Below are positions 1 to 64,000 of a stretch of 64,000 nt of DNA, piece after piece. This stretch comes from Candidatus Symbiobacter mobilis CR. Lineage in GTDB: Bacteria; Pseudomonadota; Gammaproteobacteria; Burkholderiales; Burkholderiaceae_C. Position 1 is the stretch's first letter. Every line of letters begins with the position of its first letter. The translations under genes were made by a program, and so were the position numbers. Location of the stretch: contig NC_022576.1 in NCBI RefSeq assembly GCF_000477435.1, positions 2,927,841-2,991,840 on the forward strand, read 5' to 3'. The notes under the pieces are model-generated. The model made no database searches and was not told where the DNA came from. It was given only the letters and a program-made list of their open reading frames with translations.

Positions 1-219
1 TATTTCCCCACCGCCCCATGTCGATCACAGTATTTTTGGCCCAGCGGGTTCCTGTGCAAGTCGCGAAGCGGCTTCTCGAAACTCCCCTCGCCCAGCGGGA
101 GAGGGGCAGGGGGTGAGGGAAACTGCCATGGCTTTCCTGATTCTGGGTGTCTGTGCAAAGTCATGGCAGTTTTATCGGTTTGTCGTTCGTGATGGGTTGT
201 CTGTAGTGGGTTGTCTGTA
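1..219. other. Non-coding region upstream of radC
   Basis: No gene is supported here. The stretch contains a GC-rich palindromic repeat (82-119) and, just before radC, a short tandem duplication of a phrase like GGGTTGTCTGTA (about 194-219). No clear ribosome binding site precedes the radC start. The promoter cannot be placed from sequence alone. Confidence 0.6.
82..119. repeat. REP-like palindromic repeat
   Basis: The sequence has the pattern CTCCCCTC-GCCCAGCGGGA-GAGGGGC followed by AGGGGGTGAGGG. Its two arms pair into a GC-rich hairpin. Short elements of this pattern are common as dispersed intergenic repeats in beta- and gamma-proteobacteria. Only one copy is seen in this window, so the repeat status rests on resemblance. 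Confidence 0.45.
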
Positions 220-915
220 ATGGGTGCATCGATCAAGGACTTCCCCCCCGACGCCCGCCCACGTGAAAAGCTCTTGCAGCGTGGCGCGGCTGCGCTCAGC
301 GACGTCGAGCTGTTGGCCATCCTGCTGCGTACCGGCATGGCTGGCAAGGGCGTGATGCAGATGGCGCAGGAACTGCTGGATGTCGGCGGAACGATGGGGT
401 TTGGGGGGATCGCGGGCTTGCTTCATGCCAGCGCCCGGGACCTGGAACGAGTCAAAGGGCTAGGCCCCGCCAAGCGTGCGGAGTTGCTGGCCGTGCTGGA
501 ACTGGCTCGGCGTGCGCTGGCGCAGCAGATGCAGGAGCGCAGCGTGCTCAATACCCCAAGTTTGGTGAAGGACTATGTGCGCCTGCACCTGGGGGAGCGG
601 ACGCAAGAAGTCTTTGCCGTGCTCTTTCTCGATGCCCAAAACCGCCTGCTGGCCTTTCGCGAACTGTTTTTCGGCACACTGACGCAAACCAGCGTCCACC
701 CGCGCGAGGTCGTCGTCGCCGCGCTGCAAGCGCAAGCCAATGCGGTGATCCTGGCGCACAACCACCCTAGCGGGAATCTGCAACCTTCCCGCAGCGACGA
801 GGCGCTGACCCAGACCTTGCGCTCCGCACTGGCCCTCATCGACATCCGCGTGCTCGACCACATCATCGTCAGCCCGGCAGGCGCTATGTCGATGGCAGAG
901 CAAGGGTTGGTGTAG
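220..915 (+). CDS. radC: RadC family JAB-domain protein
   Basis: This 231-aa protein has the RadC layout: an N-terminal helix-hairpin-helix region ([13 protein letters not shown]) and a C-terminal JAMM metallopeptidase-like domain with the motif [15 protein letters not shown], which supplies the two histidines, serine and aspartate of the zinc site. RadC proteins are widespread and their role in DNA repair is doubtful. I chose the ATG at 220 rather than a TTG at 211 because the conserved sequence ([14 protein letters not shown]) starts just after it; no strong ribosome binding site supports either. It sits outside the mobile islands and appears to be a resident gene. Confidence 0.93.
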
Positions 916-960
916 AAACCGGCACCCCGGCGGCAGGCACAGTCCACCAGATATCGACCC

Positions 961-1962
961 ATGTCCGAGCACCCCACCGAACCGCTCGTAAGCGTGCTGA
1001 TCCCCACGCACAACCGGCCGGATTACCTGGAAGTGGCGCTGCGCAGTGCCTTGGCGCAGCGCTATGCCAACCTCGAAATCGTCGTCAGCGACAACGGTGA
1101 CGATGACCTGACAGCGCAAAGAATCCAGCCGTACTTGCAGGCGCATCCGCACATCCGATATTTCCGTCGGCAGGGAATGAGCGCCACCGAGAACTGGGAC
1201 AAATGCATGGAGCTGTCCCGGGGCGAGTACCTCAATTACCTGATGGACGACGATGCGTTCCACCCGGACAAGATCAGCCGGATGATGCAGTGTTTCCAAG
1301 CGCATCCCGACGTCGGGCTGGTGACCTCGTTTCGCCAGCTCATTGACGAGCGGGGGAACCCTTTGCCACCGGTCGAAGGCACGGAACGCCTGTTTGCGCA
1401 GGACACCATGGTGACGGGTTCGTCCTTTGGCCGCTACATCCTGGCACTGGGCAGCAATCTCATCGGCGAGCCGACCACCGTGCTGTTCCGCCGCGCCGAC
1501 TTGCGCGGGCCATTTGGCACCTTTCTGGATCGACGCTATACCGTGCTCAGCGACATCGCCACCTGGCTATCGATCCTGGCGCGGTGGGACGCCGTGTACC
1601 TCGTCGATCCCATGAGCTATTTCCGCATCCATTTTCAGCAAGACCAGCGGGACAACAGTACCCGCCTGCGCGCCTCGCTGGAATGGATGACGCTGTTTCT
1701 GGATTCGCACGAGCATGGGCTGTTTTCCGAGGAAGAGCCTGCTTTTCTCGACCTCCTCGCCGCCAAGCTCGGCGGGCTGAGCCAGTATTTGACGTTGCAC
1801 TATCCATCGATCCGGGGGGGAAGCATCCCCGCGCAGGATATCGTCGATGGGATGCAGCGTTGTTTCCATGCCCTGCTACACCGGCAGGGTGCTCCGTCGC
1901 CCCTCGATTCGCCTCCCTCCGGCACATCCGGAACCCACGTTGCCAGCAAAGGTAGACCATGA
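961..1962 (+). CDS. GT2 family glycosyltransferase
   Basis: A 333-aa family 2 (GT-A fold) glycosyltransferase. The start SVLIPTHNRPDYLEVALRSAL is the nucleotide-sugar binding strand, followed by IVVSDNGDDD and by MDDDAFHPDKI, which carries the DxD-type metal and UDP-sugar binding aspartates. Such enzymes add sugars to surface polysaccharide or to glycosylated proteins. Its stop codon overlaps the next start (ATGA), so the two genes are translationally coupled. The sugar and acceptor cannot be told from sequence. Confidence 0.85.
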   Translation: MSEHPTEPLVSVLIPTHNRPDYLEVALRSALAQRYANLEIVVSDNGDDDLTAQRIQPYLQAHPHIRYFRRQGMSATENWDKCMELSRGEYLNYLMDDDAFHPDKISRMMQCFQAHPDVGLVTSFRQLIDERGNPLPPVEGTERLFAQDTMVTGSSFGRYILALGSNLIGEPTTVLFRRADLRGPFGTFLDRRYTVLSDIATWLSILARWDAVYLVDPMSYFRIHFQQDQRDNSTRLRASLEWMTLFLDSHEHGLFSEEEPAFLDLLAAKLGGLSQYLTLHYPSIRGGSIPAQDIVDGMQRCFHALLHRQGAPSPLDSPPSGTSGTHVASKGRP

Positions 1963-3284
1963 CGATCCGCAACATTCCCCTTATCGCCGTCTCGTACAAC
2001 TCCGCAGAATTGGTCAGCGACCTATTGACCACCTTTCGCAAGTACTACGACAACCCCGTGTACCTGATCGACGGATCCGAGGCGTCGCGGTACGCAGATA
2101 TCGAAAAAGTCGTTTCGGCCTTCCATGGGGTGCAGTGCATCCACTTCGAGCACAACATTCACCATGGGCCGGGGATGGCATGGGCTATCGAGAACCTGCC
2201 CTTGGCGGGGCGGGTGCTTTTTCTGGATTCCGATATTTACGTGCTGTACCGGGGCTTTCTCGAATCGCTGGACAGTGTGTTGCAGCCGGGGATGTATGGC
2301 GTGGGTCGGATCAACCACGTCAATGAGGAAGGCTTCGATGTCGAATACACCGAAGGCGCCATCCCCTATCTGCACCCGGCATGCATGTTGTGCAATGTCG
2401 AAGTGATGCGCCAGTGGCCTATGCCTACCCGCCACGGCGCGCCGATGATCGAGCCGATGAAGGCGATCCAGACCAGCAAGGCGACGCAATTGCTAGGTCA
2501 TGTTCCTTGGTTGGAGAACGACTTCCGCCCGGAGAGCCAAAAGATTTTTCTGCGGCATGACTGGAGGGGGACGGTGCTGCGTTCCGGCACGTACCACCTC
2601 GACGAATGGATGGGCAATGCCAAGGAATTGGCCGCTTTTCAGCGTGGGGTGCTGGGGTGCGTTCCCCCTGCCGCCAAGCGGGTGGTACACCTGAGCAGCG
2701 GTTCTGGCGGCCTGTTGCGTGCGTACAAGCAGACGTATCCAGATAGCCATTGCACCGGGGTATACGCTGACAGGCTGGCATGCAGCCTGGCGGAATCGAG
2801 CTGCGATGTCTTGGTCGAAGTGGCGGACGTTGCGGCGCTGGCCAGTGTTGATCTCGACGCGCTGGGCGCGGCGGATTGCTGGATCCTCGAAGACCTGCTC
2901 GAATGCATCGCAGACCCCTGGGACTTTCTGCGCCGTTTGCGCAAGGTGATGCCTGCGACGGCGACGGTCGTTGCCTACGTTCCCAATGTGCAGCACTGGA
3001 TGATGCTGGCCAAGCTGGCCATCGGCGATTTCCGCTATGCGCAGGTGGAATTGCTGCGCAAAAGCCAGCTTCGCTTCTTCAGCCGCCTGACCTTGCTGGA
3101 AACGTTCCAGGAATGCGGATTCCGCATTACCGGGGGTTTTCCGCGCATCCATCCGGGTATCGACAACGAGGCATTTGTGCAAGTTGCGGCGCAATTGGCC
3201 GCCTTGGCCGGGGGCAATGCCGGGACAGCGGCGCAGGATGCCCGCGCCATCGGCATCGTCGTCAGCGCGATGCCTGGGGCGTAG
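1959..3284 (+). CDS. Glycosyltransferase fused to SAM methyltransferase
   Basis: A 441-aa two-domain protein. Residues 1 to about 225 resemble a GT-A glycosyltransferase (PLIAVSYNSAELV near the start, VLFLDSDIYV as the metal-binding DxD segment). From about 235 on it resembles a class I methyltransferase: HLSSGSGGLLRAY stands where the SAM-binding glycine loop is expected, ILEDLLECIADPWDFLRRL matches the post-motif region of Methyltransf_11/23 proteins, and the end is a typical methyltransferase C-terminus. The glycine loop is not canonical, so activity is uncertain. It overlaps the upstream glycosyltransferase by 4 nt, which suggests a joint role in making a methylated glycan. It converges on rpe with a 23-nt overlap. 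Confidence 0.72.
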   Translation: MTIRNIPLIAVSYNSAELVSDLLTTFRKYYDNPVYLIDGSEASRYADIEKVVSAFHGVQCIHFEHNIHHGPGMAWAIENLPLAGRVLFLDSDIYVLYRGFLESLDSVLQPGMYGVGRINHVNEEGFDVEYTEGAIPYLHPACMLCNVEVMRQWPMPTRHGAPMIEPMKAIQTSKATQLLGHVPWLENDFRPESQKIFLRHDWRGTVLRSGTYHLDEWMGNAKELAAFQRGVLGCVPPAAKRVVHLSSGSGGLLRAYKQTYPDSHCTGVYADRLACSLAESSCDVLVEVADVAALASVDLDALGAADCWILEDLLECIADPWDFLRRLRKVMPATATVVAYVPNVQHWMMLAKLAIGDFRYAQVELLRKSQLRFFSRLTLLETFQECGFRITGGFPRIHPGIDNEAFVQVAAQLAALAGGNAGTAAQDARAIGIVVSAMPGA

Positions 3285-3966
3285 TGCAGGGCGTAGCGGC
3301 TGCATTGCGCAGCGTGCGCAGGACTGTTTGGTAGCCCCCGTCGGCGTCGGGGGCAGAAAACACGGCATTGCCCACCACGCAAACGTCTGCGCCGCATTCG
3401 GCGAGCTGGCCGATGTTCCCGGCGTGGACACCTCCGTCGACTTCCAGCAGGATCGGCGCTCCCCCTGTCGCTTGGTGTGCGTCGATACGCGCCCGCACGG
3501 CGCGCAGCTTGTCGAAGATCGACGCAATCAGCGTCTGCCCGCCGAACCCGGGGTTGACGCCCATCAGCAGGATCAGGTCGAGCCTGTCCATCACATGGTC
3601 GAGCCACGAGACGGGCGTTGCGGGGTTGAGCACCAAGCCTGCCTTGCACCCCAGTTCACGGATCGTCGATAGGGTGCGATCCACATGCCGGCTGGCTTCG
3701 GGGTGAAAGGTCAGCAAGTTGGCCCCCGCAGCGGCAAACAGGGGCAATAGCGCATCGACGGGTTCGACCATCAGATGCACGTCGATGGGCATGTGCACAT
3801 GGCGGCGCACGGCCTGGCACACCATAGGCCCCACCGTCAGATTGGGCACGTAGTGGTTGTCCATCACGTCGAAGTGCAGCCAGTCCGCTCCGGCGTGTTC
3901 CACGGCTCGGGCCTCCTCCCCCAGGCGGGAAAAGTCTGCGGAAAGGAGCGAAGGGGCGAGCATCAT
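3262..3966 (-). CDS. rpe: Ribulose-phosphate 3-epimerase
   Basis: Converts ribulose 5-phosphate to xylulose 5-phosphate in the pentose phosphate and Calvin pathways. The 234-aa TIM-barrel protein shows the family signatures: APSLLSADFSRL at the start, HFDVMDNHYVPNLT with metal-binding His and Asp, HLMVEPVD, NPATP, LLMGVNPGFGGQ and EVDGGV near the end. The two adjacent ATGs at 3966 and 3963 are the plausible starts; a TTG lies two codons upstream. In many beta-proteobacteria rpe is followed by gph, but here gph is 50 kb away. Confidence 0.95.
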   Translation of the reverse strand: MMLAPSLLSADFSRLGEEARAVEHAGADWLHFDVMDNHYVPNLTVGPMVCQAVRRHVHMPIDVHLMVEPVDALLPLFAAAGANLLTFHPEASRHVDRTLSTIRELGCKAGLVLNPATPVSWLDHVMDRLDLILLMGVNPGFGGQTLIASIFDKLRAVRARIDAHQATGGAPILLEVDGGVHAGNIGQLAECGADVCVVGNAVFSAPDADGGYQTVLRTLRNAAATPCTTPQASR

Positions 3967-4423
3967 GGTCAAGATTCAGGGATGGGCGATAGACAAGGAC
4001 AGGGCCAGTGTGCGCGGCACCGTAGCGCAGGAACCGCAATGTACTGGAGGTATAGGAGGATTCCGGGGGCCACTTTCTAGGAACCTATTCCAGTAGGGGC
4101 TACGCCATCGCATTGCACGCGGCGGCGGTGCTCGGAATCTTCATGTACTGCAAGGTCATTCCGGTTCCTGCGCCACGCACACTGCTTCGGCTCGCCTGCC
4201 TACTGAAATAGTCGACCAACTGGCACCGATATGCCACCAGCATCAGCAGCGACATCGTGCCCTTCTCAACGGCGATTTCCATCAGGCCAAAACTGCCTCG
4301 CCACTACATCCACTTGCCCTGCAAACCATCATGGACTATCTGGGGTAACGGGTCTTTGCCATTGCCCGGGCTTCTGCCATGGTTGCTCGAGTCTGCGCGC
4401 GGGGTGCCTTTTGAGTCATCGGA
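3967..4423. other. Non-coding region with diverged inverted repeat
   Basis: No gene is supported. About 4019-4068 and 4127-4176 are diverged inverted copies of one sequence: both contain a form of GCGCAGGAACCG and a form of AGATTCCG or GGATTCCG, in opposite orientation. Near the right end is a copy of the dispersed MDYLG repeat (4321-4346). The structure could be a degenerate mobile-element scar next to the toxin-antitoxin pair. Confidence 0.5.
4321..4346 (+). repeat. Dispersed 'CAAACC..ATGGACTATCTGGG' repeat, copy 1
   Basis: The core ATGGACTATCTGGGG is preceded by GCAAACCATC. The same core recurs at 5078-5102 (opposite strand) and twice near 53.6-53.7 kb. If read as protein, the forward frame gives LQTIMDYLG followed by a stop. 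Copies 1 and 2 flank the toxin-antitoxin pair in inverted orientation. Confidence 0.6.
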
Positions 4424-4804
4424 TCATTCTGTGATCACAGCGAATCCACGCAGCCATGGTTCGAGGTGGGCAATATCAAAGGTACCCGACTCGAACATCT
4501 GCATCATCTCCGCGTAGATCTGCGTTGGCATGCGTTGTAAGCGCCAGCCATTGATGCGCAAGAACACGTCGGCAGCTGCAAAGGCGATGCGCTTGTTGCC
4601 GTCGACGAACGGATGGTTGATTGCCAGGCTTTCGATCAGCGCCGCAGCCTCGGCCACGATGTCGTCGTAGTACCCCGTCTGCGGGCGGAACAGTGCGGCC
4701 TTCAGCGCCCCGGGATCGCGCACGCCCGATGTACCGCCGTAACGCTGCATCAGCACTGTATGCATGCCGAGCACATCGGCTACGGTCAGGTAATCGTGCG
4801 GCAC
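4424..4804 (-). CDS. doc: Doc-type Fic-domain toxin
   Basis: A 126-aa protein, the usual size of Doc toxins. It has the Fic core motif HPFVDGNKRIA (about residues 64-74), whose His, Asp, Asn and Lys define Doc. Known Doc proteins phosphorylate elongation factor Tu and stop translation, while larger Fic proteins AMPylate. It is encoded 3 nt after the antitoxin gene, the standard antitoxin-first order. The pair lies just outside the left boundary of the 37-kb island and may help stabilise this region. Confidence 0.88.
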   Translation of the reverse strand: MPHDYLTVADVLGMHTVLMQRYGGTSGVRDPGALKAALFRPQTGYYDDIVAEAAALIESLAINHPFVDGNKRIAFAAADVFLRINGWRLQRMPTQIYAEMMQMFESGTFDIAHLEPWLRGFAVITE

Positions 4805-4807
4805 GGC

Positions 4808-5038
4808 TTACTTCGCCAACTCGCGGTAGAGGCTGTCGAATTCGTCGAGGCTGGACGCGAACGAGGCCATCACATGTCGGCGGGGACGTTCCTTCTGCTG
4901 ACGGTCGATGTAGTCGCGCAGGGCTTCATTGAGCACCGCCTGGAACTGGCGACCCTGGCTTGCTGCGATTTCGCGTAACGCGGCCAGCACATCAGGTGCT
5001 GCTTGGGAGGAAAACTTTTCGCGGATAGCAGTCGTCAT
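4808..5038 (-). CDS. Antitoxin partner of Doc
   Basis: A 76-aa protein starting MTTAIREKFSSQAAPDV. I chose the ATG at 5038 because GGAG lies 6 nt upstream of it; an in-frame ATG 15 nt further upstream is less well placed. The middle (VLAALREIAASQGRQFQAVLNEALRDYIDRQQ) resembles a ribbon-helix-helix DNA-binding domain, and the acidic C-terminus would bind the toxin. The antitoxin probably represses its own operon. It is not an obvious Phd by sequence, so the pair is Doc with a different antitoxin type. Confidence 0.78.
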   Translation of the reverse strand: MTTAIREKFSSQAAPDVLAALREIAASQGRQFQAVLNEALRDYIDRQQKERPRRHVMASFASSLDEFDSLYRELAK

Positions 5039-5077
5039 GGCCATCTCCATCATGATTCATCTTGACGTTTCATGATA

Positions 5078-5102
5078 AACCCAGATAGTCCATGAGGGTT
5101 TG
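5078..5102 (-). repeat. Dispersed 'CAAACC..ATGGACTATCTGGG' repeat, copy 2
   Basis: On the minus strand this reads ACAAACCCTCATGGACTATC followed by TGGGTT, nearly identical to copy 1. It lies about 40 nt upstream of the antitoxin start. Together with copy 1 it brackets the toxin-antitoxin module with inward-pointing 3' ends. Confidence 0.6.
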
Positions 5103-5168
5103 TGTAGTGGTGGTGTAGTGGCGACCGGAATCGAACTGCCTTTCCAATGCCGTTAGCAAGGATGGAGG

Positions 5169-5176
5169 ATAACGGG
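5169..5176. repeat. Left 8-bp target duplication of the 37-kb island
   Basis: ATAACGGG directly abuts the left end of the IS21-family element. The identical octamer abuts the outer end of the IS21 remnant at 42585-42592. This matches the target duplication length seen in part of the IS21 family. Confidence 0.8.
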
Positions 5177-5354
5177 TGAGTATTCCGGTCCAACGTGACC
5201 GCTGATTCCGGGAACGTGACCGGTGATTCCGGTGAACGTGACCGATACGAGCGGTCATGGAAGTCGGCACGGCGGTATAGGCCGACGGAGCGGTGTTGCG
5301 CATAACGAAACCTACGGGTCAGGTAGCTTCGAGCATTTTGGCAAGGAGCTACCG

Positions 5355-6911
5355 ATGCCTGCTTTACGGATCAATATGCGCAAACTCAAAGACGCCCTGC
5401 GTCTCAAATTCGAAGGTGGACAGTCCCACCAACAAATCGCCCGTGCTCTGGGCATCTCCAAAGGGGTAGTCACCAAATACGTGGGGCTGGCAGTTGCCGC
5501 CGCTCTGGACTGGAACACCATCTCCCTGATGGATGAAGCCACGTTGGAGCGGCGGCTGTTGGCCTACCCGCGCCCCAGCGACAGCTACGCCCAGCCCGAC
5601 TACGGTCGCATTCACCGGGAACTCGCCCGCAAGGGCGTGACCCTCACGTTGCTGTGGGAGGAATACTGCGCCGAGGTCGGCGACGAACACAGTGCCGACA
5701 ACCCAGTCAAACCTTGGCGCTACTCCCAGTTCTGCGAGAACTACCGCCAATTTGCCAATAGCCTCAAGCGCTCCATGCGCCAGGTACACCGCGCAGGGGA
5801 GAAGCTGTTCATTGACTATGCTGGCCCGACCATTGCACTCGTTGCGGGTAGTCAGGAGGTTGGTCGGGCCAACATCTTCGTGGCTGCCATGGGTGTATCA
5901 GGCTATTGTTTTGCCTGCGCTACGCCCGCGCAGACGGCCCGCGACTGGCTGGGCGCCACCGCGCAGGCTTTGAGCTTTTATGGGGGCGTGCCCCAGCTCA
6001 TCGTGCCCGACAACCCCCGTGCCCTGGTGACCGTGGCCGATCGCTACGAGCCGGTGCTCACCGAGACGGTACAAGACTTTGCCCGTCACTACGGTTGCTC
6101 CGTGCTACCGGCACGGGCCTATCACCCGCAGGACAAGCCCAAGGTCGAACTCAGCGTACTACTCGTGGAGCGCTGGATACTGGCACGCCTGCGCAAACTG
6201 CAATTTGCCAGCGTGGCCGAAGTCAACGATGCCATTTCGCCCTTGCTGCAATGGCTGAACCTTCGTGCGTTCCAAAAGCTGCCCGGAAGTCGATGCAGCG
6301 TGTTTGCCGAAATCGACGCACCGACCCTGAAGGCCCTGCCTATGCAGCCCTGGGAGTGGGCAGACTTCAAGACGGTACGGGTGCAGATGGACAGCCGCGT
6401 CGAATGGGAAGGCCACCGCTACAGCGTGCCCAACGCATTGATAGGCCAGGTGCTGGAGTTGCGTGTGACGGCGCATGCGCTGGAAGTCTTGCACCGTGGC
6501 AACCGTGTGGCCAGCCACATGCGCAGTGCGGAGAAAGGCGGATACACCACGGTGACCGAACACCTGCCCGAACGGCATCAACATCATGCGCAGTGGACAC
6601 CTGAGCGGCTAGTGGCCTGGGGTGAGCGTATTGGGGTGGCCTGCGCGGCAACGGTGCAAAAGATGTTGGAGCGCCAGCCGCATCCCGAGCATGCCTATCG
6701 GGCTTGCTTGGGTTTGCTGTCGCTCTCCAAGCGTTATGGCGATGCCCGGCTGGAGGCAGCCTGCACGCTGGCATGGAGCCTGGGAACCTGCAAATACACG
6801 CACATCCGCGACATCTTGCTCAACCGGCGTGACCTGCTGCAAGCCAGCGCCACCCCGGAGTGGACATCTCCCGCGCATGCCCATGTACGTGGCGCGGACT
6901 ATTACCAATGA
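5355..6911 (+). CDS. istA: IS21 transposase IstA
   Basis: A 518-aa transposase. The start at ATG 5355 (MPALRINMRKLKD) is set by AAGGAG 6 nt upstream. An N-terminal helix-turn-helix (HQQIARALGISKGVVTKYV) binds the terminal repeats. The central rve/DDE integrase domain includes KLFIDYAGPT and VPDNPRALV, supplying catalytic aspartates. The C-terminal Mu-like beta-barrel region follows (YSVPNALIGQVLELRVT). Length and layout are normal for intact IstA. Confidence 0.93.
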   Translation: MPALRINMRKLKDALRLKFEGGQSHQQIARALGISKGVVTKYVGLAVAAALDWNTISLMDEATLERRLLAYPRPSDSYAQPDYGRIHRELARKGVTLTLLWEEYCAEVGDEHSADNPVKPWRYSQFCENYRQFANSLKRSMRQVHRAGEKLFIDYAGPTIALVAGSQEVGRANIFVAAMGVSGYCFACATPAQTARDWLGATAQALSFYGGVPQLIVPDNPRALVTVADRYEPVLTETVQDFARHYGCSVLPARAYHPQDKPKVELSVLLVERWILARLRKLQFASVAEVNDAISPLLQWLNLRAFQKLPGSRCSVFAEIDAPTLKALPMQPWEWADFKTVRVQMDSRVEWEGHRYSVPNALIGQVLELRVTAHALEVLHRGNRVASHMRSAEKGGYTTVTEHLPERHQHHAQWTPERLVAWGERIGVACAATVQKMLERQPHPEHAYRACLGLLSLSKRYGDARLEAACTLAWSLGTCKYTHIRDILLNRRDLLQASATPEWTSPAHAHVRGADYYQ

Positions 6912-7699
6912 TCCCCCTGAAACCCCACACGGACGACACCAAAATGATGATGAACACGACGTTGAATCAACTGCGCGGATTGCGGTTGGAAACGATGGCA
7001 CAGGCGCTGGAGCAGCAGCTCACGCAAAGCGGCATCAGCGCCATGAGCTTTGAAGAGCGCCTGGCCTTGCTGGTGGACCGGGAAGTGCATGGCAGGCAAG
7101 ACCGGCGCTGTGCGCGTTTGCTCAAAACGGCCAAACTCAAGTACCCGCAAGCGGCGATAGAAGACGTTGACAGCCACAGCACACGAGGCATTGAGCGCAG
7201 CGCGGTGATGAGCCTTGCGCTGGGTGAATGGGTGAATGCCGGCCACGCCGTGCTGATCACCGGCGCGACGGGCGCGGGCAAATCCTGGCTGGCGTGCGCG
7301 CTGGCCCAGCATGCATGCAGGCGTGGTCACAGCGCGCTGTACTTACGGGTTCCACGCCTGGGCGAGGAGCTGCGGATTCGTCACGCCAACGGCACGTTTA
7401 CGCGATGGCTCGATACGCTCAAAAACACGGATGTTCTGCTGCTTGACGACTGGGGCATGGCTGCCATGGACAGTCAAACCCGGGCCGATTTGCTGGAGAT
7501 CATCGATGACCGTGCCAGCCACCGAGGCACCATCATCACCAGCCAGTTGCCGATTGAGCATTGGCATGAGTGGATAGGAGACCCAACCATCGCCGATGCG
7601 ATGCTGGATCGGCTGATGGAAAACCACCACCGGTTTACGCTGACCGGAGAGTCGATGCGCAGGAAAAATCCGGCGGCCAAAGGAAAAATCGACGACTAG
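6908..7699 (+). CDS. istB: IS21 helper ATPase IstB
   Basis: A DnaA/DnaC-like AAA+ ATPase that remodels target DNA for IstA. The start at 6908 overlaps the istA stop (ATGA). It carries Walker A GATGAGKS, Walker B LLLDDWG and the sensor segment IITSQLPIEHWHEWIGDPT, all typical of IstB. The last 65 bp of this gene recur at 42325-42389 as part of the second, truncated IS21 copy. Confidence 0.93.
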   Translation: MIPLKPHTDDTKMMMNTTLNQLRGLRLETMAQALEQQLTQSGISAMSFEERLALLVDREVHGRQDRRCARLLKTAKLKYPQAAIEDVDSHSTRGIERSAVMSLALGEWVNAGHAVLITGATGAGKSWLACALAQHACRRGHSALYLRVPRLGEELRIRHANGTFTRWLDTLKNTDVLLLDDWGMAAMDSQTRADLLEIIDDRASHRGTIITSQLPIEHWHEWIGDPTIADAMLDRLMENHHRFTLTGESMRRKNPAAKGKIDD

Positions 7700-7939
7700 G
7701 CCAACAGGATCAGGGGGGGGCCTCCGGCGGCCTGGCAGGGGCCTATGAAAAAAAACCAAAACCAGAAAGGCAAATTCAGCCGAGAAAACAGCTCGGCATA
7801 AACTCAAAACGCGCAACACCGACCACCCGGTCACGTTCACCGGAATCAGCGGTCACATTGCCGGAATCCCTCCGGTCACGTTCGCCGGAATTGCTGGTCA
7901 CGTTGCTGGAATCACCGGTCACGTTCGCCGGAATACGCA

Positions 7940-8016
7940 GGTGTGGTCACAAACTGAAATTTGTAGTCAATCGCGTTGCTTTTGGTACGGTAGACGAGGG
8001 TTTCATTGCTAGGCAT
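7940..8016 (-). pseudogene. 5' fragment of 96-aa protein gene, cut by IS21
   Basis: The first 25 codons (MPSNETLVYRTKSNAIDYKF and five more) match the intact gene at 24976-25266. The reading frame is cut at the IS21 right tip. The upstream region, including a ribosome binding site AGGAG and the ATGTGAGTTGC motif, is also duplicated. This is the left end of a 543-bp direct repeat. Confidence 0.85.
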
Positions 8017-8089
8017 GGTGTTCTCCTGAAGTGGGGTTAAGAAGACGTGACAGAGTGCGTCGACTTGAGGCGAGGCCCCAGTTTATTAA

Positions 8090-8100
8090 GCAACTCACAT
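8090..8100 (-). promoter_or_regulatory. ATGTGAGTTGC motif, copy A1
   Basis: The 11-mer ATGTGAGTTGC on the minus strand lies 73 nt upstream of the truncated 96-aa gene. This copy exists because of the 543-bp duplication, so it is not independent of the copy at 25340-25350. Confidence 0.45.
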
Positions 8101-8143
8101 TTGAGCGTGTGTTGAACCCTGCTGAGTGTCCGAATAACACTCA

Positions 8144-9837
8144 CCTGAATCCGTGTTCCCTTGGACTGGCCCCTTCCTTGCGGGCCTGAATGCATAAATT
8201 TCGAGCGTTCTCCCTTGGGTTCGGCCCTCGTCACCGCCGATCCGGGGAACATTCGGTCGGGATATCAGGGCAAATCTGCCATAACCGTACCTTCCATCAA
8301 CGCATTTTCCGCACCTCGTGCAAACCCACCCCTTCCGAAAATCCGGAATCCGCAACCTGTGGGCCGTGGCGTTCGCGGGCCATCATCCCGAAGATGCGGC
8401 AGTCCTCAACCGCGCCTGAAGGGTGACAAACACTTTGGCATACGCCGCCACGCCGCGACCGAAGTCCAGCACCAGGCGGCGGGCATGGGCCACAAACTTC
8501 GCCGCCCGATACATGATCTCCTGCAGCACGGTCTTGATGCGTCGGCGCTTGGCCGGATGCCGGATCGGCGTGATCTTGCCGCTCAGTCCCAACTGTCCCA
8601 AGAGGCGCAGGCAGTTGTAGGCGAACGCCGCCAGATGCAGCAGGCTGTCGTTGGTATCGAACTTGCCCGAAGGCAGCCGCTCCAGATCCAAGTCGGTCTT
8701 GAACTCGGAATGAAACTGCTCGTGCATGCCGTGATGTTTGTACAGATCAATGACCTCCGCTGCGTCAACGGCCAGCGTCGTCCACCAGCCTTCCAGTTCG
8801 ATGTCGGGCACCAACAGGCGTTGCCCTCTCTTGTCGATGCTGCGTTCGATCACTCGGGCCACCAGGCGGAAACGGCGTTTCTCCTTGCCAAAGCTTCGTT
8901 CCACGTCTAAAGACAGCACGCCCACCCGCTTGCCGGGCCGCGTTTCCACAAAGCTTCCCGCCGCTTGGGCACGCTCCACCCAGGCCGCCTTGTCCTGTTT
9001 GCGCGGATTCCACTTGCAGAGAAAGTCGAAGGATCGCCCCAGGCGGGCGAGCCGGTCTCGTTCCGTCGCCTTGGCAAACAACAGGCGGGCGCTGTCGAAA
9101 CCGCTGTCCTCGCGCAACAGGACGGGCTGGTCGGCTTGGACCAAACGTTCGATGCGAGGAAACATGCGCTCGTAGAAGTATTCCGTCTTGCTCGCAGAGT
9201 GCTGGGAACCAGGCCGCAACTCCAGGCCGATGTTCCAGCCTTCGTTACCGATGTAACCGGCGATCGGGGTATAACCGTCAAACCCCTGGTAGGTGCGTTT
9301 CACCTCTTCCTTCTTGGTGCCGCTGTTGTCCATGGCGAAGGTGTCGATGTCGACACAGACAAATCCTTTGTGCGGCGTGATGGGGGCTTCGGTGCGCTCC
9401 AGCAGGCGCAGCGACAACTCGTCGGTCAATTCGCGGATCGCGTCGGCCTTGGCATCCAGGCGCTGACGCAGCCAAACGCTGCCGGGAACCTTGGACAGGT
9501 TCAGGGCTTCCTTGAAAAAACGGTCATCGCGGAACGATTCGATGGCTTCGAAGTCGCTCTTGCCCAAGCTCAGCAGCCCAACCGCGCTCTTGACGATGTC
9601 CGAGGTGCGCATGCCCTGCGACACCGGAATCTTCGGGTCAATCACCGCCTCTACCTGGGCGGCCTGACAGCATTGCCCGATCAGCGCCAGTCCGGAATAC
9701 GAGGTCAGTTGCAGCTTGCTGGTTTGCTTGACTTCAAATTGCGCCATGTTCGTTTGGGTGAGCCTGAAAATACTGTAATTATCTCATATAATCAATGCGT
9801 TACGTGTGCATGGCGGCTGGGTGAACACGGATTCAGG
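8144..9837 (-). mobile_element. IS1380-family insertion sequence
   Basis: A 1694-bp element with terminal inverted repeats starting CCTGAATCCGTGTTC. It is flanked by the 5-bp duplication ACTCA (8139-8143 and 9838-9842). The undisturbed target exists in the same window at 25389-25393, where ACTCA occurs once, so the boundaries are exact. It carries one transposase gene on the minus strand. The remaining 240 bp left of the transposase hold nothing recognisable. Confidence 0.95.
8383..9747 (-). CDS. IS1380-family transposase
   Basis: A 454-aa DDE transposase of the IS1380 type. Visible blocks are FVCVDIDTFAMDNSGTKKEEV (first catalytic Asp region), VLLREDSGFDSARLLFAKA (second Asp) and ELYKHHGMHEQFHSEFKTDLDLERLPSGKF-like sequence (catalytic Glu region), the last starting at DLYKHHGMHEQFHSEFK. 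It appears intact, so the element may still be able to move. Confidence 0.92.
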   Translation of the reverse strand: MAQFEVKQTSKLQLTSYSGLALIGQCCQAAQVEAVIDPKIPVSQGMRTSDIVKSAVGLLSLGKSDFEAIESFRDDRFFKEALNLSKVPGSVWLRQRLDAKADAIRELTDELSLRLLERTEAPITPHKGFVCVDIDTFAMDNSGTKKEEVKRTYQGFDGYTPIAGYIGNEGWNIGLELRPGSQHSASKTEYFYERMFPRIERLVQADQPVLLREDSGFDSARLLFAKATERDRLARLGRSFDFLCKWNPRKQDKAAWVERAQAAGSFVETRPGKRVGVLSLDVERSFGKEKRRFRLVARVIERSIDKRGQRLLVPDIELEGWWTTLAVDAAEVIDLYKHHGMHEQFHSEFKTDLDLERLPSGKFDTNDSLLHLAAFAYNCLRLLGQLGLSGKITPIRHPAKRRRIKTVLQEIMYRAAKFVAHARRLVLDFGRGVAAYAKVFVTLQARLRTAASSG

Positions 9838-9861
9838 ACTCAGTCAAGTACGGTTCGAGGC

Positions 9862-10257
9862 TCAGTAGGACAGCAGACGCTGATTTGCCCAGCCCTGGCC
9901 AGCGGCGCTTTTGACCGCGACCCAGGTTGACGTTTGCCCATTGAGGGTGTTCCTGGTTTCGGAGCCGCTGCGGACTTGGATGACATCCGAGCAATTCGCT
10001 ACATAACTGACTTGGTACTGCTTGCCAGGGCCGTTACGTACATTGGCTTGGTAAGGACAGTTCCAACTTGCGGATGAGTAGCGATCTTGGGATTGCCCAC
10101 GCAGTTGAATGATGCCTGCCGCCAACAGGGCAAGGACGATCAGTGCTGACCACCAGGGACTTGAGTTTGCCGAGCGTTGTGCTGACTCCTGATACCAGTT
10201 TCCGCCGGTGTGGGCCTTGGCGACCCACGTATGGTTTGGTTCAGAACCGCGTGCCAT
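9862..10257 (-). CDS. Membrane-anchored SH3b-domain protein
   Basis: A 131-aa protein. Residues 34-55 (SPWWSALIVLALLAAGIIQL) form one transmembrane helix. The C-terminal part (NVRNGPGKQYQVSYVANCSDVIQV ending in WAN.RLLSY) is an SH3b (YgiM-like) domain, normally outside the cytoplasm and binding peptidoglycan or peptides. Its start overlaps the end of the upstream 96-aa gene by 17 nt, so it is in the leftward E1/JAB operon. A second copy lacking its 5' end lies at 25413-25732. Confidence 0.7.
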   Translation of the reverse strand: MARGSEPNHTWVAKAHTGGNWYQESAQRSANSSPWWSALIVLALLAAGIIQLRGQSQDRYSSASWNCPYQANVRNGPGKQYQVSYVANCSDVIQVRSGSETRNTLNGQTSTWVAVKSAAGQGWANQRLLSY

Positions 10258-10531
10258 GGCGTCGGTAAGCGTTGGTGTGCTCCGCCCATTGACGGGCGAC
10301 GCGTTTCACCTCAGCGCGACTGCTGGGTTCGGGCTCAAAGCAGATGTAATGTTGCTGCCGGTCCTCGTCCCAATAGCGATGGGTGCTGTGTCCATCCGCG
10401 GAGCGGTCGAAGTAGCTGGGTTGCCAGAGAATGTAAGCGCGCTCGGTGCCGGCGCCTGTGGTGACAAATTCAAATTTGTAGTCGCTGGTGTTGTCTTTGG
10501 TTCGATAGATCAGAATTTCCTTTGTCGACAT
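10241..10531 (-). CDS. 96-aa family protein, paralog 2
   Basis: Family not recognised. It is a clear paralog of the protein at 24976-25266: both start with M(P/S)(S/T)(N/K)E.L.YRTK, share YKF.FVTT..GTERAYI, HSTHRY, HYICF.PEP.SR and end (R/K)R.GKRF or RHGTRF, at the same length. The composition is charged and soluble, with conserved His and aromatic residues. It lies between the small protein at 10627-10854 and the SH3b gene in the leftward operon. Two paralogs on one island suggest a component with specificity, for example a substrate or adaptor. Confidence 0.72.
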   Translation of the reverse strand: MSTKEILIYRTKDNTSDYKFEFVTTGAGTERAYILWQPSYFDRSADGHSTHRYWDEDRQQHYICFEPEPSSRAEVKRVARQWAEHTNAYRRHGTRF

Positions 10532-10626
10532 GGTTTGCTCCTATCCTAGAAAGAATCAAGACTGCGGGGGGGTGGACGGTCCACCTCCCGACGGGCAATC
10601 GACGCAGCAGGTCTTGCCTGGTTTTC

Positions 10627-10854
10627 CTACCTGCGTCGGCGGTAGGTAGAGAACCGGTAGTCTCCGTTGCGATCCCTGAATACTTCACCTTCCGGTGGGT
10701 CGCGATTGACCCACGGATAAAAGGTGTCAGATGCGTTAAAGACGACGTCCGAGGGCGAGCATATCCGTGCATCGGGCCGCCGCCGGTTCTTCAGCCAGCC
10801 CCCTGCGGCTGGAAGACAGGGGATCGCGCCAATGAGTCGAATCAGTAATTTCAT
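10627..10854 (-). CDS. Possible small exported protein
   Basis: A 75-aa open frame starting MKLLIRLIGAIPCLPAAGGW, which could be a short signal or lipoprotein-like leader, followed by a basic, aromatic tail. Its start overlaps the E1 stop by 4 nt (ATGA), which supports translation as part of the operon. No family is recognised, so it could also be a chance frame. Confidence 0.4.
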   Translation of the reverse strand: MKLLIRLIGAIPCLPAAGGWLKNRRRPDARICSPSDVVFNASDTFYPWVNRDPPEGEVFRDRNGDYRFSTYRRRR

Positions 10855-11831
10855 GACACAAGCCCCGCTGCCGACAAGCGCTTGGAAGCTGGGCGCATCC
10901 GATAGAGGTCAGTGCCCGGAAAACTGCCCCTGGCATCATGTAGATTGCCAGTGCCGCCACAGTCTGGGCAGGCTGGTGTACCGTTGCTGTCCGGGTGATC
11001 AGGCTTCTGCGGCAGCCAGACCAAGTTGTCGAAGAACAGGCGTTGCTGATCGGCACCGCCAAACACACGCCCGAAAACACCGAGGGGCGTGTCCGGCCAC
11101 ATCTGCAGTTGCATCAGGTTGCGGTTTCCCGCCCGCTTCAGCATGTCGCCCCAACGCGGATGATCACTGCCGTGGTGCAGGACCATCAGGGTGAGAAACC
11201 CCAAAGTAGAGTTGACGCGATCCGCGCAGAACACGGGTGCACCCCGCGAGGTTGTCTGGTTGACGAACCCTTGCTCCAGATAGGCGCGGTATCGACCCTC
11301 CAGGGCGCAGCGGTTGCAGGCTGTGGTCAGGTCGGGATGGGTAAAGGAGAACTCGGCTGCGAGGCCATCCTGGTAGACCTGAGCGGATGCCGACGGCACT
11401 CCATATTCCAGCGCGACGCGGTTGCCGTGGGCTTGGGCGTAGAAGTTATCGGTGCTCAGGACCAGTACGGTTTGCGCCGGGACCGGAGAGCCGTCCCAGC
11501 CTTCTCGCAGCAGATAGTCCAGATCCGGCCGGGCGATGTCCTCGAAGCGCATTTGGCGGGCTTTAACGCGCAGATCCCGGTTGATCGTCGCCAGGCGGCG
11601 TTTCAGGCAGTTCACCTTGGCTTCGCCGATTTCGTCCAGAAAGGCTTGCTGCGTGCCGATGTTGCTGTACCCGGAGGTGTCGGGATCGATCAAGACCATC
11701 TCACTGATACCGGTTCGAGCCAAGGTTTCGACAAAGCCACGCGAGCCACCCGTACCAACGACAAAGACTCGGCTTCGGCTCAGCAATTCTGTGTCGTATG
11801 CATCTATTGTTCGTTCAAGCATTGGATTCAT
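10851..11831 (-). CDS. E1/ThiF/MoeB-like adenylyltransferase
   Basis: E1-like enzymes adenylate the C-terminus of a ubiquitin-like protein or peptide. This 326-aa protein shows the family core: the glycine-rich loop VVGTGGSRG (about residues 24-32), LIDPDTSGYSN..TQQ with Asp49, Asp51, Asn57 and Gln61 at the ATP and Mg site, and two zinc CxxC pairs (ACNRC and ACPDCGG). A Cys in SRGAPVFCADRVN could be a catalytic thioester residue. The start at 11831 is chosen for AAAGGA 9 nt upstream. It overlaps the JAMM peptidase gene by 17 nt. There is no fused E2 domain and no N-terminal peptide-recognition domain as in MccB. The substrate is unknown; the repeat peptide at 14853-15053 is a candidate. Confidence 0.85.
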   Translation of the reverse strand: MNPMLERTIDAYDTELLSRSRVFVVGTGGSRGFVETLARTGISEMVLIDPDTSGYSNIGTQQAFLDEIGEAKVNCLKRRLATINRDLRVKARQMRFEDIARPDLDYLLREGWDGSPVPAQTVLVLSTDNFYAQAHGNRVALEYGVPSASAQVYQDGLAAEFSFTHPDLTTACNRCALEGRYRAYLEQGFVNQTTSRGAPVFCADRVNSTLGFLTLMVLHHGSDHPRWGDMLKRAGNRNLMQLQMWPDTPLGVFGRVFGGADQQRLFFDNLVWLPQKPDHPDSNGTPACPDCGGTGNLHDARGSFPGTDLYRMRPASKRLSAAGLVS

Positions 11832-12597
11832 GGTTGAAGTTCCTTTCATTTATGATTAATTTGCAGGGCAGGACGGGAAACTTTTCGCCATCCCGAATAC
11901 ACGCGAAGGGATGGATCGAATATTTTTGTCCGCAGACTTCGCATTGCACGATGGGCATAAAAAACACCGGCATTTCGGTGTTGTGCGCCATAAGCTGGGC
12001 AGCGTACATCTCGTCTGCGTAAGAGGGACGTGTCAGCCCTTTAGGATGTGAGTGCACGAATCCACGGAGCCGCACGCCAATCGCATTCCACTCGCGAAGC
12101 TTGTTATTGACGTTGGCGATGTTGGGTGAGTAGGATGCACAGTTGGTTTTCGCTGAATCGTCAAAGAAAAAATGTGTGACCAAGTCACTGTCCTGTGCAG
12201 CACCCAGCATGCCGCCTAGTTCCGGCTGGTGTGTACCGATGCGTCGATAAATCTCTTTAAGGACACTGTCCGTTATGTGCATGGTCGGGGGGGCGATCGT
12301 CGCGGGCACGAGCACAGATTCCGAGCGCCGCGGAGTAGTCACGGCGTCGCCTCCAACTTCTGGCTTCCGTTCGACATCCCCTGCTCTAGACCTCCGGGCA
12401 TCGGAGTTGCCAGCGCATTCACGCTTTCTCTCGAATTCAGATTTGAATTCAGATTTAATAGTGTAGGCCGGTGGCGGCAATGGAGGGGCAATCGCACCCA
12501 CTGACTGGTAGATTTGTATGCCTAGGGTGTTGCCCCGCATGAGGTTAGCCTTTCGCGCTATCGATATGTCACAGTTATTACGATGTGGTTCATTCAT
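11815..12597 (-). CDS. JAMM/JAB metallopeptidase
   Basis: A 260-aa protein whose first 100 residues are low in complexity (APPLPPPAY, then a charged stretch) and whose C-terminal part is a JAB domain. Metal and catalytic residues are complete: Glu126 (ELGGML), His182 and His184 in HSHP, Ser192 and Asp195 (RPSYADE). Family members remove ubiquitin-like proteins or trim their tails. Two CxxC-like Cys pairs (CEVC and others) near the end may bind zinc. The start at 12597 follows GGAG directly after a terminator U-tract. The overlap with the E1 gene points to a conjugation/deconjugation or precursor-processing pair. Confidence 0.87.
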   Translation of the reverse strand: MNEPHRNNCDISIARKANLMRGNTLGIQIYQSVGAIAPPLPPPAYTIKSEFKSEFERKRECAGNSDARRSRAGDVERKPEVGGDAVTTPRRSESVLVPATIAPPTMHITDSVLKEIYRRIGTHQPELGGMLGAAQDSDLVTHFFFDDSAKTNCASYSPNIANVNNKLREWNAIGVRLRGFVHSHPKGLTRPSYADEMYAAQLMAHNTEMPVFFMPIVQCEVCGQKYSIHPFACIRDGEKFPVLPCKLIINERNFNHESNA

Positions 12598-12608
12598 GGT
12601 GTCGCTCC

Positions 12609-12634
12609 AAAAAAAACGCCGCGAAATGCGGCGT
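12609..12634 (-). terminator. Terminator or attenuator before the JAB gene
   Basis: On the minus strand, ACGCCGC-ATTTC-GCGGCGT is followed by eight T residues. This is a classic intrinsic terminator. It lies between the 255-aa gene and the JAB gene in one operon; the JAB ribosome binding site begins immediately after the U-tract, so only read-through transcripts would express JAB and E1. Confidence 0.85.
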
Positions 12635-12677
12635 ATATGTTGAGTTGTGATCTGGCTTCGGGACAGTATCCGATATG

Positions 12678-13445
12678 TCACGCAATGACATTTCGTTGGC
12701 GTCGCTTCGGCTTCGCGTTGCCGCGGGTGACTGCACCTTCAGTCACAGCAGCTTCTGGCAGCACGTATGGCATGAAACGTCTGGAATCGTAGTGATACGC
12801 AGCATATTCGCCATCCGCGTCCAGAAGTCCGCAAATCAGGTCAAACGGTTCACGGAAGTATGGCGACCCCGAGCGTGTTTTTGCATCATGGATCGCCCCT
12901 TCAAGAGTTCGCTCGACGACCACAGGTTGACCCGGCAGGGGAAGCACTCTGTTCCGCAACCCGGGCTTCCAGGTAACGAGCATACCGGGTGTAAAGATTT
13001 GCCTGCACAGCAATCGCTCCCTGAGCTCAGCCAATTCGGTACTGGGCGAGTTTGCAGCTTCGAAACGACGCGAGTCGACATGCAGGATCACGAAATTGCC
13101 GTCCTTGTCAACATATCCAACCACCAAGTCGAGGGGTTCGCGAAAATAGGGGCTGCCGGCATCGTCCTCCACGATGATGAGAGGTTCGTTGAAATGCTCC
13201 AAGACGATTGCGGTTTCATGTAACTGCGGGTTTTTTCGGTTTTTTAGGCTACCTCCAGAGGGCAGTTTTTTCCAGGCAACCAAATCGCCCGGATTGAAGC
13301 GCCGTACTTCAGTCAAGGTGCCGAAAGCTTGATTCAGGTTGTCAGGTGTGTTGGCGCTGGCAGGTGTCTTTATATCCTCACTGGAGGAATTGGAATCTAT
13401 CGCACCAGCGATCATGCGTATCAGTTCAGCAGGCATCGTGCTCAT
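12678..13445 (-). CDS. 255-aa protein with internal duplication, unknown function
   Basis: Family not recognised. The protein has two similar modules of about 85 residues (about 48-131 and 150-229). Each begins F.PG.LV.WK, has a variable centre, then GSPYFREP(L/F)DL(V/I).G..D.DG and ends with H.DSRRF or YDSRRF. The PGDLV.WK opening resembles small SH3-like or KOW-like barrels, but this is only an impression. A basic tail (KPKRRQR) could bind nucleic acid. The start at 13445 has AAGGAG 6 nt upstream, and the ATGTGAGTTGC motif lies 44 nt upstream, so it probably heads its own transcript. Confidence 0.7.
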   Translation of the reverse strand: MSTMPAELIRMIAGAIDSNSSSEDIKTPASANTPDNLNQAFGTLTEVRRFNPGDLVAWKKLPSGGSLKNRKNPQLHETAIVLEHFNEPLIIVEDDAGSPYFREPLDLVVGYVDKDGNFVILHVDSRRFEAANSPSTELAELRERLLCRQIFTPGMLVTWKPGLRNRVLPLPGQPVVVERTLEGAIHDAKTRSGSPYFREPFDLICGLLDADGEYAAYHYDSRRFMPYVLPEAAVTEGAVTRGNAKPKRRQRNVIA

Positions 13446-13489
13446 GTTTTACTCCTTCGTTTGGTTTAGGTGGTTCTTCAATTACTTCT

Positions 13490-13500
13490 GCAACTCACAT
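13490..13500 (-). promoter_or_regulatory. ATGTGAGTTGC motif, copy B
   Basis: The 11-mer lies in the 74-nt gap between the AAA+ gene and the 255-aa gene, 44 nt upstream of the start at 13445. Its surroundings (CTCA before, AGAAGTAATT after) resemble copy A only loosely, so the shared core is not due to duplication. Confidence 0.5.
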
Positions 13501-13519
13501 TGAGATCGCTCTGGGTCGG

Positions 13520-14767
13520 TCAGAAGCCGATACGACGCTCTGGCTTGGTATCGATGATCGCCACACTGACCGGGATCTGGTGCCCTTCCGTGTCCTGGAA
13601 CCATCCTCGTTCCACATCGTTGATTAAGCGCCGTCCCGTGGCACTGGAATGCCCATTCGAAATCCGCACTACTTTGAATGGGGTTTCCAGCAGCGCGTGC
13701 ATGGCGAGACGATTGCCGTGGCCGATGTAGCCAGGCTCTGCGCCATACAACTCACGTTCGCTGCGCTGGCCGTCAATCTCCAATACACCTTGGCGCAGAA
13801 TGTCCCCGAGCGAAGCGGCAAGTCTCTCCGAAGTCATTGAGTCGCAATTGAGTACAAAAGGCTGACGACTACTGGCCTGCAACATCGCCAATAAGTTGGT
13901 TGCTGCAAGCGCCAAGGGCTTGTCATCCTGGGATCGGGAGAGCTTTAACAAGATTTGCTTGTAACTTGTTGGCAGGCCCACGGTGCGAGCCATGGCCTTT
14001 TCGACATGGCGCAGAGTCAGCTCGCTTGAATGCTCCCAGTCTGCGATTGACAACGCACGTTCGAAAATATCGATTGCCGGATCGGGAAGTGCGCGTGTCG
14101 GGCAAGTGATGCTTGCCAACCTCACAATTTCCTTCAGCAAACGACGCCGGACAAGCCTGTCCCGGTATTGGGCGTAGGCAACTAGGGCCGTGATGGAGGC
14201 CACCAGTGAGAGTGGTTGGATATATACCTTCTGAAAACGCCGGCTGAAAGCACTATCTTTCGCCAGAATACGACTGTATTCATCGGCTGTGGTGGCGGCG
14301 ATCACCTTGAAATCATCTCGCGCGAGGTAGGTTTTCAATTGTTGGGCGGTATCGGTTTGACCTTCTCGTCCGCCAGAGCCGAACAGGGTATGAATTTCGT
14401 CGATGAATAAGATTGACTTCTTACCCAAACTCTGGAAGAGTCCCTTGATGCGTTTTTCATGCTCCCCGACTACACCCGCACCGGCTATCAAAGCGGCTGT
14501 GTCGAGTTGTTTGATCTGCATGTCTTGCAGTGCCGGCGGTAGGGATTCCGGGTAGCGCGCGGTCAGCATCGCGAGACCCTCAGCAATGGCTGTTTTTCCT
14601 GACCCTGCCGGACCGATCAACAAGACGTTGGCTTTACGGTGTTGCCCAAGTATTTCCAGTACTTGGTCGATCTCTTCACGACGCCCGGCAACTGGGGACA
14701 ACTGCCCTTGATGCGCTGCGGTAGACAGGTTGCGCAAGAATTGCGCGGAGTTGTTCTGGTCACGCAT
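13520..14767 (-). CDS. ClpA/ClpB D1-like AAA+ ATPase
   Basis: A 415-aa AAA+ protein resembling the first ATPase module of Hsp100 unfoldases. GRREEIDQVLEILGQHRKAN leads into Walker A GPAGSGKT, then the D1 substrate-loop region (LIAGAGVVGEHEKRIKGL), Walker B ILFIDEIHTL, sensor 1 VIAATT and arginine-finger region FSRRFQKV. The C-terminal 130 residues look like a degenerate D2 without a P-loop (LYGAEPGYIGHG). The start at 14767 follows GAGGTG. No ClpP-binding loop or N-domain is evident. The protein at 23314-24639 looks like the complementary D2-type half. Confidence 0.85.
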   Translation of the reverse strand: MRDQNNSAQFLRNLSTAAHQGQLSPVAGRREEIDQVLEILGQHRKANVLLIGPAGSGKTAIAEGLAMLTARYPESLPPALQDMQIKQLDTAALIAGAGVVGEHEKRIKGLFQSLGKKSILFIDEIHTLFGSGGREGQTDTAQQLKTYLARDDFKVIAATTADEYSRILAKDSAFSRRFQKVYIQPLSLVASITALVAYAQYRDRLVRRRLLKEIVRLASITCPTRALPDPAIDIFERALSIADWEHSSELTLRHVEKAMARTVGLPTSYKQILLKLSRSQDDKPLALAATNLLAMLQASSRQPFVLNCDSMTSERLAASLGDILRQGVLEIDGQRSERELYGAEPGYIGHGNRLAMHALLETPFKVVRISNGHSSATGRRLINDVERGWFQDTEGHQIPVSVAIIDTKPERRIGF

Positions 14768-14797
14768 GAACTTCACCTCTACATTGGAAAAGAAAAG

Positions 14798-14815
14798 GCC
14801 GCCCCTGGGGGCGGC
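14798..14815 (-). terminator. Terminator after the repeat-peptide gene
   Basis: On the minus strand the 8-bp stem GCCGCCCC/GGGGCGGC with a 2-nt loop is followed by TTTTCTTTT. It lies between the 66-aa peptide gene and the AAA+ gene, so most transcripts probably end after the peptide gene, leaving downstream genes at lower levels. Confidence 0.8.
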
Positions 14816-14852
14816 TCCGGAAAGCCCGCCAATGGCCGGGCTCTTTACTGGG

Positions 14853-15053
14853 CTAGTTGCCGCGGAAAGTACCGGGCAGAACCTCGTCGCCACCGCGGAA
14901 AGTACCCGGCAGCACTTCGTCGCCGCCACGGAAAGTGCCGGGCAAAACCTCATCACCGCCCCGGAAAGTACCCGGCAGTACTTCGTCGCCGCCGCTGAGG
15001 AGGTAACCCAAGCCGAAGCGACCTGTTTCAGTATTGATGGAAATGTTAGACAT
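14853..15053 (-). CDS. 66-aa peptide with four identical 11-residue repeats
   Basis: Family not recognised. A 20-residue leader (MSNISINTETGRFGLGYLLS) is followed by four exact copies of GGDEVLPGTFR and a terminal GN. The four 33-bp DNA units differ at nine of eleven codons, and every difference is silent, so the amino-acid sequence is under strong selection. The start at 15053 has AAGGAG 7 nt upstream. It heads the leftward operon with AAA+, JAMM and E1-like genes. It could be a multi-core precursor peptide, a peptide tag ligated by the E1, or a substrate of the AAA+ protein. The C-terminal Asn recalls the microcin C precursor MRTGNAN, which an E1-like enzyme modifies on its Asn. Confidence 0.8.
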   Translation of the reverse strand: MSNISINTETGRFGLGYLLSGGDEVLPGTFRGGDEVLPGTFRGGDEVLPGTFRGGDEVLPGTFRGN

Positions 15054-15148
15054 TTTTGAACTCCTTTTGGCCATAAAGTGCAAACCTCCAGTCTGGCCAG
15101 GACCGGAAGTCTGTTTGAAGGTGAACGAGCCTGTCAGAAATTTTGTGT

Positions 15149-15190
15149 GCGAGGCATAACATCCCACCCAAGGAGTTTTCATGCCTCGCA
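15149..15190 (-). promoter_or_regulatory. Hairpin in repeat-peptide leader
   Basis: TGCGAGGCAT (15149-15158) pairs perfectly with ATGCCTCGCA (15181-15190) across a 22-nt loop. It sits in the 164-nt leader between the ATGTGAGTTGC motif and the peptide start. There is no U-tract, so it is more likely an RNA-stability element or a protein-binding site than a terminator. Confidence 0.5.
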
Positions 15191-15217
15191 ATGTCAACAC
15201 AGCTCCAATCTCTATAT

Positions 15218-15228
15218 GCAACTCACAT
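15218..15228 (-). promoter_or_regulatory. ATGTGAGTTGC motif, copy C
   Basis: The 11-mer lies 164 nt upstream of the repeat-peptide start. Flanks (GCATG before, ATATAGAGATT after) differ from copies A and B, so this is an independent occurrence. Confidence 0.5.
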
Positions 15229-15309
15229 CATGCGATGTCTGCAAAAGGCGTGACGTGTGCCAAAGTGATCTTGCCTCCGTTGTTCGGACTCCATAGCTGA
15301 TGGGAAATT

Positions 15310-15509
15310 TCAGATAATGGAGAGACCGAAATGAGGAAAAGGATCAATGGAGTCCCTAACGCCTTCTTCTGAAAGCCTTTGCCACACCGCTAACGGATGG
15401 GTCAGGAAAGGCAAGCCATTTTTTCTGAGCTGTCCCCGATGCCATTTTTCAGCCAGCGAAATGGCCTTGCAAACCGACAACATACTTGGCCGGTGTTTGT
15501 CAAGAAAGA
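15310..15509 (-). pseudogene. HD-domain (RelA/SpoT-like) fragment
   Basis: The frame contains KAISLAEKWHRGQLRKNGLPFLTHPLAVWQRLSEEG, the beginning of a RelA/SpoT-type HD hydrolase domain (metal-binding His in the first helix and THPLAV). The part with the HD motif is missing: after GVRD the sequence runs into an unrelated tail and stops. Its 5' side is cut by the IS3-family element at 15510. It is a remnant, possibly of a (p)ppGpp hydrolase once belonging to the island. Confidence 0.6.
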
Positions 15510-15525
15510 TGTCCGCTTTTTTCAC

Positions 15526-16578
15526 TCAGGCACTCTCGCTTTTGAGGAGCGCCCGATGTTCTTTGGATGGATTCAGCCACACCGTTCCAACAGGTGACCA
15601 ATTCCGTACCGCTCGGCTCTTCCACCGTTGTGGTCTGGCTGCCTTGGCCTGTTCATACACCCTGCTGCGGGTTGCGAGCAGCTCCTGGTCCATCCGCCGG
15701 TGCCTTTGCTCTGGCGTGACGAACCGTATCCCGCTGTGCCGGTGTTCGTTGTTGTACCAGGTCACAAATCCCAGTACCCACTGCCGTGCTTGATCCAGCG
15801 TCTCAAACGGCTTGGCTGGGTATTTCGGGCAGTACTTCATCGTCCGAAACAAACTTTCCGAGTACGGGTTGTCATCGCTCACCGATGGGCGGCTGAATGA
15901 GGGCACCACCCCCAACCTCTGCAACATTCCCAGCATCGTCACCCCTTTCATCGGGCTTCCGTTGTCCGAGTGCAGCACCAGTTGTTCCCGCGTGATCTCA
16001 TGCACCATGCACGCCTTCTCGATCAGGATCGCAGCGTGCTGTGCCGTTTCCTCACAATGCACTTCCCAGCCCATGATCTTCCGGCTGTATACGTCCACAG
16101 CCATGTATAGCCGGTAGAACTCCCCTTTGACCAGTGTCGGCATGTACGTGATGTCCCACGTCCACACACGATTCGGGCTACTTGCCTCCCATGCCTGTGG
16201 CCGATGCGTCTGCTTCGGTGCCCGCGCTCGACCTCGTCGGTTGCACTGCCCTGCTTCCCTCAGCACTCGATAAAACGTCGATTCCGATGCAAGATACCTC
16301 CCCCGATCCGCCAGTATCGGAACGATCTGCGACGGCGGCAGGCTCCCAAATTCCGCGCTGTTGCACACATCCAGTACCTCCTGCTTCTCCTCTGCCGTCA
16401 GCGCTTGTGGGTGGATGCGCTCCTGCGCCGCTTCCATGCGTCGATCGCTGAGCACTCCCTCTTTGCGCAACTGTTCCCGCCATCGCCGAAGGGTACGGCA
16501 CGTTATCTCCAGCACTGCGCAGGCTCGGCTCTCACGTGCTCCTTGCTGGCACGCTTCCTTGATCAGGTCTATGGCCAT
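15526..16578 (-). CDS. IS3-family transposase OrfB (DDE integrase)
   Basis: A 350-aa frame containing an HTH_21-like region and an rve integrase core. Catalytic acidic residues are visible in VWTWDITYMP (Asp), LVLHSDNGSPM (Asp) and DNPYSESLFRTMK (Glu). It is in the -1 frame relative to orfA, and that frame is open back to a run of seven A residues, so the active product is probably an OrfAB fusion. Confidence 0.9.
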   Translation of the reverse strand: MAIDLIKEACQQGARESRACAVLEITCRTLRRWREQLRKEGVLSDRRMEAAQERIHPQALTAEEKQEVLDVCNSAEFGSLPPSQIVPILADRGRYLASESTFYRVLREAGQCNRRGRARAPKQTHRPQAWEASSPNRVWTWDITYMPTLVKGEFYRLYMAVDVYSRKIMGWEVHCEETAQHAAILIEKACMVHEITREQLVLHSDNGSPMKGVTMLGMLQRLGVVPSFSRPSVSDDNPYSESLFRTMKYCPKYPAKPFETLDQARQWVLGFVTWYNNEHRHSGIRFVTPEQRHRRMDQELLATRSRVYEQAKAARPQRWKSRAVRNWSPVGTVWLNPSKEHRALLKSESA

Positions 16579-16598
16579 CTGTTTCAGCTCCGAGGTGA

Positions 16599-17087
16599 TC
16601 AGTCTTCCTCTTTGCTGCCCCAGATGGCCTGGACTTTTTTTGACAGCACCAGCAGTGCAGCCGCCTCCGCCAATGCTTTGTCCTTGCGCTTCAGCTCCTT
16701 TTCCAGGTGCCTGACCTTCTTGCGCTCCGCTCCAATATCCCCTGCATTGACAGGGCTTCGAATACTGTCCGCCTCTTCAAACACCTGCTCCCATGCCTGT
16801 AGGTGCTCTGGGTACAGCCCATTTTGTCGGCAGTACTCCGCCTTCTCGGCCTCGTTCATCGCCACCGTCTTCAGCACCGCAGCCGCCTTCGCTTTCCAGT
16901 CCCAGCCTTGCGGGTCTTCTGGCTTCGCGGGTACTACGTGACCCTGTGATCGGTATCGATTCCGCCATGCGTACAAGGTGGGCGTTGAAACGCCCGTCTC
17001 TTGGCTGATCTTCGCAATGCTTTGGCTGTTCGGTGGCATCATCTTGCGTGCTATCTGTTCCTGAAATTCCCGGCTGTATCTCGTCAT
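16599..17087 (-). CDS. IS3-family transposase OrfA
   Basis: A 162-aa protein starting MTRYSREFQEQIARKMM, with AAGGAC upstream. It has a helix-turn-helix (SQSIAKISQETGVSTPTLYAWRNRY) and a C-terminal leucine-zipper-like coiled coil (VRHLEKELKRKDKALAEAAALL). Near its end, positions 16635-16641 read A_AAA_AAA followed by G in the zero frame, a slippery site for -1 frameshifting into orfB. Confidence 0.88.
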   Translation of the reverse strand: MTRYSREFQEQIARKMMPPNSQSIAKISQETGVSTPTLYAWRNRYRSQGHVVPAKPEDPQGWDWKAKAAAVLKTVAMNEAEKAEYCRQNGLYPEHLQAWEQVFEEADSIRSPVNAGDIGAERKKVRHLEKELKRKDKALAEAAALLVLSKKVQAIWGSKEED

Positions 17088-17136
17088 CTCGGTGTCCTTC
17101 TCCGCCCCCGGGCTACTCAATTTATCGGACATCTAC

Positions 17137-17214
17137 TGTGACATAGGGGGTGGCTGGTCAGGCGCAAGCGGCAGATTGACGTGCGATGCGCAGGAAATGT
17201 GAGCGTAGGACATG
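17137..17214 (-). pseudogene. 5' stub of a gene broken by the IS3 element
   Basis: ATG at 17214 is preceded by AAAGGAAAAGTACC, a ribosome binding site like those of the other leftward island genes. The frame gives MSYAHISCASHVNLPLAPD and a few more residues, then ends at the IS3 boundary. Whether it belongs to the HD-domain fragment on the other side of the IS cannot be decided. Confidence 0.5.
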
Positions 17215-17654
17215 GTACTTTTCCTTTCGAACGAGTTTTTGACAGGCAGCCGTTTGCCAGCTACCCGGATGGGTGGTTTGGGTCGATACCGAGATGGCGA
17301 AGACGGTGATCACCATCTTGTAAAGGTGGCGGCTCGTGCCTCGTTCTGGCACAATTCATGCGGTGCAAAAATGCCTCGTGCCAAGAATTCAGCTCAAAAA
17401 GCTCTTCGCTTATCAGCTCAAGGGATGTGGCCGCTGTGTGCAGCTGATCGCGCGGCAATCACAGCGCGGTAAACAAACTCGTGCTAGCGAGATAATCCAA
17501 TGTGCATGGTTGCCCGACAAGCTGAGTTGGGGGGCGGTTTGGGCACTTTTGATGCGCTCATGGCTTGGGATATGGGCTCCGGACAAGGGACTGAAAATCC
17601 TTCGGGCACCATACCGACACTTATCACTACCAAATAAGCGGAGTAATGTAAGTA
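17215..17654. other. Intergenic region between divergent transcripts
   Basis: No gene is supported. It separates the broken leftward gene from the rightward DAC-like gene and must hold promoters for both. A weak relative of the shared motif (ATGTGCATGGTTGC near 17500) is present but has a 3-nt insertion. GC-rich imperfect repeats (TGCCTCGT twice near 17337 and 17371) are seen. Confidence 0.4.
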
Positions 17655-18794
17655 ATGAACAAAAATGACATGATTATTGATATAAATGACATGATTATTG
17701 ATATCGAGAAAAAGTATGAAGATGAGTGCCTTATTGCTCGAAAAATACCCCTCGCACCATTGCCTCCGCCAGATCAGTTTCGACATATGCTGTCCAGCGC
17801 CCTTGTGGCATCCAGAATGACCGAGGAAGGTCGACCAATTAAACTGCGGCTTGTTTATGAACAGAATCCATCACAGTTTGGTAATATATATCTTGGATTT
17901 TCTGTGGCGGTTGATTGTTCACCTCAAAACTTTACCAAGCTTGCCCCAGCATTTGACTTTGGAGACTGTGCTTTGGTGCTCTCTCTGTCAGATAAAAATG
18001 AAATAGAAATTCAAGGCATTCTAAAAGAGCAACGTAGTTACCGGAATCGGCTAAGGCGTGAAGCGTACTGCGCTCAGCCCCATCCCAGTCAAAAGAGGTC
18101 GAATCAAACAGGGCTTGCCATCAGGGTTGAATCTGCTGGTGTGCTCAGTCTTTCGGTTGGAACCAATGTGCCATTCATCACCATGCAAGATACAGGTGAG
18201 ACGATAGTCCAGAAATATATTTCATCTTTATTTCCAAAAGATTTAAATAGCTATTTATTGAACGCATTTCCACAAACTAATGTTATGATAAAAAAAGGTT
18301 TGCGACTGCAAGCGCTTGATTATCTATTAACGGAAATAGGCCAGCGCGGACATGGTGCCACACTGCTGATCGTTCCGCCCGATGCCAAAAAACCCGCCGA
18401 CGAGCTCCACTATGCGACACGCTCATTTAACGAAAATTTGCCATTGTGCCTGGATGGGGATATTGAACATACGGAGCCAGAAATTGTGGCACATCTAAAT
18501 TTTCTGGCGCAACTCGCCACAGTGGATGGCGCGTTGGTTTTAACGGATGAATTTGAACTGATCGGTTTCGCTGCGAAATTGCGGGTGCTCCCGGTGGATT
18601 ATGTTTATCAGGGTAATAAACCTGTCAATATCGACGCATTTGGCATGCGTCACAATTCCGGAGCTGGTTTTGCCTCGGCATGCGAGGGCGCGTTTGTGTT
18701 CGTCATTTCGGCAGATGGTCCGCTAAGCGTTTTCTATCGTCCAAAAAACTGTGAACGGGTTCAATATTGGCATACACCGCTACTATTACCGTAG
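17655..18794 (+). CDS. Diadenylate-cyclase-like (DAC/DisA_N-fold) protein
   Basis: A 379-aa protein. Its C-terminal 100 residues carry the two signatures of the DisA_N fold: VDGALVLTDEFELIGFAAKL (Asp291-Gly-Ala) and GMRHNSGAGFASACEGAFVFVISADGPLSVF (Arg332-His333), in place of DGA and GTRHRSA. It may be a diadenylate cyclase with an altered active site or one of the DAC-related sensor domains (DACNV-like) described in conflict systems. The start has GGAG 11 nt upstream; codons 5-11 and 12-18 repeat (NDMIIDI twice), so a later ATG is possible. The WD40 NTPase gene follows after 13 nt. Confidence 0.72.
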   Translation: MNKNDMIIDINDMIIDIEKKYEDECLIARKIPLAPLPPPDQFRHMLSSALVASRMTEEGRPIKLRLVYEQNPSQFGNIYLGFSVAVDCSPQNFTKLAPAFDFGDCALVLSLSDKNEIEIQGILKEQRSYRNRLRREAYCAQPHPSQKRSNQTGLAIRVESAGVLSLSVGTNVPFITMQDTGETIVQKYISSLFPKDLNSYLLNAFPQTNVMIKKGLRLQALDYLLTEIGQRGHGATLLIVPPDAKKPADELHYATRSFNENLPLCLDGDIEHTEPEIVAHLNFLAQLATVDGALVLTDEFELIGFAAKLRVLPVDYVYQGNKPVNIDAFGMRHNSGAGFASACEGAFVFVISADGPLSVFYRPKNCERVQYWHTPLLLP

Positions 18795-18807
18795 TAAGGC
18801 TTAGACC

Positions 18808-21800
18808 ATGACTGTAAAGTGCAATTTCTGTGGTCAACAATTCGATAGGATAGATTCACCAGACAACTTGTGTTCTGTGTGTCTAGCTGGCGAATTGATT
18901 GCCCAGACCCATGACGACCAAGTTGACCAGATACTAGACGGTAAATTCACTGCCCCGCCCACTGATTACGGGAAGGGCTTGGTTCTCGTTTTGCCGCAAG
19001 TACTTCAGGACAGTGCGGGCCGCTATGCCGGAGACTGCTACGGGCGTGACTGGCTGCGCACAAAGATCTCTGATTTCGTCCGTCACAATGTGCAAGGCTA
19101 TGTCATCATCGCTGCCGATGCCATTTGGGGCAAGACCCACTTCGCCCTCGATTGGTACCGAAACACCCTAAAGCGAGACTCCGATAAACCCCTCGCAAGT
19201 TCAGAACTGCCACCGCTGTCGGGCTGGGCTTTCATCCGCAAGGAAGCAGTACCTATTTACAGTAACCCCGTCGACATCCTGTTGTGGCTTGAAGCGCAGA
19301 CGCGCAATCAAAGGGATATGCCCTACAGCGATCAGAGGCCGGCCCCGGGCCAAGCGACCATAGGTGACTTCAAAAGTTTCAATGCTGACGGTCCGAAGAA
19401 ACTTGCCGAGCATTTCTACAACTTTCTTGTCGAGCTAGGCGGGCATGCGCAGACAAAAGGCGATCAGGCCATCCTGTTGCTCGACGGGGTTGACGAAATC
19501 TGGGGCAGCAGTGGCACCCACCCCAGTTCGCTGTTTCCCGGTGCCCTGCCACTGATGCTGCCGAAAGGAGTATTTATCGTCCTCTTGTCCCGACCCGGCA
19601 AACACTTGCGCTGGAAGAGCGGCGATCCGCAAAGCCCCTGTCTGACGCTCGACCTGGCGAGTGCCTTCAAGCCGGGGGCAGCCGATGACGGCCAGCTCGA
19701 CCTGCTGCGCCAAGGCAATCAGAAAGACTTGGAGAGCTATCTCGAAGGCCGTCTTGAGAAAATGCGCAACGATGGCCTGGTCAAACTCGACGAGTGGCAA
19801 AAATTGAACAGGGATTTGCTCGATGCTGCGCAGGGCTACCTCATTGTCCTGATCACCCTGCTGGCCAATGACATTAACCTCGCTGATCGGCTGGAAGCTT
19901 GGCGGAACAACCCGAAGAGCCTGCCACGCGGCCCGAAGGAGTTGTTTGCCGGTGTGCTCATCCGCATCCTCGAACACCTGCGCGTCGAAGCTAACCGGAA
20001 CGGGCTGGACGATACCTGCTGCAACTGCCAGGTGATCACCTCTCTGGGCCTTGCCGCGAGTCTGCGCCAACCCATGACCATGAAAGGACTGGGGCTGCTG
20101 CTGTTCCCGAACAAAAAGCCGGTGGCCCAATCAGCACTCTCGTGCCCGATAGCACTCTCGTGCCCGATGACTGCAGACGCTTGCAAAGCCGCGCTGGATT
20201 ATTGCGCCGAGGTTTTCGTTGGTCAACACGCTGGTGACCATGGGGTCGTGCTGGCCTTCTGGCACCCGCTGATGCGCGACATCGCCATCGCGGCGTTTCG
20301 AGCACTGTGGTCGCACCAGGATATCAACGTCGCAAACATCGTTGCGGCACTGGGGCAGGACGCCACGACCACACTCCAACCCTTGCACCGCTGGCTGGCG
20401 ATGTGCAGCCAACGGTTTTGGAAAGGCGGTCACGTGGATGAAGATAAGCGTGCCGCGTGTGCCTATGCCCTGGCCTGGGGACCCTGGCATGGCTTGCATA
20501 GCGGTAACCAGGAGGTCAGCGGCCAGTCGATCAATACGCTACAAGATCCTGTCTATCTGCAAACGGTTTACAGTAGATTTGGCAATCAGGCTGGGCGCAT
20601 TCTGGATCCGACCGTGGCCGAGGCTCTCGGTCACCCCGACAACACCCACCCGCAGCTTCTTGGATGGGTGCAACGCGCGCTGGTGCATCACGACCGTGCA
20701 CTGGCTGAGGGGGAACTGGCAGTCGCCTCAGTGCTTTACAACGACCTGTGTGGGTCCGATGCCATCGATGCCCAATGGCGCCAAACAGTGCATGAATTAG
20801 CCCTGGCCGCCGGACCGGTGAGGTGGGCGCCGGGCAGTCCGCCCCAGATGCTGAAATTCAAATTTCAGGAGTACGTTACTTCAATTGCCTTTTCTCCGGA
20901 CGCCCGCTGGCTGGCGGTTGCAACGGGTAAGGATATTGTTCTGCTTGAGGCGCAGGGTGATGCATTTCGCGAGACGACCCGGCTGCAGGGGCATAGCAAC
21001 TGGGTCAACTATGTGGTCTTCTCTGGGAAGCGTACCGAGGGTGGCTTCTGGCTGGCAAGTGCGTCAAGTGATGGCGTTGGCCTGTGGTCGGTGCCAGCCA
21101 CAGGCGATGTTGGCGGCCCGATGATTCTGCTCAAAGGGCATACTGGCAGGGTCAATCATGTGGCCTTTTCTGGAGAGCGCGCTGACGGTGGCTTCTGGTT
21201 GGCGAGTGCGTCAAGTGATGGCAACGTCGGCCTGTGGTCGGTGCCAGCCACAGGCGGTGTCAGCGGCCCGATGATTCCGCTCGAAGGGCATACTGACGGG
21301 GTCAATCATGTGGCCTTTTCCGAGAAGCGCGTTGATAATGGCTTCTGGCTGGCAAGTTCCTCTGGTAATCTCAACCTCGGCATGTGGACAGGTACCTCTG
21401 GGGATCCCAACGTCGGCCTGTGGTCGGTGCCAGCCACAGGCGGTGTCAGCGACCCGATGATTCAGCTCGAGGGGCATACTGGCTGGGTCAATCATGTGGC
21501 CTTTTCCGAGAAGCGCGCTGACAATAGCTTCTGGCTGGCGAGTGCCTCTGATGATGGCAACGTCGGCCTGTGGTCGGTGCCAGCCACAGACGACGGTGTC
21601 AGCGGCCCGATGATTCAGCTCGAGGGGAGGAGAAGTCGTCATATGGCCTTTTCCGGGAAGCGCGCTGAAGGTGGCTTCTGGTTGGCGAGTGCGTCTGGCT
21701 TCTGGTTGGCGAGTGCGTCAAGTGATGATGGCTTCGATGACAAAGTCGGCCTGTGGTCGGTGGCGGCCACAGACGGTGTCAGCGGCCAGATGATCCTGCT

Positions 21801-23289
21801 CGGGGGGCATACTGACGATGTCAATCATGTGGCCTTTTCTGGAGAGCGCGCTGAAGGTGGCTTCTGGTTGGCGAGTGCGTCAAGTGATGGCAACGTTGGC
21901 CTGTGGTCGGTGCCAGCCACAGGCGATGTTGGCGGCCCGATGATGCGACTCGAGGGGCATATCAACGTTGTTGGGAACCTCGCCTTTTCCGGGGAACGTG
22001 CTGAGGGTGGCTACTGGCTGGCGAGTGCCGATCTACACAACGTCTGCCTGTGGTCGGTCGAAGGCTCAGGCGGTGTCAGCGACTTGAAGATTCAGTTCGA
22101 CGGGCATACCGACACTGTTAATCATGTGGCCTTTTCCGGGGAACGTGCTGAGGGTGGCTACTGGCTGGCGAGTGCGTCAAAGGATCACAACGTCTGCCTG
22201 TGGTCGGTCGAAGGCTCAGGCGGTGTCAGCGGCCAGATGATTCAGCTCGAGGGGCATAGCGACCGGGTCCACTATGTGGCCTTCTCTGGGAAGCGTACCG
22301 AGGGTGGCTTCTGGCTGGCGAGTGCCTGTTTGGATGGCAACGTCGGCCTGTGGTCGGTGCCAGCCACAGGCGATGTTGGCGGCTCGATGATCCTGCTCAA
22401 GAGGAATCCTGAAAGTGTCATACATGTGGCCTTTTCTGGAGAGCGCGCTGAAGGTGGCTTCTGGTTGGCGAGTGCCTCTTCGTATGGCAACGCCGGCCTG
22501 TGGTCGGTGGCGCCCGAAGTCGGTGTCAGCGGCCCGATGATTCCGCTCAAAGGGCATCATACTGAAGGTGCCAAACATGTGGCCTTCTCTGAGAATCGTA
22601 CCGAGGGTGGCTTCTGGCTGGCGAGTGCGTCAAGGGATGGCAACGTCCGCCTGTGGTCGGTGCCAGCCACAGGCGATGTTGGCGGCCTGATGATGCTGCT
22701 CAAGGGGCATACTGAAAGTGTCAAACATGTAGCCTTTTCCGGGGTGCGCGCTGACAATGGCTTCTGGTTGGCGAGTGCGTCAAGTGATGACAACGTCGGC
22801 CTGTGGTCGGTGGCGCCCGAAGTCGGTGTCAGCGGCCCGATGATTCCGCTCAAAGGGCATACTAAAGGTGTCCAACATGTGGCCTTCTCTGGGAAGCGTA
22901 CCGATGGTGGCTTCTGGTTGGCGAGTGCGTCTGATGATCACAGTGTAGGGCTTTGGTCGGTGGCACCCGAAGTCGGTGTCCGTGATCCTATGAGTCGGCT
23001 CCAGGGGCATACTGAAAGTGTCAATCGTGTAGCCTTTTGCGGGGAGCGCGCTAACGGCAATCCAGTGTTGGTATCGGCCAGCGACAGGGAGATCATCTTC
23101 TGGCGCATTCCGGACGGTCTGCTACTGGCACGAGTTTCCTTCAGCGCCGACGCAATACAAATCATGAGTCTGCGCTGGAGCACCGACCAGCAAATGCTGC
23201 TTGTTGCGGGCGTGCTGGGTACCCGGGCGGTCAACCTGAGCCTGATCGTTCCTGAGTGGCTGTTGTCGGGAGAGCACAGCGCCCCTTGA
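18808..23289 (+). CDS. Zinc-ribbon STAND-like NTPase with WD40 propeller
   Basis: A 1493-aa protein. Residues 1-30 hold a treble-clef or zinc-ribbon pattern (Cys5, Cys8, Cys22, Cys25). Residues about 85-480 look like a NACHT/STAND-type P-loop NTPase: VIIAADAIWGKTHFALDW with a degenerate Walker A and AILLLDGVDEIWG as Walker B. A helical region follows to about 685. The rest is about 15 WD40 repeats, most nearly identical. STAND proteins act as switches in which the repeat domain senses a ligand and the NTPase oligomerises. No effector domain is obvious, so the paired DAC-like protein may be the partner. Confidence 0.82.
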   Translation: MTVKCNFCGQQFDRIDSPDNLCSVCLAGELIAQTHDDQVDQILDGKFTAPPTDYGKGLVLVLPQVLQDSAGRYAGDCYGRDWLRTKISDFVRHNVQGYVIIAADAIWGKTHFALDWYRNTLKRDSDKPLASSELPPLSGWAFIRKEAVPIYSNPVDILLWLEAQTRNQRDMPYSDQRPAPGQATIGDFKSFNADGPKKLAEHFYNFLVELGGHAQTKGDQAILLLDGVDEIWGSSGTHPSSLFPGALPLMLPKGVFIVLLSRPGKHLRWKSGDPQSPCLTLDLASAFKPGAADDGQLDLLRQGNQKDLESYLEGRLEKMRNDGLVKLDEWQKLNRDLLDAAQGYLIVLITLLANDINLADRLEAWRNNPKSLPRGPKELFAGVLIRILEHLRVEANRNGLDDTCCNCQVITSLGLAASLRQPMTMKGLGLLLFPNKKPVAQSALSCPIALSCPMTADACKAALDYCAEVFVGQHAGDHGVVLAFWHPLMRDIAIAAFRALWSHQDINVANIVAALGQDATTTLQPLHRWLAMCSQRFWKGGHVDEDKRAACAYALAWGPWHGLHSGNQEVSGQSINTLQDPVYLQTVYSRFGNQAGRILDPTVAEALGHPDNTHPQLLGWVQRALVHHDRALAEGELAVASVLYNDLCGSDAIDAQWRQTVHELALAAGPVRWAPGSPPQMLKFKFQEYVTSIAFSPDARWLAVATGKDIVLLEAQGDAFRETTRLQGHSNWVNYVVFSGKRTEGGFWLASASSDGVGLWSVPATGDVGGPMILLKGHTGRVNHVAFSGERADGGFWLASASSDGNVGLWSVPATGGVSGPMIPLEGHTDGVNHVAFSEKRVDNGFWLASSSGNLNLGMWTGTSGDPNVGLWSVPATGGVSDPMIQLEGHTGWVNHVAFSEKRADNSFWLASASDDGNVGLWSVPATDDGVSGPMIQLEGRRSRHMAFSGKRAEGGFWLASASGFWLASASSDDGFDDKVGLWSVAATDGVSGQMILLGGHTDDVNHVAFSGERAEGGFWLASASSDGNVGLWSVPATGDVGGPMMRLEGHINVVGNLAFSGERAEGGYWLASADLHNVCLWSVEGSGGVSDLKIQFDGHTDTVNHVAFSGERAEGGYWLASASKDHNVCLWSVEGSGGVSGQMIQLEGHSDRVHYVAFSGKRTEGGFWLASACLDGNVGLWSVPATGDVGGSMILLKRNPESVIHVAFSGERAEGGFWLASASSYGNAGLWSVAPEVGVSGPMIPLKGHHTEGAKHVAFSENRTEGGFWLASASRDGNVRLWSVPATGDVGGLMMLLKGHTESVKHVAFSGVRADNGFWLASASSDDNVGLWSVAPEVGVSGPMIPLKGHTKGVQHVAFSGKRTDGGFWLASASDDHSVGLWSVAPEVGVRDPMSRLQGHTESVNRVAFCGERANGNPVLVSASDREIIFWRIPDGLLLARVSFSADAIQIMSLRWSTDQQMLLVAGVLGTRAVNLSLIVPEWLLSGEHSAP
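20995..23040 (+). repeat. Homogenised WD40 coding repeats
   Basis: About 13 tandem units of roughly 140-155 bp encode GH(T/S)..VNHVAFSG(E/K)R.(E/D)GGFWLASASSDGNVGLWSV-type blades. Units share long identical stretches, with differences clustered after GH and after WSV. Local slippage is visible: FWLASAS is doubled near 21680, and NVGLW-type sequence is partly doubled near 21370-21420. This points to recent amplification and gene conversion. Confidence 0.85.
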
Positions 23290-23313
23290 CGCTTGCGCTT
23301 GGTAGCCGCGTGC

Positions 23314-24639
23314 TCAGGTGGCGCACAGATGGGGCGTCAATGCACAGCCCACTGCATCGACCCGCAAGGGCGAATGCACCACCCGAACATCCTGTAGCCC
23401 GTCGCGGTAGGCGTTGATAAAAGCTTTGCCGAGGCTGCGCTCGATCAGGTACTCGTCCTGGCGTACGCCAAAGCGCTGGTCGGCGCGCGCAATCAGCTCG
23501 GCGACGGACTCGGGGGTGACTTCCTTTACCGAGACGCCATAGGTTCGGCCGGTGCGTTCGATGGCGGCGACCATGGCAGCGGCGCGGTGGCGGGACTCCA
23601 GGGGCCGGAACAAGGCAAACGCCTGGATGCGTCCGACCAGTTCACGCGGGATGTGCTGTTCGACCAGGTGCCGCCGGCAGAGCTCGTCGATAAGGTCTTC
23701 ACCGGCGTTGCGCTCGAGTTGGTCGATGTCGCCGAGCAGTCGGTCGGCTCCAAGGTTGCTGGTGAAGGCCAGGATGGATTCGCGGGCATCAATTTCATGG
23801 CGACCGTCGACGCTGGCGGCGCTGCTGATCCGCCCCGCGTCCATCAGGTTCATGAACATTCGGAAAACATCCCGGTGCGCTTTCTCGATCTCGTCAAAGA
23901 GCAAGACGCTTTTCGGGTAGCGCGCCAGATGGCGAATGAACTGCGAGCTGTCACCGTGGCCCGCATAGCCTTGCGGAGAGCCGAGTAGTTGAGAGACGCG
24001 ATAGGCCTCCTGGTATTCGGCCATGTCCAGGCGCAGAAACTGGTAGCCGCTGTCTTTCAGGGACTGAGCCAGGGCCTGGCAGGCGCTGGTTTTGCCCACG
24101 CCGGTGGGGCCGAGCAGAAATAAGGTCGTCGGACGCGTGGGCTGGCGGCGCGAGGCATGTCTGACCGCGAGTTCGGCGATGGTTTGCACTGCGCTGTCTT
24201 GGCCGAAGATGGTGCTCTGGATGGATTGCTGGATGTCCTCGACACGGATGTCGGCGATGGCCTTCTGGCGTTCGGAGACGGCGTCGGCGACGGCGTCCAG
24301 GTCGGTCAGCGTTTCTGGGGCTTGAGCTTGACTTGATGCACGCCCATCAAAAGCATCACTGAGCGGACCCTGGACAAAACGTATCAGGGCATCGAAGCTG
24401 TCGAAGACGATTTCGCCTGATTCGAACAGGGGGCGGAGCTCAGCGGTTCCCGCATAGGCCGTACCAGGGTCCACTAGCAGCGCATAGCGGCCGCTCGGCC
24501 TGGCTTCGAAGCCGACCCTGCCACGCTGCGGTTGGCAGCCGGAAGGCAAGGTGCAGTCGCTAAATACCACTGTGGATCGTGTCAGGCGTTGCCGAAGGTC
24601 GGCGAATGCATCCCCACTACCATTGATGAACTGTTTCAT
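23314..24639 (-). CDS. ClpB/ClpA D2-like AAA+ ATPase
   Basis: A 441-aa protein with an AAA+ module of the Hsp100 second-ATPase type: IFGQDSAVQTIAE, Walker A GPTGVGKT, RLDMAEYQEAYRVSQLLGSPQGYAGHG (pore-loop region), Walker B VLLFDEIEKAH, sensor 1 LAFTSNLG and a C-terminal D2-small domain with F.PE.RI-type sequence (IPRELVGRIQAFALFRPL). The first 130 residues are unique. With the D1-like protein at 13520-14767 it looks like an Hsp100 split into two genes. The start at 24639 follows AAAGGA. It converges on the WD40 gene with a 24-nt gap. Confidence 0.85.
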   Translation of the reverse strand: MKQFINGSGDAFADLRQRLTRSTVVFSDCTLPSGCQPQRGRVGFEARPSGRYALLVDPGTAYAGTAELRPLFESGEIVFDSFDALIRFVQGPLSDAFDGRASSQAQAPETLTDLDAVADAVSERQKAIADIRVEDIQQSIQSTIFGQDSAVQTIAELAVRHASRRQPTRPTTLFLLGPTGVGKTSACQALAQSLKDSGYQFLRLDMAEYQEAYRVSQLLGSPQGYAGHGDSSQFIRHLARYPKSVLLFDEIEKAHRDVFRMFMNLMDAGRISSAASVDGRHEIDARESILAFTSNLGADRLLGDIDQLERNAGEDLIDELCRRHLVEQHIPRELVGRIQAFALFRPLESRHRAAAMVAAIERTGRTYGVSVKEVTPESVAELIARADQRFGVRQDEYLIERSLGKAFINAYRDGLQDVRVVHSPLRVDAVGCALTPHLCAT

Positions 24640-24673
24640 CGAAGTTTCCTTTCCGTTTGGATTGCATGGCAAG

Positions 24674-24696
24674 ACCGGGGGCGTACCACCCCCGGT
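24674..24696 (-). other. Intercistronic hairpin
   Basis: ACCGGGGG pairs with CCCCCGGT over a 7-nt loop, between the 64-aa gene and the D2-like AAA+ gene. No U-tract follows on the minus strand, so it is more likely an mRNA-stabilising or processing element than a terminator. Confidence 0.55.
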
Positions 24697-24704
24697 GATT
24701 TTGG

Positions 24705-24899
24705 TCAGACACCGTTGCGTTTTCTGTTGCCGTCGCGCCAGCCCTGGCTGTATCCGTCAAGAAAGGTCTCGGTGTATGTTTGTGGACGCAGGGCCTGCTT
24801 CATGCCTTCGAGCAGGCTGACAGGGTTCTTTTTCTTGCCGGCTAGAGCGTCGCTGTAGCCAAGGTTGTAGCCATCTTTGGAACCATTCGTGTAGCTCAT
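24705..24899 (-). CDS. 64-aa protein, unknown function
   Basis: Family not recognised. The protein MSYTNGSKDGYNLGYSDALA continues with a Lys-rich linker and ends with a second similar motif, LDGYSQGWRDGNRKR. The two DGY..G(Y/W).D segments may form a small repeat. AAAGGAG lies 5 nt upstream of the start. It is cotranscribed between the 96-aa and D2-AAA+ genes. The position resembles that of the repeat peptide before the D1-AAA+ gene, so it may be a small substrate or regulator. Confidence 0.65.
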   Translation of the reverse strand: MSYTNGSKDGYNLGYSDALAGKKKNPVSLLEGMKQALRPQTYTETFLDGYSQGWRDGNRKRNGV

Positions 24900-24975
24900 T
24901 TGTTTCTCCTTTGCGTTGAAATGGCGTGATTGCCGGTGGATGGGACGCAGCGTTGATGCTGCGGCCCGAACTTGC

Positions 24976-25266
24976 TCAGAATCGCTTTCCTTCTCGGCGA
25001 AAGCTTTCCGTGTTCTCCGCCCATTGCGAGGCGATCTTCTTGATGGTGTCGCGCGAGCGGGGCTCTGGATCGAAGCAGATGTAATGCTGATCGCGTGCGG
25101 AGTCGTAGTAGCGGTGCGTGCTGTGCGCATCCGTCGGGCGGCCCTGGTAGCTTGGCTGCGAGACAATGTAGGCTCGCTCGGTGCCGTTGGGTGTGGTCAC
25201 AAACTGAAATTTGTAGTCAATCGCGTTGCTTTTGGTGCGGTAGACGAGGGTTTCATTGCTAGGCAT
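24976..25266 (-). CDS. 96-aa family protein, paralog 1
   Basis: Paralog of the protein at 10241-10531, with the same length and conserved blocks (YRTK, YKFQFVTT, GTERAYI, HSTHRYY, HYICFDPEPRSR, final GKRF). AGGAG lies 7 nt upstream of the start, and ATGTGAGTTGC lies 73 nt upstream. Family and function are not known. It heads a short leftward operon with the 64-aa and D2-AAA+ genes. Its 5' end is duplicated at 7940-8016. Confidence 0.75.
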   Translation of the reverse strand: MPSNETLVYRTKSNAIDYKFQFVTTPNGTERAYIVSQPSYQGRPTDAHSTHRYYDSARDQHYICFDPEPRSRDTIKKIASQWAENTESFRREGKRF

Positions 25267-25339
25267 GGTGTTCTCCTGAAGTGGGGTTAAGAAGACGTGA
25301 CAGAGTGCGTCGACTTGAGGCGAGGCCCCAGTTTATTAA

Positions 25340-25350
25340 GCAACTCACAT
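25340..25350 (-). promoter_or_regulatory. ATGTGAGTTGC motif, copy A2
   Basis: Lies 73 nt upstream of the intact 96-aa gene. The downstream sequence is TTAATAAACTGG. Identical to copy A1 because of the 543-bp duplication. Confidence 0.5.
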
Positions 25351-25412
25351 TTGAGCGTGTGTTGAACCCTGCTGAGTGTCCGAATAACACTCAGTCAAGT
25401 ACGGTTCGAGGC

Positions 25413-25732
25413 TCAGTAGGACAGCAGACGCTGATTTGCCCAGCCCTGGCCAGCGGCGCTTTTGACCGCGACCCAGGTTGACGTTTGCCCATTGAGGGTG
25501 TTCCTGGTTTCGGAGCCGCTGCGGACTTGGATGACATCCGAGCAATTCGCTACATAACTGACTTGGTACTGCTTGCCAGGGCCGTTACGTACATTGGCTT
25601 GGTAAGGACAGTTCCAACTTGCGGATGAGTAGCGATCTTGGGATTGCCCACGCAGTTGAATGATGCCTGCCGCCAACAGGGCAAGGACGATCAGTGCTGA
25701 CCACCAGGGACTTGAGTTTGCCGAGCGTTGTG
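25413..25732 (-). pseudogene. SH3b membrane-protein gene, 5' truncated
   Basis: Identical to the C-terminal 107 codons of the gene at 9862-10257, including the transmembrane helix and SH3b domain. It lacks the first 24 codons because the repeat ends at 25732, where an unrelated transposase-like sequence begins. An internal ATG at 25676 is not a convincing start. Confidence 0.8.
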
Positions 25733-25914
25733 TGGTGCGCCGCGTCAGTGGCCGAGTGACAAACTACAAGGATGCCGAGATGGCACCGCGCTGGACAGCT
25801 GCTGGCTTTTTGGAGGCAGTAAAATCATGCAAGAAACTACGCGGTCATGCGGACCTGAAAATCCTAATAAACAGTCTTCGCCCAGTTTCCCAACAAGTCA
25901 AGAAGGCAGCATAA
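25733..25914 (+). pseudogene. Transposase C-terminal remnant (tentative)
   Basis: The rightward frame reads RRVSGRVTNYKDAEMAPRWT followed by AAGFLEAVKSCKKLRGHADL and ends shortly after. The RWTAAGFLEA..S.KK(L/I).G...L pattern resembles the C-terminus of mutator-type (IS256-like) transposases. There is no start codon or upstream part. It marks the right junction of the duplicated segment. Confidence 0.35.
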
Positions 25915-26021
25915 TCTTCATGACCACCGGATCAAACCTGCAACTGTGTTCGGGACTCGCCACATCACGTTGCCAAGTCCATTGAGTGCAATCCTGGAAA
26001 CCAGCCATATCGTTTCATGAC

Positions 26022-26459
26022 TTATGCCACGCAAAGGCGCAGTTTCAAGTCACTCAGAACCCTGGCCAATCCCTCATCTTTGTCGCTGTAAGGAAAATCA
26101 AAGCCGTCAACCTTCACCCACTGAGACTCTTGGCCCGGATGGACATAGGCCTCAAAGTCATCGACTAGCAGCGTCTCATGAACCAGGGCGTCTTGAACGA
26201 ATCTCAGGTCTTTGGTCTTTCCCTCCCACGAAACAAATTCGACAGTGGCAAACCAGGGTGGGGCGACGCGCTCTTCAACCAACAGGTGTGCGATTTGCCG
26301 AAATCGGTCTTCCCTGACGGCAGTGAATATGAGGATACGAGAAAAGAGTGCTCTGCACTCCTCAAGGAACGCAAACAAACCAGGTCGTGGAATTTGGCTC
26401 ATCGAATTCGAAATGAGAGTTCCCTCTAGATCAAGGGTAAGGACACTTGGTCGTGGCAT
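26022..26459 (-). CDS. HAD phosphatase of the FCP1/NIF type
   Basis: A 145-aa protein with HAD motif I as LTLDLEGTLIS (the second Asp of DxD is replaced by Glu), then IPRPGLFAFLEECR and ILIFTAVREDRF (motif II Thr), and a late VDDFEAYVHPGQ (motif IV Asp pair). The RPG..FL....F.....FTA layout is that of NLI-interacting-factor/FCP1-like phosphatases. It is divergent from the RNA polymerase gene. FCP1 dephosphorylates RNA polymerase II in eukaryotes; a link to this polymerase is speculation. The ATG at 26459 is the likely start, with a TTG four codons upstream as alternative. Confidence 0.7.
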   Translation of the reverse strand: MPRPSVLTLDLEGTLISNSMSQIPRPGLFAFLEECRALFSRILIFTAVREDRFRQIAHLLVEERVAPPWFATVEFVSWEGKTKDLRFVQDALVHETLLVDDFEAYVHPGQESQWVKVDGFDFPYSDKDEGLARVLSDLKLRLCVA

Positions 26460-26941
26460 GTTGATTGGCAACCTTTAATCAAAAACGTTCCGAACCTCAA
26501 ATTTCGTGATCCGTGCGATGAGGCAATTTCCAGGACTATTTCCGCCTTTAAAGTGGTAAATAGCTGACCTGCCATCTAAGCCCGTGTTTGCATCGGCCAA
26601 TGCAGTCATCTCGACTCAGCCGTCTTTTTTGACATGGGGTTCCTCCTGTCCCAGGTGCCCCGATCATGTGATGGATCGCTTTGCTTTCAATCCCTAAAAT
26701 GGGGAAAGTACTACTAATAGTTAGTTGCCGAGTCTTGAGTGTATGAAATGACCCTGCGCCGGGGGAAATGGTGGTGGCGCAGCCGTTCGCCGGCTTGACG
26801 CCTGGCTGCGAACGCTTGAATGTCGTAAATTGATCTCAAAAAACCGGTCAAACTCAACCGCGCAAAGAATAACAATGGTACGATAATTTAGTCGTTTTCC
26901 GAGGCTTTTCTTTTGAGTTTTCGGTACGTCAAGGATATTCT
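26460..26941. other. Intergenic region upstream of the RNA polymerase operon
   Basis: No gene is supported. It must contain the promoter of the RNA polymerase operon and of the divergent HAD gene. A weak relative of the island motif (TAGTTAGTTGC, 8 of 11 positions) lies at about 26716-26726 on the plus strand. AAGGA lies 6 nt before the GTG start at 26942. Confidence 0.5.
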
Positions 26942-29900
26942 GTGAATACCATCTCCGATACTTCAAAAACGGTCGAACTCGCCTTTGTCGTCTGCAAATC
27001 CGTCGATATGGCGGATGCGCCCAGTTACTGGCTTCAAGGAAATGTGCATCTGCTCGGCCCCAATTTTCTGGGCGGACATGTCGATCCGGGAGAGTCGCCG
27101 CGCGATGCCGCGATCCGCGAATTGATCGAAGAGCTTGGCGATGCGGAACTAGGTGCGAAATGGGGTCTGTCCACAGATTCTGCGCCTGGATTTTCCGTGG
27201 ATCGTTTGGCGCTCATCAAGTTCATCAAACCTTTGCATGGGGACGACCCTATATGCTTGCCGTTCTATTCGAGGCGCGCGAGTATGGAGCGTGTCGGTCT
27301 ATGCCATTTCTACGAACTTGATCTGTCCAGCACGCCAGAAGGTAATGCAATCGAGGAGCGACTGCACTGGCTGGCAGGGCGTACTCATCCGGATGATCCA
27401 TCCCTGTTCGCTTCCCAGCGCTTGACCGGCGCAGAGCTTCTTGCCGAAGCCTGGCGCAATCCAGTCAATCCCTTCATACGTGCGTATGTCAAGCACATCA
27501 ACCGGTCCATGACCAACGTACCGGTATTCAAGCTCGATCTGGCTGATCTGGAGTCACAGCTCGAGGCGCGATTGCGCACGGCGATGCCGCTGGAGAACAG
27601 TTGCATATCGGCGACTTTGGTGCTGCCCAAGACGGCGGACATTCAGGACGCCTTCGCCTATGGCGACTCCTTGACGATGGGGCTGGAACTACGCTGGTCG
27701 GGAAGTGACGATGTGTTCCGGGCCCGCATGCCCTTCGCACATGAAGGCGTATTCGTACTGGGCGAGGCAGCCCGTGATGCCGGACATAGCGTGGCGTACA
27801 GCCGTTGGCATCCCGCGCTGGTTGCACAACCTGGCTATTGGGCGGTACGCGAATTTCACGCCGGTGGCGAAACCGCGCGCGTACTGAAAGTCGCGCTGGA
27901 GAACGGTCGAGTCATCAATATGAGGCTTGACGAAGTCCGCAAAGGCGCAATCAAGACCAGATCGGACCAATTCCGTTACGCAACTCCAGTGAGACAGGGG
28001 AATTTGCCCCGTTCACTGATGGCGAGCTTGCCCGGCCCGGGGGAACTGGTTTCTGAGTCAAGCTTGCGCGAGCGCCTTGAAGAGGCGCTCAAAGTACTTG
28101 CCACAAATGAGGGCATAGACTGGCTGGACGACCAGAATTTGCGCTATCAGCGTTTGTATACCTATTCCGCTCATATTTTGGCAGTGTTTGGTTGGTTTCT
28201 GCGCCAGATCGGAGGCAGCAAGCGCGACCGTGAATCATTCTGGAGGGCCATGCTCAGCGGAGCGGATGCATTTGCCGACCAGGCTTTTCCTTTGAAACAC
28301 TTGCGCAAGACTGGACGACTACACAGTTTTCGCCCGATTAATGCACTTGATGCGATTTCCAGGCTCACGTCGTTCACAAAATACCCCTACAGAAGTGAAA
28401 TACTAGAACGCTTACCGGCCGTATTTCGACAGATTCACCCGAGTTATCGCGGTGTCGTCTGTCCATTCGAGAGCCCTGAATCAAAGCTGGTGGGTCTGAC
28501 ACTTAATTTGGCCCGTGGGGTCAATGTCGATGCTCAGGGCGTATTCAAACCGGCCGTGTCGAATGATACTTCGCTACAGGTGGGTTATTCCGCCAGTCTG
28601 GTGCCATTCCTGTGCCATAACGATGCGCCACGGACCATGATGGGCGCAAAAAACATGAAGCAGGCGGTTCGCATCCGTGACCCCCGCCCCCCCATGATCG
28701 ACACTCATGGTGACGCTGCCATCTTTAGACTAGTTCGCCCGCTTCAGGAATTAGGCGTGCTGTCAGCGGATGTGCCGGCGGCGCCCGGCCGGGATCTTCT
28801 GGTCGCTTACATGCCATATGACGGCCTGAATTTCGAAGATGGCATTGTCGCGAATCAGCGATTGCGCGATGAAGAATCCATGAACTGGATCGAGGACGAA
28901 CACATCGAATATTTCATCGAGCCGGACTGGGAGTTGTGTCCAGGTAGTTTTGGCGAGGATTCGTGGGAACGCAGTCAAGCGGCGATGTTCGACCACAGAG
29001 GGCTGCGTCGGTTGGGGTCGTTGATTCAGAGCTGGCCGGACGGGGACCGGGTCGCACATGTCCAGCACCGGTATAGCAAAAATTTGAGTCACATTAAATT
29101 GTTTCTCGCAAGCGAGGCGGAGTTGATCGGCCTGGAGTTTCTCCCTGCACCCGCGCAGGGCTATTGCAGTGCCTTGCACCTGACCCTGCGTCGTTACCGT
29201 CCGCTTGCGGTCGGCGACAAACTGATGGGACGACATGGCAACAAGGGGGTCATCGCCACCTTTATTGATCCGGAACGAATGCCAAGATATCCTGCTGATT
29301 CTCGGTTACCCGACAGCATCCGCGGACGCTCGGTGGATTTGCTGCTCAATCCCAATGGTGTGATTTCCCGTATGAACATGGGTCAACTGATCGAAACCCA
29401 GGCGACGCTGGCGATGACGTTGGGCGGCCCCAAGTTCGAAGGTCAGCAGCAATTCGATGCCCTGTCACGCCAGGCCCTGGCTGGATTTTTTGAAGCCAAT
29501 ACGCACGGCTTTGACCGGTATGGCGGCATTCGCTTGGAACTGCCGGATCGGGGCGTGTCCACCACCCTGCCTGTGACCACGGGATTTCAGTATTTCCTTA
29601 GATTGAAGCAATCACCCATGGATAAGGCCCAGGTCAGGGCGGTGCCTCGCAGTGTTGCAGGCTATTCGAGGCTGACCGGGCAACCGCTAGGTGGACGCCG
29701 CCGGGGAGGTGGTCAGCGACTGGGTGAGATGGAGGTATGGGCACTGGCCGCGCATGGCGCGGGCCGTTTTCTAAGCAGCGCACTGACCGTGAAGAGTGAT
29801 TATTCACGCCTGCAGGGGAACAACGATGAGCCATCAACCTACCGGTCGATCCAGGATTTTCTCAAAGCGCGCGGGCTGGAAATGGCGACCGAGGCTGGGG

Positions 29901-32554
29901 CAGCCGTGGTGGGAGTTGTACATGCCGAGGAAAATGCGCAACGCTTGCTTACTAGTTCTGGCCTGGCCCAGGTTGTGGTGAGAATTCACGCACGTTGTGA
30001 AACTTGTACGAAAACCATCGAGACCGAAGCCACCCCCAAGCAGCGTGATGGCCTCAAGGTAGACCTCGCGGGATGGTTCTCTCGTCATGGCCTCGTTCTC
30101 ACCGACCAGACCATGGCAACTCTCAATGCAGAGCTGGGATCACTGTCTCCACCCTTCGACTGGAAAACCACATTCGTCGTATCAGAACATGGAGTTGGCC
30201 TCTTAATTGGCGCTTTGCACGTGCGGATGGTGGGTAAGATGGCCTATCAAGGCGACGTCGAGGTAGCGGGCAAAGCTCAAACATTCAAGGGACGCCTCGA
30301 CGCAACGCGTATCACAGTGAGCAAGTTGATAACGTCCTTGCTAACCTGCCCTGAGCATCCTGAAGTGCTCCTGTCAGTAGATACTGGCGAGGCGTACACC
30401 CTCACGCAACCGTTACCAGGCGGGCTTTTCGATTCGGCTCTGTTCGGAGATGATGGTCGGCAGTTCGCAGGCTTGCGCTACCCGGTGTCAATAGATGCGG
30501 ATCACACACTGGTCTGGCAAGTTCTGCCGGTTCTACCCGCACGCTATCGCAGTGTGTCCAACGACTTAGGCGGCAGGAGCAACGAGTGCGACAGCTTGAC
30601 CAAGATCTACCAGCAGATGTTCGACACCGCGAGAGACGTTGACAAACTGTTGTCAAACTTGACCCAATCTTCGTCAATCGACAAAAAAGCGGCGCTTGAG
30701 CAAGTAAACCAGAAACTGCGCCAGATCGCCAATAACAAAGCCGAACTCTACAATCAGTTGGACAATCGAATCAAGGGCAAATTTGGTTTGTTGCGCCGTT
30801 TCGGCCTGGGTCGTCGCGTCAATCTATCGGGGCGTTTTGTCATCGTGCCTGGCCCCAAACTGGCGTGGGATCAATGCGGTCTTCCGGTTGGCGCGCTGGC
30901 CATGCTGCTGGCGGACAAGATCGCACTATGGGATGCACTAGGCGACCTTAAGGGCATAAAGGTCGAGGTTCTCGACAGCCAGTTCTGGTTGAAGTTGGGA
31001 GAACGCCGTAAGCTGATTGATGTTTCTGGTGAATTCATTGCCTCGATTGTGCATGTGCTGGCAGCTTTCCTGGCGGAGCATCCTTCGATTCGGGTTGTAC
31101 TAAATCGCGCGCCGAGTTTGCACAAGTACAGTGTTATGGCCCTGCGGCCGTTGCTTCTGCCAGTTGAAGATGGCTTTGTACTGCGCATCAATCCATTGGT
31201 GTGCGCCGGCTTTGGCGCTGATTTCGACGGCGACGAAATGTCTGTTCATATGCCGTTAACCGAAGCGGAGCACCTCGAAGCCGCCCAATTGATGAGCCCG
31301 GTGGCCGAACGAAACCTGCTTTCTGTAGCGACGGGCAAGCCACTAGCGGGTTTTAGCCAGGACATGGTGCTTGGGTGCTATTTGGCGAGCCTTAGTGAAT
31401 TTGACCGTGCGCGATTTATCGACATTTTCCCGGACCCGTGTTGTCAAAAGATATTGCGAGATTACCCTTGTTGGACCAAGGCGGTCAGCCAGGAATTGCT
31501 GGGTCATCTGTGCAAAGCACATGCGGACCAGGCGCCGGAATTGATTTCACGCTGGGTGAGTGCCTGCTTTGCTAAAGCAAGTGAGTCGGGCAGTTCCTTC
31601 GGTTATCTCGATCTGCTGTCTATCTCGACCCCGGTTCCGGCAGGCGAGGATGCTCCCGGTAATGGCGAACTGTCACGACGAGTTGGCCGAATCGTCGAGT
31701 CAATCTATCCATTGACTGAAGGTGATCCGCCTGCAGGCGCTGGTTTTGCCGCACTGGCCAACAGTGGCGCGCGCGGAGGCCCTGAACAGACACGTCAGAT
31801 GTTGGTGATGCGCGGAATGCTCGATCCTGGAGCCATTGGCTTTACAAGCCAGGATCGAACCTGTGACTTCACCTTACGGACAAACCTCCTGCTTGGCATG
31901 ACCTCGGACGACGCATTCCAGGGGGCATTCAATGGCCGGTCATCGATGATCGACAAGAAGCTCGGCACACCCGTGGCCGGTGCGCTGACCCGTCGGCTGG
32001 TGTTGGCGGCATGGACTTGGCTGGTCGAGAAAGGTCACTGTGGCGTGGATGTTCCAGCCGGGTCGGTCCTGGCCTGTCATTGGCTCGAGCGCAAGCGGAT
32101 TTGCACGCATTGTTATGGGACTGTATTTGGCGTATCTGACCTGTCCGGGTATGCCTGTGGCCTGATAGCGGCACAATCATTCGGTGAGCGAGGTACCCAG
32201 TTGTCCATGCAAAGTTTTCATACCGGGGAGAAGGCCATCTCATTGGCGGTGCTCGAGCAATGGATGAGTCGCATGGGTGAGCACCATCGATATGAAAGCT
32301 TCAAAGAGGGGATAGCTCGCTTCGGTGTGTACGATGCTCTTGACGAGCGGCATCTGAAACTGATATGGCTGGCAATGCGCGGCGATTGCACTGACCTGGA
32401 TATGGCGTTGTTCGGTAGGGGCCAGACTTTCATCGAAACTGCCACGCATGCCCAAGAGGACAGACGCCAGTTAATTTCCACTTCCCCATTCTTGCGCCTG
32501 CTGTTCAATCAGGCACCCGTTTGGACGGATCTGGGGACCGGGGAGCCATCATGA
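26942..32554 (+). CDS. Single-chain RNA polymerase (beta + beta') with Nudix domain
   Basis: An 1870-aa protein, GTG start. Residues about 8-150 are a Nudix hydrolase domain with the full box GHVDPGESPRDAAIRELIEE-LG. Residues about 370-980 match the beta catalytic core: VVCPFESPES (about 505), RTMMGAKNMKQAV (564), LLVAYMPYDGLNFEDG (617), KLMGRHGNKGVI (762), LLNPNGVISRMNMGQ (802) and GGQRLGEMEVWAL (923). Residues about 1130-1870 match beta-prime: VLPVLPARYRS, RRVNLSGRFVIVPGP, VLNRAPSLHKYSVMAL, FGADFDGDEMSVHMPLT with the catalytic triad Asp1427/1429/1431, trigger loop NSGARGGPEQTRQMLVMRG (1607) and QSFGERGTQLSMQSFHTG (1745). Lineage-specific insertions and the beta-prime zinc-finger pattern are missing. 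It heads a five-gene operon. Confidence 0.93.
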   Translation: MNTISDTSKTVELAFVVCKSVDMADAPSYWLQGNVHLLGPNFLGGHVDPGESPRDAAIRELIEELGDAELGAKWGLSTDSAPGFSVDRLALIKFIKPLHGDDPICLPFYSRRASMERVGLCHFYELDLSSTPEGNAIEERLHWLAGRTHPDDPSLFASQRLTGAELLAEAWRNPVNPFIRAYVKHINRSMTNVPVFKLDLADLESQLEARLRTAMPLENSCISATLVLPKTADIQDAFAYGDSLTMGLELRWSGSDDVFRARMPFAHEGVFVLGEAARDAGHSVAYSRWHPALVAQPGYWAVREFHAGGETARVLKVALENGRVINMRLDEVRKGAIKTRSDQFRYATPVRQGNLPRSLMASLPGPGELVSESSLRERLEEALKVLATNEGIDWLDDQNLRYQRLYTYSAHILAVFGWFLRQIGGSKRDRESFWRAMLSGADAFADQAFPLKHLRKTGRLHSFRPINALDAISRLTSFTKYPYRSEILERLPAVFRQIHPSYRGVVCPFESPESKLVGLTLNLARGVNVDAQGVFKPAVSNDTSLQVGYSASLVPFLCHNDAPRTMMGAKNMKQAVRIRDPRPPMIDTHGDAAIFRLVRPLQELGVLSADVPAAPGRDLLVAYMPYDGLNFEDGIVANQRLRDEESMNWIEDEHIEYFIEPDWELCPGSFGEDSWERSQAAMFDHRGLRRLGSLIQSWPDGDRVAHVQHRYSKNLSHIKLFLASEAELIGLEFLPAPAQGYCSALHLTLRRYRPLAVGDKLMGRHGNKGVIATFIDPERMPRYPADSRLPDSIRGRSVDLLLNPNGVISRMNMGQLIETQATLAMTLGGPKFEGQQQFDALSRQALAGFFEANTHGFDRYGGIRLELPDRGVSTTLPVTTGFQYFLRLKQSPMDKAQVRAVPRSVAGYSRLTGQPLGGRRRGGGQRLGEMEVWALAAHGAGRFLSSALTVKSDYSRLQGNNDEPSTYRSIQDFLKARGLEMATEAGAAVVGVVHAEENAQRLLTSSGLAQVVVRIHARCETCTKTIETEATPKQRDGLKVDLAGWFSRHGLVLTDQTMATLNAELGSLSPPFDWKTTFVVSEHGVGLLIGALHVRMVGKMAYQGDVEVAGKAQTFKGRLDATRITVSKLITSLLTCPEHPEVLLSVDTGEAYTLTQPLPGGLFDSALFGDDGRQFAGLRYPVSIDADHTLVWQVLPVLPARYRSVSNDLGGRSNECDSLTKIYQQMFDTARDVDKLLSNLTQSSSIDKKAALEQVNQKLRQIANNKAELYNQLDNRIKGKFGLLRRFGLGRRVNLSGRFVIVPGPKLAWDQCGLPVGALAMLLADKIALWDALGDLKGIKVEVLDSQFWLKLGERRKLIDVSGEFIASIVHVLAAFLAEHPSIRVVLNRAPSLHKYSVMALRPLLLPVEDGFVLRINPLVCAGFGADFDGDEMSVHMPLTEAEHLEAAQLMSPVAERNLLSVATGKPLAGFSQDMVLGCYLASLSEFDRARFIDIFPDPCCQKILRDYPCWTKAVSQELLGHLCKAHADQAPELISRWVSACFAKASESGSSFGYLDLLSISTPVPAGEDAPGNGELSRRVGRIVESIYPLTEGDPPAGAGFAALANSGARGGPEQTRQMLVMRGMLDPGAIGFTSQDRTCDFTLRTNLLLGMTSDDAFQGAFNGRSSMIDKKLGTPVAGALTRRLVLAAWTWLVEKGHCGVDVPAGSVLACHWLERKRICTHCYGTVFGVSDLSGYACGLIAAQSFGERGTQLSMQSFHTGEKAISLAVLEQWMSRMGEHHRYESFKEGIARFGVYDALDERHLKLIWLAMRGDCTDLDMALFGRGQTFIETATHAQEDRRQLISTSPFLRLLFNQAPVWTDLGTGEPS

Positions 32555-33516
32555 AACACAGGATTCGCATCGACACATCGCCGCAGACCGTGCAACGGTC
32601 AACTCCTGTGGCACATCGCAAGTTACATGAGAAGGCAGGGCAGGCATTGAGGCAAAAACAGTCAAACGTCGCTGAACTGGCGCTTGGGCAACTCGAACAG
32701 CGTGCCTTGTTCGATCCAGTGGGTCAGACCGAGTCTTCAGATTCGGCGATCGATGGGCTCGAACTGCTCAATGATGAAATCGAGGATGACCCTGAGGAAT
32801 TCCTTGAGCCAGCAGATTTGTCGGGAGATCTTCCGATTGATGCGGACGTCGCTGGCGAACTATTGACCCATGAGATATCCGGTCAACCCGTGGTCGACCT
32901 CGGCAAAGCGGATCGACTGGATATCTTCCAGCGTGAAGGATGCTGGCTTTGCCGCTACCGCGAGCCAGTGATGACACTGGCTGGACTGGATGCGCAAGAT
33001 GCGAGCTACGTGCATCGCCGCTTCCGGTTCTTTCATGCCTTGGCGGGCTGGCTGACTGAAAAGGGCCAAGCGTTTCTGGCGACACCTGGTCCGCACACGT
33101 GGGCGAGTCTTCAAGGGAATCGGTATCTTGATTTCGCCACGCTTGCCCCTTGTGTTACCCATAAAGGCATGTTGGACCACATCCGGCAATATTCCGGGTT
33201 CGAACTGGGTGTATCCCTTTTTTCAAGACTGTTGAAGGACCGCAAGATCTGGCTTGCGTGGCGCGGAAGAACTGCCACCCCGGTCAACATCTTGTTCAGC
33301 CGCGAATATCGGTTAGCGTGGGCCGTACAAGGACTCAAGCATTGGCAGGGCAATGAGATATTTGACTGGACTGTCGCGGAACATGCCCAAGCGGCGATCA
33401 AGGGCCGAAGCGCCGAAAATGACAATATGCACGATGCCTTCACGCGTATGGCCAAAGCTGCCGACGTTCCCAATGAAGAATTACGCACCTGCATGCCCAC
33501 CAATTCGACCAGGTGA
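32551..33516 (+). CDS. Unknown protein coupled to the RNA polymerase
   Basis: A 321-aa protein whose ATG overlaps the polymerase stop (ATGA), with GGGGAG upstream, so the two are translationally coupled. The N-terminus is Gln-rich and basic, then strongly acidic (DDEIEDDPEEFLEPADL-type, residues about 75-95). The middle (RRFRFFHALAGWLTEKGQAF through LDFATLAPCVTHKGMLDHIR) has the spacing of a helix-turn-helix and recalls, very remotely, the core-binding and HTH part of sigma-54 (Q.FL...P, HEST-like HKGM). The layout of a Gln-rich start, acidic region and HTH, plus its place between a polymerase and an NtrC-like ATPase, makes an initiation factor plausible but unproven. Confidence 0.6.
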   Translation: MKHRIRIDTSPQTVQRSTPVAHRKLHEKAGQALRQKQSNVAELALGQLEQRALFDPVGQTESSDSAIDGLELLNDEIEDDPEEFLEPADLSGDLPIDADVAGELLTHEISGQPVVDLGKADRLDIFQREGCWLCRYREPVMTLAGLDAQDASYVHRRFRFFHALAGWLTEKGQAFLATPGPHTWASLQGNRYLDFATLAPCVTHKGMLDHIRQYSGFELGVSLFSRLLKDRKIWLAWRGRTATPVNILFSREYRLAWAVQGLKHWQGNEIFDWTVAEHAQAAIKGRSAENDNMHDAFTRMAKAADVPNEELRTCMPTNSTR

Positions 33517-34958
33517 TTGACATCAAAAAAAACAGCAAGCTTACATACCTCCTGCCCGAAGCCGAATGGCCTGGGCAGCCTGAATTGTTTCAGTCAGCCA
33601 CCTCGCTGGCCAATTCAGAGGGAATCGGCTTCGTTTACCTGGCTTCTGGACAAGGTCTGCGTGATCTGATGCGCACATGCCCCCCACACTTCATCGCGCG
33701 CCATCCGGAGGGCAGGGTCATTGTTCTCAGCGCTGCTCGAAACGGCCGACCTAGAAACCCAGAGGACGGCTTTGCAAACCGTGACTACGCCATCGAAGAA
33801 CAGGCGCGTGAATGGATGCATCTGGATCTTCCAGAGGAAGCCCACGTCGGGTGGAATATCTGGCTGCGAGAACAAGTGGCCGAATGGCTGGACATACCAA
33901 AAGAGCCTTCGGACGAAGTTCAGGCCATCGGCAGTCTTGTTAAGCTCACAGATCCAAGTAATGTTGCGGCGCTCTTCCTGACTGGGAGATCGCCAAGCAT
34001 AAAAAAGGTGGTTGATGCGCTCGACCGGATCAAGCGTGCTTATCGTTTGCAAATTGGTGGCAAGGTAGGTGATCGACGGGATAAAGTTCTGAGCCCACTT
34101 GACGCTCTTCTGGCCGCAGACAAACCAAATGAAGAATTGTATCGGGCGGTTGCTGGCGCACTTGAGCATGTCGTCGAAGGTGTCGCGATTCCGCGGCGCT
34201 TCAGCGACGTTAAACCAGACGCCTTGCCGCGCGTATTGATATTGGGGCCGTCAGGGAGTGGCAAGAGCGTTGTTGTTAATTATCTAGCCAGACGAACTTC
34301 TCCACAGGGGTCGGAAATAACTCATCGCCCACAGATGCGTGTCCCCCTGCCTTCATTCAGCAAAAACGAACAACTGATGGAGTTTGAACTGTTCGGCTAT
34401 ATGCGTGGTTCATATACAGACGCACGTCCCAATGGTAGCCCAGGTGTCTTGATGAGCCATCTCGGGGGTATCGTCTTTCTAGACGAAATCGGTGAAGCAA
34501 CGCCGGCATTGCAAGCCAAACTCCTTGCCTTTTTGGACGACTACCGTGTGACTCCGCGCGGCTGGTATGGTAAGGGAATCTACTGCCCACTCATGCTGGT
34601 TGCGGCGACGAATCGGCCCATTGATCTGTGGGCAGCGCAGTATGAACAGGATGAAAACGCCGGCCACGGCCGTTTCCGTCACGACCTGTACCAACGGTTT
34701 ACCCACATTATCCGGCTGCCTGGTCTCGATGAACGCAAGGAAGATTTGCCCGAACTTGTGGATGGTTTGCTACAACTGGATTGGATTAATGCGGGTCAAC
34801 GAATTACTGGTATCACTCACAGCGCCTTGAAAGCATTAAGTGATATCGATTTTTCTCAAGGAAATTTCAGGGCACTTCAAAATAAGCTTCAACAGGCTTG
34901 TCAACGTGCGTCATGCAGACGTTCAAAGATTATACAGGTATTTGATTTGGTCTTTTAG
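33513..34958 (+). CDS. NtrC-like (sigma-54 activator type) AAA+ ATPase
   Basis: A 481-aa protein, GTG start overlapping the previous stop. Residues about 235-440 are a Sigma54_activat AAA+ domain: Walker A GPSGSGKS, ELFGYMRGSYTDARP where ELFG...GAFTGA is expected, Walker B GIVFLDEIGEA, sensor 1 VAATNRPIDLW, and RFRHDLYQRFTHIIRLPGLDER containing the arginine fingers. The sigma-contacting GAFTGA loop is altered to GSYTDA. The N-terminal 230 residues are not a known receiver, GAF or PAS domain. The C-terminal region is short. It could open promoters for the dedicated polymerase. Confidence 0.83.
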   Translation: MIDIKKNSKLTYLLPEAEWPGQPELFQSATSLANSEGIGFVYLASGQGLRDLMRTCPPHFIARHPEGRVIVLSAARNGRPRNPEDGFANRDYAIEEQAREWMHLDLPEEAHVGWNIWLREQVAEWLDIPKEPSDEVQAIGSLVKLTDPSNVAALFLTGRSPSIKKVVDALDRIKRAYRLQIGGKVGDRRDKVLSPLDALLAADKPNEELYRAVAGALEHVVEGVAIPRRFSDVKPDALPRVLILGPSGSGKSVVVNYLARRTSPQGSEITHRPQMRVPLPSFSKNEQLMEFELFGYMRGSYTDARPNGSPGVLMSHLGGIVFLDEIGEATPALQAKLLAFLDDYRVTPRGWYGKGIYCPLMLVAATNRPIDLWAAQYEQDENAGHGRFRHDLYQRFTHIIRLPGLDERKEDLPELVDGLLQLDWINAGQRITGITHSALKALSDIDFSQGNFRALQNKLQQACQRASCRRSKIIQVFDLVF

Positions 34959-34993
34959 GATGTGTGAGCAATTAACATTTTTAATCTGAAATT

Positions 34994-37900
34994 ATGCAAC
35001 AAATAATCAAGGCAACGCCAATCATATATCTGCTCACTGGATATGATCATCAAAAGCTCGAAGATATAAAGAATGAGTACGTCAAATGGATGGAGGAGGA
35101 AGGATTTCAAGTGAAACTGATAATCCCTCCAGTCAGACCAAAACCAAGAAAGGAGTTCGATTTGGAAGAACTGCTGCCTCTTGATCAAATAAGACATGAT
35201 CGAGAGAGAGTTGCAATGTTCATCTACGACATTAATCAATGGGAGAAAAATGACAAAGTACTTTCACTCGAGATTCAACCATCAAATCCTGCGCATTCCA
35301 TGTTGCGTGCAGCCATGATTAGCTCGTTTAAAGGCATCCCTTTTCTGAATATCAACAATCAGCCTAAATCACTGGCAGGTAAGTGGGGGGTCGAAGCTCA
35401 TAGCTCGATTATAGAAGCACACAAATTTAATAAACCAAAAAATAGACTTAACATAAACCAGAAGTTAAGAAAACCAACCATGTTGCATGCAGCCATGGTT
35501 AACTTGTTTAAATGCATTCCTTTTCTGAGTGTAAAAACTCAATCAAATTCGCTGGCAGGTAAGTGGGGGTGCGAAGCGCGCAGTTTGATTATAGAAGCAC
35601 GAAAATTTAATGAATTAAAAAATAGACTGAACATAAATAAGAAGCTGAAAAAATCAAAACAAAGTGATGAATTGAATAATAATTGCATTATTGAGGAAAT
35701 TGAATATTATTATCGTAATAAATTCTTCAATATGATCTTCGAGTTGAACATTGGATATTATACAACTCCATATCCCAATCAATTCAATTCAAAGTTTAAT
35801 GCCCCGGCAGCCAATAAAAAGCTCATTAACATTGCCATGGGAAAAAATATGTCAGCGCGTCTGCTGGAGTGTGTTATTGCTCATACAGTTCCTTCTGGTG
35901 ACATTGTCGGGGTTCGTTGCATCAGTGAGGGTTTGTCTGATGCACTCGTGTTCGTTGTGTATCCACAGGGTAAGGCCGGCATACTCATTAAGCTCGCACC
36001 CTGGCTGGAGTCATTATGCGAGTTTGAGGGAATGCAGTTCGTCATTGGGCCGCGTCTCAAAACCTTTGTCGCATCGCTCGTAAACACAGGTGTTGGTATA
36101 GGGCCGGTATTCTACAGGGATGAGAAGGGCACTGCATGGGGCTCGATTGCGTATAATTTAGTGGGCTCGCCGGATCAGAGCACCAAGTTGGAGTCCCTGA
36201 AGACACTCATTAACAATACCTTGGGTGCCAGTGATCATGGCAAAGCGGACTTTCTTAGAGCTGGCGTAAGTAAGACGCTCAAGGAAGTGATTGTCCCCAT
36301 ACACGGCGCAAAGGAGAGTTTCACCTATGCAACAGATACGCTGTGGGGATGGCTTGGCACTTCACTGCCACCAGTGTTTACCGCGACGCTGGCCGAACCT
36401 ACAAAAGACCCTAACAACACTATCGGATCTTTCAGGACAAAGGGGTATAAGCGCGATGCGGCATTTCGTTTGGCCGAATGTGAATGGAATAGCAAATGGA
36501 ATGGTGAAGGGTCGCCCTGGATTGTGAAGCTGAAAGGCTTCATCTTGCTTGAGTTCGATATCAAGGATGGTGTTCACTCAGTAATCGTGCGGCATCCGGA
36601 CCTGGGTTTTAGGATTGAGTGCATCGATACCAATGCTGTGCTCAGTTCCGCAGAATGGCCCCCCAAGTACATGAAGTATGGCTTTCCTGTAGAGCTATGT
36701 GTGAGTCCATTGCCAAACAATCGGAATTATTCTCTCTATGAAGAGGTTTTCGACTCGGCACAAAAAAACAAGCAGACTCCGAGGACTCCTCTGGATATGT
36801 TTTTTTATCGCTCTGCGTGCCAGAATATACTTCCGCCCCTGTCTTACACCTACTGTGCCCGGATGTCACCTATACATGGCGACCTCAATCTTTCTAACAT
36901 CCTGTTTACCGACGGTATTGAACTGGGTTGGCTTATCGATTTTGATAGTAGTTGTATAAAAGGACTGACCGCCTTCGATTTCGCCAAGCTGGAAGTAGAA
37001 CTGCTGAGTCATTTTCTGATACCTCGGTTGATCGATCTTTCTAGCCGTTACCCAAACCTTTGTGTTCTACGCAGAAAGAATAAATCATTCCCAAATGATT
37101 CAACCCTGTTGGCAAGTGTACTTAGTACACTCGATAGCCTGGATGTGAATCAGGACATCGTCGATCAGTGGAAGTTGATGTTAAACGACAAACAACTCTT
37201 GGGTAACGATCTCCATAATTCCAGTCTTGATCCTATCTGGGTTTTGCTGCGACTACTCGCAGTATTTAGGCGGGCTGCCATGAGCGCTTTGATCCACACT
37301 AAAGAGCCGCATGATCCTCATAGCAACCATGCGCCAAGCGATTTGGCATTGGCGATCTCGGCGTGTGCTTTCTCCGCGATTAAACATGCTGTAAAGCGTT
37401 CACGTAGAGATATTGCCGAAGACCTGGCGATAGTTTCCGAATGGTACGTTCGTCAGGCTATACCAGTTTTCAGTCCAAAAGAGGAATCCGGCAAAATTCC
37501 TGAAACCCTAGATGCTACTATGGAACCGCCTGAAACCCGTAAGACTTTGGAAACGTCTAGTCTAGAGCAGTTGGTGCTTATGGCTGGCCCTAAAGCTCGT
37601 TTGGATATTGACAAATCACTGCTATCTTTGTCAAAAAAGAAGTTGTCAGAGATTATTAATGAAATCGCGGCGACTAAAAAACCAAAGGTGGAATGGGATG
37701 TTAAAGCCTGGGATTTCGCTTCCACAGGATGCGTGGCGAACATCAGTCCCATTGTCGGTTATCTTTGGTTGATGACTCGTAATGACCTGCTTTCAAAGGG
37801 AGCAGAACATAAGGATAAAATCTGTGTGCCCAAGATCTCGTCACGCGGAGCTGGGGGTGGGACTGTCGATACCCTTGAAGCAGGTGGCTATCCTTTCTCT

Positions 37901-38995
37901 GGCGATTTCGAAAGAATAAAAAAGATTATTAAGAATACTAGCGGTGTATTCTGTAAACAAGAGGACGCTTTGGTGCGGGTTGATAAAGCGGCTATGGCGC
38001 GCCGAAAAGTACGAAACCTTATGAAGGATCCTAAGCTGATGCTGGCCTCGGTTCTCGCAAAGAAGCTTGTAATGGGCTGCCAACATGCCGTAATAGATGT
38101 CAAGCTGGGGCGTGATACCAAAGTAATACCGCTATCATTAAGTAGCAAAGAAGTCGGCATCGTCAGTGCGGACGCTGAGAGACTTATTTCGATTTTACCC
38201 AATGAAGCTGCGATCACGGCTGCGAAAGCCCTGCTAACCGAGGCGGGTCTAAGTTTTATGTCGAGTGACTCTACGGGTCATTTTCATGAGATCAAGACCA
38301 ACGATGAAACGAGTGGTACAAAACTTGCCAACATGGAGACGCTGCGCCTTGTTTTTACCAGCGCCGATGTTCCACAATGCCAAGCAATCGGGCGAAACCT
38401 CATTCTATTGATGCTATTTCGTGAATTTGAATTACAGAGTGAAGAAAACGAAAGCAACAAGCCTTTTAATTGGGCGGAGTCTTATCGGGAGTTTTATCTC
38501 AAAGTGATTCCGGCTTCGCTAGATATCGTTGTATCTGAAGAAAATGAAAAACAGGCCAATGAAAGACTGCGTGTGGCATGGCAAAGACTCTTGACGCAAT
38601 TGCCAAATCTAGCAAAAAAGAATGAATATGACGTATTCAAGCTGCAAGAACCGTTCAATACATTGAACGCAATAATCAACAATAAGGAGTGCAGTGTTCA
38701 GTCCTTGAATGGCCCGCTGGAAGCTAAAACATACCCAATTCCTGGCCAAGGACAAACAAAAGTGAACTTCATCGACGCTTATGAATTAGACGATTGGTTC
38801 GATGAGTTATGCAAAGGGGCATCAGGTGAGGATAGAGAAGTGGGTTTTTGGATGCATGTATTGCCAGGTGGTCAATACAAATTCGGAACACCATTCATCA
38901 CCGTCTTCTATAACAAAGATCGGATAAACGCGTCCCGAATCGACCAACGTATGGCCAGATTCTTGAGTCGCGATAACGGTTACATAGAGTTATAG
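34994..38995 (+). CDS. APH-like kinase fused to pyrimidine-phosphorylase-like domain
   Basis: A 1333-aa multidomain protein, clearly more AT-rich than its neighbours. Residues about 103-220 contain a tandem 60-residue duplication (ML.AAM...FK.IPFL then SLAGKWG.EA.S.IIEA.KFN). Around 620-660, SPIHGDLNLSNILF and LIDFDSS supply the catalytic loop (His628, Asp630, Asn633) and metal-binding Asp649 of APH-type kinases. From about 905 to 1160 the sequence follows thymidine/AMP phosphorylases: FASTGCVANISP for the KHSTGG phosphate loop, KISSRGAGGGTVDTLEAG, LVRVDKAAMARRKVR, and LASVLAKKLVMGCQHAVIDVK. Several substrate residues are replaced. It follows the NtrC-like gene by 35 nt. Confidence 0.78.
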   Translation: MQQIIKATPIIYLLTGYDHQKLEDIKNEYVKWMEEEGFQVKLIIPPVRPKPRKEFDLEELLPLDQIRHDRERVAMFIYDINQWEKNDKVLSLEIQPSNPAHSMLRAAMISSFKGIPFLNINNQPKSLAGKWGVEAHSSIIEAHKFNKPKNRLNINQKLRKPTMLHAAMVNLFKCIPFLSVKTQSNSLAGKWGCEARSLIIEARKFNELKNRLNINKKLKKSKQSDELNNNCIIEEIEYYYRNKFFNMIFELNIGYYTTPYPNQFNSKFNAPAANKKLINIAMGKNMSARLLECVIAHTVPSGDIVGVRCISEGLSDALVFVVYPQGKAGILIKLAPWLESLCEFEGMQFVIGPRLKTFVASLVNTGVGIGPVFYRDEKGTAWGSIAYNLVGSPDQSTKLESLKTLINNTLGASDHGKADFLRAGVSKTLKEVIVPIHGAKESFTYATDTLWGWLGTSLPPVFTATLAEPTKDPNNTIGSFRTKGYKRDAAFRLAECEWNSKWNGEGSPWIVKLKGFILLEFDIKDGVHSVIVRHPDLGFRIECIDTNAVLSSAEWPPKYMKYGFPVELCVSPLPNNRNYSLYEEVFDSAQKNKQTPRTPLDMFFYRSACQNILPPLSYTYCARMSPIHGDLNLSNILFTDGIELGWLIDFDSSCIKGLTAFDFAKLEVELLSHFLIPRLIDLSSRYPNLCVLRRKNKSFPNDSTLLASVLSTLDSLDVNQDIVDQWKLMLNDKQLLGNDLHNSSLDPIWVLLRLLAVFRRAAMSALIHTKEPHDPHSNHAPSDLALAISACAFSAIKHAVKRSRRDIAEDLAIVSEWYVRQAIPVFSPKEESGKIPETLDATMEPPETRKTLETSSLEQLVLMAGPKARLDIDKSLLSLSKKKLSEIINEIAATKKPKVEWDVKAWDFASTGCVANISPIVGYLWLMTRNDLLSKGAEHKDKICVPKISSRGAGGGTVDTLEAGGYPFSGDFERIKKIIKNTSGVFCKQEDALVRVDKAAMARRKVRNLMKDPKLMLASVLAKKLVMGCQHAVIDVKLGRDTKVIPLSLSSKEVGIVSADAERLISILPNEAAITAAKALLTEAGLSFMSSDSTGHFHEIKTNDETSGTKLANMETLRLVFTSADVPQCQAIGRNLILLMLFREFELQSEENESNKPFNWAESYREFYLKVIPASLDIVVSEENEKQANERLRVAWQRLLTQLPNLAKKNEYDVFKLQEPFNTLNAIINNKECSVQSLNGPLEAKTYPIPGQGQTKVNFIDAYELDDWFDELCKGASGEDREVGFWMHVLPGGQYKFGTPFITVFYNKDRINASRIDQRMARFLSRDNGYIEL

Positions 38996-39023
38996 AAGCA
39001 AAAATGACACCTGGAATTCCAAA

Positions 39024-40127
39024 ATGAAGACCCTGAGTTGGAACATACAATGGGCAAAAGGCATGGATGGGCGCGTTCAGCCTGAACGCATTGCTCAAGA
39101 GATCGAGCGTATTAACCCCGATATCGTCGCGCTTCAGGAGGTTTGCCGTAACTATCCGACCAACACGGGAGAAAGTCCCGCAGATCAGCCGGAATGGTTT
39201 GCTCGGCGATTTTCGCGGGCTGGCTACCAAGTCGTTTTCGGCGCAGCAGTGGATACCGTCGATGACGCCGGAGAACCCATGCAATTCGGTAATCTTATCC
39301 TGACGCGATACCCTGTCCAGCGCATACTGAAACATGTCCTCCCACACCCTGCAGATCCTGACAATCCGGGTTCGGCACGGTCAGCGCTCGAGTTGATGCT
39401 CTCCACGCCGAATGGACCTTTGCGTTTCACCACGACACACCTTTCATATCACTCCGTCCGGCAGCGCACTGCCCAAATCGACTATTTGCGCCATCGTCAT
39501 GCGGAAGCGAGCCTCTGGTTCCATTTCCCGCCCTGCAAGCCCGACACTTCCCATACCCCGTTACGTACCACACCGGAGTCCTTACGGGCCATACTTTGCG
39601 GCGATTTCAATACCGATCCAGGTGATGTTGCGCTACAAATTTTAGCGAAAGCGTTTGATCTGGGTGAGTTTAAAGACCTCGTAGAGGCGAACAAGAACCC
39701 CACGAAAGTTGTTCCAGCCTTTCTCGACGCTTGGGAGGTCGCTCATCCGGGTCAACCACATGCTCCAACCCTGAGCGTTCACGACCCGCAACGATCTCCC
39801 ATCTGCTTCGACTACTTCTACGTCAGTGAAGATTTGGTTCCTGCAATTGAATCGTTTGAGGTTTTCAAAGACACTATGGCATCGGATCATCAGCCATGCC
39901 TAGTCACCTTTCGCGGGGGCGGCCAGCCTCGATGCCTACCAGCCGGTAGCGCACCTCGCCTGGCCTTTGAGCTTCATGAAAACGGGACCGACGCCGTCCG
40001 AGCGCCAACGGACCAAGGTCGAGTTGCGGATGAACCAGGGTTTGGCCAGATCGTCCTGGGTGAGGCAAGTGGGTTGAGCAACGCTGAACATCGGCCCAGC
40101 AGCAAGACGGGAAGTTCGCATGTTTGA
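39024..40127 (+). CDS. Endonuclease/exonuclease/phosphatase-family enzyme
   Basis: A 367-aa protein. EEP fold motifs are intact: LSWNIQW at the start, DIVALQEV (metal-binding Glu), THLSYHS (His), LCGDFNTDPGD (Asp and Asn) and ASDHQPCLVTF (final Asp-His pair). Such enzymes cut DNA, RNA or phosphate mono- and diesters, including cyclic dinucleotide products. The domain should end near 39920; the last 65 or so residues look like read-through over an antisense DNA-binding-protein remnant and may not be native. It follows the 1333-aa gene by 28 nt and closes the polymerase operon. Confidence 0.85.
   Translation: MKTLSWNIQWAKGMDGRVQPERIAQEIERINPDIVALQEVCRNYPTNTGESPADQPEWFARRFSRAGYQVVFGAAVDTVDDAGEPMQFGNLILTRYPVQRILKHVLPHPADPDNPGSARSALELMLSTPNGPLRFTTTHLSYHSVRQRTAQIDYLRHRHAEASLWFHFPPCKPDTSHTPLRTTPESLRAILCGDFNTDPGDVALQILAKAFDLGEFKDLVEANKNPTKVVPAFLDAWEVAHPGQPHAPTLSVHDPQRSPICFDYFYVSEDLVPAIESFEVFKDTMASDHQPCLVTFRGGGQPRCLPAGSAPRLAFELHENGTDAVRAPTDQGRVADEPGFGQIVLGEASGLSNAEHRPSSKTGSSHV
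39915..40091 (-). pseudogene. AlpA/excisionase-like HTH remnant
   Basis: The minus strand reads CLTQDDLAKPWFIRNSTLVR followed by WRSDGVGPVFMKL, then after a small indel GEVRYRL, the pattern of MerR/AlpA-type helix-turn-helix proteins. A frameshift near 39970 and loss of the C-terminus make it non-functional. It lies opposite the tail of the EEP gene and probably comes from another mobile element. Confidence 0.5.
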
Positions 40128-40146
40128 CGGCTTACCCGATGTTTAA

Positions 40147-42324
40147 CCCATGTTTAACATGGGAACCCAAGTAATTCCTGGCTTCCTTGCTGCATATTTT
40201 TCATCTTGTTGATTTAGTTTGCTTTTCTTTGCGCTCTGGTTGGCATTTGTTGTGCCATAATTTGCGTTGTGCCATAAAATATCTGGTGCTTTTCGCTTAT
40301 CATGTTCGCATGTATATCCGCCAAACCCGCACCAACAACTCTTCCACCGGCGAGGAATACTTCACTTTCCGTCTCGTCCAGGGCCATCGCGTCGCAGGGA
40401 AGGTTCGTCAAGTCACCATCCTCAATCTTGGCCGTCATTTCCCTGTCCCTCGCGAATACTGGCCCCTCCTTTGCAGTCGTATCGAGCAACTTCTTTCCCC
40501 TCAAACCCAATTTGCTCCTATCGAGTGTCCAGATTCCATCGAAACCGCCGCTCAACGCTATTTCTCCAAACTCGTCGGTCGTACAAACGCCAATCCAATT
40601 CTTCCCACTACATCCACTACATCAGTCCATAATCTTCCTAGCGATGATTTATCGCAGCCCTCTTCAGAACTATCCATTTCATCAAAAATAGTTGTCAATA
40701 ATTCCCCTGATATTCATGCGGTCGATATCAACTCTATCGAACTTACTCAGCCACGCAGTGTTGGTGTCGAAAATGTTGCTTTGCATGCCATTACCCAGCT
40801 CGGCTTGGTCGAAATGCTTACTCGCCTGAATGTCAATGGCGTTGCACGTGCGTGTATCTTTGGTTCCTTGATTGGCCGTATGGCTGCACCTGCTTCAGAG
40901 CGGGCTACTTGGGAATGGCTGAAGTCACAAAGTGCATTAGGCGAATTGCTTAATATCGATTTCAATGACTTTTCCCTTATTAACCTGTACAGGGCTTCGG
41001 ATGTTTTGATCAAATACCGTAAAGACATCGAAGATCATGTCTTTGGTACGGTGAAATCATTGTTTGGTTTGGAAGAAACCATCACGTTGTATGACTTGAC
41101 AAACACGTATTTCGAGGGACAGGCTGATGCCAATCCCCAAGCCCAACATGGGCGGTCCAAAGAAAAACGTACGGACTGTCCTCTGGTCACCTTGGGGCTG
41201 GTACTCGACGGCAGCGGCTTTGTACGCCGGTCCAAAACTTTTGCAGGCAATGTGGCCGAGGGGACAACCTTGGATGCCATGCTCAAGGGCCTACAGGCTC
41301 ATGCTGGCGCGTTGGTCATCATGGATGTAGGCATTTACACAAAAAAATATCGATTGGCTTATTGAAAATAATTATCGCTACCTGGTGGTACGTCGTGGTG
41401 GTGTGCGTGAATTGGATGAAACACAGGTAGTAGAAACCCAGACAGCGGGTGGGGAGACTCTACGGTTACACAAAAAATGGAGCGAAGATGGCAAGGAAGT
41501 CGAGTTGCAATGCCATTCCAAGGGAAGAGAAGAAAAAGAGCAAGCCATGCTCAAAAAATCTTGTGAGGCATTCGAAGCAGGTTTGCAGACGGTGTTTGTC
41601 AAGAAAGATTTCCGATGGATTGGCATCGAATAAACCTCGCAGTGAAAAACGATTGAGCAAATTACCAGAACGTATAGGCCGACTCAAGCAAAAAAGTGCT
41701 GGAGTCAGTCAACATTACCAAATATCACTGATCCCAGATGAACAGGGCCTGAAAGCTACTGCATTAACATGGAAGAAGGAATTGGTGCCAGGAACGATGG
41801 CCACACATCCAGGGGTGTACTGTTTGCGCACTAATGAACTCAATTGGGATGAACAAAAGCTTTGGCATACCTATTCCATGTTGACAGATATTGAGAGCGT
41901 ATTCCGCAGTTTGAAAAGCGAATTGGGGCTGCGTCCAGTATTTCATCACAAAGAAAATAGAACCGATGGGCATTTGTTCATTACGGTACTGGCATATCAA
42001 TGCGTACAAGTCCTTCGCAAAAAGCTCAAGGCATCCGGAATCCATGACAGTTGGGCAACACTGCGCAAGACGTTACAGGTTCAACAACGTGTCACAACAA
42101 GCATGCGGGCCAGTGATGGGCGGACGATTCATGTCCGCAAGAGCACGAAAGCAGAGACAGAGCTGACGCGGATGTACCAAACGCTGGGCCTCGACGGAAA
42201 CCCCGGTGGCACCAAAAAACTGATCGTCTGACGTGAAATAACGAGTAAATCAGCAGCTCCAAAAACTGAAGCAGTGTAAGTTGCTGATCCGCAATGACTT
42301 TTTTGGGTATGTGTTAAACATGGG
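40147..42324 (+). mobile_element. IS1634-family insertion sequence (decayed)
   Basis: A 2.18-kb element with 13-bp terminal inverted repeats CCCATGTTTAACA (40147-40159, mirrored at 42312-42324). It encodes a frameshifted transposase. The right tip abuts a truncated IS21 tail and no target duplication is seen, so its insertion or a later deletion removed most of that second IS21. Confidence 0.82.
40310..42231 (+). pseudogene. IS1634-family transposase, two frameshifts
   Basis: The reading frame starts MYIRQTRTNNSSTGEEYFTF, then GKVRQVTILNLGRHFPVPREYW, typical of IS1634-type transposases. It breaks at a run of seven A residues (about 41340-41346) and again near 41620. The last part (LTDIESVFRSLKSELGLRPV then HHKENRTDGHLFITVLAYQC) contains the conserved catalytic Glu region. 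With two breaks the transposase is probably dead. Confidence 0.85.
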
Positions 42325-42584
42325 TTACGCTGACCGGAGAGTCGATGCGCAGGAAAAATCCGGCGGCCAAAGGAAAAGTCGACGACTAGGCCAACAGGAT
42401 CAGGGGGGGGCCTCCGGCGGCCTGGCAGGGGCCTATGAAAAAAAACCAAAACCAAAAAGGCAAATTCAGCCGAGAAAACAGCTCGGCATAAACTCAAAAC
42501 GCGCAACACCGACCACCCGGTCACGTTCACCGGAATCGCCGGTCACGTTGCCGGAATCAGCGGTCACGTTCGCCGGAATACGCA
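42325..42584 (+). mobile_element. Right-end remnant of a second IS21 copy
   Basis: Positions 42325-42584 match the end of istB and the right terminus of the IS21 element at 5177-7939, with small differences (for example AAAAGTCGAC for AAAAATCGAC) and three instead of five terminal repeats. It is therefore a diverged sister copy. Its outer tip ends in ATACGCA followed directly by ATAACGGG. Confidence 0.9.
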
Positions 42585-42592
42585 ATAACGGG
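42585..42592. repeat. Right 8-bp target duplication of the 37-kb island
   Basis: ATAACGGG immediately follows the IS21 remnant tip and is identical to 5169-5176, immediately before the left IS21 tip. Confidence 0.8.
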
Positions 42593-42605
42593 CAAAAGAT
42601 GCGGA

Positions 42606-44201
42606 TCAGCCGAGATTTCCGGGCTGATATTTCCCTGCCATAACTCCACTTGGCATCTCGTCAAACACGCGCTCAACGGCTTGAACGATGGCTTCCCAGA
42701 CTTCAGGCTCGGCCAGCCAGGGCATCTCTTTGGCCAACACATTCGACAGCTTGCCTTGGTTGGCGTCCACCGACCGAATGATGCGATCAATCTGCATGTC
42801 TGGCATCTCGACAATTTCTTTGATCGCAGCCCGGGCCTGAGCGTGTCTCTGCATGTAGCGCGACTCTTCGCGCATATCCTCACGAATCGTGCGCACCAGC
42901 ACATCGGCCAGATAGACCACATGGCGCGTCAAATCCAGGTATCGCCACACCGGCCGCCCTATTGGCTCACCCTTGAACACAAAGTTCGATCGGATGCCGT
43001 CGGGGTAAGTGGTCTGCACGGCGGCAAACTCGTAGGTGCCCGCCAGCATGCCCATCAACGGGCGCGAGATCGTGTCCAGGATTCGATCGTAGGCCCGCCG
43101 CTCTGCCGAATCGCTGGTGATCAGGGACGAGACTGGCAGGATCATCGGCTCCTTGACGATCCCATCACGGCGCAACACATCGTTCACCAGAAAACGATGC
43201 ACCCGCCCATTGCCATCTGCCAGCGGGTGCATGTAGACAAAACCAAAGGCCAATACCGCACTGCGCATCACCGCCGATTGCCCCTGGGTGCGCTGCCAAA
43301 ACACAGCCAGCCCTTCGAGCATCGCCTGCATGTCGCCAGCGGGTGGAGCCACGTAATGAACCACCTCCTGGTAGCGAACCACCTCCCCCACAAACACGGG
43401 CGACTGGCGAATACCGAACTGCTGCAGCGTGGTGCGCCTGCCCAGAATCTCGGATTGCAACTGCGCGAGCGATGCATCGGTGAGCGGCAACGCTCCATCG
43501 CCGGTTCGCCGCGCCAGCACATCGGCAAAACGCTGAATGCGATCCGATTGATCGGCCTCGCCTTCTATCGCAAAGCTCGATTTGCTTTCTCGCAGCGTCA
43601 TCCAGACGGCCGAGCGCATGAGCACATCTTCCCCAAATTCCAGTGCCAGGTCGTTCAGAAGCCCCGGGAGGTCCACTCCCGCCGCTTCTTCAAGATCACC
43701 AGTCTTGCGAATGATGGGACAAAACGCTGGCGAGCCGGGCAGGTTGTCCCGCACACGCCAGCGGCGGTTGGATATAGATTGGCCAGGGGAGGCGGCCACC
43801 AGTTTGCGCGCATCCAGGACATCGACATAAGGGCCTGCGATGGGCACCTGCACTTCCAGTTGGCGCCCCGTTAGCCATTCGTACAGAAAGCCGGACTTTC
43901 TGGCATATTGACCACTGGGTTCATCATGGATCCAAGCCACCAGTTCGGCCGTATCGACCCGCTCGAACAAGCGACTCAGCATTTCCAGATGCAGCACCTC
44001 GTGCTTGAGGTGGAAAGTCAGGTGACCACGCAAATTCGCACTGGGCCGCATGCTTTCCACAAAGGTCTCTGTCTTGATGCCATCGGCCAGCAGCGATGTG
44101 CGGCGCCCGCCAATGCGGCTTTGCACGGCCAAAGGCATGACGAGTTGGATGCCATACCGAGCCACTAGCCAAGCACCACCGACTGCGTTGGGAGTCTCCA
44201 T
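42606..44201 (-). CDS. Fic family protein (class II-type)
   Basis: A 531-aa protein with the Fic active site HPLADGNGRVHRF, whose His, Asp, Asn and Arg are intact, which predicts AMP transfer. Upstream of it the segment SSFAIEGE matches the (S/T)xxxE(G/N) inhibitory helix that blocks ATP binding in self-regulated Fic proteins. The C-terminal part resembles a winged-helix domain. It ends 14 nt right of the island boundary, so the island inserted just downstream of it. The start at 44201 is not strongly supported by a ribosome binding site. Confidence 0.85.
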   Translation of the reverse strand: METPNAVGGAWLVARYGIQLVMPLAVQSRIGGRRTSLLADGIKTETFVESMRPSANLRGHLTFHLKHEVLHLEMLSRLFERVDTAELVAWIHDEPSGQYARKSGFLYEWLTGRQLEVQVPIAGPYVDVLDARKLVAASPGQSISNRRWRVRDNLPGSPAFCPIIRKTGDLEEAAGVDLPGLLNDLALEFGEDVLMRSAVWMTLRESKSSFAIEGEADQSDRIQRFADVLARRTGDGALPLTDASLAQLQSEILGRRTTLQQFGIRQSPVFVGEVVRYQEVVHYVAPPAGDMQAMLEGLAVFWQRTQGQSAVMRSAVLAFGFVYMHPLADGNGRVHRFLVNDVLRRDGIVKEPMILPVSSLITSDSAERRAYDRILDTISRPLMGMLAGTYEFAAVQTTYPDGIRSNFVFKGEPIGRPVWRYLDLTRHVVYLADVLVRTIREDMREESRYMQRHAQARAAIKEIVEMPDMQIDRIIRSVDANQGKLSNVLAKEMPWLAEPEVWEAIVQAVERVFDEMPSGVMAGKYQPGNLG

Positions 44202-44317
44202 GCCGCATTATGCGAAAAAATGATTTTGTATGCGCAAAAACAGTATGAAAACTAATTTTTTGCGCAAAAACGTACTTTCGCATCCTCGCTCATGACTGGG
44301 ATGGCCACCCCGAGCGC

Positions 44318-44695
44318 CTAGGAAAAATTCGCCACGTTCAAGGTCATCCAAGCCGCCCCCGACTGCTTCTCCACCACGATCTGCTGGCCGTCCAGCCGGT
44401 AAGTCAGTGGGCAGTTGTCCCTAGGGTTGGAAAGCACGGCCGGATTGAAGATGGCCAGGTTCTCCCCTGCAGGCCTACGAACCGACTGCGTCAGCAGGCC
44501 GGGGTGGCCCTCGCGGTGAATCCTCGCACCCACCGACTGGCAAAACGCGTAGTCCGACAGATGCAAAAGATCAGGGTATTCACCGGCTGTTTGGCGGAAG
44601 TCCCAAAGAGCTGCACTGCACGCCACCCAGTACACCTTGCGCTCAGCGATGACCGCCATCCGCTCGAATCCAGCATCACTGAGCAAGCCGCGACT
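44318..44695 (-). pseudogene. RES-domain toxin, C-terminal remnant
   Basis: The frame reads [20 protein letters not shown], a linker, [26 protein letters not shown] and later [31 protein letters not shown] is the conserved end of RES toxins, NAD-degrading partners of Xre antitoxins. The N-terminal catalytic Arg and Glu and any antitoxin gene are missing, because the frame is cut at the tip of the IS3-type island at 44696. Confidence 0.7.
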
Positions 44696-44726
44696 AAAGT
44701 GGACCCCGAATTCAAGACAAAAATTT
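44696..44726 (+). repeat. Left IS3-type inverted repeat of restriction island
   Basis: AAAGTGGACCCCGAATTC followed by AAGACAAAAATTT. The inverted partner at 53727-53757 has one mismatch in 31 bp. ACT precedes the left tip and follows the right tip, fitting the 3-bp duplication of IS3 elements, though three bases alone are weak evidence. Confidence 0.85.
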
Positions 44727-44759
44727 CAGATGTCCTTCAATCCAGGGGATCCAGAATCA

Positions 44760-44917
44760 TGAGTGAAACGAAGAAGCGCAAGGTCCACACCGCAGAGTAC
44801 AAAGCGAAGGTGGGGTTGGAAGCCTTGCGCAGTGGCAAGACCATCAACCAGATTGGTCAGGAATTTGATGTCCACCCGGTGCAGTTTTGCCAGTGGAAGA
44901 AAGCCATCCAGGAGTAA
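44760..44917 (+). pseudogene. IS3-family OrfA fragment
   Basis: MSETKKRKVHTAEYKAKVGL followed by EALRSGKTINQIGQEFDVHP and QFCQWKKAIQE is the N-terminal helix-turn-helix half of an IS3-family OrfA. A stop follows after 52 codons and no OrfB remains. Confidence 0.85.
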
Positions 44918-44995
44918 TCCAAGACACTTGGCACCGGGGCGAAGTCCGCAAGAATCCGCTCGAACCGGCGCATATATGCGGAACTTCAAGAAAAA

Positions 44996-45021
44996 TGCCC
45001 AACTGCATTCACAGTTGGGCA
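44996..45021. terminator. Bidirectional terminator hairpin
   Basis: TGCCCAACTG and CAGTTGGGCA form a 10-bp stem with a 6-nt loop, with an A-rich run on the left and TTAATTTT on the right. It can end leftward hsdM transcripts and any rightward transcript from the IS fragment. The 45022-45160 gap holds nothing else recognisable. Confidence 0.75.
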
Positions 45022-45160
45022 TTAATTTTGTGGTGACCTGTTGACCATGTGCTGACGACTGGCCTCCCGAGCTTATGAGCATTGGCGCGGGTTGCTGCGG
45101 GTTGGAGCAAATTCTCTGGAATTCCCGGACAGTTGAGTCGGGGAATTCCATCGAAAAAAA

Positions 45161-46645
45161 TCAGTTGCTCCGCAGTCCGATTGCCACATCCCGGAACGAA
45201 GCCAATGCGGCTTCCAAGTGGTCAATGATCTCCTGCTGTAAAACATCTGGGGGCGGTAGATCATCAAGGTTGTTCAGGCTGTCGTCCTTGAGCCAGAATA
45301 TGTCGAGACTGGCTTTGTCGCGTGCCATCAGTTCTTCGTAGCTAAAGAACTTGAATCGTTCTGTAGCAATGCGCTCGTGGCGATTTTCCGGGTTGTAGCA
45401 GGTGATGAAATCCTGCAAATCGTCCAGCTTGAGCGTGCGCGTCTTCAACGTGAAATGCTTGTTGGTGCGCAGATCGTAGAACCACATTCCCTTGGTATGG
45501 ATCTGTCCGTTCTTGGGTTTGGCATCGAAGAACACCACATTGGCCTTCACGCCTTGGGCGTAGAAGATGCCTGTGGGCAAGCGCAGAATGGTATGCACAT
45601 CGCAGTTCTCCAGTAGCTTGCGGCGAATCTTTTCACCCGCACCACCTTCAAACAGTACGTTGTCGGGCAACACCACGGCCGCTTTGCCGTCCACCTTCAG
45701 CATGCTCACGATGTGCTGCAGAAAGTTGAGCTGCTTGTTCGACGTGGTTTCCCAGAAATCCTGCCGCTCGTAGGTCAGCGCCTCCTTGTCCTCCTCACCT
45801 TCTTCATTGGTGATGGTCATGCTGCTCTTCTTGCCGAAGGGCGGGTTGGCCAGCACGTAATCCACCTTGCGCTTGGGCTCGGAGATCAGGGCATCAGAAC
45901 GCTCAACAGAAGGTTCGCCGTCCAGCTCGCCAATGTTGTGCAGGAACAGGTTCATCAAGCACATGCGGCGCGTGTTGGGCACGATTTCATTGCCGTGGAA
46001 AGTCTGGTCACGCAGGAATTCTTTCTGACGCTTGTCCAGCTTGGCACCCGGACGTGTCAGCCAGTTGTACGCGCCCAGGAAAAAGCCGCCCGTACCGCAG
46101 GCCGGGTCGGCAATAGTTTTCATGGGTTCGGGTCGCACGCAGGCGACCATCGCTTCGATCAGCGCCCGTGGCGTGAAGTACTGGCCTGCTCCGCTCTTGG
46201 TGTCTTCGGCGTTTTTCTGCAGCAGGCCCTCATACAGATCGCCCTTGGTGTCGGCGTCCAGGCTGATCCAGCTTTCGGCATCAATCAATTGCACCAGGCG
46301 TGAGAGCTTGGCTGGGTCCTGAATCTTGTTCTGGGCTTTGAAAAAGATCGCGCCCAGCATACCCGGCTCGTTGCCCAGCTTGTGCAGCGTGGCGAGGTAA
46401 TGCGCCTCCAGTGGTTCGCCCACCTTGGATGTCAGGCTGGACCAGTCGAAGCCCTTGGGGATGTGGGTGTCGCGGTTGTAGGGTTCCTGCGCGTATTCGT
46501 GCGCCAGCTTCAAAAACAGCAGGTAGGTGAGCTGTTCGAGGTAATCGCCATAGCCCACGCCGTCGTCGCGCAGGGTGTGGCAGAAATTCCAGACTTTCTG
46601 GACGAGGGTGGAAGTGTTCATGCGTGTATTCAGTGACGCAGCCAT
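45161..46645 (-). CDS. hsdM: Type I restriction-modification methylase HsdM
   Basis: Modification subunit that methylates adenine at the HsdS-defined site. The 494-aa protein has the HsdM N-terminal domain, the SAM-binding motif DPACGTGGFF, the catalytic motif NPPFGKK and the conserved GQYFTPRALIEAM segment. Its start is 1 nt after the TOPRIM-gene stop. It is the last gene of the leftward five-gene operon, an unusual position because hsdM more often precedes hsdS. Confidence 0.95.
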   Translation of the reverse strand: MAASLNTRMNTSTLVQKVWNFCHTLRDDGVGYGDYLEQLTYLLFLKLAHEYAQEPYNRDTHIPKGFDWSSLTSKVGEPLEAHYLATLHKLGNEPGMLGAIFFKAQNKIQDPAKLSRLVQLIDAESWISLDADTKGDLYEGLLQKNAEDTKSGAGQYFTPRALIEAMVACVRPEPMKTIADPACGTGGFFLGAYNWLTRPGAKLDKRQKEFLRDQTFHGNEIVPNTRRMCLMNLFLHNIGELDGEPSVERSDALISEPKRKVDYVLANPPFGKKSSMTITNEEGEEDKEALTYERQDFWETTSNKQLNFLQHIVSMLKVDGKAAVVLPDNVLFEGGAGEKIRRKLLENCDVHTILRLPTGIFYAQGVKANVVFFDAKPKNGQIHTKGMWFYDLRTNKHFTLKTRTLKLDDLQDFITCYNPENRHERIATERFKFFSYEELMARDKASLDIFWLKDDSLNNLDDLPPPDVLQQEIIDHLEAALASFRDVAIGLRSN

Positions 46646-46646
46646 G

Positions 46647-47309
46647 TCAGGGAAGAATGCGCAACTGCCGCAATGCAGTCCTCAACTCATCCTCCAGCGA
46701 TTTGAAAGCAGCAAGTTCGCGAAGATTGTTCAATGAAATCGTTTCACCAAGCGTATTCAGATATGGAGACGTACCTTGTTTGCGGCGGCGCGCTGACGGC
46801 TGCGTGGAAGCGAAGGCCCCCTTGAGGATAGCTTTGGGATCGGGCACTGCTTCTGCATGCCGTCGAGCCGGCAAACCAAGCACATCGTTGTCCAGGCTGG
46901 TGCCAAAAGTGCTCCGAATTGCGTCGCCGTCAGCAATCGCCCATGCCTCGGTTTCCCGAATGGGGACGACAGCCACGCCAACGCCGTCCTGCGTGACACA
47001 TTGACGTAAGAGCGCCAGCCCGGGTTCAACCTGTTCGCGGCGTGCACGTGGGGGGTCGTTGGCACCATCGGCGTGGATGAAGAGAATGCGCCAGGCTCCT
47101 TGCGCCAGTTTCGCTGCAGCAAGAATGCGCTGCTCGCGTGACTCACCCTCTGTACCTTTCGGATGGTTCAGCGCCAAAACCTCGCTCACATCTACCGGCG
47201 TACAAGCTTCGCGCATGCAGAGGTCTTCGCACAGCCGTTGGAGCAGCGCGCGTAAAAAATAGTAGTCCGTTGGGCCTTCCGCATACAAGGCGAGACTCAG
47301 GTATTGCAT
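46647..47309 (-). CDS. TOPRIM-like (DUF4276-type) protein
   Basis: A 220-aa protein. LALYAEGPTDYYFLRALLQRL at the start and LFIHADGAND in the middle fit the Glu and Asp motifs of a TOPRIM-type nuclease fold; VPIRETEAWAIAD is characteristic of DUF4276-like proteins. Such proteins are usually encoded next to an AAA/OLD-like ATPase, as here (2-nt gap), and the pair acts as a nuclease-based defence module in related systems. It lies inside a restriction operon. Confidence 0.75.
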   Translation of the reverse strand: MQYLSLALYAEGPTDYYFLRALLQRLCEDLCMREACTPVDVSEVLALNHPKGTEGESREQRILAAAKLAQGAWRILFIHADGANDPPRARREQVEPGLALLRQCVTQDGVGVAVVPIRETEAWAIADGDAIRSTFGTSLDNDVLGLPARRHAEAVPDPKAILKGAFASTQPSARRRKQGTSPYLNTLGETISLNNLRELAAFKSLEDELRTALRQLRILP

Positions 47310-47311
47310 GC

Positions 47312-48706
47312 TCAGGCCTCCGCAGTCGCAGTTTCGAGCACAGTTCGTACTTCAAAGGCAGACACGAATGCCTGTGCAGCCGGTGCGGGGTCGAACAACT
47401 CATCCTGCGTGCGAGGACGGACGGGGCGCAGGCGTGTCTTGCGCCTGATTTCCCGACTCCCTGGATCACTGACCGACGAAGTGTCGGCGAACAAAATAGC
47501 ACCGTCTATCGGATGCAAATCCTTGTCAATCAGGGCGGATAGCACCACCGGAGAATGACTGTTGAGCAGCAACTGACTTAACGGTGAAGCCGCATCGTCA
47601 TCGGAAAAATCGCCAGGGCTGCTAACCATGTCACGCAGTCGCTGAACCAGCAATTTCACGCGCGCTGGATGCACACCGTTTTCTGGCTCCTCGAAGCAAA
47701 CCAACCCACGGTGACGCGGGTCGTGCAGCAGTGTCAGAAGCGCCAGCACCCGCAGGGTACCATCTGAAATCACCCGCGACGTAAACGGCAGACCATCACG
47801 CATGGTCAACTCGATGCGGTATTCGCGGCTGGCATCGTGCAATTGAGTCTCCAGACGCATCACGCCGGGTATCAGTTGATTCAGCTCTGCAGCAATATCA
47901 CGCAACACCCCCTGTGGGCGTGTGTCAGACAACGTTTGGGCCTTGAGCTGCGCCAGAACCGCAGCAAGATTGGAACCATCGGCATTCAGCACATCGGAGG
48001 CCGTGACAGGCACCGGCCTGCGCAACAAGGCCGGGTCGAGCTGCAGTAGGCGCCAGTGACGCATCTCTTCACGCAAGGCAAACAGATGCGGAAATTCGGC
48101 ATTCGTCACGCTGTAGAGCATCGTGGCCTCGGCGGCGCTGGCGGGTCGATTGCGCCCGGACTTTCCATCTTGGTGAATGTTGAAGGTCAAGCCTTCTAAG
48201 CGTTCCTCAGTCGTGAGCCAGGGTTTGCTGCGTGCGTATTTAAGGTGTTTGGCACGAAATGCAGTCGTCGGGCACATGGCTTTCGCCCATCGGTCATCCT
48301 TGCGCAGAATTGGCAAGACAGCCTCACGGGCGACCTGGATTCGCTCAACGCCTGGTCGAATCGCACGCCACTCCAGAGTTACCTCATATCGCATTCGAGT
48401 ATGGGTGACTTTGACCTCACTTCCCCACGGGTCGCGCACGACGGGATCGACGAGGACTTCAGCCGCCAGACTGATCTGACGCGAACGCCCAGAAGGTATC
48501 TGGCGAAACAACTCCAGAGGCTCTCCGCGCATGTCCTTGACAGCCTCGGCCACATCGCGCGTGGCTAGATTGGACAGCAGCTGAATAACATCGAACAGAT
48601 TGCTTTTGCCCGCAGCATTGCTGCCCACGACTGCAGTAAAGGGGGCCAGGTCAACTACCTGCTTCTCGAACGTCTTGAATCCATCAATTTCCAGGCGCGT
48701 CAGCAT
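47312..48706 (-). CDS. OLD/ABC-like AAA ATPase (AAA_21 type)
   Basis: A 464-aa SMC/ABC-type ATPase. MLTRLEIDGFKTF and VVGSNAAGKSNLFDVIQLL give the N-terminal strand and Walker A; VISDGTLRVLALLTLLHD is the signature (C-loop) region; LVCFEEPENGVHPARV is Walker B; NSHSPVVLSAL is the H-loop. There is no coiled-coil insertion large enough for SMC and no C-terminal TOPRIM; that domain is on the next gene. It overlaps hsdS by 7 nt. Confidence 0.87.
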   Translation of the reverse strand: MLTRLEIDGFKTFEKQVVDLAPFTAVVGSNAAGKSNLFDVIQLLSNLATRDVAEAVKDMRGEPLELFRQIPSGRSRQISLAAEVLVDPVVRDPWGSEVKVTHTRMRYEVTLEWRAIRPGVERIQVAREAVLPILRKDDRWAKAMCPTTAFRAKHLKYARSKPWLTTEERLEGLTFNIHQDGKSGRNRPASAAEATMLYSVTNAEFPHLFALREEMRHWRLLQLDPALLRRPVPVTASDVLNADGSNLAAVLAQLKAQTLSDTRPQGVLRDIAAELNQLIPGVMRLETQLHDASREYRIELTMRDGLPFTSRVISDGTLRVLALLTLLHDPRHRGLVCFEEPENGVHPARVKLLVQRLRDMVSSPGDFSDDDAASPLSQLLLNSHSPVVLSALIDKDLHPIDGAILFADTSSVSDPGSREIRRKTRLRPVRPRTQDELFDPAPAAQAFVSAFEVRTVLETATAEA

Positions 48707-50202
48707 TGGTTTTCCTTCTCAAATTTTTTTATGGGGGGTCGTGCCACTTTGCGTCCACGCGGTTTTTTAACTGCATCCTGCACCGCCCGCTCGGCACGGA
48801 TGCGTTCCAGCAGCACGCTGACCGGTTCGTCGTTCGGGTCTTGCGGCACCAGTTGACCTGCAAAGGCGGCGCGCAGGATGTTTTGGCGTTGGGCGGTGGA
48901 TTGTTGGAGGCCAAGCTCAACTGCCTGCTCTTGCTGAACAATCTGTTCGATCTGCAATTCCAGTTGTCTCAGCAACTCGCGCTGTTCATCTGCTGGCCCC
49001 AGCGGGACAGGGAACATTCGCAACATGGTCATATTGATTGACGCGAGGTTGGTCGTTTGCTTGCCTGCATTTTGGAACCACGTTTTTCCAAACGTGTTGC
49101 CATGGTGCGAGATCAGCTCAGGCAGTACCTCTGGCCGGTATGGGCGCATCCGGAAAACATGGTTTTGATGGATACAGTCTGCAACCTCATCGCGCCAAAC
49201 CCAACCACGCCCCAGTTTGTCGCGGTCGCCCCCTTCGTTGAACAACACATCACCGTCCTTCAAGGTCAATTCGGCAATGTCGCGGTCTGTTGCCAAAATG
49301 GTCTTCACTTCTGACAAATCTAAAAAACCACGCTGGACATTGGCTACGCGCAGATAAGGCACCTCGCGGACTTCGATGTCAGCACCAATCTTGCTGCCCT
49401 TGGCTACGCCGGATGCAATTTCACCAAGCATGTCCAAACTGGCCCACACCCACCCCTCCGGTAATTCTGGCAAATCACTGGTATCCGGCTTCACCGGCTC
49501 GGGGTATTTCTTCTGCCAATCCTTGGGCGGGGTTTTGCCTTGCTCCTTGAACTTGGCGACTTGTTTGGCTTCCCATCGGGCGCGGCGTTCCTGCAGGATG
49601 CGTTCGAGCAGTTGGGCACCGGTTTCGGCGGGCGTGTGCTTTGCTCGCCACTCGGCGGTGAGCGCGCCTTCCACGGCGGCTTTCAGCAGCGATTGCCGGT
49701 ATTGCCCCAGTTTTTTCTGCGCGGCCTTGAGTTCGGCCACACCGGCATCGAGATCGGAGAGCAGTTCTTCGAGTTTGGCGACGATGCGGGTTTGTTCGGC
49801 AAGCGGGGCAACTACGAGGGACTGTTTTCGTAGATGTTGATAGTGTCGGCCGTAACCACGGTTTTCCAAATCAATGGTTCCAAGTTGGGAAAATAAGAAC
49901 TCAGGATTCCAGATGCGAGTAGCCACAAAGAGCTTTACGCCATCCGCCCCAACTGCGAATGGAAATTTCACAAATTTGAAACGGCGCGTGTGATCCCCGA
50001 AAACAATAACTGGTGCCTGAGCGCAGACCACAGCATTCAAATCATTTGTGTAACCACCGATTAGTCCTTCACCCTGATCAACCACTGCTAACTTTCCAGA
50101 GGGTAAGTAGACCTTCTGCTTTATCCGAAGGCCACGATCTGAAATAACTTCAATGGCTTCATCGAAGTCTATTTGTACCCACCCCTTCGGCAACCCACTC
50201 AC
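48700..50202 (-). CDS. hsdS: Type I restriction specificity subunit HsdS
   Basis: A 500-aa DNA-recognition subunit with two target recognition domains (about 1-130 and 245-390), each followed by a conserved coiled coil: LAEQTRIVAKLEELLSDLDAG and the later ADEQRELLRQLELQIEQIV. It holds the methylase and nuclease subunits on a bipartite site that cannot be predicted here. It overlaps hsdR by 4 nt (ATGA). Confidence 0.93.
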   Translation of the reverse strand: MSGLPKGWVQIDFDEAIEVISDRGLRIKQKVYLPSGKLAVVDQGEGLIGGYTNDLNAVVCAQAPVIVFGDHTRRFKFVKFPFAVGADGVKLFVATRIWNPEFLFSQLGTIDLENRGYGRHYQHLRKQSLVVAPLAEQTRIVAKLEELLSDLDAGVAELKAAQKKLGQYRQSLLKAAVEGALTAEWRAKHTPAETGAQLLERILQERRARWEAKQVAKFKEQGKTPPKDWQKKYPEPVKPDTSDLPELPEGWVWASLDMLGEIASGVAKGSKIGADIEVREVPYLRVANVQRGFLDLSEVKTILATDRDIAELTLKDGDVLFNEGGDRDKLGRGWVWRDEVADCIHQNHVFRMRPYRPEVLPELISHHGNTFGKTWFQNAGKQTTNLASINMTMLRMFPVPLGPADEQRELLRQLELQIEQIVQQEQAVELGLQQSTAQRQNILRAAFAGQLVPQDPNDEPVSVLLERIRAERAVQDAVKKPRGRKVARPPIKKFEKENQC

Positions 50203-53000
50203 GCCACAAACTCCATATTCATTTCATTCATAAAGGTATCCAGTTCCTTGCCAAACAAGCCCCAGGCTTTCTGCAAGCCACCCTTATCGGCCAACTCGGC
50301 GTAATCAAAATCGTCGCGGCTGATGCTGCAACTGCTGGCGATGTGATCTTTCATCAGGCGCAACCATTCGGTCTGCTCGGGCGTGAAGGCCGTGCCGCGC
50401 TGGGCGTTGTGCCGGAAGATCCATGCCTGAAAGCGTTTGTCCACCTCGTCGGCAAAGGGTTTGAGTTCGCCGTCCAGCCCTAGCGCAAAGCGCACCAAAG
50501 AGACCAGATCGGTAAGCTGGCGTTTGCGATCTGCGCCTTTCACGGCTGATGTTTGTACGCGGGCATACGCGCTCCACAAGCGTTCGGTGGTGAGCATCAG
50601 TGGCGGCTTGCTCAGGTGCTCGTGCAGGTCTTCGATCATGTCGAAGGTGAATGCACGGCGCTGGTAGGGCTGTTGGTAGAAAAAGCCGAGGGCGGCAATT
50701 TCGTCTTTGTGCGCGGCGATGTAATCGGCAAAGTTCTGGATCACCGCCTTGGCCTGCGCTTCGGCCTGTTCTGAGAAGCCGCTGAACGTCACCTGATCGA
50801 GGTTGATGTGGTCGATGAGTTGCTCGCGCTCTTGGCGGGCGCTTTCGATCTCATCGCGCAGTTCGGGTTTATCAAAGGGTGCGCAGGCAGCGGCCACACG
50901 CTCGGCGCGGGCGGCTTCCATTTCTTCGGGCAGCAGGGTGTCCTCAGAGCGCGTGATCCCTTTGGCCTGGGCTGTAGCCAAGGCGGCTTGGACGATGGCA
51001 TCGGGGTCCAGCGCGGCAATCAGCCCTTTGCCGAGTTCCCCCACCGGAATGCCGCCGGAGATTTTTTCGATGCGCGCCTGTGCCTTGTCGTCCAGTTGCT
51101 TGGCCAGGCGTAACAGGCGGTTGGCGAGCGAAAGCACGGTGTCGTCGTCGCGGCTGCCCATCGCCACGCCTTGCAGCAAGTCCTTCAGCGCCACGCCGGG
51201 TTTTTTCTCCAACGGGCGGCTTTCGGTTTTGAGGCTTTTCTCCACGCCCACGGCGTCGATCAGTACAAAGCGGGTTTTGGCCCCATCTGCGCTGTTACTC
51301 ACACGCTTGAGGCTGTCGCCATCCAGGCTGCGCACACCTCGGCCCTTCATCTGCTCGTAGTAGCCCTTGCTGCGCACGTCGCGCATGAAGAGCAGCACTT
51401 CCAGCGGTTTGACATCGGTGCCGGTGGCGATCATGTCCACGGTGACAGCGATGCGTGGGTTGTAATCGTTGCGGAAACTGCTGAGGATGCTGTCGGCGTC
51501 TTCCTCGGCGCGGTAGGTGACTTTCTTGCAGAAGGCATTGCCTTGCCCGTACACCTCACGGACGATGTTGATGATGTCGTCGGCGTGGCTGTCGGTCTTG
51601 GCAAAGATCAGGGTCTTGGGTGTTTCTTTGCGTGCCGGGAAAATCTGCGTTTCGACCGCCGTTTTCATGGCTTGAATCACCTGCCGAATTTGGCTGGTGT
51701 TCACCACAGACTTATCCAGCTCCTTGCCCGTGTAGGCAGTGTTTTCTTCGGTTTTGCCCCAGCGTTTTTTGCGGGTGGCGCGGTCGCGATGGTCCACCCA
51801 TGCCTTGGCCTTCAGCTCGGCGCCTTTCCGGGTGATTTCGGTTTCGATCTCGTACACGTCATAGCCGACGTTGACACCGTCGGCAACCGATTGTTCATAG
51901 GTGTATTCGGCGACGATGTTTTCGTTGAAAAAGCCGAAGGTGCGCTTGTCGGGGGTGGCGGTGAGGCCGATCAGGCTGGCGTCGAAGTAATCGAGCACCT
52001 GTTTCCACAGGTTGTAGATGCTGCGGTGGCACTCGTCGATGATGATGAAGTCGAAGGTTTCCACCGGCACGGCCGGGTTGTAGCGAACGAACTTTTCCTG
52101 TTGGGCGGTTTGTTGTACTTCGTTGAGCGACACGTCTTCAGCCGATTCGTCAATCGGCTCACCACTCAGGATGGAGTACATGCGCTGGATGGTGCTGATG
52201 CACACCTGCGAGTGCGGGTCGATGTTGGGTGAGGCCAGCCGCTGCACGTTGTAGAGCTCGGTGAATTTGCGGCCATCATCCGGCGGCGTGTAGGCCATGA
52301 ATTCCTGATGGGCCTGTTTGCCAAGGTTGCGGGTATCGACCAAGAAAAGAATGCGCTTGGCACCGCCAAACTTAAGCAGCCGATACACCGAGGTGATCGC
52401 CGTGAAGGTCTTGCCGGCACCAGTCGCCATATGCACAAGGGCGCGGGGTTTGTTCAGCGCAAGCGACTTCTCCAGCCCGGTGATGGCGCTGATCTGGCAG
52501 TCGCGCAGATTCTGTTCCGGCAGTGTGGGCATTTGCTCTGCCAAGCGGCGGCGCAGGGTGGATGGCAAGTCGCTTGGCAGCGGGGGCTGAGCCAGCCAGG
52601 AGGCCAGCGTTTCCGGCTTGAAGAAATGGAAGATTTCACGCGAGCGCGGCGCTGGGTCGGCGTTGTCGGTGAAGCGGATGATCTGGCCAGTGGCTTCGAA
52701 TAGGAAGCGCAGCGGCATGTTGTCCTTGCGCCATTTGAGGTTGGCGGTGGCGTAACGCTGGGTCTGATATTCAACGACGGTGATGTTTTCGCCCGCGCTG
52801 TCTTTCTTGGCTTCGATGACGCCCACGGCCGCACGATTGACGAACAGCACGTAATCCGCCGGGCCGGTGTCGGTGGGGTATTCGCGCACAGCAACGCCGA
52901 CTGCTGCACCGAGGTTGAGCTGCTTCACGTCCTGAATGACCCAGTTGGCCTGCTCCAGCTTCTGGTCTATCTGCTGGCGTGCTTTGGTTTCTGGTGTCAT
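50199..53000 (-). CDS. hsdR: Type I restriction endonuclease HsdR
   Basis: A 933-aa nuclease/translocase. The N-terminal PD-(D/E)XK nuclease is visible as ADYVLFVNRAAVGVIEAKKD. The superfamily 2 helicase follows: Walker A MATGAGKTFTA, DEAH-type box IIIDECHRS, LTATPDKRT, then the second RecA domain ending with MKGRGVRSLD. The C-terminal domain binds the methylase. I chose ATG 53000 (MTPETKARQQIDQKL), preceded by GGGGAG. It is the first gene of the operon; upstream to 53154 I see no gene. Confidence 0.94.
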   Translation of the reverse strand: MTPETKARQQIDQKLEQANWVIQDVKQLNLGAAVGVAVREYPTDTGPADYVLFVNRAAVGVIEAKKDSAGENITVVEYQTQRYATANLKWRKDNMPLRFLFEATGQIIRFTDNADPAPRSREIFHFFKPETLASWLAQPPLPSDLPSTLRRRLAEQMPTLPEQNLRDCQISAITGLEKSLALNKPRALVHMATGAGKTFTAITSVYRLLKFGGAKRILFLVDTRNLGKQAHQEFMAYTPPDDGRKFTELYNVQRLASPNIDPHSQVCISTIQRMYSILSGEPIDESAEDVSLNEVQQTAQQEKFVRYNPAVPVETFDFIIIDECHRSIYNLWKQVLDYFDASLIGLTATPDKRTFGFFNENIVAEYTYEQSVADGVNVGYDVYEIETEITRKGAELKAKAWVDHRDRATRKKRWGKTEENTAYTGKELDKSVVNTSQIRQVIQAMKTAVETQIFPARKETPKTLIFAKTDSHADDIINIVREVYGQGNAFCKKVTYRAEEDADSILSSFRNDYNPRIAVTVDMIATGTDVKPLEVLLFMRDVRSKGYYEQMKGRGVRSLDGDSLKRVSNSADGAKTRFVLIDAVGVEKSLKTESRPLEKKPGVALKDLLQGVAMGSRDDDTVLSLANRLLRLAKQLDDKAQARIEKISGGIPVGELGKGLIAALDPDAIVQAALATAQAKGITRSEDTLLPEEMEAARAERVAAACAPFDKPELRDEIESARQEREQLIDHINLDQVTFSGFSEQAEAQAKAVIQNFADYIAAHKDEIAALGFFYQQPYQRRAFTFDMIEDLHEHLSKPPLMLTTERLWSAYARVQTSAVKGADRKRQLTDLVSLVRFALGLDGELKPFADEVDKRFQAWIFRHNAQRGTAFTPEQTEWLRLMKDHIASSCSISRDDFDYAELADKGGLQKAWGLFGKELDTFMNEMNMEFVA

Positions 53001-53154
53001 GCGTGCTCCCCTCGCACTGTGAGCGGGTCTATCGACCACTCTCCATCGCCCGTGGTCGATCGAAATCTTTGATTCATCAAGCAGATGCTGACGTATCGCC
53101 CACCCTCTATCGCCCATCTATCGCCGATATGGCGCAATTTGTCCGATAGCCTGT

Positions 53155-53691
53155 TCATGCCACCGCGCAGTACCGCCGCCAGCGGTTGCTGCCCTCAAAG
53201 CGCACAGCACCGCGCTCGATCAGCTCTTCCATGGCGCGTTTCACCTGCTTCGGGTGAATTTCGCCGCCGATGCGCTGGTGGATTTCGCTGCAGAGCACGC
53301 CCAGGTTGGTGAGGGACTGCCCTTGTGCGAGTTGATAGTGATCAAGCAGTTCGTCATCAGACTTTTCTTTGACTGAAGTCTTGACGCGGTCCGACTTGCG
53401 CCGAACGGTGTCGGGTAGGTCTGCCGGGATGTGTTGATCGGCGGGCGGCGCGTTTTGACCATCCTCTATGCCCAGCAGCAGACGACCGCCCGTTGCATTA
53501 GCAAAAGCAATGCAATCCTTGGCGATTTCGTTCCAGTCTGCCGTCTTGCCGGTTATCGCCCGCAAGGACTTCTGGTCCAGGAGTTGGCCTTCCAGGCTCA
53601 CGCGATCCTTTCCCCCACTGGATTCATTCCAGATAGTCCATGAGGCGCACCTTCGGTGCTGTTTGCGTGCATGTGGCGCATTGGTTGCCAT
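53155..53691 (-). pseudogene. AlbA_2/Schlafen-like protein gene with internal deletion
   Basis: The frame joins an AlbA_2 start (LRAITGKTADWNEIAKDCIA then FANATGGRLLLGIEDG) to a C-terminal winged helix (QRIGGEIHPKQVKRAMEELI). Normal family members have about 300 more residues between these parts, so a large in-frame deletion seems to have occurred. The start is unclear because the upstream part reads through the MDYLG repeat. It is encoded ahead of hsdR. Confidence 0.55.
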
Positions 53692-53725
53692 TTTTGCTCT
53701 GCAAACCCTAATGGACTATCTGGGT
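53627..53725. repeat. MDYLG repeat, copies 3 and 4 (inverted pair)
   Basis: CCAGATAGTCCAT (about 53627-53639) and ATGGACTATCTGG (about 53711-53723) form an inverted pair about 70 nt apart. The second copy has the longer match to copy 1, starting GCAAACCCTA. They lie just inside the right inverted repeat of the restriction island. Confidence 0.6.
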
Positions 53726-53726
53726 T

Positions 53727-53757
53727 AAATTTTTGTCTTGAATTCGGGGCCCACTTT
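53727..53757 (-). repeat. Right IS3-type inverted repeat of restriction island
   Basis: Inverted partner of 44696-44726 with one mismatch (G for A at the eighth base). It is followed by ACT and then directly by the tmRNA terminator, so the island ends only 57 nt from the tmRNA 3' end. Confidence 0.85.
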
Positions 53758-53776
53758 ACTGTGTCGCTATCAGAGA

Positions 53777-53809
53777 AAAAAAGCCCCAACTGAGAACAGT
53801 TGGGGCTTC
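53777..53809 (-). terminator. tmRNA terminator
   Basis: On the minus strand AAGCCCCAACTG pairs with CAGTTGGGGCTT and is followed by TTTTTTT. It lies 6 nt after the tmRNA 3' end. Confidence 0.9.
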
Positions 53810-53814
53810 CATAG

Positions 53815-54202
53815 TGGTGGAGCTGGCGGGAATCGAACCCGCGTCCGCGAGCCTTTGCCGAGCAGGTCTACATGTGTAGTGGTCTGATTTGGATCTTGCG
53901 CCAGGGAACGCGCAGCCACACGCTTTCCCCATTGCCAGCACCCTGTTTTCTTGCGCCACACCAAGGTGCCCGGTGCAGTGCCAGCCAATGTGAATGCCCC
54001 CGCAGCCGGGAGCCACGAACCGGTTGGTCAGTGGCCCCTTGCCCAGCCCATTGGCGAGCTGTTGCAGGGCTCGCTAGCGATTAAGCAGCGAGTGCGAAAC
54101 GTTCGTCGTTTGCAGTTGGTTTTTTGAATCCGTTTTACGAGGTAATTCGACTCGACATGCACCACAACGATCCCGAACCCACGTCGAAACCAGTGCAGCC
54201 CC
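53815..54202 (-). ncRNA. ssrA: tmRNA (SsrA)
   Basis: Rescues stalled ribosomes and tags nascent proteins for degradation. The 5' end GGGGCTGCACTGGTTTCGAC and the 3' end with T-arm GGTTCGATTCCC and encoded CCA are clear; the length is 388 nt. The tag reading frame at 54113-54081 encodes ANDERFALAA and a stop, a beta-proteobacterial form. The 3' end is a frequent attachment site for integrases, but no integrase is seen here. Confidence 0.96.
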
Positions 54203-54240
54203 AGAAAAACTATTCTAGTCTTGGGGCGTTCGGTGGGTAA

Positions 54241-54933
54241 TCATTGTGTTGCCACTGTCGTCAACCAAGTCAACAGGCAGTTTTGCAATGCCGACGGTGT
54301 ATCAACCACGCCGTGCGCGCCCCAGCCGTCGCAGGCTGCGGGGTCGGCGGTGTAGCCGTAGCGAACGGCCACGGCTTGCATCGACGCAGCGCGGGCGGCA
54401 ACGATGTCGCGTTCTTCGTCCCCCACGTATACGCACGCTTGCGGCGGGATGCCCAGGCGGCGCGCTGCTTCGAGCAACGGGGCCGGGTGCGGCTTGGCGT
54501 TGGCGGTGCTATCGCCGTCGATGACCACTGCCGCTGTGGCAGCCAGTGGCACTGACACCAGTAGGGGGGCGGCGAAGCGATGGGGTTTGTTGGTGACGAT
54601 GCCCCACGGCACTCCCCGCTCCCGCAGGGTGTCGATCAGCGCGGGGATGCCGGGGAAAGGGCAGGGGTGATCCGCCAAGCAGGTGGCATAGATGTCGAGA
54701 AATTCCGTGCATAGCGCGGGGAATGCAGGGTCTTCGGCCACCATGCCGAAGGCCACGTGCAGCAACCCCGCAGAACCCCGCCCAGCCACCGGGCGGTAGT
54801 CGTCGATGGGCAGAGGGGGCAACCCCCGGCGCGCGCGCAACATATTGCATGCACCGCCAAGGTCGAGCACGGTGTCGACCAGGGTACCGTCCAGATCGAA
54901 CAGGACGGCCTGCACCGTCACCGAATCCCCCAT
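54241..54933 (-). CDS. gph: Phosphoglycolate phosphatase
   Basis: A 230-aa HAD-superfamily phosphatase: motif I VLFDLDGTLVDTV, motif II GIVTNKP, motif III Lys in AKPHPAPLLEA and motif IV YVGDEERDIVAA. It removes 2-phosphoglycolate formed during DNA repair or by RuBisCO. The start at 54933 lies 14 nt after the ubiG stop, and ubiG-gph is a common proteobacterial pair. Confidence 0.92.
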   Translation of the reverse strand: MGDSVTVQAVLFDLDGTLVDTVLDLGGACNMLRARRGLPPLPIDDYRPVAGRGSAGLLHVAFGMVAEDPAFPALCTEFLDIYATCLADHPCPFPGIPALIDTLRERGVPWGIVTNKPHRFAAPLLVSVPLAATAAVVIDGDSTANAKPHPAPLLEAARRLGIPPQACVYVGDEERDIVAARAASMQAVAVRYGYTADPAACDGWGAHGVVDTPSALQNCLLTWLTTVATQ

Positions 54934-54947
54934 GGGCAAAGAATTGC

Positions 54948-55658
54948 TCAAGAAGGCCGCCGTGCGGCCAGCAGGTAGTTGACGCTGAGGTCGTTGTTGC
55001 GCCAGTAGTGCTGGGTGATCGGGTTGTAGGAGATGCCCGCGCCCTCTTGCACGACAAGCCCGGCAGCACGGCACATCGCGCTCAGTTCGCTGGGGCGGAT
55101 CAGCTTGCGGAACGAGTGCGTTCCCCGTGGGACGAGGCGCAACAGGTATTCCGCGCCGACGATGGCGAAGAGAAAGGATTTGGGGTTGCGGTTGATCGTC
55201 GAGAAAAAGACCCAGCCGCCGGGTTGGACCAGGGTTGCGCAGGCGTGGACGATGTCCCCCGGTTGGGGAACATGTTCGAGCATTTCCATGCACGTCACCA
55301 CGTCATAGCTCGCCGGTTGTGCTTGGGTCAGCGCCTCCGCGCTGGTGTGCCGGTATTGCACACGCGGGGTGTGGGTATCGAGCGCATGCAGCTCTGCCAC
55401 TTTCAGCGCTTCCATGCAGAGGTCGATGCCCGTTGCGTTGGCCCCGGCACGGGCCATGGCGTCCGTCAGGATGCCACCCCCGCAGCCTACGTCAAGCACC
55501 TGTTTGTCTGCCAGCGGGCATAGCCCTTCGATCCAGGCCAGGCGCAGCGGGTTGATTTGGTGCAAGGGGCGCAAGGCTCCGTCGGGATCCCACCAATGGT
55601 GGGCCATGTCGGCGAATTTGCGCAGCTCGGCGTCGTCGGCGTTGTGTGCGTTGTCCAT
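54948..55658 (-). CDS. ubiG: Ubiquinone O-methyltransferase UbiG
   Basis: Performs both O-methylation steps of ubiquinone synthesis. The 236-aa protein starts [20 protein letters not shown] with GGAGGG upstream. It shows [19 protein letters not shown], the SAM motif [29 protein letters not shown] and [20 protein letters not shown], all typical of UbiG. It is divergent from acnB; the 192-nt gap holds both promoters. Confidence 0.95.
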
Positions 55659-55850
55659 GACGAATTCCCTCCAGGCAATGCGGTGGCATCTTCCTTCCGC
55701 GTAGGTCTCCCGCACAAGTGCATTGGCGGGTGGCGCGGGAATGTAGCACCCGCTTTTGCGTCGTGCTGGGCATTCACTTCCCAGGCTGCATCATCCACAA
55801 TCCTGCTGCGCCCTGGCTTTCCCGGGCCGTTGCATCAGAAAGGAAGATTC

Positions 55851-58424
55851 ATGTTGGAAGCCTACCGTACACATGTTGCCGAGCGCGCAGCGTTGGGAAT
55901 TCCCCCCCTGCCGCTGACTGCGCAACAAACCCAGTCTCTCGTCGAACTGTTGCGTTCCCCCCCGGCGGGGGAAGAGTCGTTGCTGCTCGATTTGCTGGCG
56001 AACCGGGTTCCCCCTGGGGTGGACGAGGCAGCGCAGGTCAAGGCGGCCTTTCTAGCAGGTGTGGCGAAGGGTACGCAGCCTTGTCCTTGGATCGACCGTG
56101 TGCAGGCTACGCGCTGGTTGGGCACCATGCTTGGCGGCTACAACCTAGGCCCGCTGATCGATCTGCTTGATGACGAAGCCGTTGCGCCGGAGGCCGTGCG
56201 TGCGCTCGGCCACACCCTCCTCGTTTTTGACCAGTTCCGCGATGTGCAGGACAAAGCCACCCGTGGCAACCCCTATGCCCGCGCTGTGCTGGAAAACTGG
56301 GCCAATGCGGAGTGGTTCACCTCGCGCCCGGAAGTGCCCCGTAGCATGACGTTGACCATCTTCAAGGTGCCTGGGGAAACGAACACGGACGATCTTTCCC
56401 CTGCGCCGGATGCTTGGAGCAGACCGGACATCCCCCTGCACGCGCTGGCCATGCTCAAGCACCCGCGCGAAGGGATCGTGCCAGACGCAGAGGGCCAGCG
56501 CGGCCCCATTCGCCTGCTTGATAGCCTGCGCCAGCGCGGCGACCTCGTGGCCTACGTGGGCGATGTCGTCGGAACGGGGTCGAGCCGCAAGTCCGCCACG
56601 AACAGCGTGCTGTGGCACACCGGGCTGGATATTCCCTTCGTCCCGAATAAGCGCTACGGTGGGGTGTGCCTGGGTTCCCAAATCGCGCCGATCTTCTACA
56701 ACACGATGGAAGACTCCGGCGCGTTGCCTATCGAATTGGACGTATCGGCATTGCACATGGGGGACACGGTCGAGCTACGGCCCTACGAAGGCAAGTTGCT
56801 GCGCGATGGCGCCGTCGTTGCGGAATTCCAGCTCAAGAGCGAAGTGCTGCTCGACGAAGTCCGCGCCGGGGGCCGGATTCCGCTGATCATCGGCAGGGCA
56901 TTGACTGCCCGGGCGCGTGCAGCGTGCGGGCAGCCACCCAGCGAGGTATTTCGGCTGCCCCCTGCCGTGGCGTCGCAGGGACGGGGCTTCACGCTGGCGC
57001 AAAAGATCGTCGGGCGAGCGTGTGGGCTGCCTGCGGGGCAGGGCGTCGTTCCCGGCACCTACTGTGAGCCTGTGGTCAGCAGCGTCGGATCGCAAGACAC
57101 TACAGGCCCGATGACGCGCGACGAGCTGAAGGATTTGGCCTGCCTGCGCTTTGGTGCCGATCTGGTGATGCAGTCTTTCTGCCACACTGCCGCGTACCCC
57201 AAGGCGGTCGATGTGCGCACGCACAAGGAATTGCCGGAGTTCATCTGCTCGCGCGGCGGGGTGGCGCTGCGGCCGGGCGACGGGATCATCCACAGTTGGC
57301 TCAACCGGATGCTGCTGCCCGATACGGTGGGCACGGGCGGGGATAGCCATACGCGTTTCCCCATCGGGATCAGCTTTCCCGCCGGTTCCGGGCTGGTGGC
57401 ATTCGGCGCTGCGACGGGGATCATCCCGCTGGACATGCCGGAAAGCGTGCTCGTCCGCTTCCGGGGGACGATGCAGCCGGGGGTGACTTTGCGCGATCTC
57501 GTCAACGCGATTCCCTGGATGGCCTTGCGCCAAGGGCACCTCACCGTGGCCAAGCAGGGCAAGAAAAATGTGTTTTCCGGGCGCATCCTCGAAATCGAGG
57601 GGCTGCCGCATCTCAAGGTCGAACAGGCCTTCGAGTTGAGTGATGCCTCAGCGGAACGCAGCGCGGCGGGGTGTACGGTGCATCTGGACAAGGCACCCGT
57701 CATCGAATACCTGCGCAGCAACGTCGCCTTGCTGGAATGGCTGGTGGCCAGCGGGTATCAAGATGCCGCCACGTTGCGTCGGCGCAGCGACGCCATGCGT
57801 GCCTGGCTGGCGGACCCGCAGTTGTTGCGTGCCGACCCCGACGCCGAATATGCCTGCGTAATCGAGATCGACCTCGACGAGATTCGCGAGCCGATCGTCG
57901 CCTGCCCCAACGATCCTGACGATGTGCGAACCCTTTCCGATGTCGCAGGGGCGAAGATCGACGAGGTCTTTATTGGGTCGTGCATGACGAACATCGGGCA
58001 CTTCCGCGCTGCGTCGCGCCTGCTCGACAACCAGCGCGATATTCCCGTGCGGCTGTGGGTCGTTCCCCCCACGCGGATGGACGCAGAACAGTTGTTGGAA
58101 GAAGGCCACTATGGCGTACTCGGCTGTGCCGGGGCGCGGATGGAAATTCCGGGGTGCAGCCTGTGCATGGGCAACCAGGCGCAGGTGCGCGAAGGGGCGA
58201 CGGTGTTTTCCACCTCGACGCGCAATTTCCCTAACAGGATGGGCCGCAACAGCAATGTGTATCTGGGCAGTGCGGAACTTGCTGCGGTGTGTTCCCGCCT
58301 GGGGCGCATTCCCACGCGGGACGAGTATCTGGAGCAGATGCAGAAGCTCGAAGGCGCAAGCGCGCAGGTGTACCGCTACCTGAACTTTGACCAGGTTCCC
58401 CGCTACGCTGTGGTGCAAGAGTGA
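55851..58424 (+). CDS. acnB: Aconitate hydratase B
   Basis: Isomerises citrate and isocitrate in the TCA cycle. The 857-aa protein has the AcnB-specific N-terminal HEAT-like and swivel domains before the catalytic domains. The iron-sulfur cluster Cys residues are in [13 protein letters not shown] and [25 protein letters not shown] (with I for T at the start) and [21 protein letters not shown] are substrate-binding segments. AGGAAG lies 6 nt before the ATG. Confidence 0.96.
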
Positions 58425-58613
58425 ACCTGGTAGGCCCCTAGTGCAGAGCGAAGGGGGCTTTGGCGTGGTGCATTGCTCCCTGTTCGCTCCCTATAATCTT
58501 TGGCTTCGTTGCCGCAGCGGGTGTGGTGGTTTGCCAGGCTTGGATTTGCGGCGTGTTTTGTATGTTCTCGGGCGTCCATGCCCGAAATAGCGTTTTTGGA
58601 AACCCTTCACCGC

Positions 58614-58826
58614 ATGACGACCATCCGCATCAAAGAGAACGAGCCTTTCGACGTCGCTCTGCGCCGTTTCAAGCGCACCATCGAAAAACTGGGTCTGCTC
58701 ACCGACCTTCGCGCCCGGGAGTTTTACGAAAAGCCCACGGCAGAGCGCAAGCGCAAAAAGGCAGCGGCCGTCAAGCGCAATTACAAGCGGATTCGATCCA
58801 TGCAATTGCCCAAAAAGCTCTATTGA
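58614..58826 (+). CDS. rpsU: 30S ribosomal protein S21
   Basis: A 70-aa basic protein with the S21 signature [20 protein letters not shown] and a [17 protein letters not shown] tail. It takes part in the 30S platform near the anti-Shine-Dalgarno. The next gene is yqeY, a common arrangement. An inverted repeat (AAGCCTC...GAGGCTT, 58836-58862) follows but lacks a U-tract. Confidence 0.96.
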
Positions 58827-58959
58827 GCTTCCCCTGGGAAGCCTCGTAGGGGCCGGGAGGCTTTGCGGGGTTTCGATCAGGGTTTCGGGTTTTCGTCGTC
58901 GACCGGCTGCCCTGGGTGGTACCGGTCGATTTTTCTTTGGATTCAGAGGAACACGCTCC

Positions 58960-59415
58960 ATGTCGTTGAAAGAACGCATCCAGGAAGAGATGAAGGCGGC
59001 CATGCGCGCCAAGGACACAGCTCGGCTGGGCGCCATTCGCCTGTTGCTGGCTGCGATCAAGCAGAAAGAGGTGGACGAACGTGTGATGCTCGACGACGCA
59101 GCAATCATTGCGGTCGTCGACAAGCTGATCAAGCAGCGGCGCGATTCCGTTACCGCGTATCAGCAAGCGCAGCGCAGCGATTTGGCCGACAAGGAAGCGG
59201 CGGAAATCACCGTGCTCGAAGCCTATCTGCCCCAGCGTTGGAGCCGTGCGGAAGTCGAGGAAGCCGTCTCCCGCGTCGTTGCCGAAACAGCAGCCACGGG
59301 GCCTGGCGATATGGGCAAGGTGATGGCTGCCGTCAAGGCACAGTGCCAAGGCAAAGCCGATATGGCGGTCGTCTCGCAAGTGGTCAAGGCTGCCTTGGCT
59401 GCGCGGGGCGGGTGA
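58960..59415 (+). CDS. yqeY: GatB/YqeY domain protein
   Basis: A 151-aa single-domain protein matching the C-terminal tail domain of the GatB amidotransferase: LKERIQEEMKAAMRAKDTARL, IRLLLAAIKQKEVDER, EAAEITVLEAYLPQRWS and a GDMGKVMAAVKA segment. Its exact role is unknown; a function related to tRNA is inferred from GatB. It lies after rpsU and converges on mnmE. Confidence 0.93.
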   Translation: MSLKERIQEEMKAAMRAKDTARLGAIRLLLAAIKQKEVDERVMLDDAAIIAVVDKLIKQRRDSVTAYQQAQRSDLADKEAAEITVLEAYLPQRWSRAEVEEAVSRVVAETAATGPGDMGKVMAAVKAQCQGKADMAVVSQVVKAALAARGG

Positions 59416-59435
59416 TCGCGCTCGCTCGTCGTTGC

Positions 59436-60890
59436 CTATTTGCCGATGCAAAACTGGGCAAAGATTGTTCCCAGCAAGTCGTCGGCGGTGAATTCGCCCG
59501 TGATGCTGCCTAGTGCGTCGTGCGCAAGGCGCAGTTCCTCGGCGGCGATGTCGAGGGTGTGGGTACCCAATTGGTGGTGCGCATGGTCCAGGTGGCGGTG
59601 AACGGCGTGTAGTGCGTCGATGTGGCGTTGCCGGGCAAGGTAGAGGCCCTCCGTGGCGCCTTGCCAGCCTGCCAAGCGCAGCAATTCCTTGCGCAGGGCG
59701 TCCAGCCCGCTGCCGGTTTTGGCCGAGAGGCGGATTCCCGCAACGTCCGAGGTGGTCGGCGCATTGGGTGAAACGGGTGCAAAGGGCGCAACGGGTGCAA
59801 GGTCGGCCTTGTTCCAGACATCGAGCACCTGGGTTCGGGTGCCGATATGTTGCGCAATAGCCTGCGCAAGGGTGTCTTCTTCGTTGCGGTAGTCGGCTTG
59901 GCCGCTGCGGCTGGCATCGTGCAGAAAGAGCACGACGTCTGCGTTGCGAATGGCCTCCCAGGTGCGGGCGATGCCGATGCGTTCCACCTCGCAGTCGCTG
60001 TTGCGTAGTCCGGCGGTGTCGCTAAGGTGCAGGGGCACGCCGTCGATGTGCAGGGTGCGTTCGATTCGGTCGCGTGTGGTGCCGGGTATGGCAGTGACGA
60101 TCGCCAATTCTTGCCCGGCCAAGGTGTTGAGCAGCGTGGATTTGCCGACATTGGGCTGCCCGGCGATGACCACGTTTAGGCCATCGCGCAGCATGGCGCC
60201 TTGACGGCAGTGGTTCAGCACGGTATCGACATCGCGCAGTAGGGTTTGTATGCGTGCTGTAGCGTCGGCGCGGTGTATGGGGTCGATGTCCTCTTCGGGA
60301 AAGTCCAGCGTGGCCTCGACCAAGGTGCGCAGCGCGATCAGGCCGTCTTGCAGGCCGTGTACCTCTAGGGAGAAGGCGCCGCTGAGCGACCGCGAAGCGC
60401 TACGGGCCGCAGCCTGCGTGCTGGCGTCGATGAGGTCGGCAATCGACTCGGCCTGAACGAGGTCGATCTTGTCGTGCAAAAAGGCACGCAGGGTGAACTC
60501 GCCGGGCTGGGCGATGCGTAGCCGTGCCAGCACCGGGCTGCCATCGCTTCCTACAGTGGCTGCGGCTTCCAGGCAGCGTGCCAGCAGCATTTGCAGCACG
60601 ATAGGCCCGCCGTGGGCTTGCAACTCCAGCACGTCTTCCCCCGTGAAGGAATGCGGAGCCGGGAAGAACAGCGCAATGCCATGATCAATGGCCTCGCCGT
60701 GAGTGTCCACGAAGGCGGTGTAGATGGCCTCACGGGGGGGAATAGGTCGCTTGCAAATGGCTTGCACCAACGGCAGCAGCCTTGTGCCACTGGCACGCAC
60801 GATCCCCACTGCCGCCTTGGCTGGCGCCGTCGCAATGGCGACGATCGGGTCACCATGGCCAGACAGATTCGTGCGGGGCGAACGCATCAT
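59436..60890 (-). CDS. mnmE: tRNA modification GTPase MnmE
   Basis: With MnmG it makes the cmnm5U34 modification of tRNA wobble uridine. The 484-aa protein has the folate-binding N-terminal domain, the G domain with [18 protein letters not shown] and NKAD, and the C-terminal CIGK motif that is diagnostic. The start is 7 nt after the yidC stop. Two adjacent ATGs (60890, 60887) are possible starts. Confidence 0.96.
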
Positions 60891-60897
60891 CCTAGGC

Positions 60898-62574
60898 TCA
60901 GAACTTGGGCAGGTGGAATTTGGGCGGCACCCCTAGGCGTGTGTTGATGATCCACTGCTGGGCGATCGATAGGATGTTGTTGGTCAGCCAGTACAGCACT
61001 AGTCCGGATGGGAAGAAAAAGAACATCACGCTAAAAGCCAACGGCATGATCCACATCAGCTTGGCTTGCATGGGGTCGGGAGGAATGGGGTTCAGCGCAG
61101 TTTGCAAAATCGTGGTGAGTGTCATCACGAAGGGCAGGATGTACCAGGGATCGGGCGCGGAAAGGTCGTGAATCCACCCCAGCCATGGGGCGCTGCGGAT
61201 TTCCACGGTGGCCAGCAGTACCCAATACAGTGCGATGAACACCGGAATCTGGATCAGGATGGGCAGGCAGCCGCCCATGGGGTTGACCCGCTCTTCGCGG
61301 TAGATGCGCATCATTTCCTGTTGCATGCGCTGGGGGTCGTTTTGGTAGCGCTCGCGCAATTCCATGATGCGCGGGTTGACGGCCTTCATCTTGGCCATGC
61401 TGGCGTAGGCCTTGGCATTGAGCCAGTAAAAGGCAATCTTGAGCAGCACGACGAGTGCGACGATGGCCCATCCCCAATTCCCGGTCATTCCGTGTAGTTG
61501 CACCAGCAGCCAATAGAGAGGCTTAGCCAGGATCGTCAGCCAGCCATAGTCTTTGACAAGTTCCAGCCCAGGGGCGGTGGCTTCGAGGACGGTTTCTTCC
61601 TGCGGGCCGACGAACAGCCGTGCTTGCAGCGATTTGACGGCACCGGGTTCCAGCGTGCCCATCGGCGAGATCATCCCGACGGAATACAGGCCCGTATCGA
61701 CCTTGCGGACGTAGTACTCGCGCTGGAGTCCTGCATCCAGCAGCCACGCGCTCGCAAAGTAGTGCTGCACCATCGCCACATAGCCGTTGTCGGCAGTCTT
61801 GTCGATGTCTGCGCTGTTGCTATCGATCTGGGAAAACTCGATCTTCTGGTACTTTTTGGCATCGGTGTAGACCGCCGGGCCAGTGAAGGTTGAGTAGAAC
61901 GAAGACTCCCCGGCGGGTTTGCTGGCATCGCGCACGAGTTGCAGGTAGAGCTGTGGGGTACGCGCAGCGTCGCCATGGTTGATGACTTCGTGGCGCACGT
62001 CGATGACGTATCCGCTGCGTTGCAGGGTGTAGGTCTTGACCAACTGCACCCCCCCGATGACCGGGGATTCGAAGCGCAGTTCCAGCGTTGGGCCGCCGGA
62101 ATGCAAGGCGGATTGCGGGGTGGTCAGCCGCATCAGCGCCTGGTGGGTGGGCAGTGCCTCGCCGCCCGCAGCCGAAATCAGCCCGGTTTGCGCCAGGTAG
62201 ACCCGTTTGGGGTTGCGTTCCAGCAAGGTAAAGGGGCGGTTGGCGTCGATCAGGTCGCGGTGCTGGAGAAATTCGGCATGGACGAGCGTCCCCCCCGCAG
62301 TGTCGAAACCCAGCTTGAGCACATCCGTTGTCACCCACACCACTTCCCCTTGCGCGGGAGGGGGCGCAGCGGGGGTGATGGCACTACCGGTAGTAGTGGC
62401 TTGCGGAATGGGGGCCGACGTTGCAGATGCTGCACCCGGTGCCTGGGCCACGCTGGCTGGTGGAGTGGGGAAGAACGTGGCCTGCCTGCCGTGGTGCAGT
62501 TGCCAGCGGTCCCACAGCATCACGAGGGAAAAAACCAAAACCACCCACAGGGCGGTGCGGCGGAAATCATTCAT
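60898..62574 (-). CDS. yidC: Membrane protein insertase YidC
   Basis: Inserts and folds inner-membrane proteins alone or with Sec. The 558-aa protein has an N-terminal signal anchor ([19 protein letters not shown]), a Pro/Ala-rich linker, the periplasmic beta-sandwich, and the five-helix insertase core including [20 protein letters not shown] and [19 protein letters not shown]. It overlaps yidD by 8 nt. Confidence 0.96.
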
Positions 62575-62833
62575 GGGAGTTCTCGGTAGGCCATGCAGCA
62601 GAAATTGGCGAGGAAGAACGGCAGGGTGGCACCGGGTCGATTCCACCAGGATGCAAGGGGTTGCAGCGCAGAATTCGCCGTATCCCAAGCCAGCTTCCCC
62701 GAACGGCACCATGCCGTTCCAGCGCTGTGATCGCGTAGGCCGAACAAGTCGGCTCGAACCGGCAACTCGAACCCAGCCAGGGGCTGCAAAGCAATTGGTA
62801 TAGACGAACGACAGAGACCAGCAGGCGAGTCAT
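62567..62833 (-). CDS. yidD: Membrane protein insertion efficiency factor YidD
   Basis: An 88-aa protein with the conserved [19 protein letters not shown] and [16 protein letters not shown] segments. It assists membrane protein insertion. It is 4 nt from rnpA and overlaps yidC. Confidence 0.94.
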
Positions 62834-62837
62834 GAGG

Positions 62838-63308
62838 CTACGGCACGAGGGGGGCCACGGGAACGGCCACACGCTTGCGCCGTGCCAGATCGATCTTTGC
62901 TGCAGCCTTTGCAGCGAGTACGAACAATGCCTGTAACTCCTTGCGCGCTGTGCATCGAAGAGCCTGCGAAGTGGCGCTGGGGAACAGGGTGCGGTCGAAT
63001 TCCCTGCGCAGGCGCACTACGCAAGCCCAAGCACCCAAAGCCAATGCAAAATCATCCCCGACGGAGTAAATCTGTCTGCGCAATGCATTGCGGGTGACGG
63101 CACGGCGCGCGCAACGTTTGGGCAGCACCACTCCGAGCAAATGCTCGAACAGTATTGCGTCTGGCGGGGTACCCGCCGGGGGGATGACCAAACCCGGTGT
63201 CGATGCCGGAATGCCGTGTACCACGAAATGCTGCGTCGCCGCCAGCACCTTGCCGTGTAGCACTGCCTGAAACTGTCGCTGGGCAGTGAGGTGTTTCACG
63301 CAAGGCAT
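62838..63308 (-). CDS. rnpA: Ribonuclease P protein component
   Basis: A 156-aa protein, somewhat longer than the usual 110-130 residues. The start region ([15 protein letters not shown]) and the RNR motif in [17 protein letters not shown] identify RnpA, which binds the RNase P RNA for tRNA 5' maturation. The start at 63308 (MPCVKHLT) is inferred from the conserved beginning. Confidence 0.92.
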
Positions 63309-63405
63309 CAGATCGCAGCCAAGGCGCAGCGGCGGTTCGACAGGCGGCTCGAAGTCCACAGGCAGCCCCACAAGGCGGCCCAAAAGGTGGCCTGTAGTCG
63401 CAGCG

Positions 63406-63540
63406 TCAGACGGCGAGGCGTTTGCGCCCCTTGGCGCGCCGGGCGTTGATGACGGCGCGGCCAGAATGGGTGCGCATCCGAACCCGGAAACCATGCGTGC
63501 GTGCGCGGCGAATCTTGGAAGGTTGGTACGTGCGTTTCAT
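63406..63540 (-). CDS. rpmH: 50S ribosomal protein L34
   Basis: A 44-aa protein starting [20 protein letters not shown] and ending [11 protein letters not shown], the universal L34 pattern. It is the first gene of the leftward rpmH-rnpA-yidD-yidC-mnmE operon. dnaA is normally divergent a few hundred bases upstream, beyond the window. Confidence 0.97.
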
Positions 63541-63578
63541 GGGAATTCCTCAAGGGGCCGGGGCCAAAACAACAAAAA

Positions 63579-63601
63579 AAAGCAACCCCATCGGGGCTGC
63601 T
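63579..63601 (-). terminator. Intrinsic terminator or attenuator upstream of rpmH
   Basis: On the minus strand GCAGCCCC-GAT-GGGGTTGC is followed by eight T residues, 40-60 nt before the rpmH start. No leftward gene is visible upstream within the window, so it is either an attenuator in the rpmH leader or a terminator for an unseen transcript. Confidence 0.7.
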
Positions 63602-64000
63602 TGACGTAAGGTAAAAGGGGAAAGAGGGGAATGAGCCGAAAAATTTTTGCGGGGAATCTGCGGGGGAATCTCAGGCGGTCAACGCAGCAGTCGTCGCTGC
63701 ACAGACCGGCAGGCGGCACGTCTACAGGGCGCAGCGCAAAAAGAGCCCATGATTATCCTCAAAAACCCCCATCGTCATTTCGGGGCAACGATGGTTCCAT
63801 TGCGAAAGCGCGGCGTATCCTGGCGAACTGGGTTTTGCCCACTGAGCGCTGATCGCGAATTCCGTCGCTCCTACAACGGGAGGGGAAGCGTTGCGCTGAT
63901 TTCGGAGTGACGGCAGGTGTCCTCGGCGCCCGCTAAAAGGGGATCAAAAGGGGATCACATAGAATCTTTGGATGCTCTGGGCAACGATGGCACACGTTCG
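63602..64000. other. Region upstream of rpmH, probably near oriC
   Basis: I see no convincing gene. One near match to a DnaA box (TTATCCTCA at about 63752) is present, too little to define an origin. The gene order rpmH-rnpA-yidD-yidC-mnmE suggests that oriC and dnaA lie to the right. Confidence 0.45.

Follow-up and report, generated by a model that had tools for sequence, protein, structure and literature searches.

A single-chain Nudix-beta-beta' RNA polymerase homologue with a likely AAA+ ATPase partner on a putative mobile island of Candidatus Symbiobacter mobilis

Results and discussion

Gene content and architecture of the locus

The window analysed here, a 64,000-nucleotide stretch of the Candidatus Symbiobacter mobilis CR chromosome, carries three genes that overlap in series and encode a single-chain RNA polymerase (RNAP) homologue, a 321-aa protein and an AAA+ ATPase. 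The host genome also has rpoB, rpoC and rpoN of its own. The features of the three genes are as follows.

26942..32554, plus strand: single-chain Nudix-beta-beta' RNA polymerase homologue, 1870 aa (open reading frame, Pfam, homologue search, profile-profile alignment)
26942..27496, plus strand: Nudix domain, aa 1-185 (Pfam NUDIX, 9.1e-8; Nudix profile of the family, 4e-61; high-confidence model)
27509..29896, plus strand: beta-like part, aa 190-985, including GDKLMGRHGNKG (profile-profile alignment)
29213-29248, plus strand: beta lysine motif GDKLMGRHGNKG, of the GDKxxxRHGNKG type, aa 758-769 (alignment)
29897..32263, plus strand: beta'-like part, aa 986-1774 (family alignment, profile-profile alignment, model, structure matches)
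aa 1218-1278, plus strand: clamp coiled coil (model)
31220-31234, plus strand: DFDGD, aa 1427-1431 (aligned with the E. coli motif)
aa 1655-1690, plus strand: helix at the place of the bridge helix (model)
From 32183, plus strand: trigger-loop motif GERGTQLSMQSFHTG, from aa 1748 (alignment)
32551..33516, plus strand: 321-aa protein without known domain, its start overlapping the polymerase stop (ATGA)
33513..34958, plus strand: sigma54-activator-type AAA+ ATPase, 481 aa (Sigma54_activat, 9.8e-25), with a GTGA overlap with the 321-aa gene

The polymerase gene is uninterrupted, with a GTG start that follows an AAGGA at an end-to-start spacing of 6 bases, and 1870 codons plus stop without a single internal stop. 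Pfam domains are arranged along the chain in the order NUDIX (aa 41-78), Rpb2_3, Rpb2_6, Rpb2_7, Rpb1_1, Rpb1_2, Rpb1_3, Rpb1_4 and Rpb1_5, six of them above curated cut-offs (NUDIX, Rpb2_3, Rpb2_6 at 2.4e-36, Rpb2_7, Rpb1_2 at 1.7e-23, and Rpb1_5) and three below (Rpb1_1, Rpb1_3 and Rpb1_4). The initial annotation had described one 1870-aa chain with a Nudix box, beta and beta' motifs, DFDGD and a trigger loop, about 1000 residues shorter than the normal subunits combined. Reading frame, Pfam and profile alignment confirm this description, and the shortfall against E. coli beta and beta' (1342 + 1407 aa) comes to 879 residues overall and about 1060 without the Nudix part.

A total of 996 proteins, taken as candidate members, match the polymerase at E <= 0.001 (7990 candidates scored), and 116 of the best 120 of these are 1500-2050 aa long; this is no chance reading frame. 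Identities among the listed homologues range from 29 to 50%, and the source names among the matches listed include Pseudomonadota, Acidobacteria, Verrucomicrobia, Kiritimatiellae, Ectothiorhodospiraceae bacterium BW-2, Methylobacter psychrophilus and Thiorhodovibrio frisius. An older description of the family may exist, for example that of Iyer and Aravind from 2012.

Conservation of the polymerase core

Alignment of a 20-member family profile to housekeeping beta and beta' profiles from 26 chosen loci paired aa 218-985 with E. coli beta 293-1341 (E 3.5e-69) and aa 982-1774 with E. coli beta' 14-950 (E 5.5e-69). Against solved structures the same family matches 207 distinct sequences, of which the best 60, down to 5.1e-83, all come from beta or beta'. 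Structure prediction agrees with these assignments, since the AlphaFold models are confident (pLDDT 90 and 87) and match solved beta and beta' chains. In structure matching via the model, bacterial chains tie with eukaryotic second-largest-subunit chains (Pol II, Pol III), and aa 1-189 were barely probed, so the Nudix fold is not judged from that comparison.

Key catalytic motifs are retained almost throughout the best 120 of the 996 homologues, as counted for three motifs: DxDGD is present in 120 of 120, the full GDKxxxRHGNKG in 111 (R(H/Y)GNKG in 119), and the trigger-loop motif in 116. Both beta lysines, K760 and K768, are invariant in the 20-row family alignment. Zinc site 2 is also kept, with C1700, C1712, C1721 and C1724 aligning with the E. 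coli cysteines that we take to be C814, C888, C895 and C898. The modelled clamp coiled coil is unlike the E. coli clamp helices in sequence; its length was measurable in 22 of 118 and 5 of 26 sequences, and this count was set aside.

Several regions are reduced in the single-chain protein: what corresponds to E. coli beta 938-1041, a portion of the flap and nearly all that follows the trigger loop in beta'. The flap-region stretch spans 110-157 residues in 101 members versus at least 158 in 22 housekeeping sequences (counted by pattern; at least one value, 1112, is a mis-hit), and the trigger-loop motif is followed by 107-347 aa in 115 homologues versus 247-527 in 21 housekeeping sequences, a strong shortening of the beta' C-terminus. 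In the profile alignment with the single-chain family, E. coli beta residues 885-904 pair with nothing. Sigma70-dependent cellular RNAP binds sigma through the beta' clamp helices and the flap tip. At the site of a trigger-loop arginine (aa 1757 here, presumably R933 in E. coli), 91 of the 102 readable homologues have glutamine, and the kinetics may therefore differ from those of the housekeeping enzyme. Residues of the rifampicin region of E. coli beta, as we assume its contacts to be, are not conserved in the profile alignment (28200-28600 of the window, aa about 420-560), so that the single-chain enzyme may be insensitive to rifampicin in vitro.

Phylogeny and occurrence

In a quick-method tree of 60 rows and 1442 columns (34 rows differing in composition; archaeal, eukaryotic and fused housekeeping sequences excluded), the 28 chosen family rows form one side of a branch with an SH-aLRT of 100, and the 19 housekeeping, 8 viral single-chain and 5 viral two-gene rows each also split off as one side. 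Branches are longer within the family than among the housekeeping sequences. Joining the family to the host's own and E. coli rpoBC is rejected by the AU test (log-likelihood 149 lower, p 1.6e-6), which together with the separate branch rules out a recent decayed fusion of host rpoBC, the counter-reading that the initial annotation had named. A tree constrained to unite the family with the 8 viral single-chain rows does as well as the free one (p 0.515); a common single-chain ancestor is therefore possible.

Occurrence of the polymerase is sparse. Among 100 relatives and 369 class, 399 order and 398 phylum genomes (overlapping sets, the host included), searches scoring at most two to four candidates per genome recovered it from its own genome only. 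No place covering 80% of the query was found in 50,697 phage and 72,556 plasmid records, and a known phage gene was rejected as its identity; one plasmid candidate, H22, proved to be housekeeping rpoB. In the form most frequent within the family, the trigger-loop motif has no exact match in the viral contigs (viral_contigs). A scan of at least 588 genome-contig stretches from 582 relatives, with 80 kept, was swamped by housekeeping rpoBC. One of the 80, an uncultured Petrotoga MAG contig of 4321 bases (L008, 1-4321), holds a contig-cut single-chain relative of 1352 aa, recognised from its open reading frame.

The Nudix domain

PF00293 matches the N-terminus above its curated cut-off, and the Nudix box at aa 45-67 (27074-27142) follows GX5EX7REUXEEXG with every position filled except the last hydrophobic one, which is D instead. 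The nearest solved chains to this domain are weak and mixed, the best at E 0.011. A census with a profile built from the first 185 residues of 14 members detected the domain in 21 of the best 120 of the 996 homologues (19 of them below 1e-20). The single-chain Nudix-beta-beta' homologue of the initial annotation thus stands, but not as a one-off: it is part of a single-chain family whose listed members mostly have no Nudix domain.

Among the 21 carriers, 18 retain the catalytic residues RExxEE. In P0016, P0028 and P0040 the domain is detectable by profile and RExxEE is gone, a hint that the domain serves some members in a way other than catalysis. Ten sampled RExxEE rows and P0028, with its eroded domain, sit in one 15-row branch (SH-aLRT 91, not starred) that also holds Nudix-less rows, and the remote P0116, outside the tree sample, has a Nudix domain with RExxEE (4e-28). 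Concentration on one branch with RExxEE mostly kept, combined with the Nudix-less members, points to a domain that is old in this branch, mostly catalytically equipped, and dispensable to the family. It might, as the initial annotation proposed, clean the nucleotide pool or cap or decap the RNA. Carried on a polymerase, a Nudix domain would tie RNA synthesis directly to the handling of nucleotides or of RNA 5' ends.

The 321-aa protein and the AAA+ ATPase

The middle gene of the operon has one homologue besides itself, P0127 (58% identity), whose longest contig of 5255 bases is the same size as that of the AAA orthologue P0129. It has zero Pfam or PHROG matches and one valueless PDB match (E 0.38). 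With a single other homologue, no conserved initiation factor is demonstrable here.

Searching with the AAA+ ATPase recovered 18 orthologues, its own sequence included, down to 2.0e-45, followed by a gap before generic NtrC proteins from 1.8e-26. Eight of the 18 have a longest contig equal in bases to that of a listed RNAP homologue (2991840 for the host itself, 231765, 4074140, 24832, 13714, 5417120, 56199 and 31014), which is true of none of the 101 generic AAA hits with known contig size. The other ten lack an equal-sized contig among the best 120 of the 996 RNAPs, and five of these ten are on contigs under 6 kb. In strain BW-2 the locus tags are 00915 for the RNAP and 00925 for the AAA protein. 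Pairwise distances of RNAP and AAA over the eight pairs correlate with r 0.94, a value reached by 4 of 10,000 permutations. Equal contig sizes, an indirect sign, thus make linkage of the ATPase to the polymerase likely in other bacteria as well. Three of the eight matched RNAPs (P0045, P0095 and P0107) are without Nudix, P0095 and P0107 lying off the Nudix branch and P0045 at its base, and the AAA association therefore looks like a wider trait of the family than the Nudix domain. The wider partner of the polymerase seems to be this ATPase, which went unmentioned in the initial annotation.

The ATPase departs from typical sigma54 activators in several features. Its GAFTGA loop reads GSYTDA, and across the 18 orthologues the exact GAFTGA occurs once and tyrosine replaces phenylalanine in 15; Walker A was missed by the script pattern in one of the 18 (P0136). 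No helix-turn-helix was recognised in the ATPase by hmmscan, and PF02954 is absent from the precomputed domains of all 18 orthologues and present in many generic hits, although a C-terminal helix-turn-helix is not universal among sigma54 activators. At E <= 1e-40 the protein was found in its own genome only among 60 genus genomes. Of 2172 plasmid records that match it, none does so at 80% coverage, and the ten listed are annotated as sigma54-type regulators or not at all. Across the window, sigma54-like sites occur at chance level (44 observed, 47.4 expected), with none in the 440 bases upstream of the polymerase gene, where one minimal GG-N10-GC is present. A scan for sigma70 sites likewise remained at or below chance level.

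Setting on a putative mobile island

The genes around the operon include the following.

10851-14956, minus strand: consecutive genes for a ThiF-like adenylyltransferase, two proteins lacking any NCBIfam match and a ClpA/ClpB-like ATPase (NCBIfam)
17655-23289, left of the operon: DACNV protein with a weak DAC match, then a 1493-aa WD40 protein (Pfam)
26022-26471, minus strand: NLI-interacting-factor-like (FCP1-type) phosphatase, divergent from and adjoining the polymerase gene (PF03031, 1.2e-7)
34994..38995, plus strand: TCAD9/kinase-like and thymidine-phosphorylase-like protein, 1333 aa (PDB E 1.9e-9, best for the C-terminal part)
39024..40127, plus strand: endonuclease/exonuclease/phosphatase-family protein (Pfam)
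45161-53117, minus strand: type I restriction-like genes clustered with proteins that resemble MAD2 and MAD3 at scores under the curated cut-offs (profile scan)
53155-53691: Schlafen AlbA_2 protein (profile scan)
53815..54202, minus strand: tmRNA gene, right edge of the island (sequence comparison with genus genomes)

An AAA protein and IS elements accompany the ClpA-like and ThiF-like genes left of the operon, and a Fic protein and transposase-like pieces below cut-off lie between operon and tmRNA. To the right of the tmRNA gene follow core genes (phosphoglycolate-phosphatase-like, MnmE, YidC). The right edge at the tmRNA and the occurrence in this genome only, among those searched, make the mobile island proposed in the initial annotation likely. 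Among 60 genus genomes 57 match the tmRNA region; in the four stretches compared, only a transposase gene left of the tmRNA matched the host sequence, and the left edge of the island was not located. The window holds no second copy of the tmRNA end, and two 2-mismatch matches to it occur elsewhere in the genome. Scans of a subset of the open reading frames in the window turned up no recognisable gene for a capsid or for replication.

The operon has a GC content of about 0.55, the TCAD9 gene one of about 0.44, and the sequence past the tmRNA one of 0.60-0.645. The low value for the TCAD9 gene relative to the operon suggests a separate arrival, and this gene is probably a separate module. Membership of the endonuclease/exonuclease/phosphatase-family protein in the system is doubtful. 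Within the TCAD9 gene there is an internal 180-base tandem duplication (35298-35657), and its protein matches 11 plasmid records, the listed ones covering the thymidine-phosphorylase part only.

Inferred function and alternative explanations

Cellular transcription uses beta and beta' together with initiation factors, a few bacteria fuse both housekeeping subunits, and promoter opening by an AAA+ ATPase is known from sigma54. We posit, with a probability of roughly 0.55, that the locus encodes an active DNA-dependent RNA polymerase controlled by the AAA+ ATPase. Taken singly, RNA polymerase activity is predicted with considerable confidence, and control of the single chain by the ATPase is on balance probable. 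The fused chain would form a two-barrel active site alone or with few host subunits, and the AAA motor would act on it or on the 321-aa middle protein. The polymerase would stay silent until the motor is triggered and would then transcribe a small gene set of its own, perhaps its own island, with the Nudix domain hydrolysing a nucleotide, or a triphosphate or NAD 5' end, beside it. Restriction and other conflict-type genes lie around the operon, so that a part in defence or in the island's own life is plausible, although defence in particular is a tentative suggestion. More doubtful still is the fullest version, in which a one-chain polymerase deeply separate from the housekeeping enzyme is sigma-free, has its promoters opened by the AAA+ motor, carries in one branch a Nudix domain that chooses or trims nucleotides, and is borne on an island and perhaps switched on when a phage seizes the host polymerase. 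A chromosomal family apart from the housekeeping enzymes, with both catalytic subunits joined in reduced form, the active-site machinery kept and a likely ATP-driven motor of its own, would allow two questions to be tested: how small the set of parts of a full-featured RNA polymerase can be, and whether promoter opening by AAA+ ATPases can be coupled to a polymerase without sigma54. The single chain could also serve as a handy laboratory enzyme.

Other explanations were weighed against this combination. The polymerase could belong to a selfish element, sharing an ancestor with viral single-chain beta-beta' and transcribing the integrated element without any use to the bacterium. Viral contigs with single chains of the same order (L084, L088 and L090 among them), the joint clade that the AU test does not reject, and the position of the island beside a tmRNA with several transposase genes are consistent with this explanation. 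It nevertheless appears unlikely in view of the lack of exact viral matches to the commonest trigger-loop form, of places at 80% coverage in phage and plasmid records, and of recognised capsid or replication genes among the scanned proteins; moreover, 31 viral loci yielded zero Nudix matches and a single AAA match, a weak one (7e-5). That the chain is shorter than two subunits and sparse in occurrence might also mean that host rpoBC has given rise to a decayed or inactive copy, but tree and AU test reject this origin, and the catalytic motifs are kept across listed homologues of 29-50% identity, so that we regard it as virtually dismissed.

Two further possibilities retain an intact polymerase and concern its control or its product. 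Sigma54 activators without a DNA-binding domain exist, the AAA domain falls in the Sigma54_activat family and the host has rpoN; the ATPase could thus be an ordinary soluble activator that has the host sigma54 polymerase express the operon, with the single-chain polymerase starting by other means. The relaxed loop, the chance-level sigma54-like sites, none of them upstream apart from the minimal GG-N10-GC, and the co-variation of ATPase and polymerase make this improbable. Two-barrel enzymes also include RNA-dependent polymerases, and with DACNV/DAC, WD40, restriction and TCAD9 proteins nearby, the enzyme might copy RNA templates or supply a defence system with a signal or primer RNA, Nudix then being the off-switch. 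This we consider decidedly improbable, as the chain retains features of a DNA-dependent enzyme (clamp, zinc site 2, bridge helix, trigger loop) and the neighbours differ in base composition.

Relation to known polymerases and activators

The single-chain protein is homologous to bacterial beta and beta' over aa 218-1774 and shares with them the order beta then beta', DFDGD, the two beta lysines, zinc site 2, the bridge helix and the trigger loop. The family differs in being one chain, in its shorter flap stretch and reduced beta' C-terminus, in a trigger-loop arginine replaced mostly by glutamine and in a likely AAA protein of its own, with Nudix placed in front in the present case. In Helicobacter and some other bacteria the housekeeping rpoB and rpoC are likewise joined in one chain, at full length, whereas the family is reduced and stands apart from the 19 housekeeping rows of a tree that has no fused housekeeping row. 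As for the partner, it shares an AAA+ domain, Walker motifs and a GAFTGA-like loop with RtcR/NtrC sigma54 activators, from which it is distinguished by the missing recognised helix-turn-helix, the relaxed loop and the likely link to a single-chain RNAP.

Phage enzymes offer further comparisons. YonO of phage SPbeta is, according to PMC5467207, a single-chain relative of multisubunit RNAP of about 100 kDa whose likeness is confined to the two barrels and whose trigger loop is undetectable. By that definition a YonO-like reduced polymerase is ruled out, as the protein described here keeps most core domains including the trigger loop and has homology beyond the two barrels. PMC7481178 describes the crAss-like phage RNAP as a beta and beta' fusion unmatched by the RNAP profiles used in that study, whereas the present protein gives strong matches to RNAP profiles and went undetected in the phage records searched. 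In the same paper the mReC Caudovirales RNAP is virus-encoded as beta and beta' subunits and, similar to the family, deeply branching and of non-host type; the present protein is chromosomal and single-chain. The full-text literature covered, with PMC7159879, PMC5512222 and PMC12839542 included and most subscription papers outside its scope, yielded no account of the family or of a Nudix-RNAP fusion. The protein would thus be a polymerase of new build, with a likely new partner, within the two-barrel RNA polymerases.

Also of single-chain layout are the viral beta-beta' proteins (IMG/VR L084, L088, L090 and others), which combine both subunits in the same order and could share a branch with the family (AU p 0.515), yet form a separate branch in the quick tree (SH-aLRT 100); 31 viral loci showed neither Nudix nor a clear AAA partner. 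Measured from stop to stop, the single-chain polymerases of IMG/VR L084, L088, L090, L106, L107, L109, L110 and L112 are 1985-3192 aa long, and in some of them long inserts separate beta from beta' or follow DxDGD. On other IMG/VR contigs the chain stops shortly past DxDGD and the remaining beta' is encoded in a separate open reading frame.
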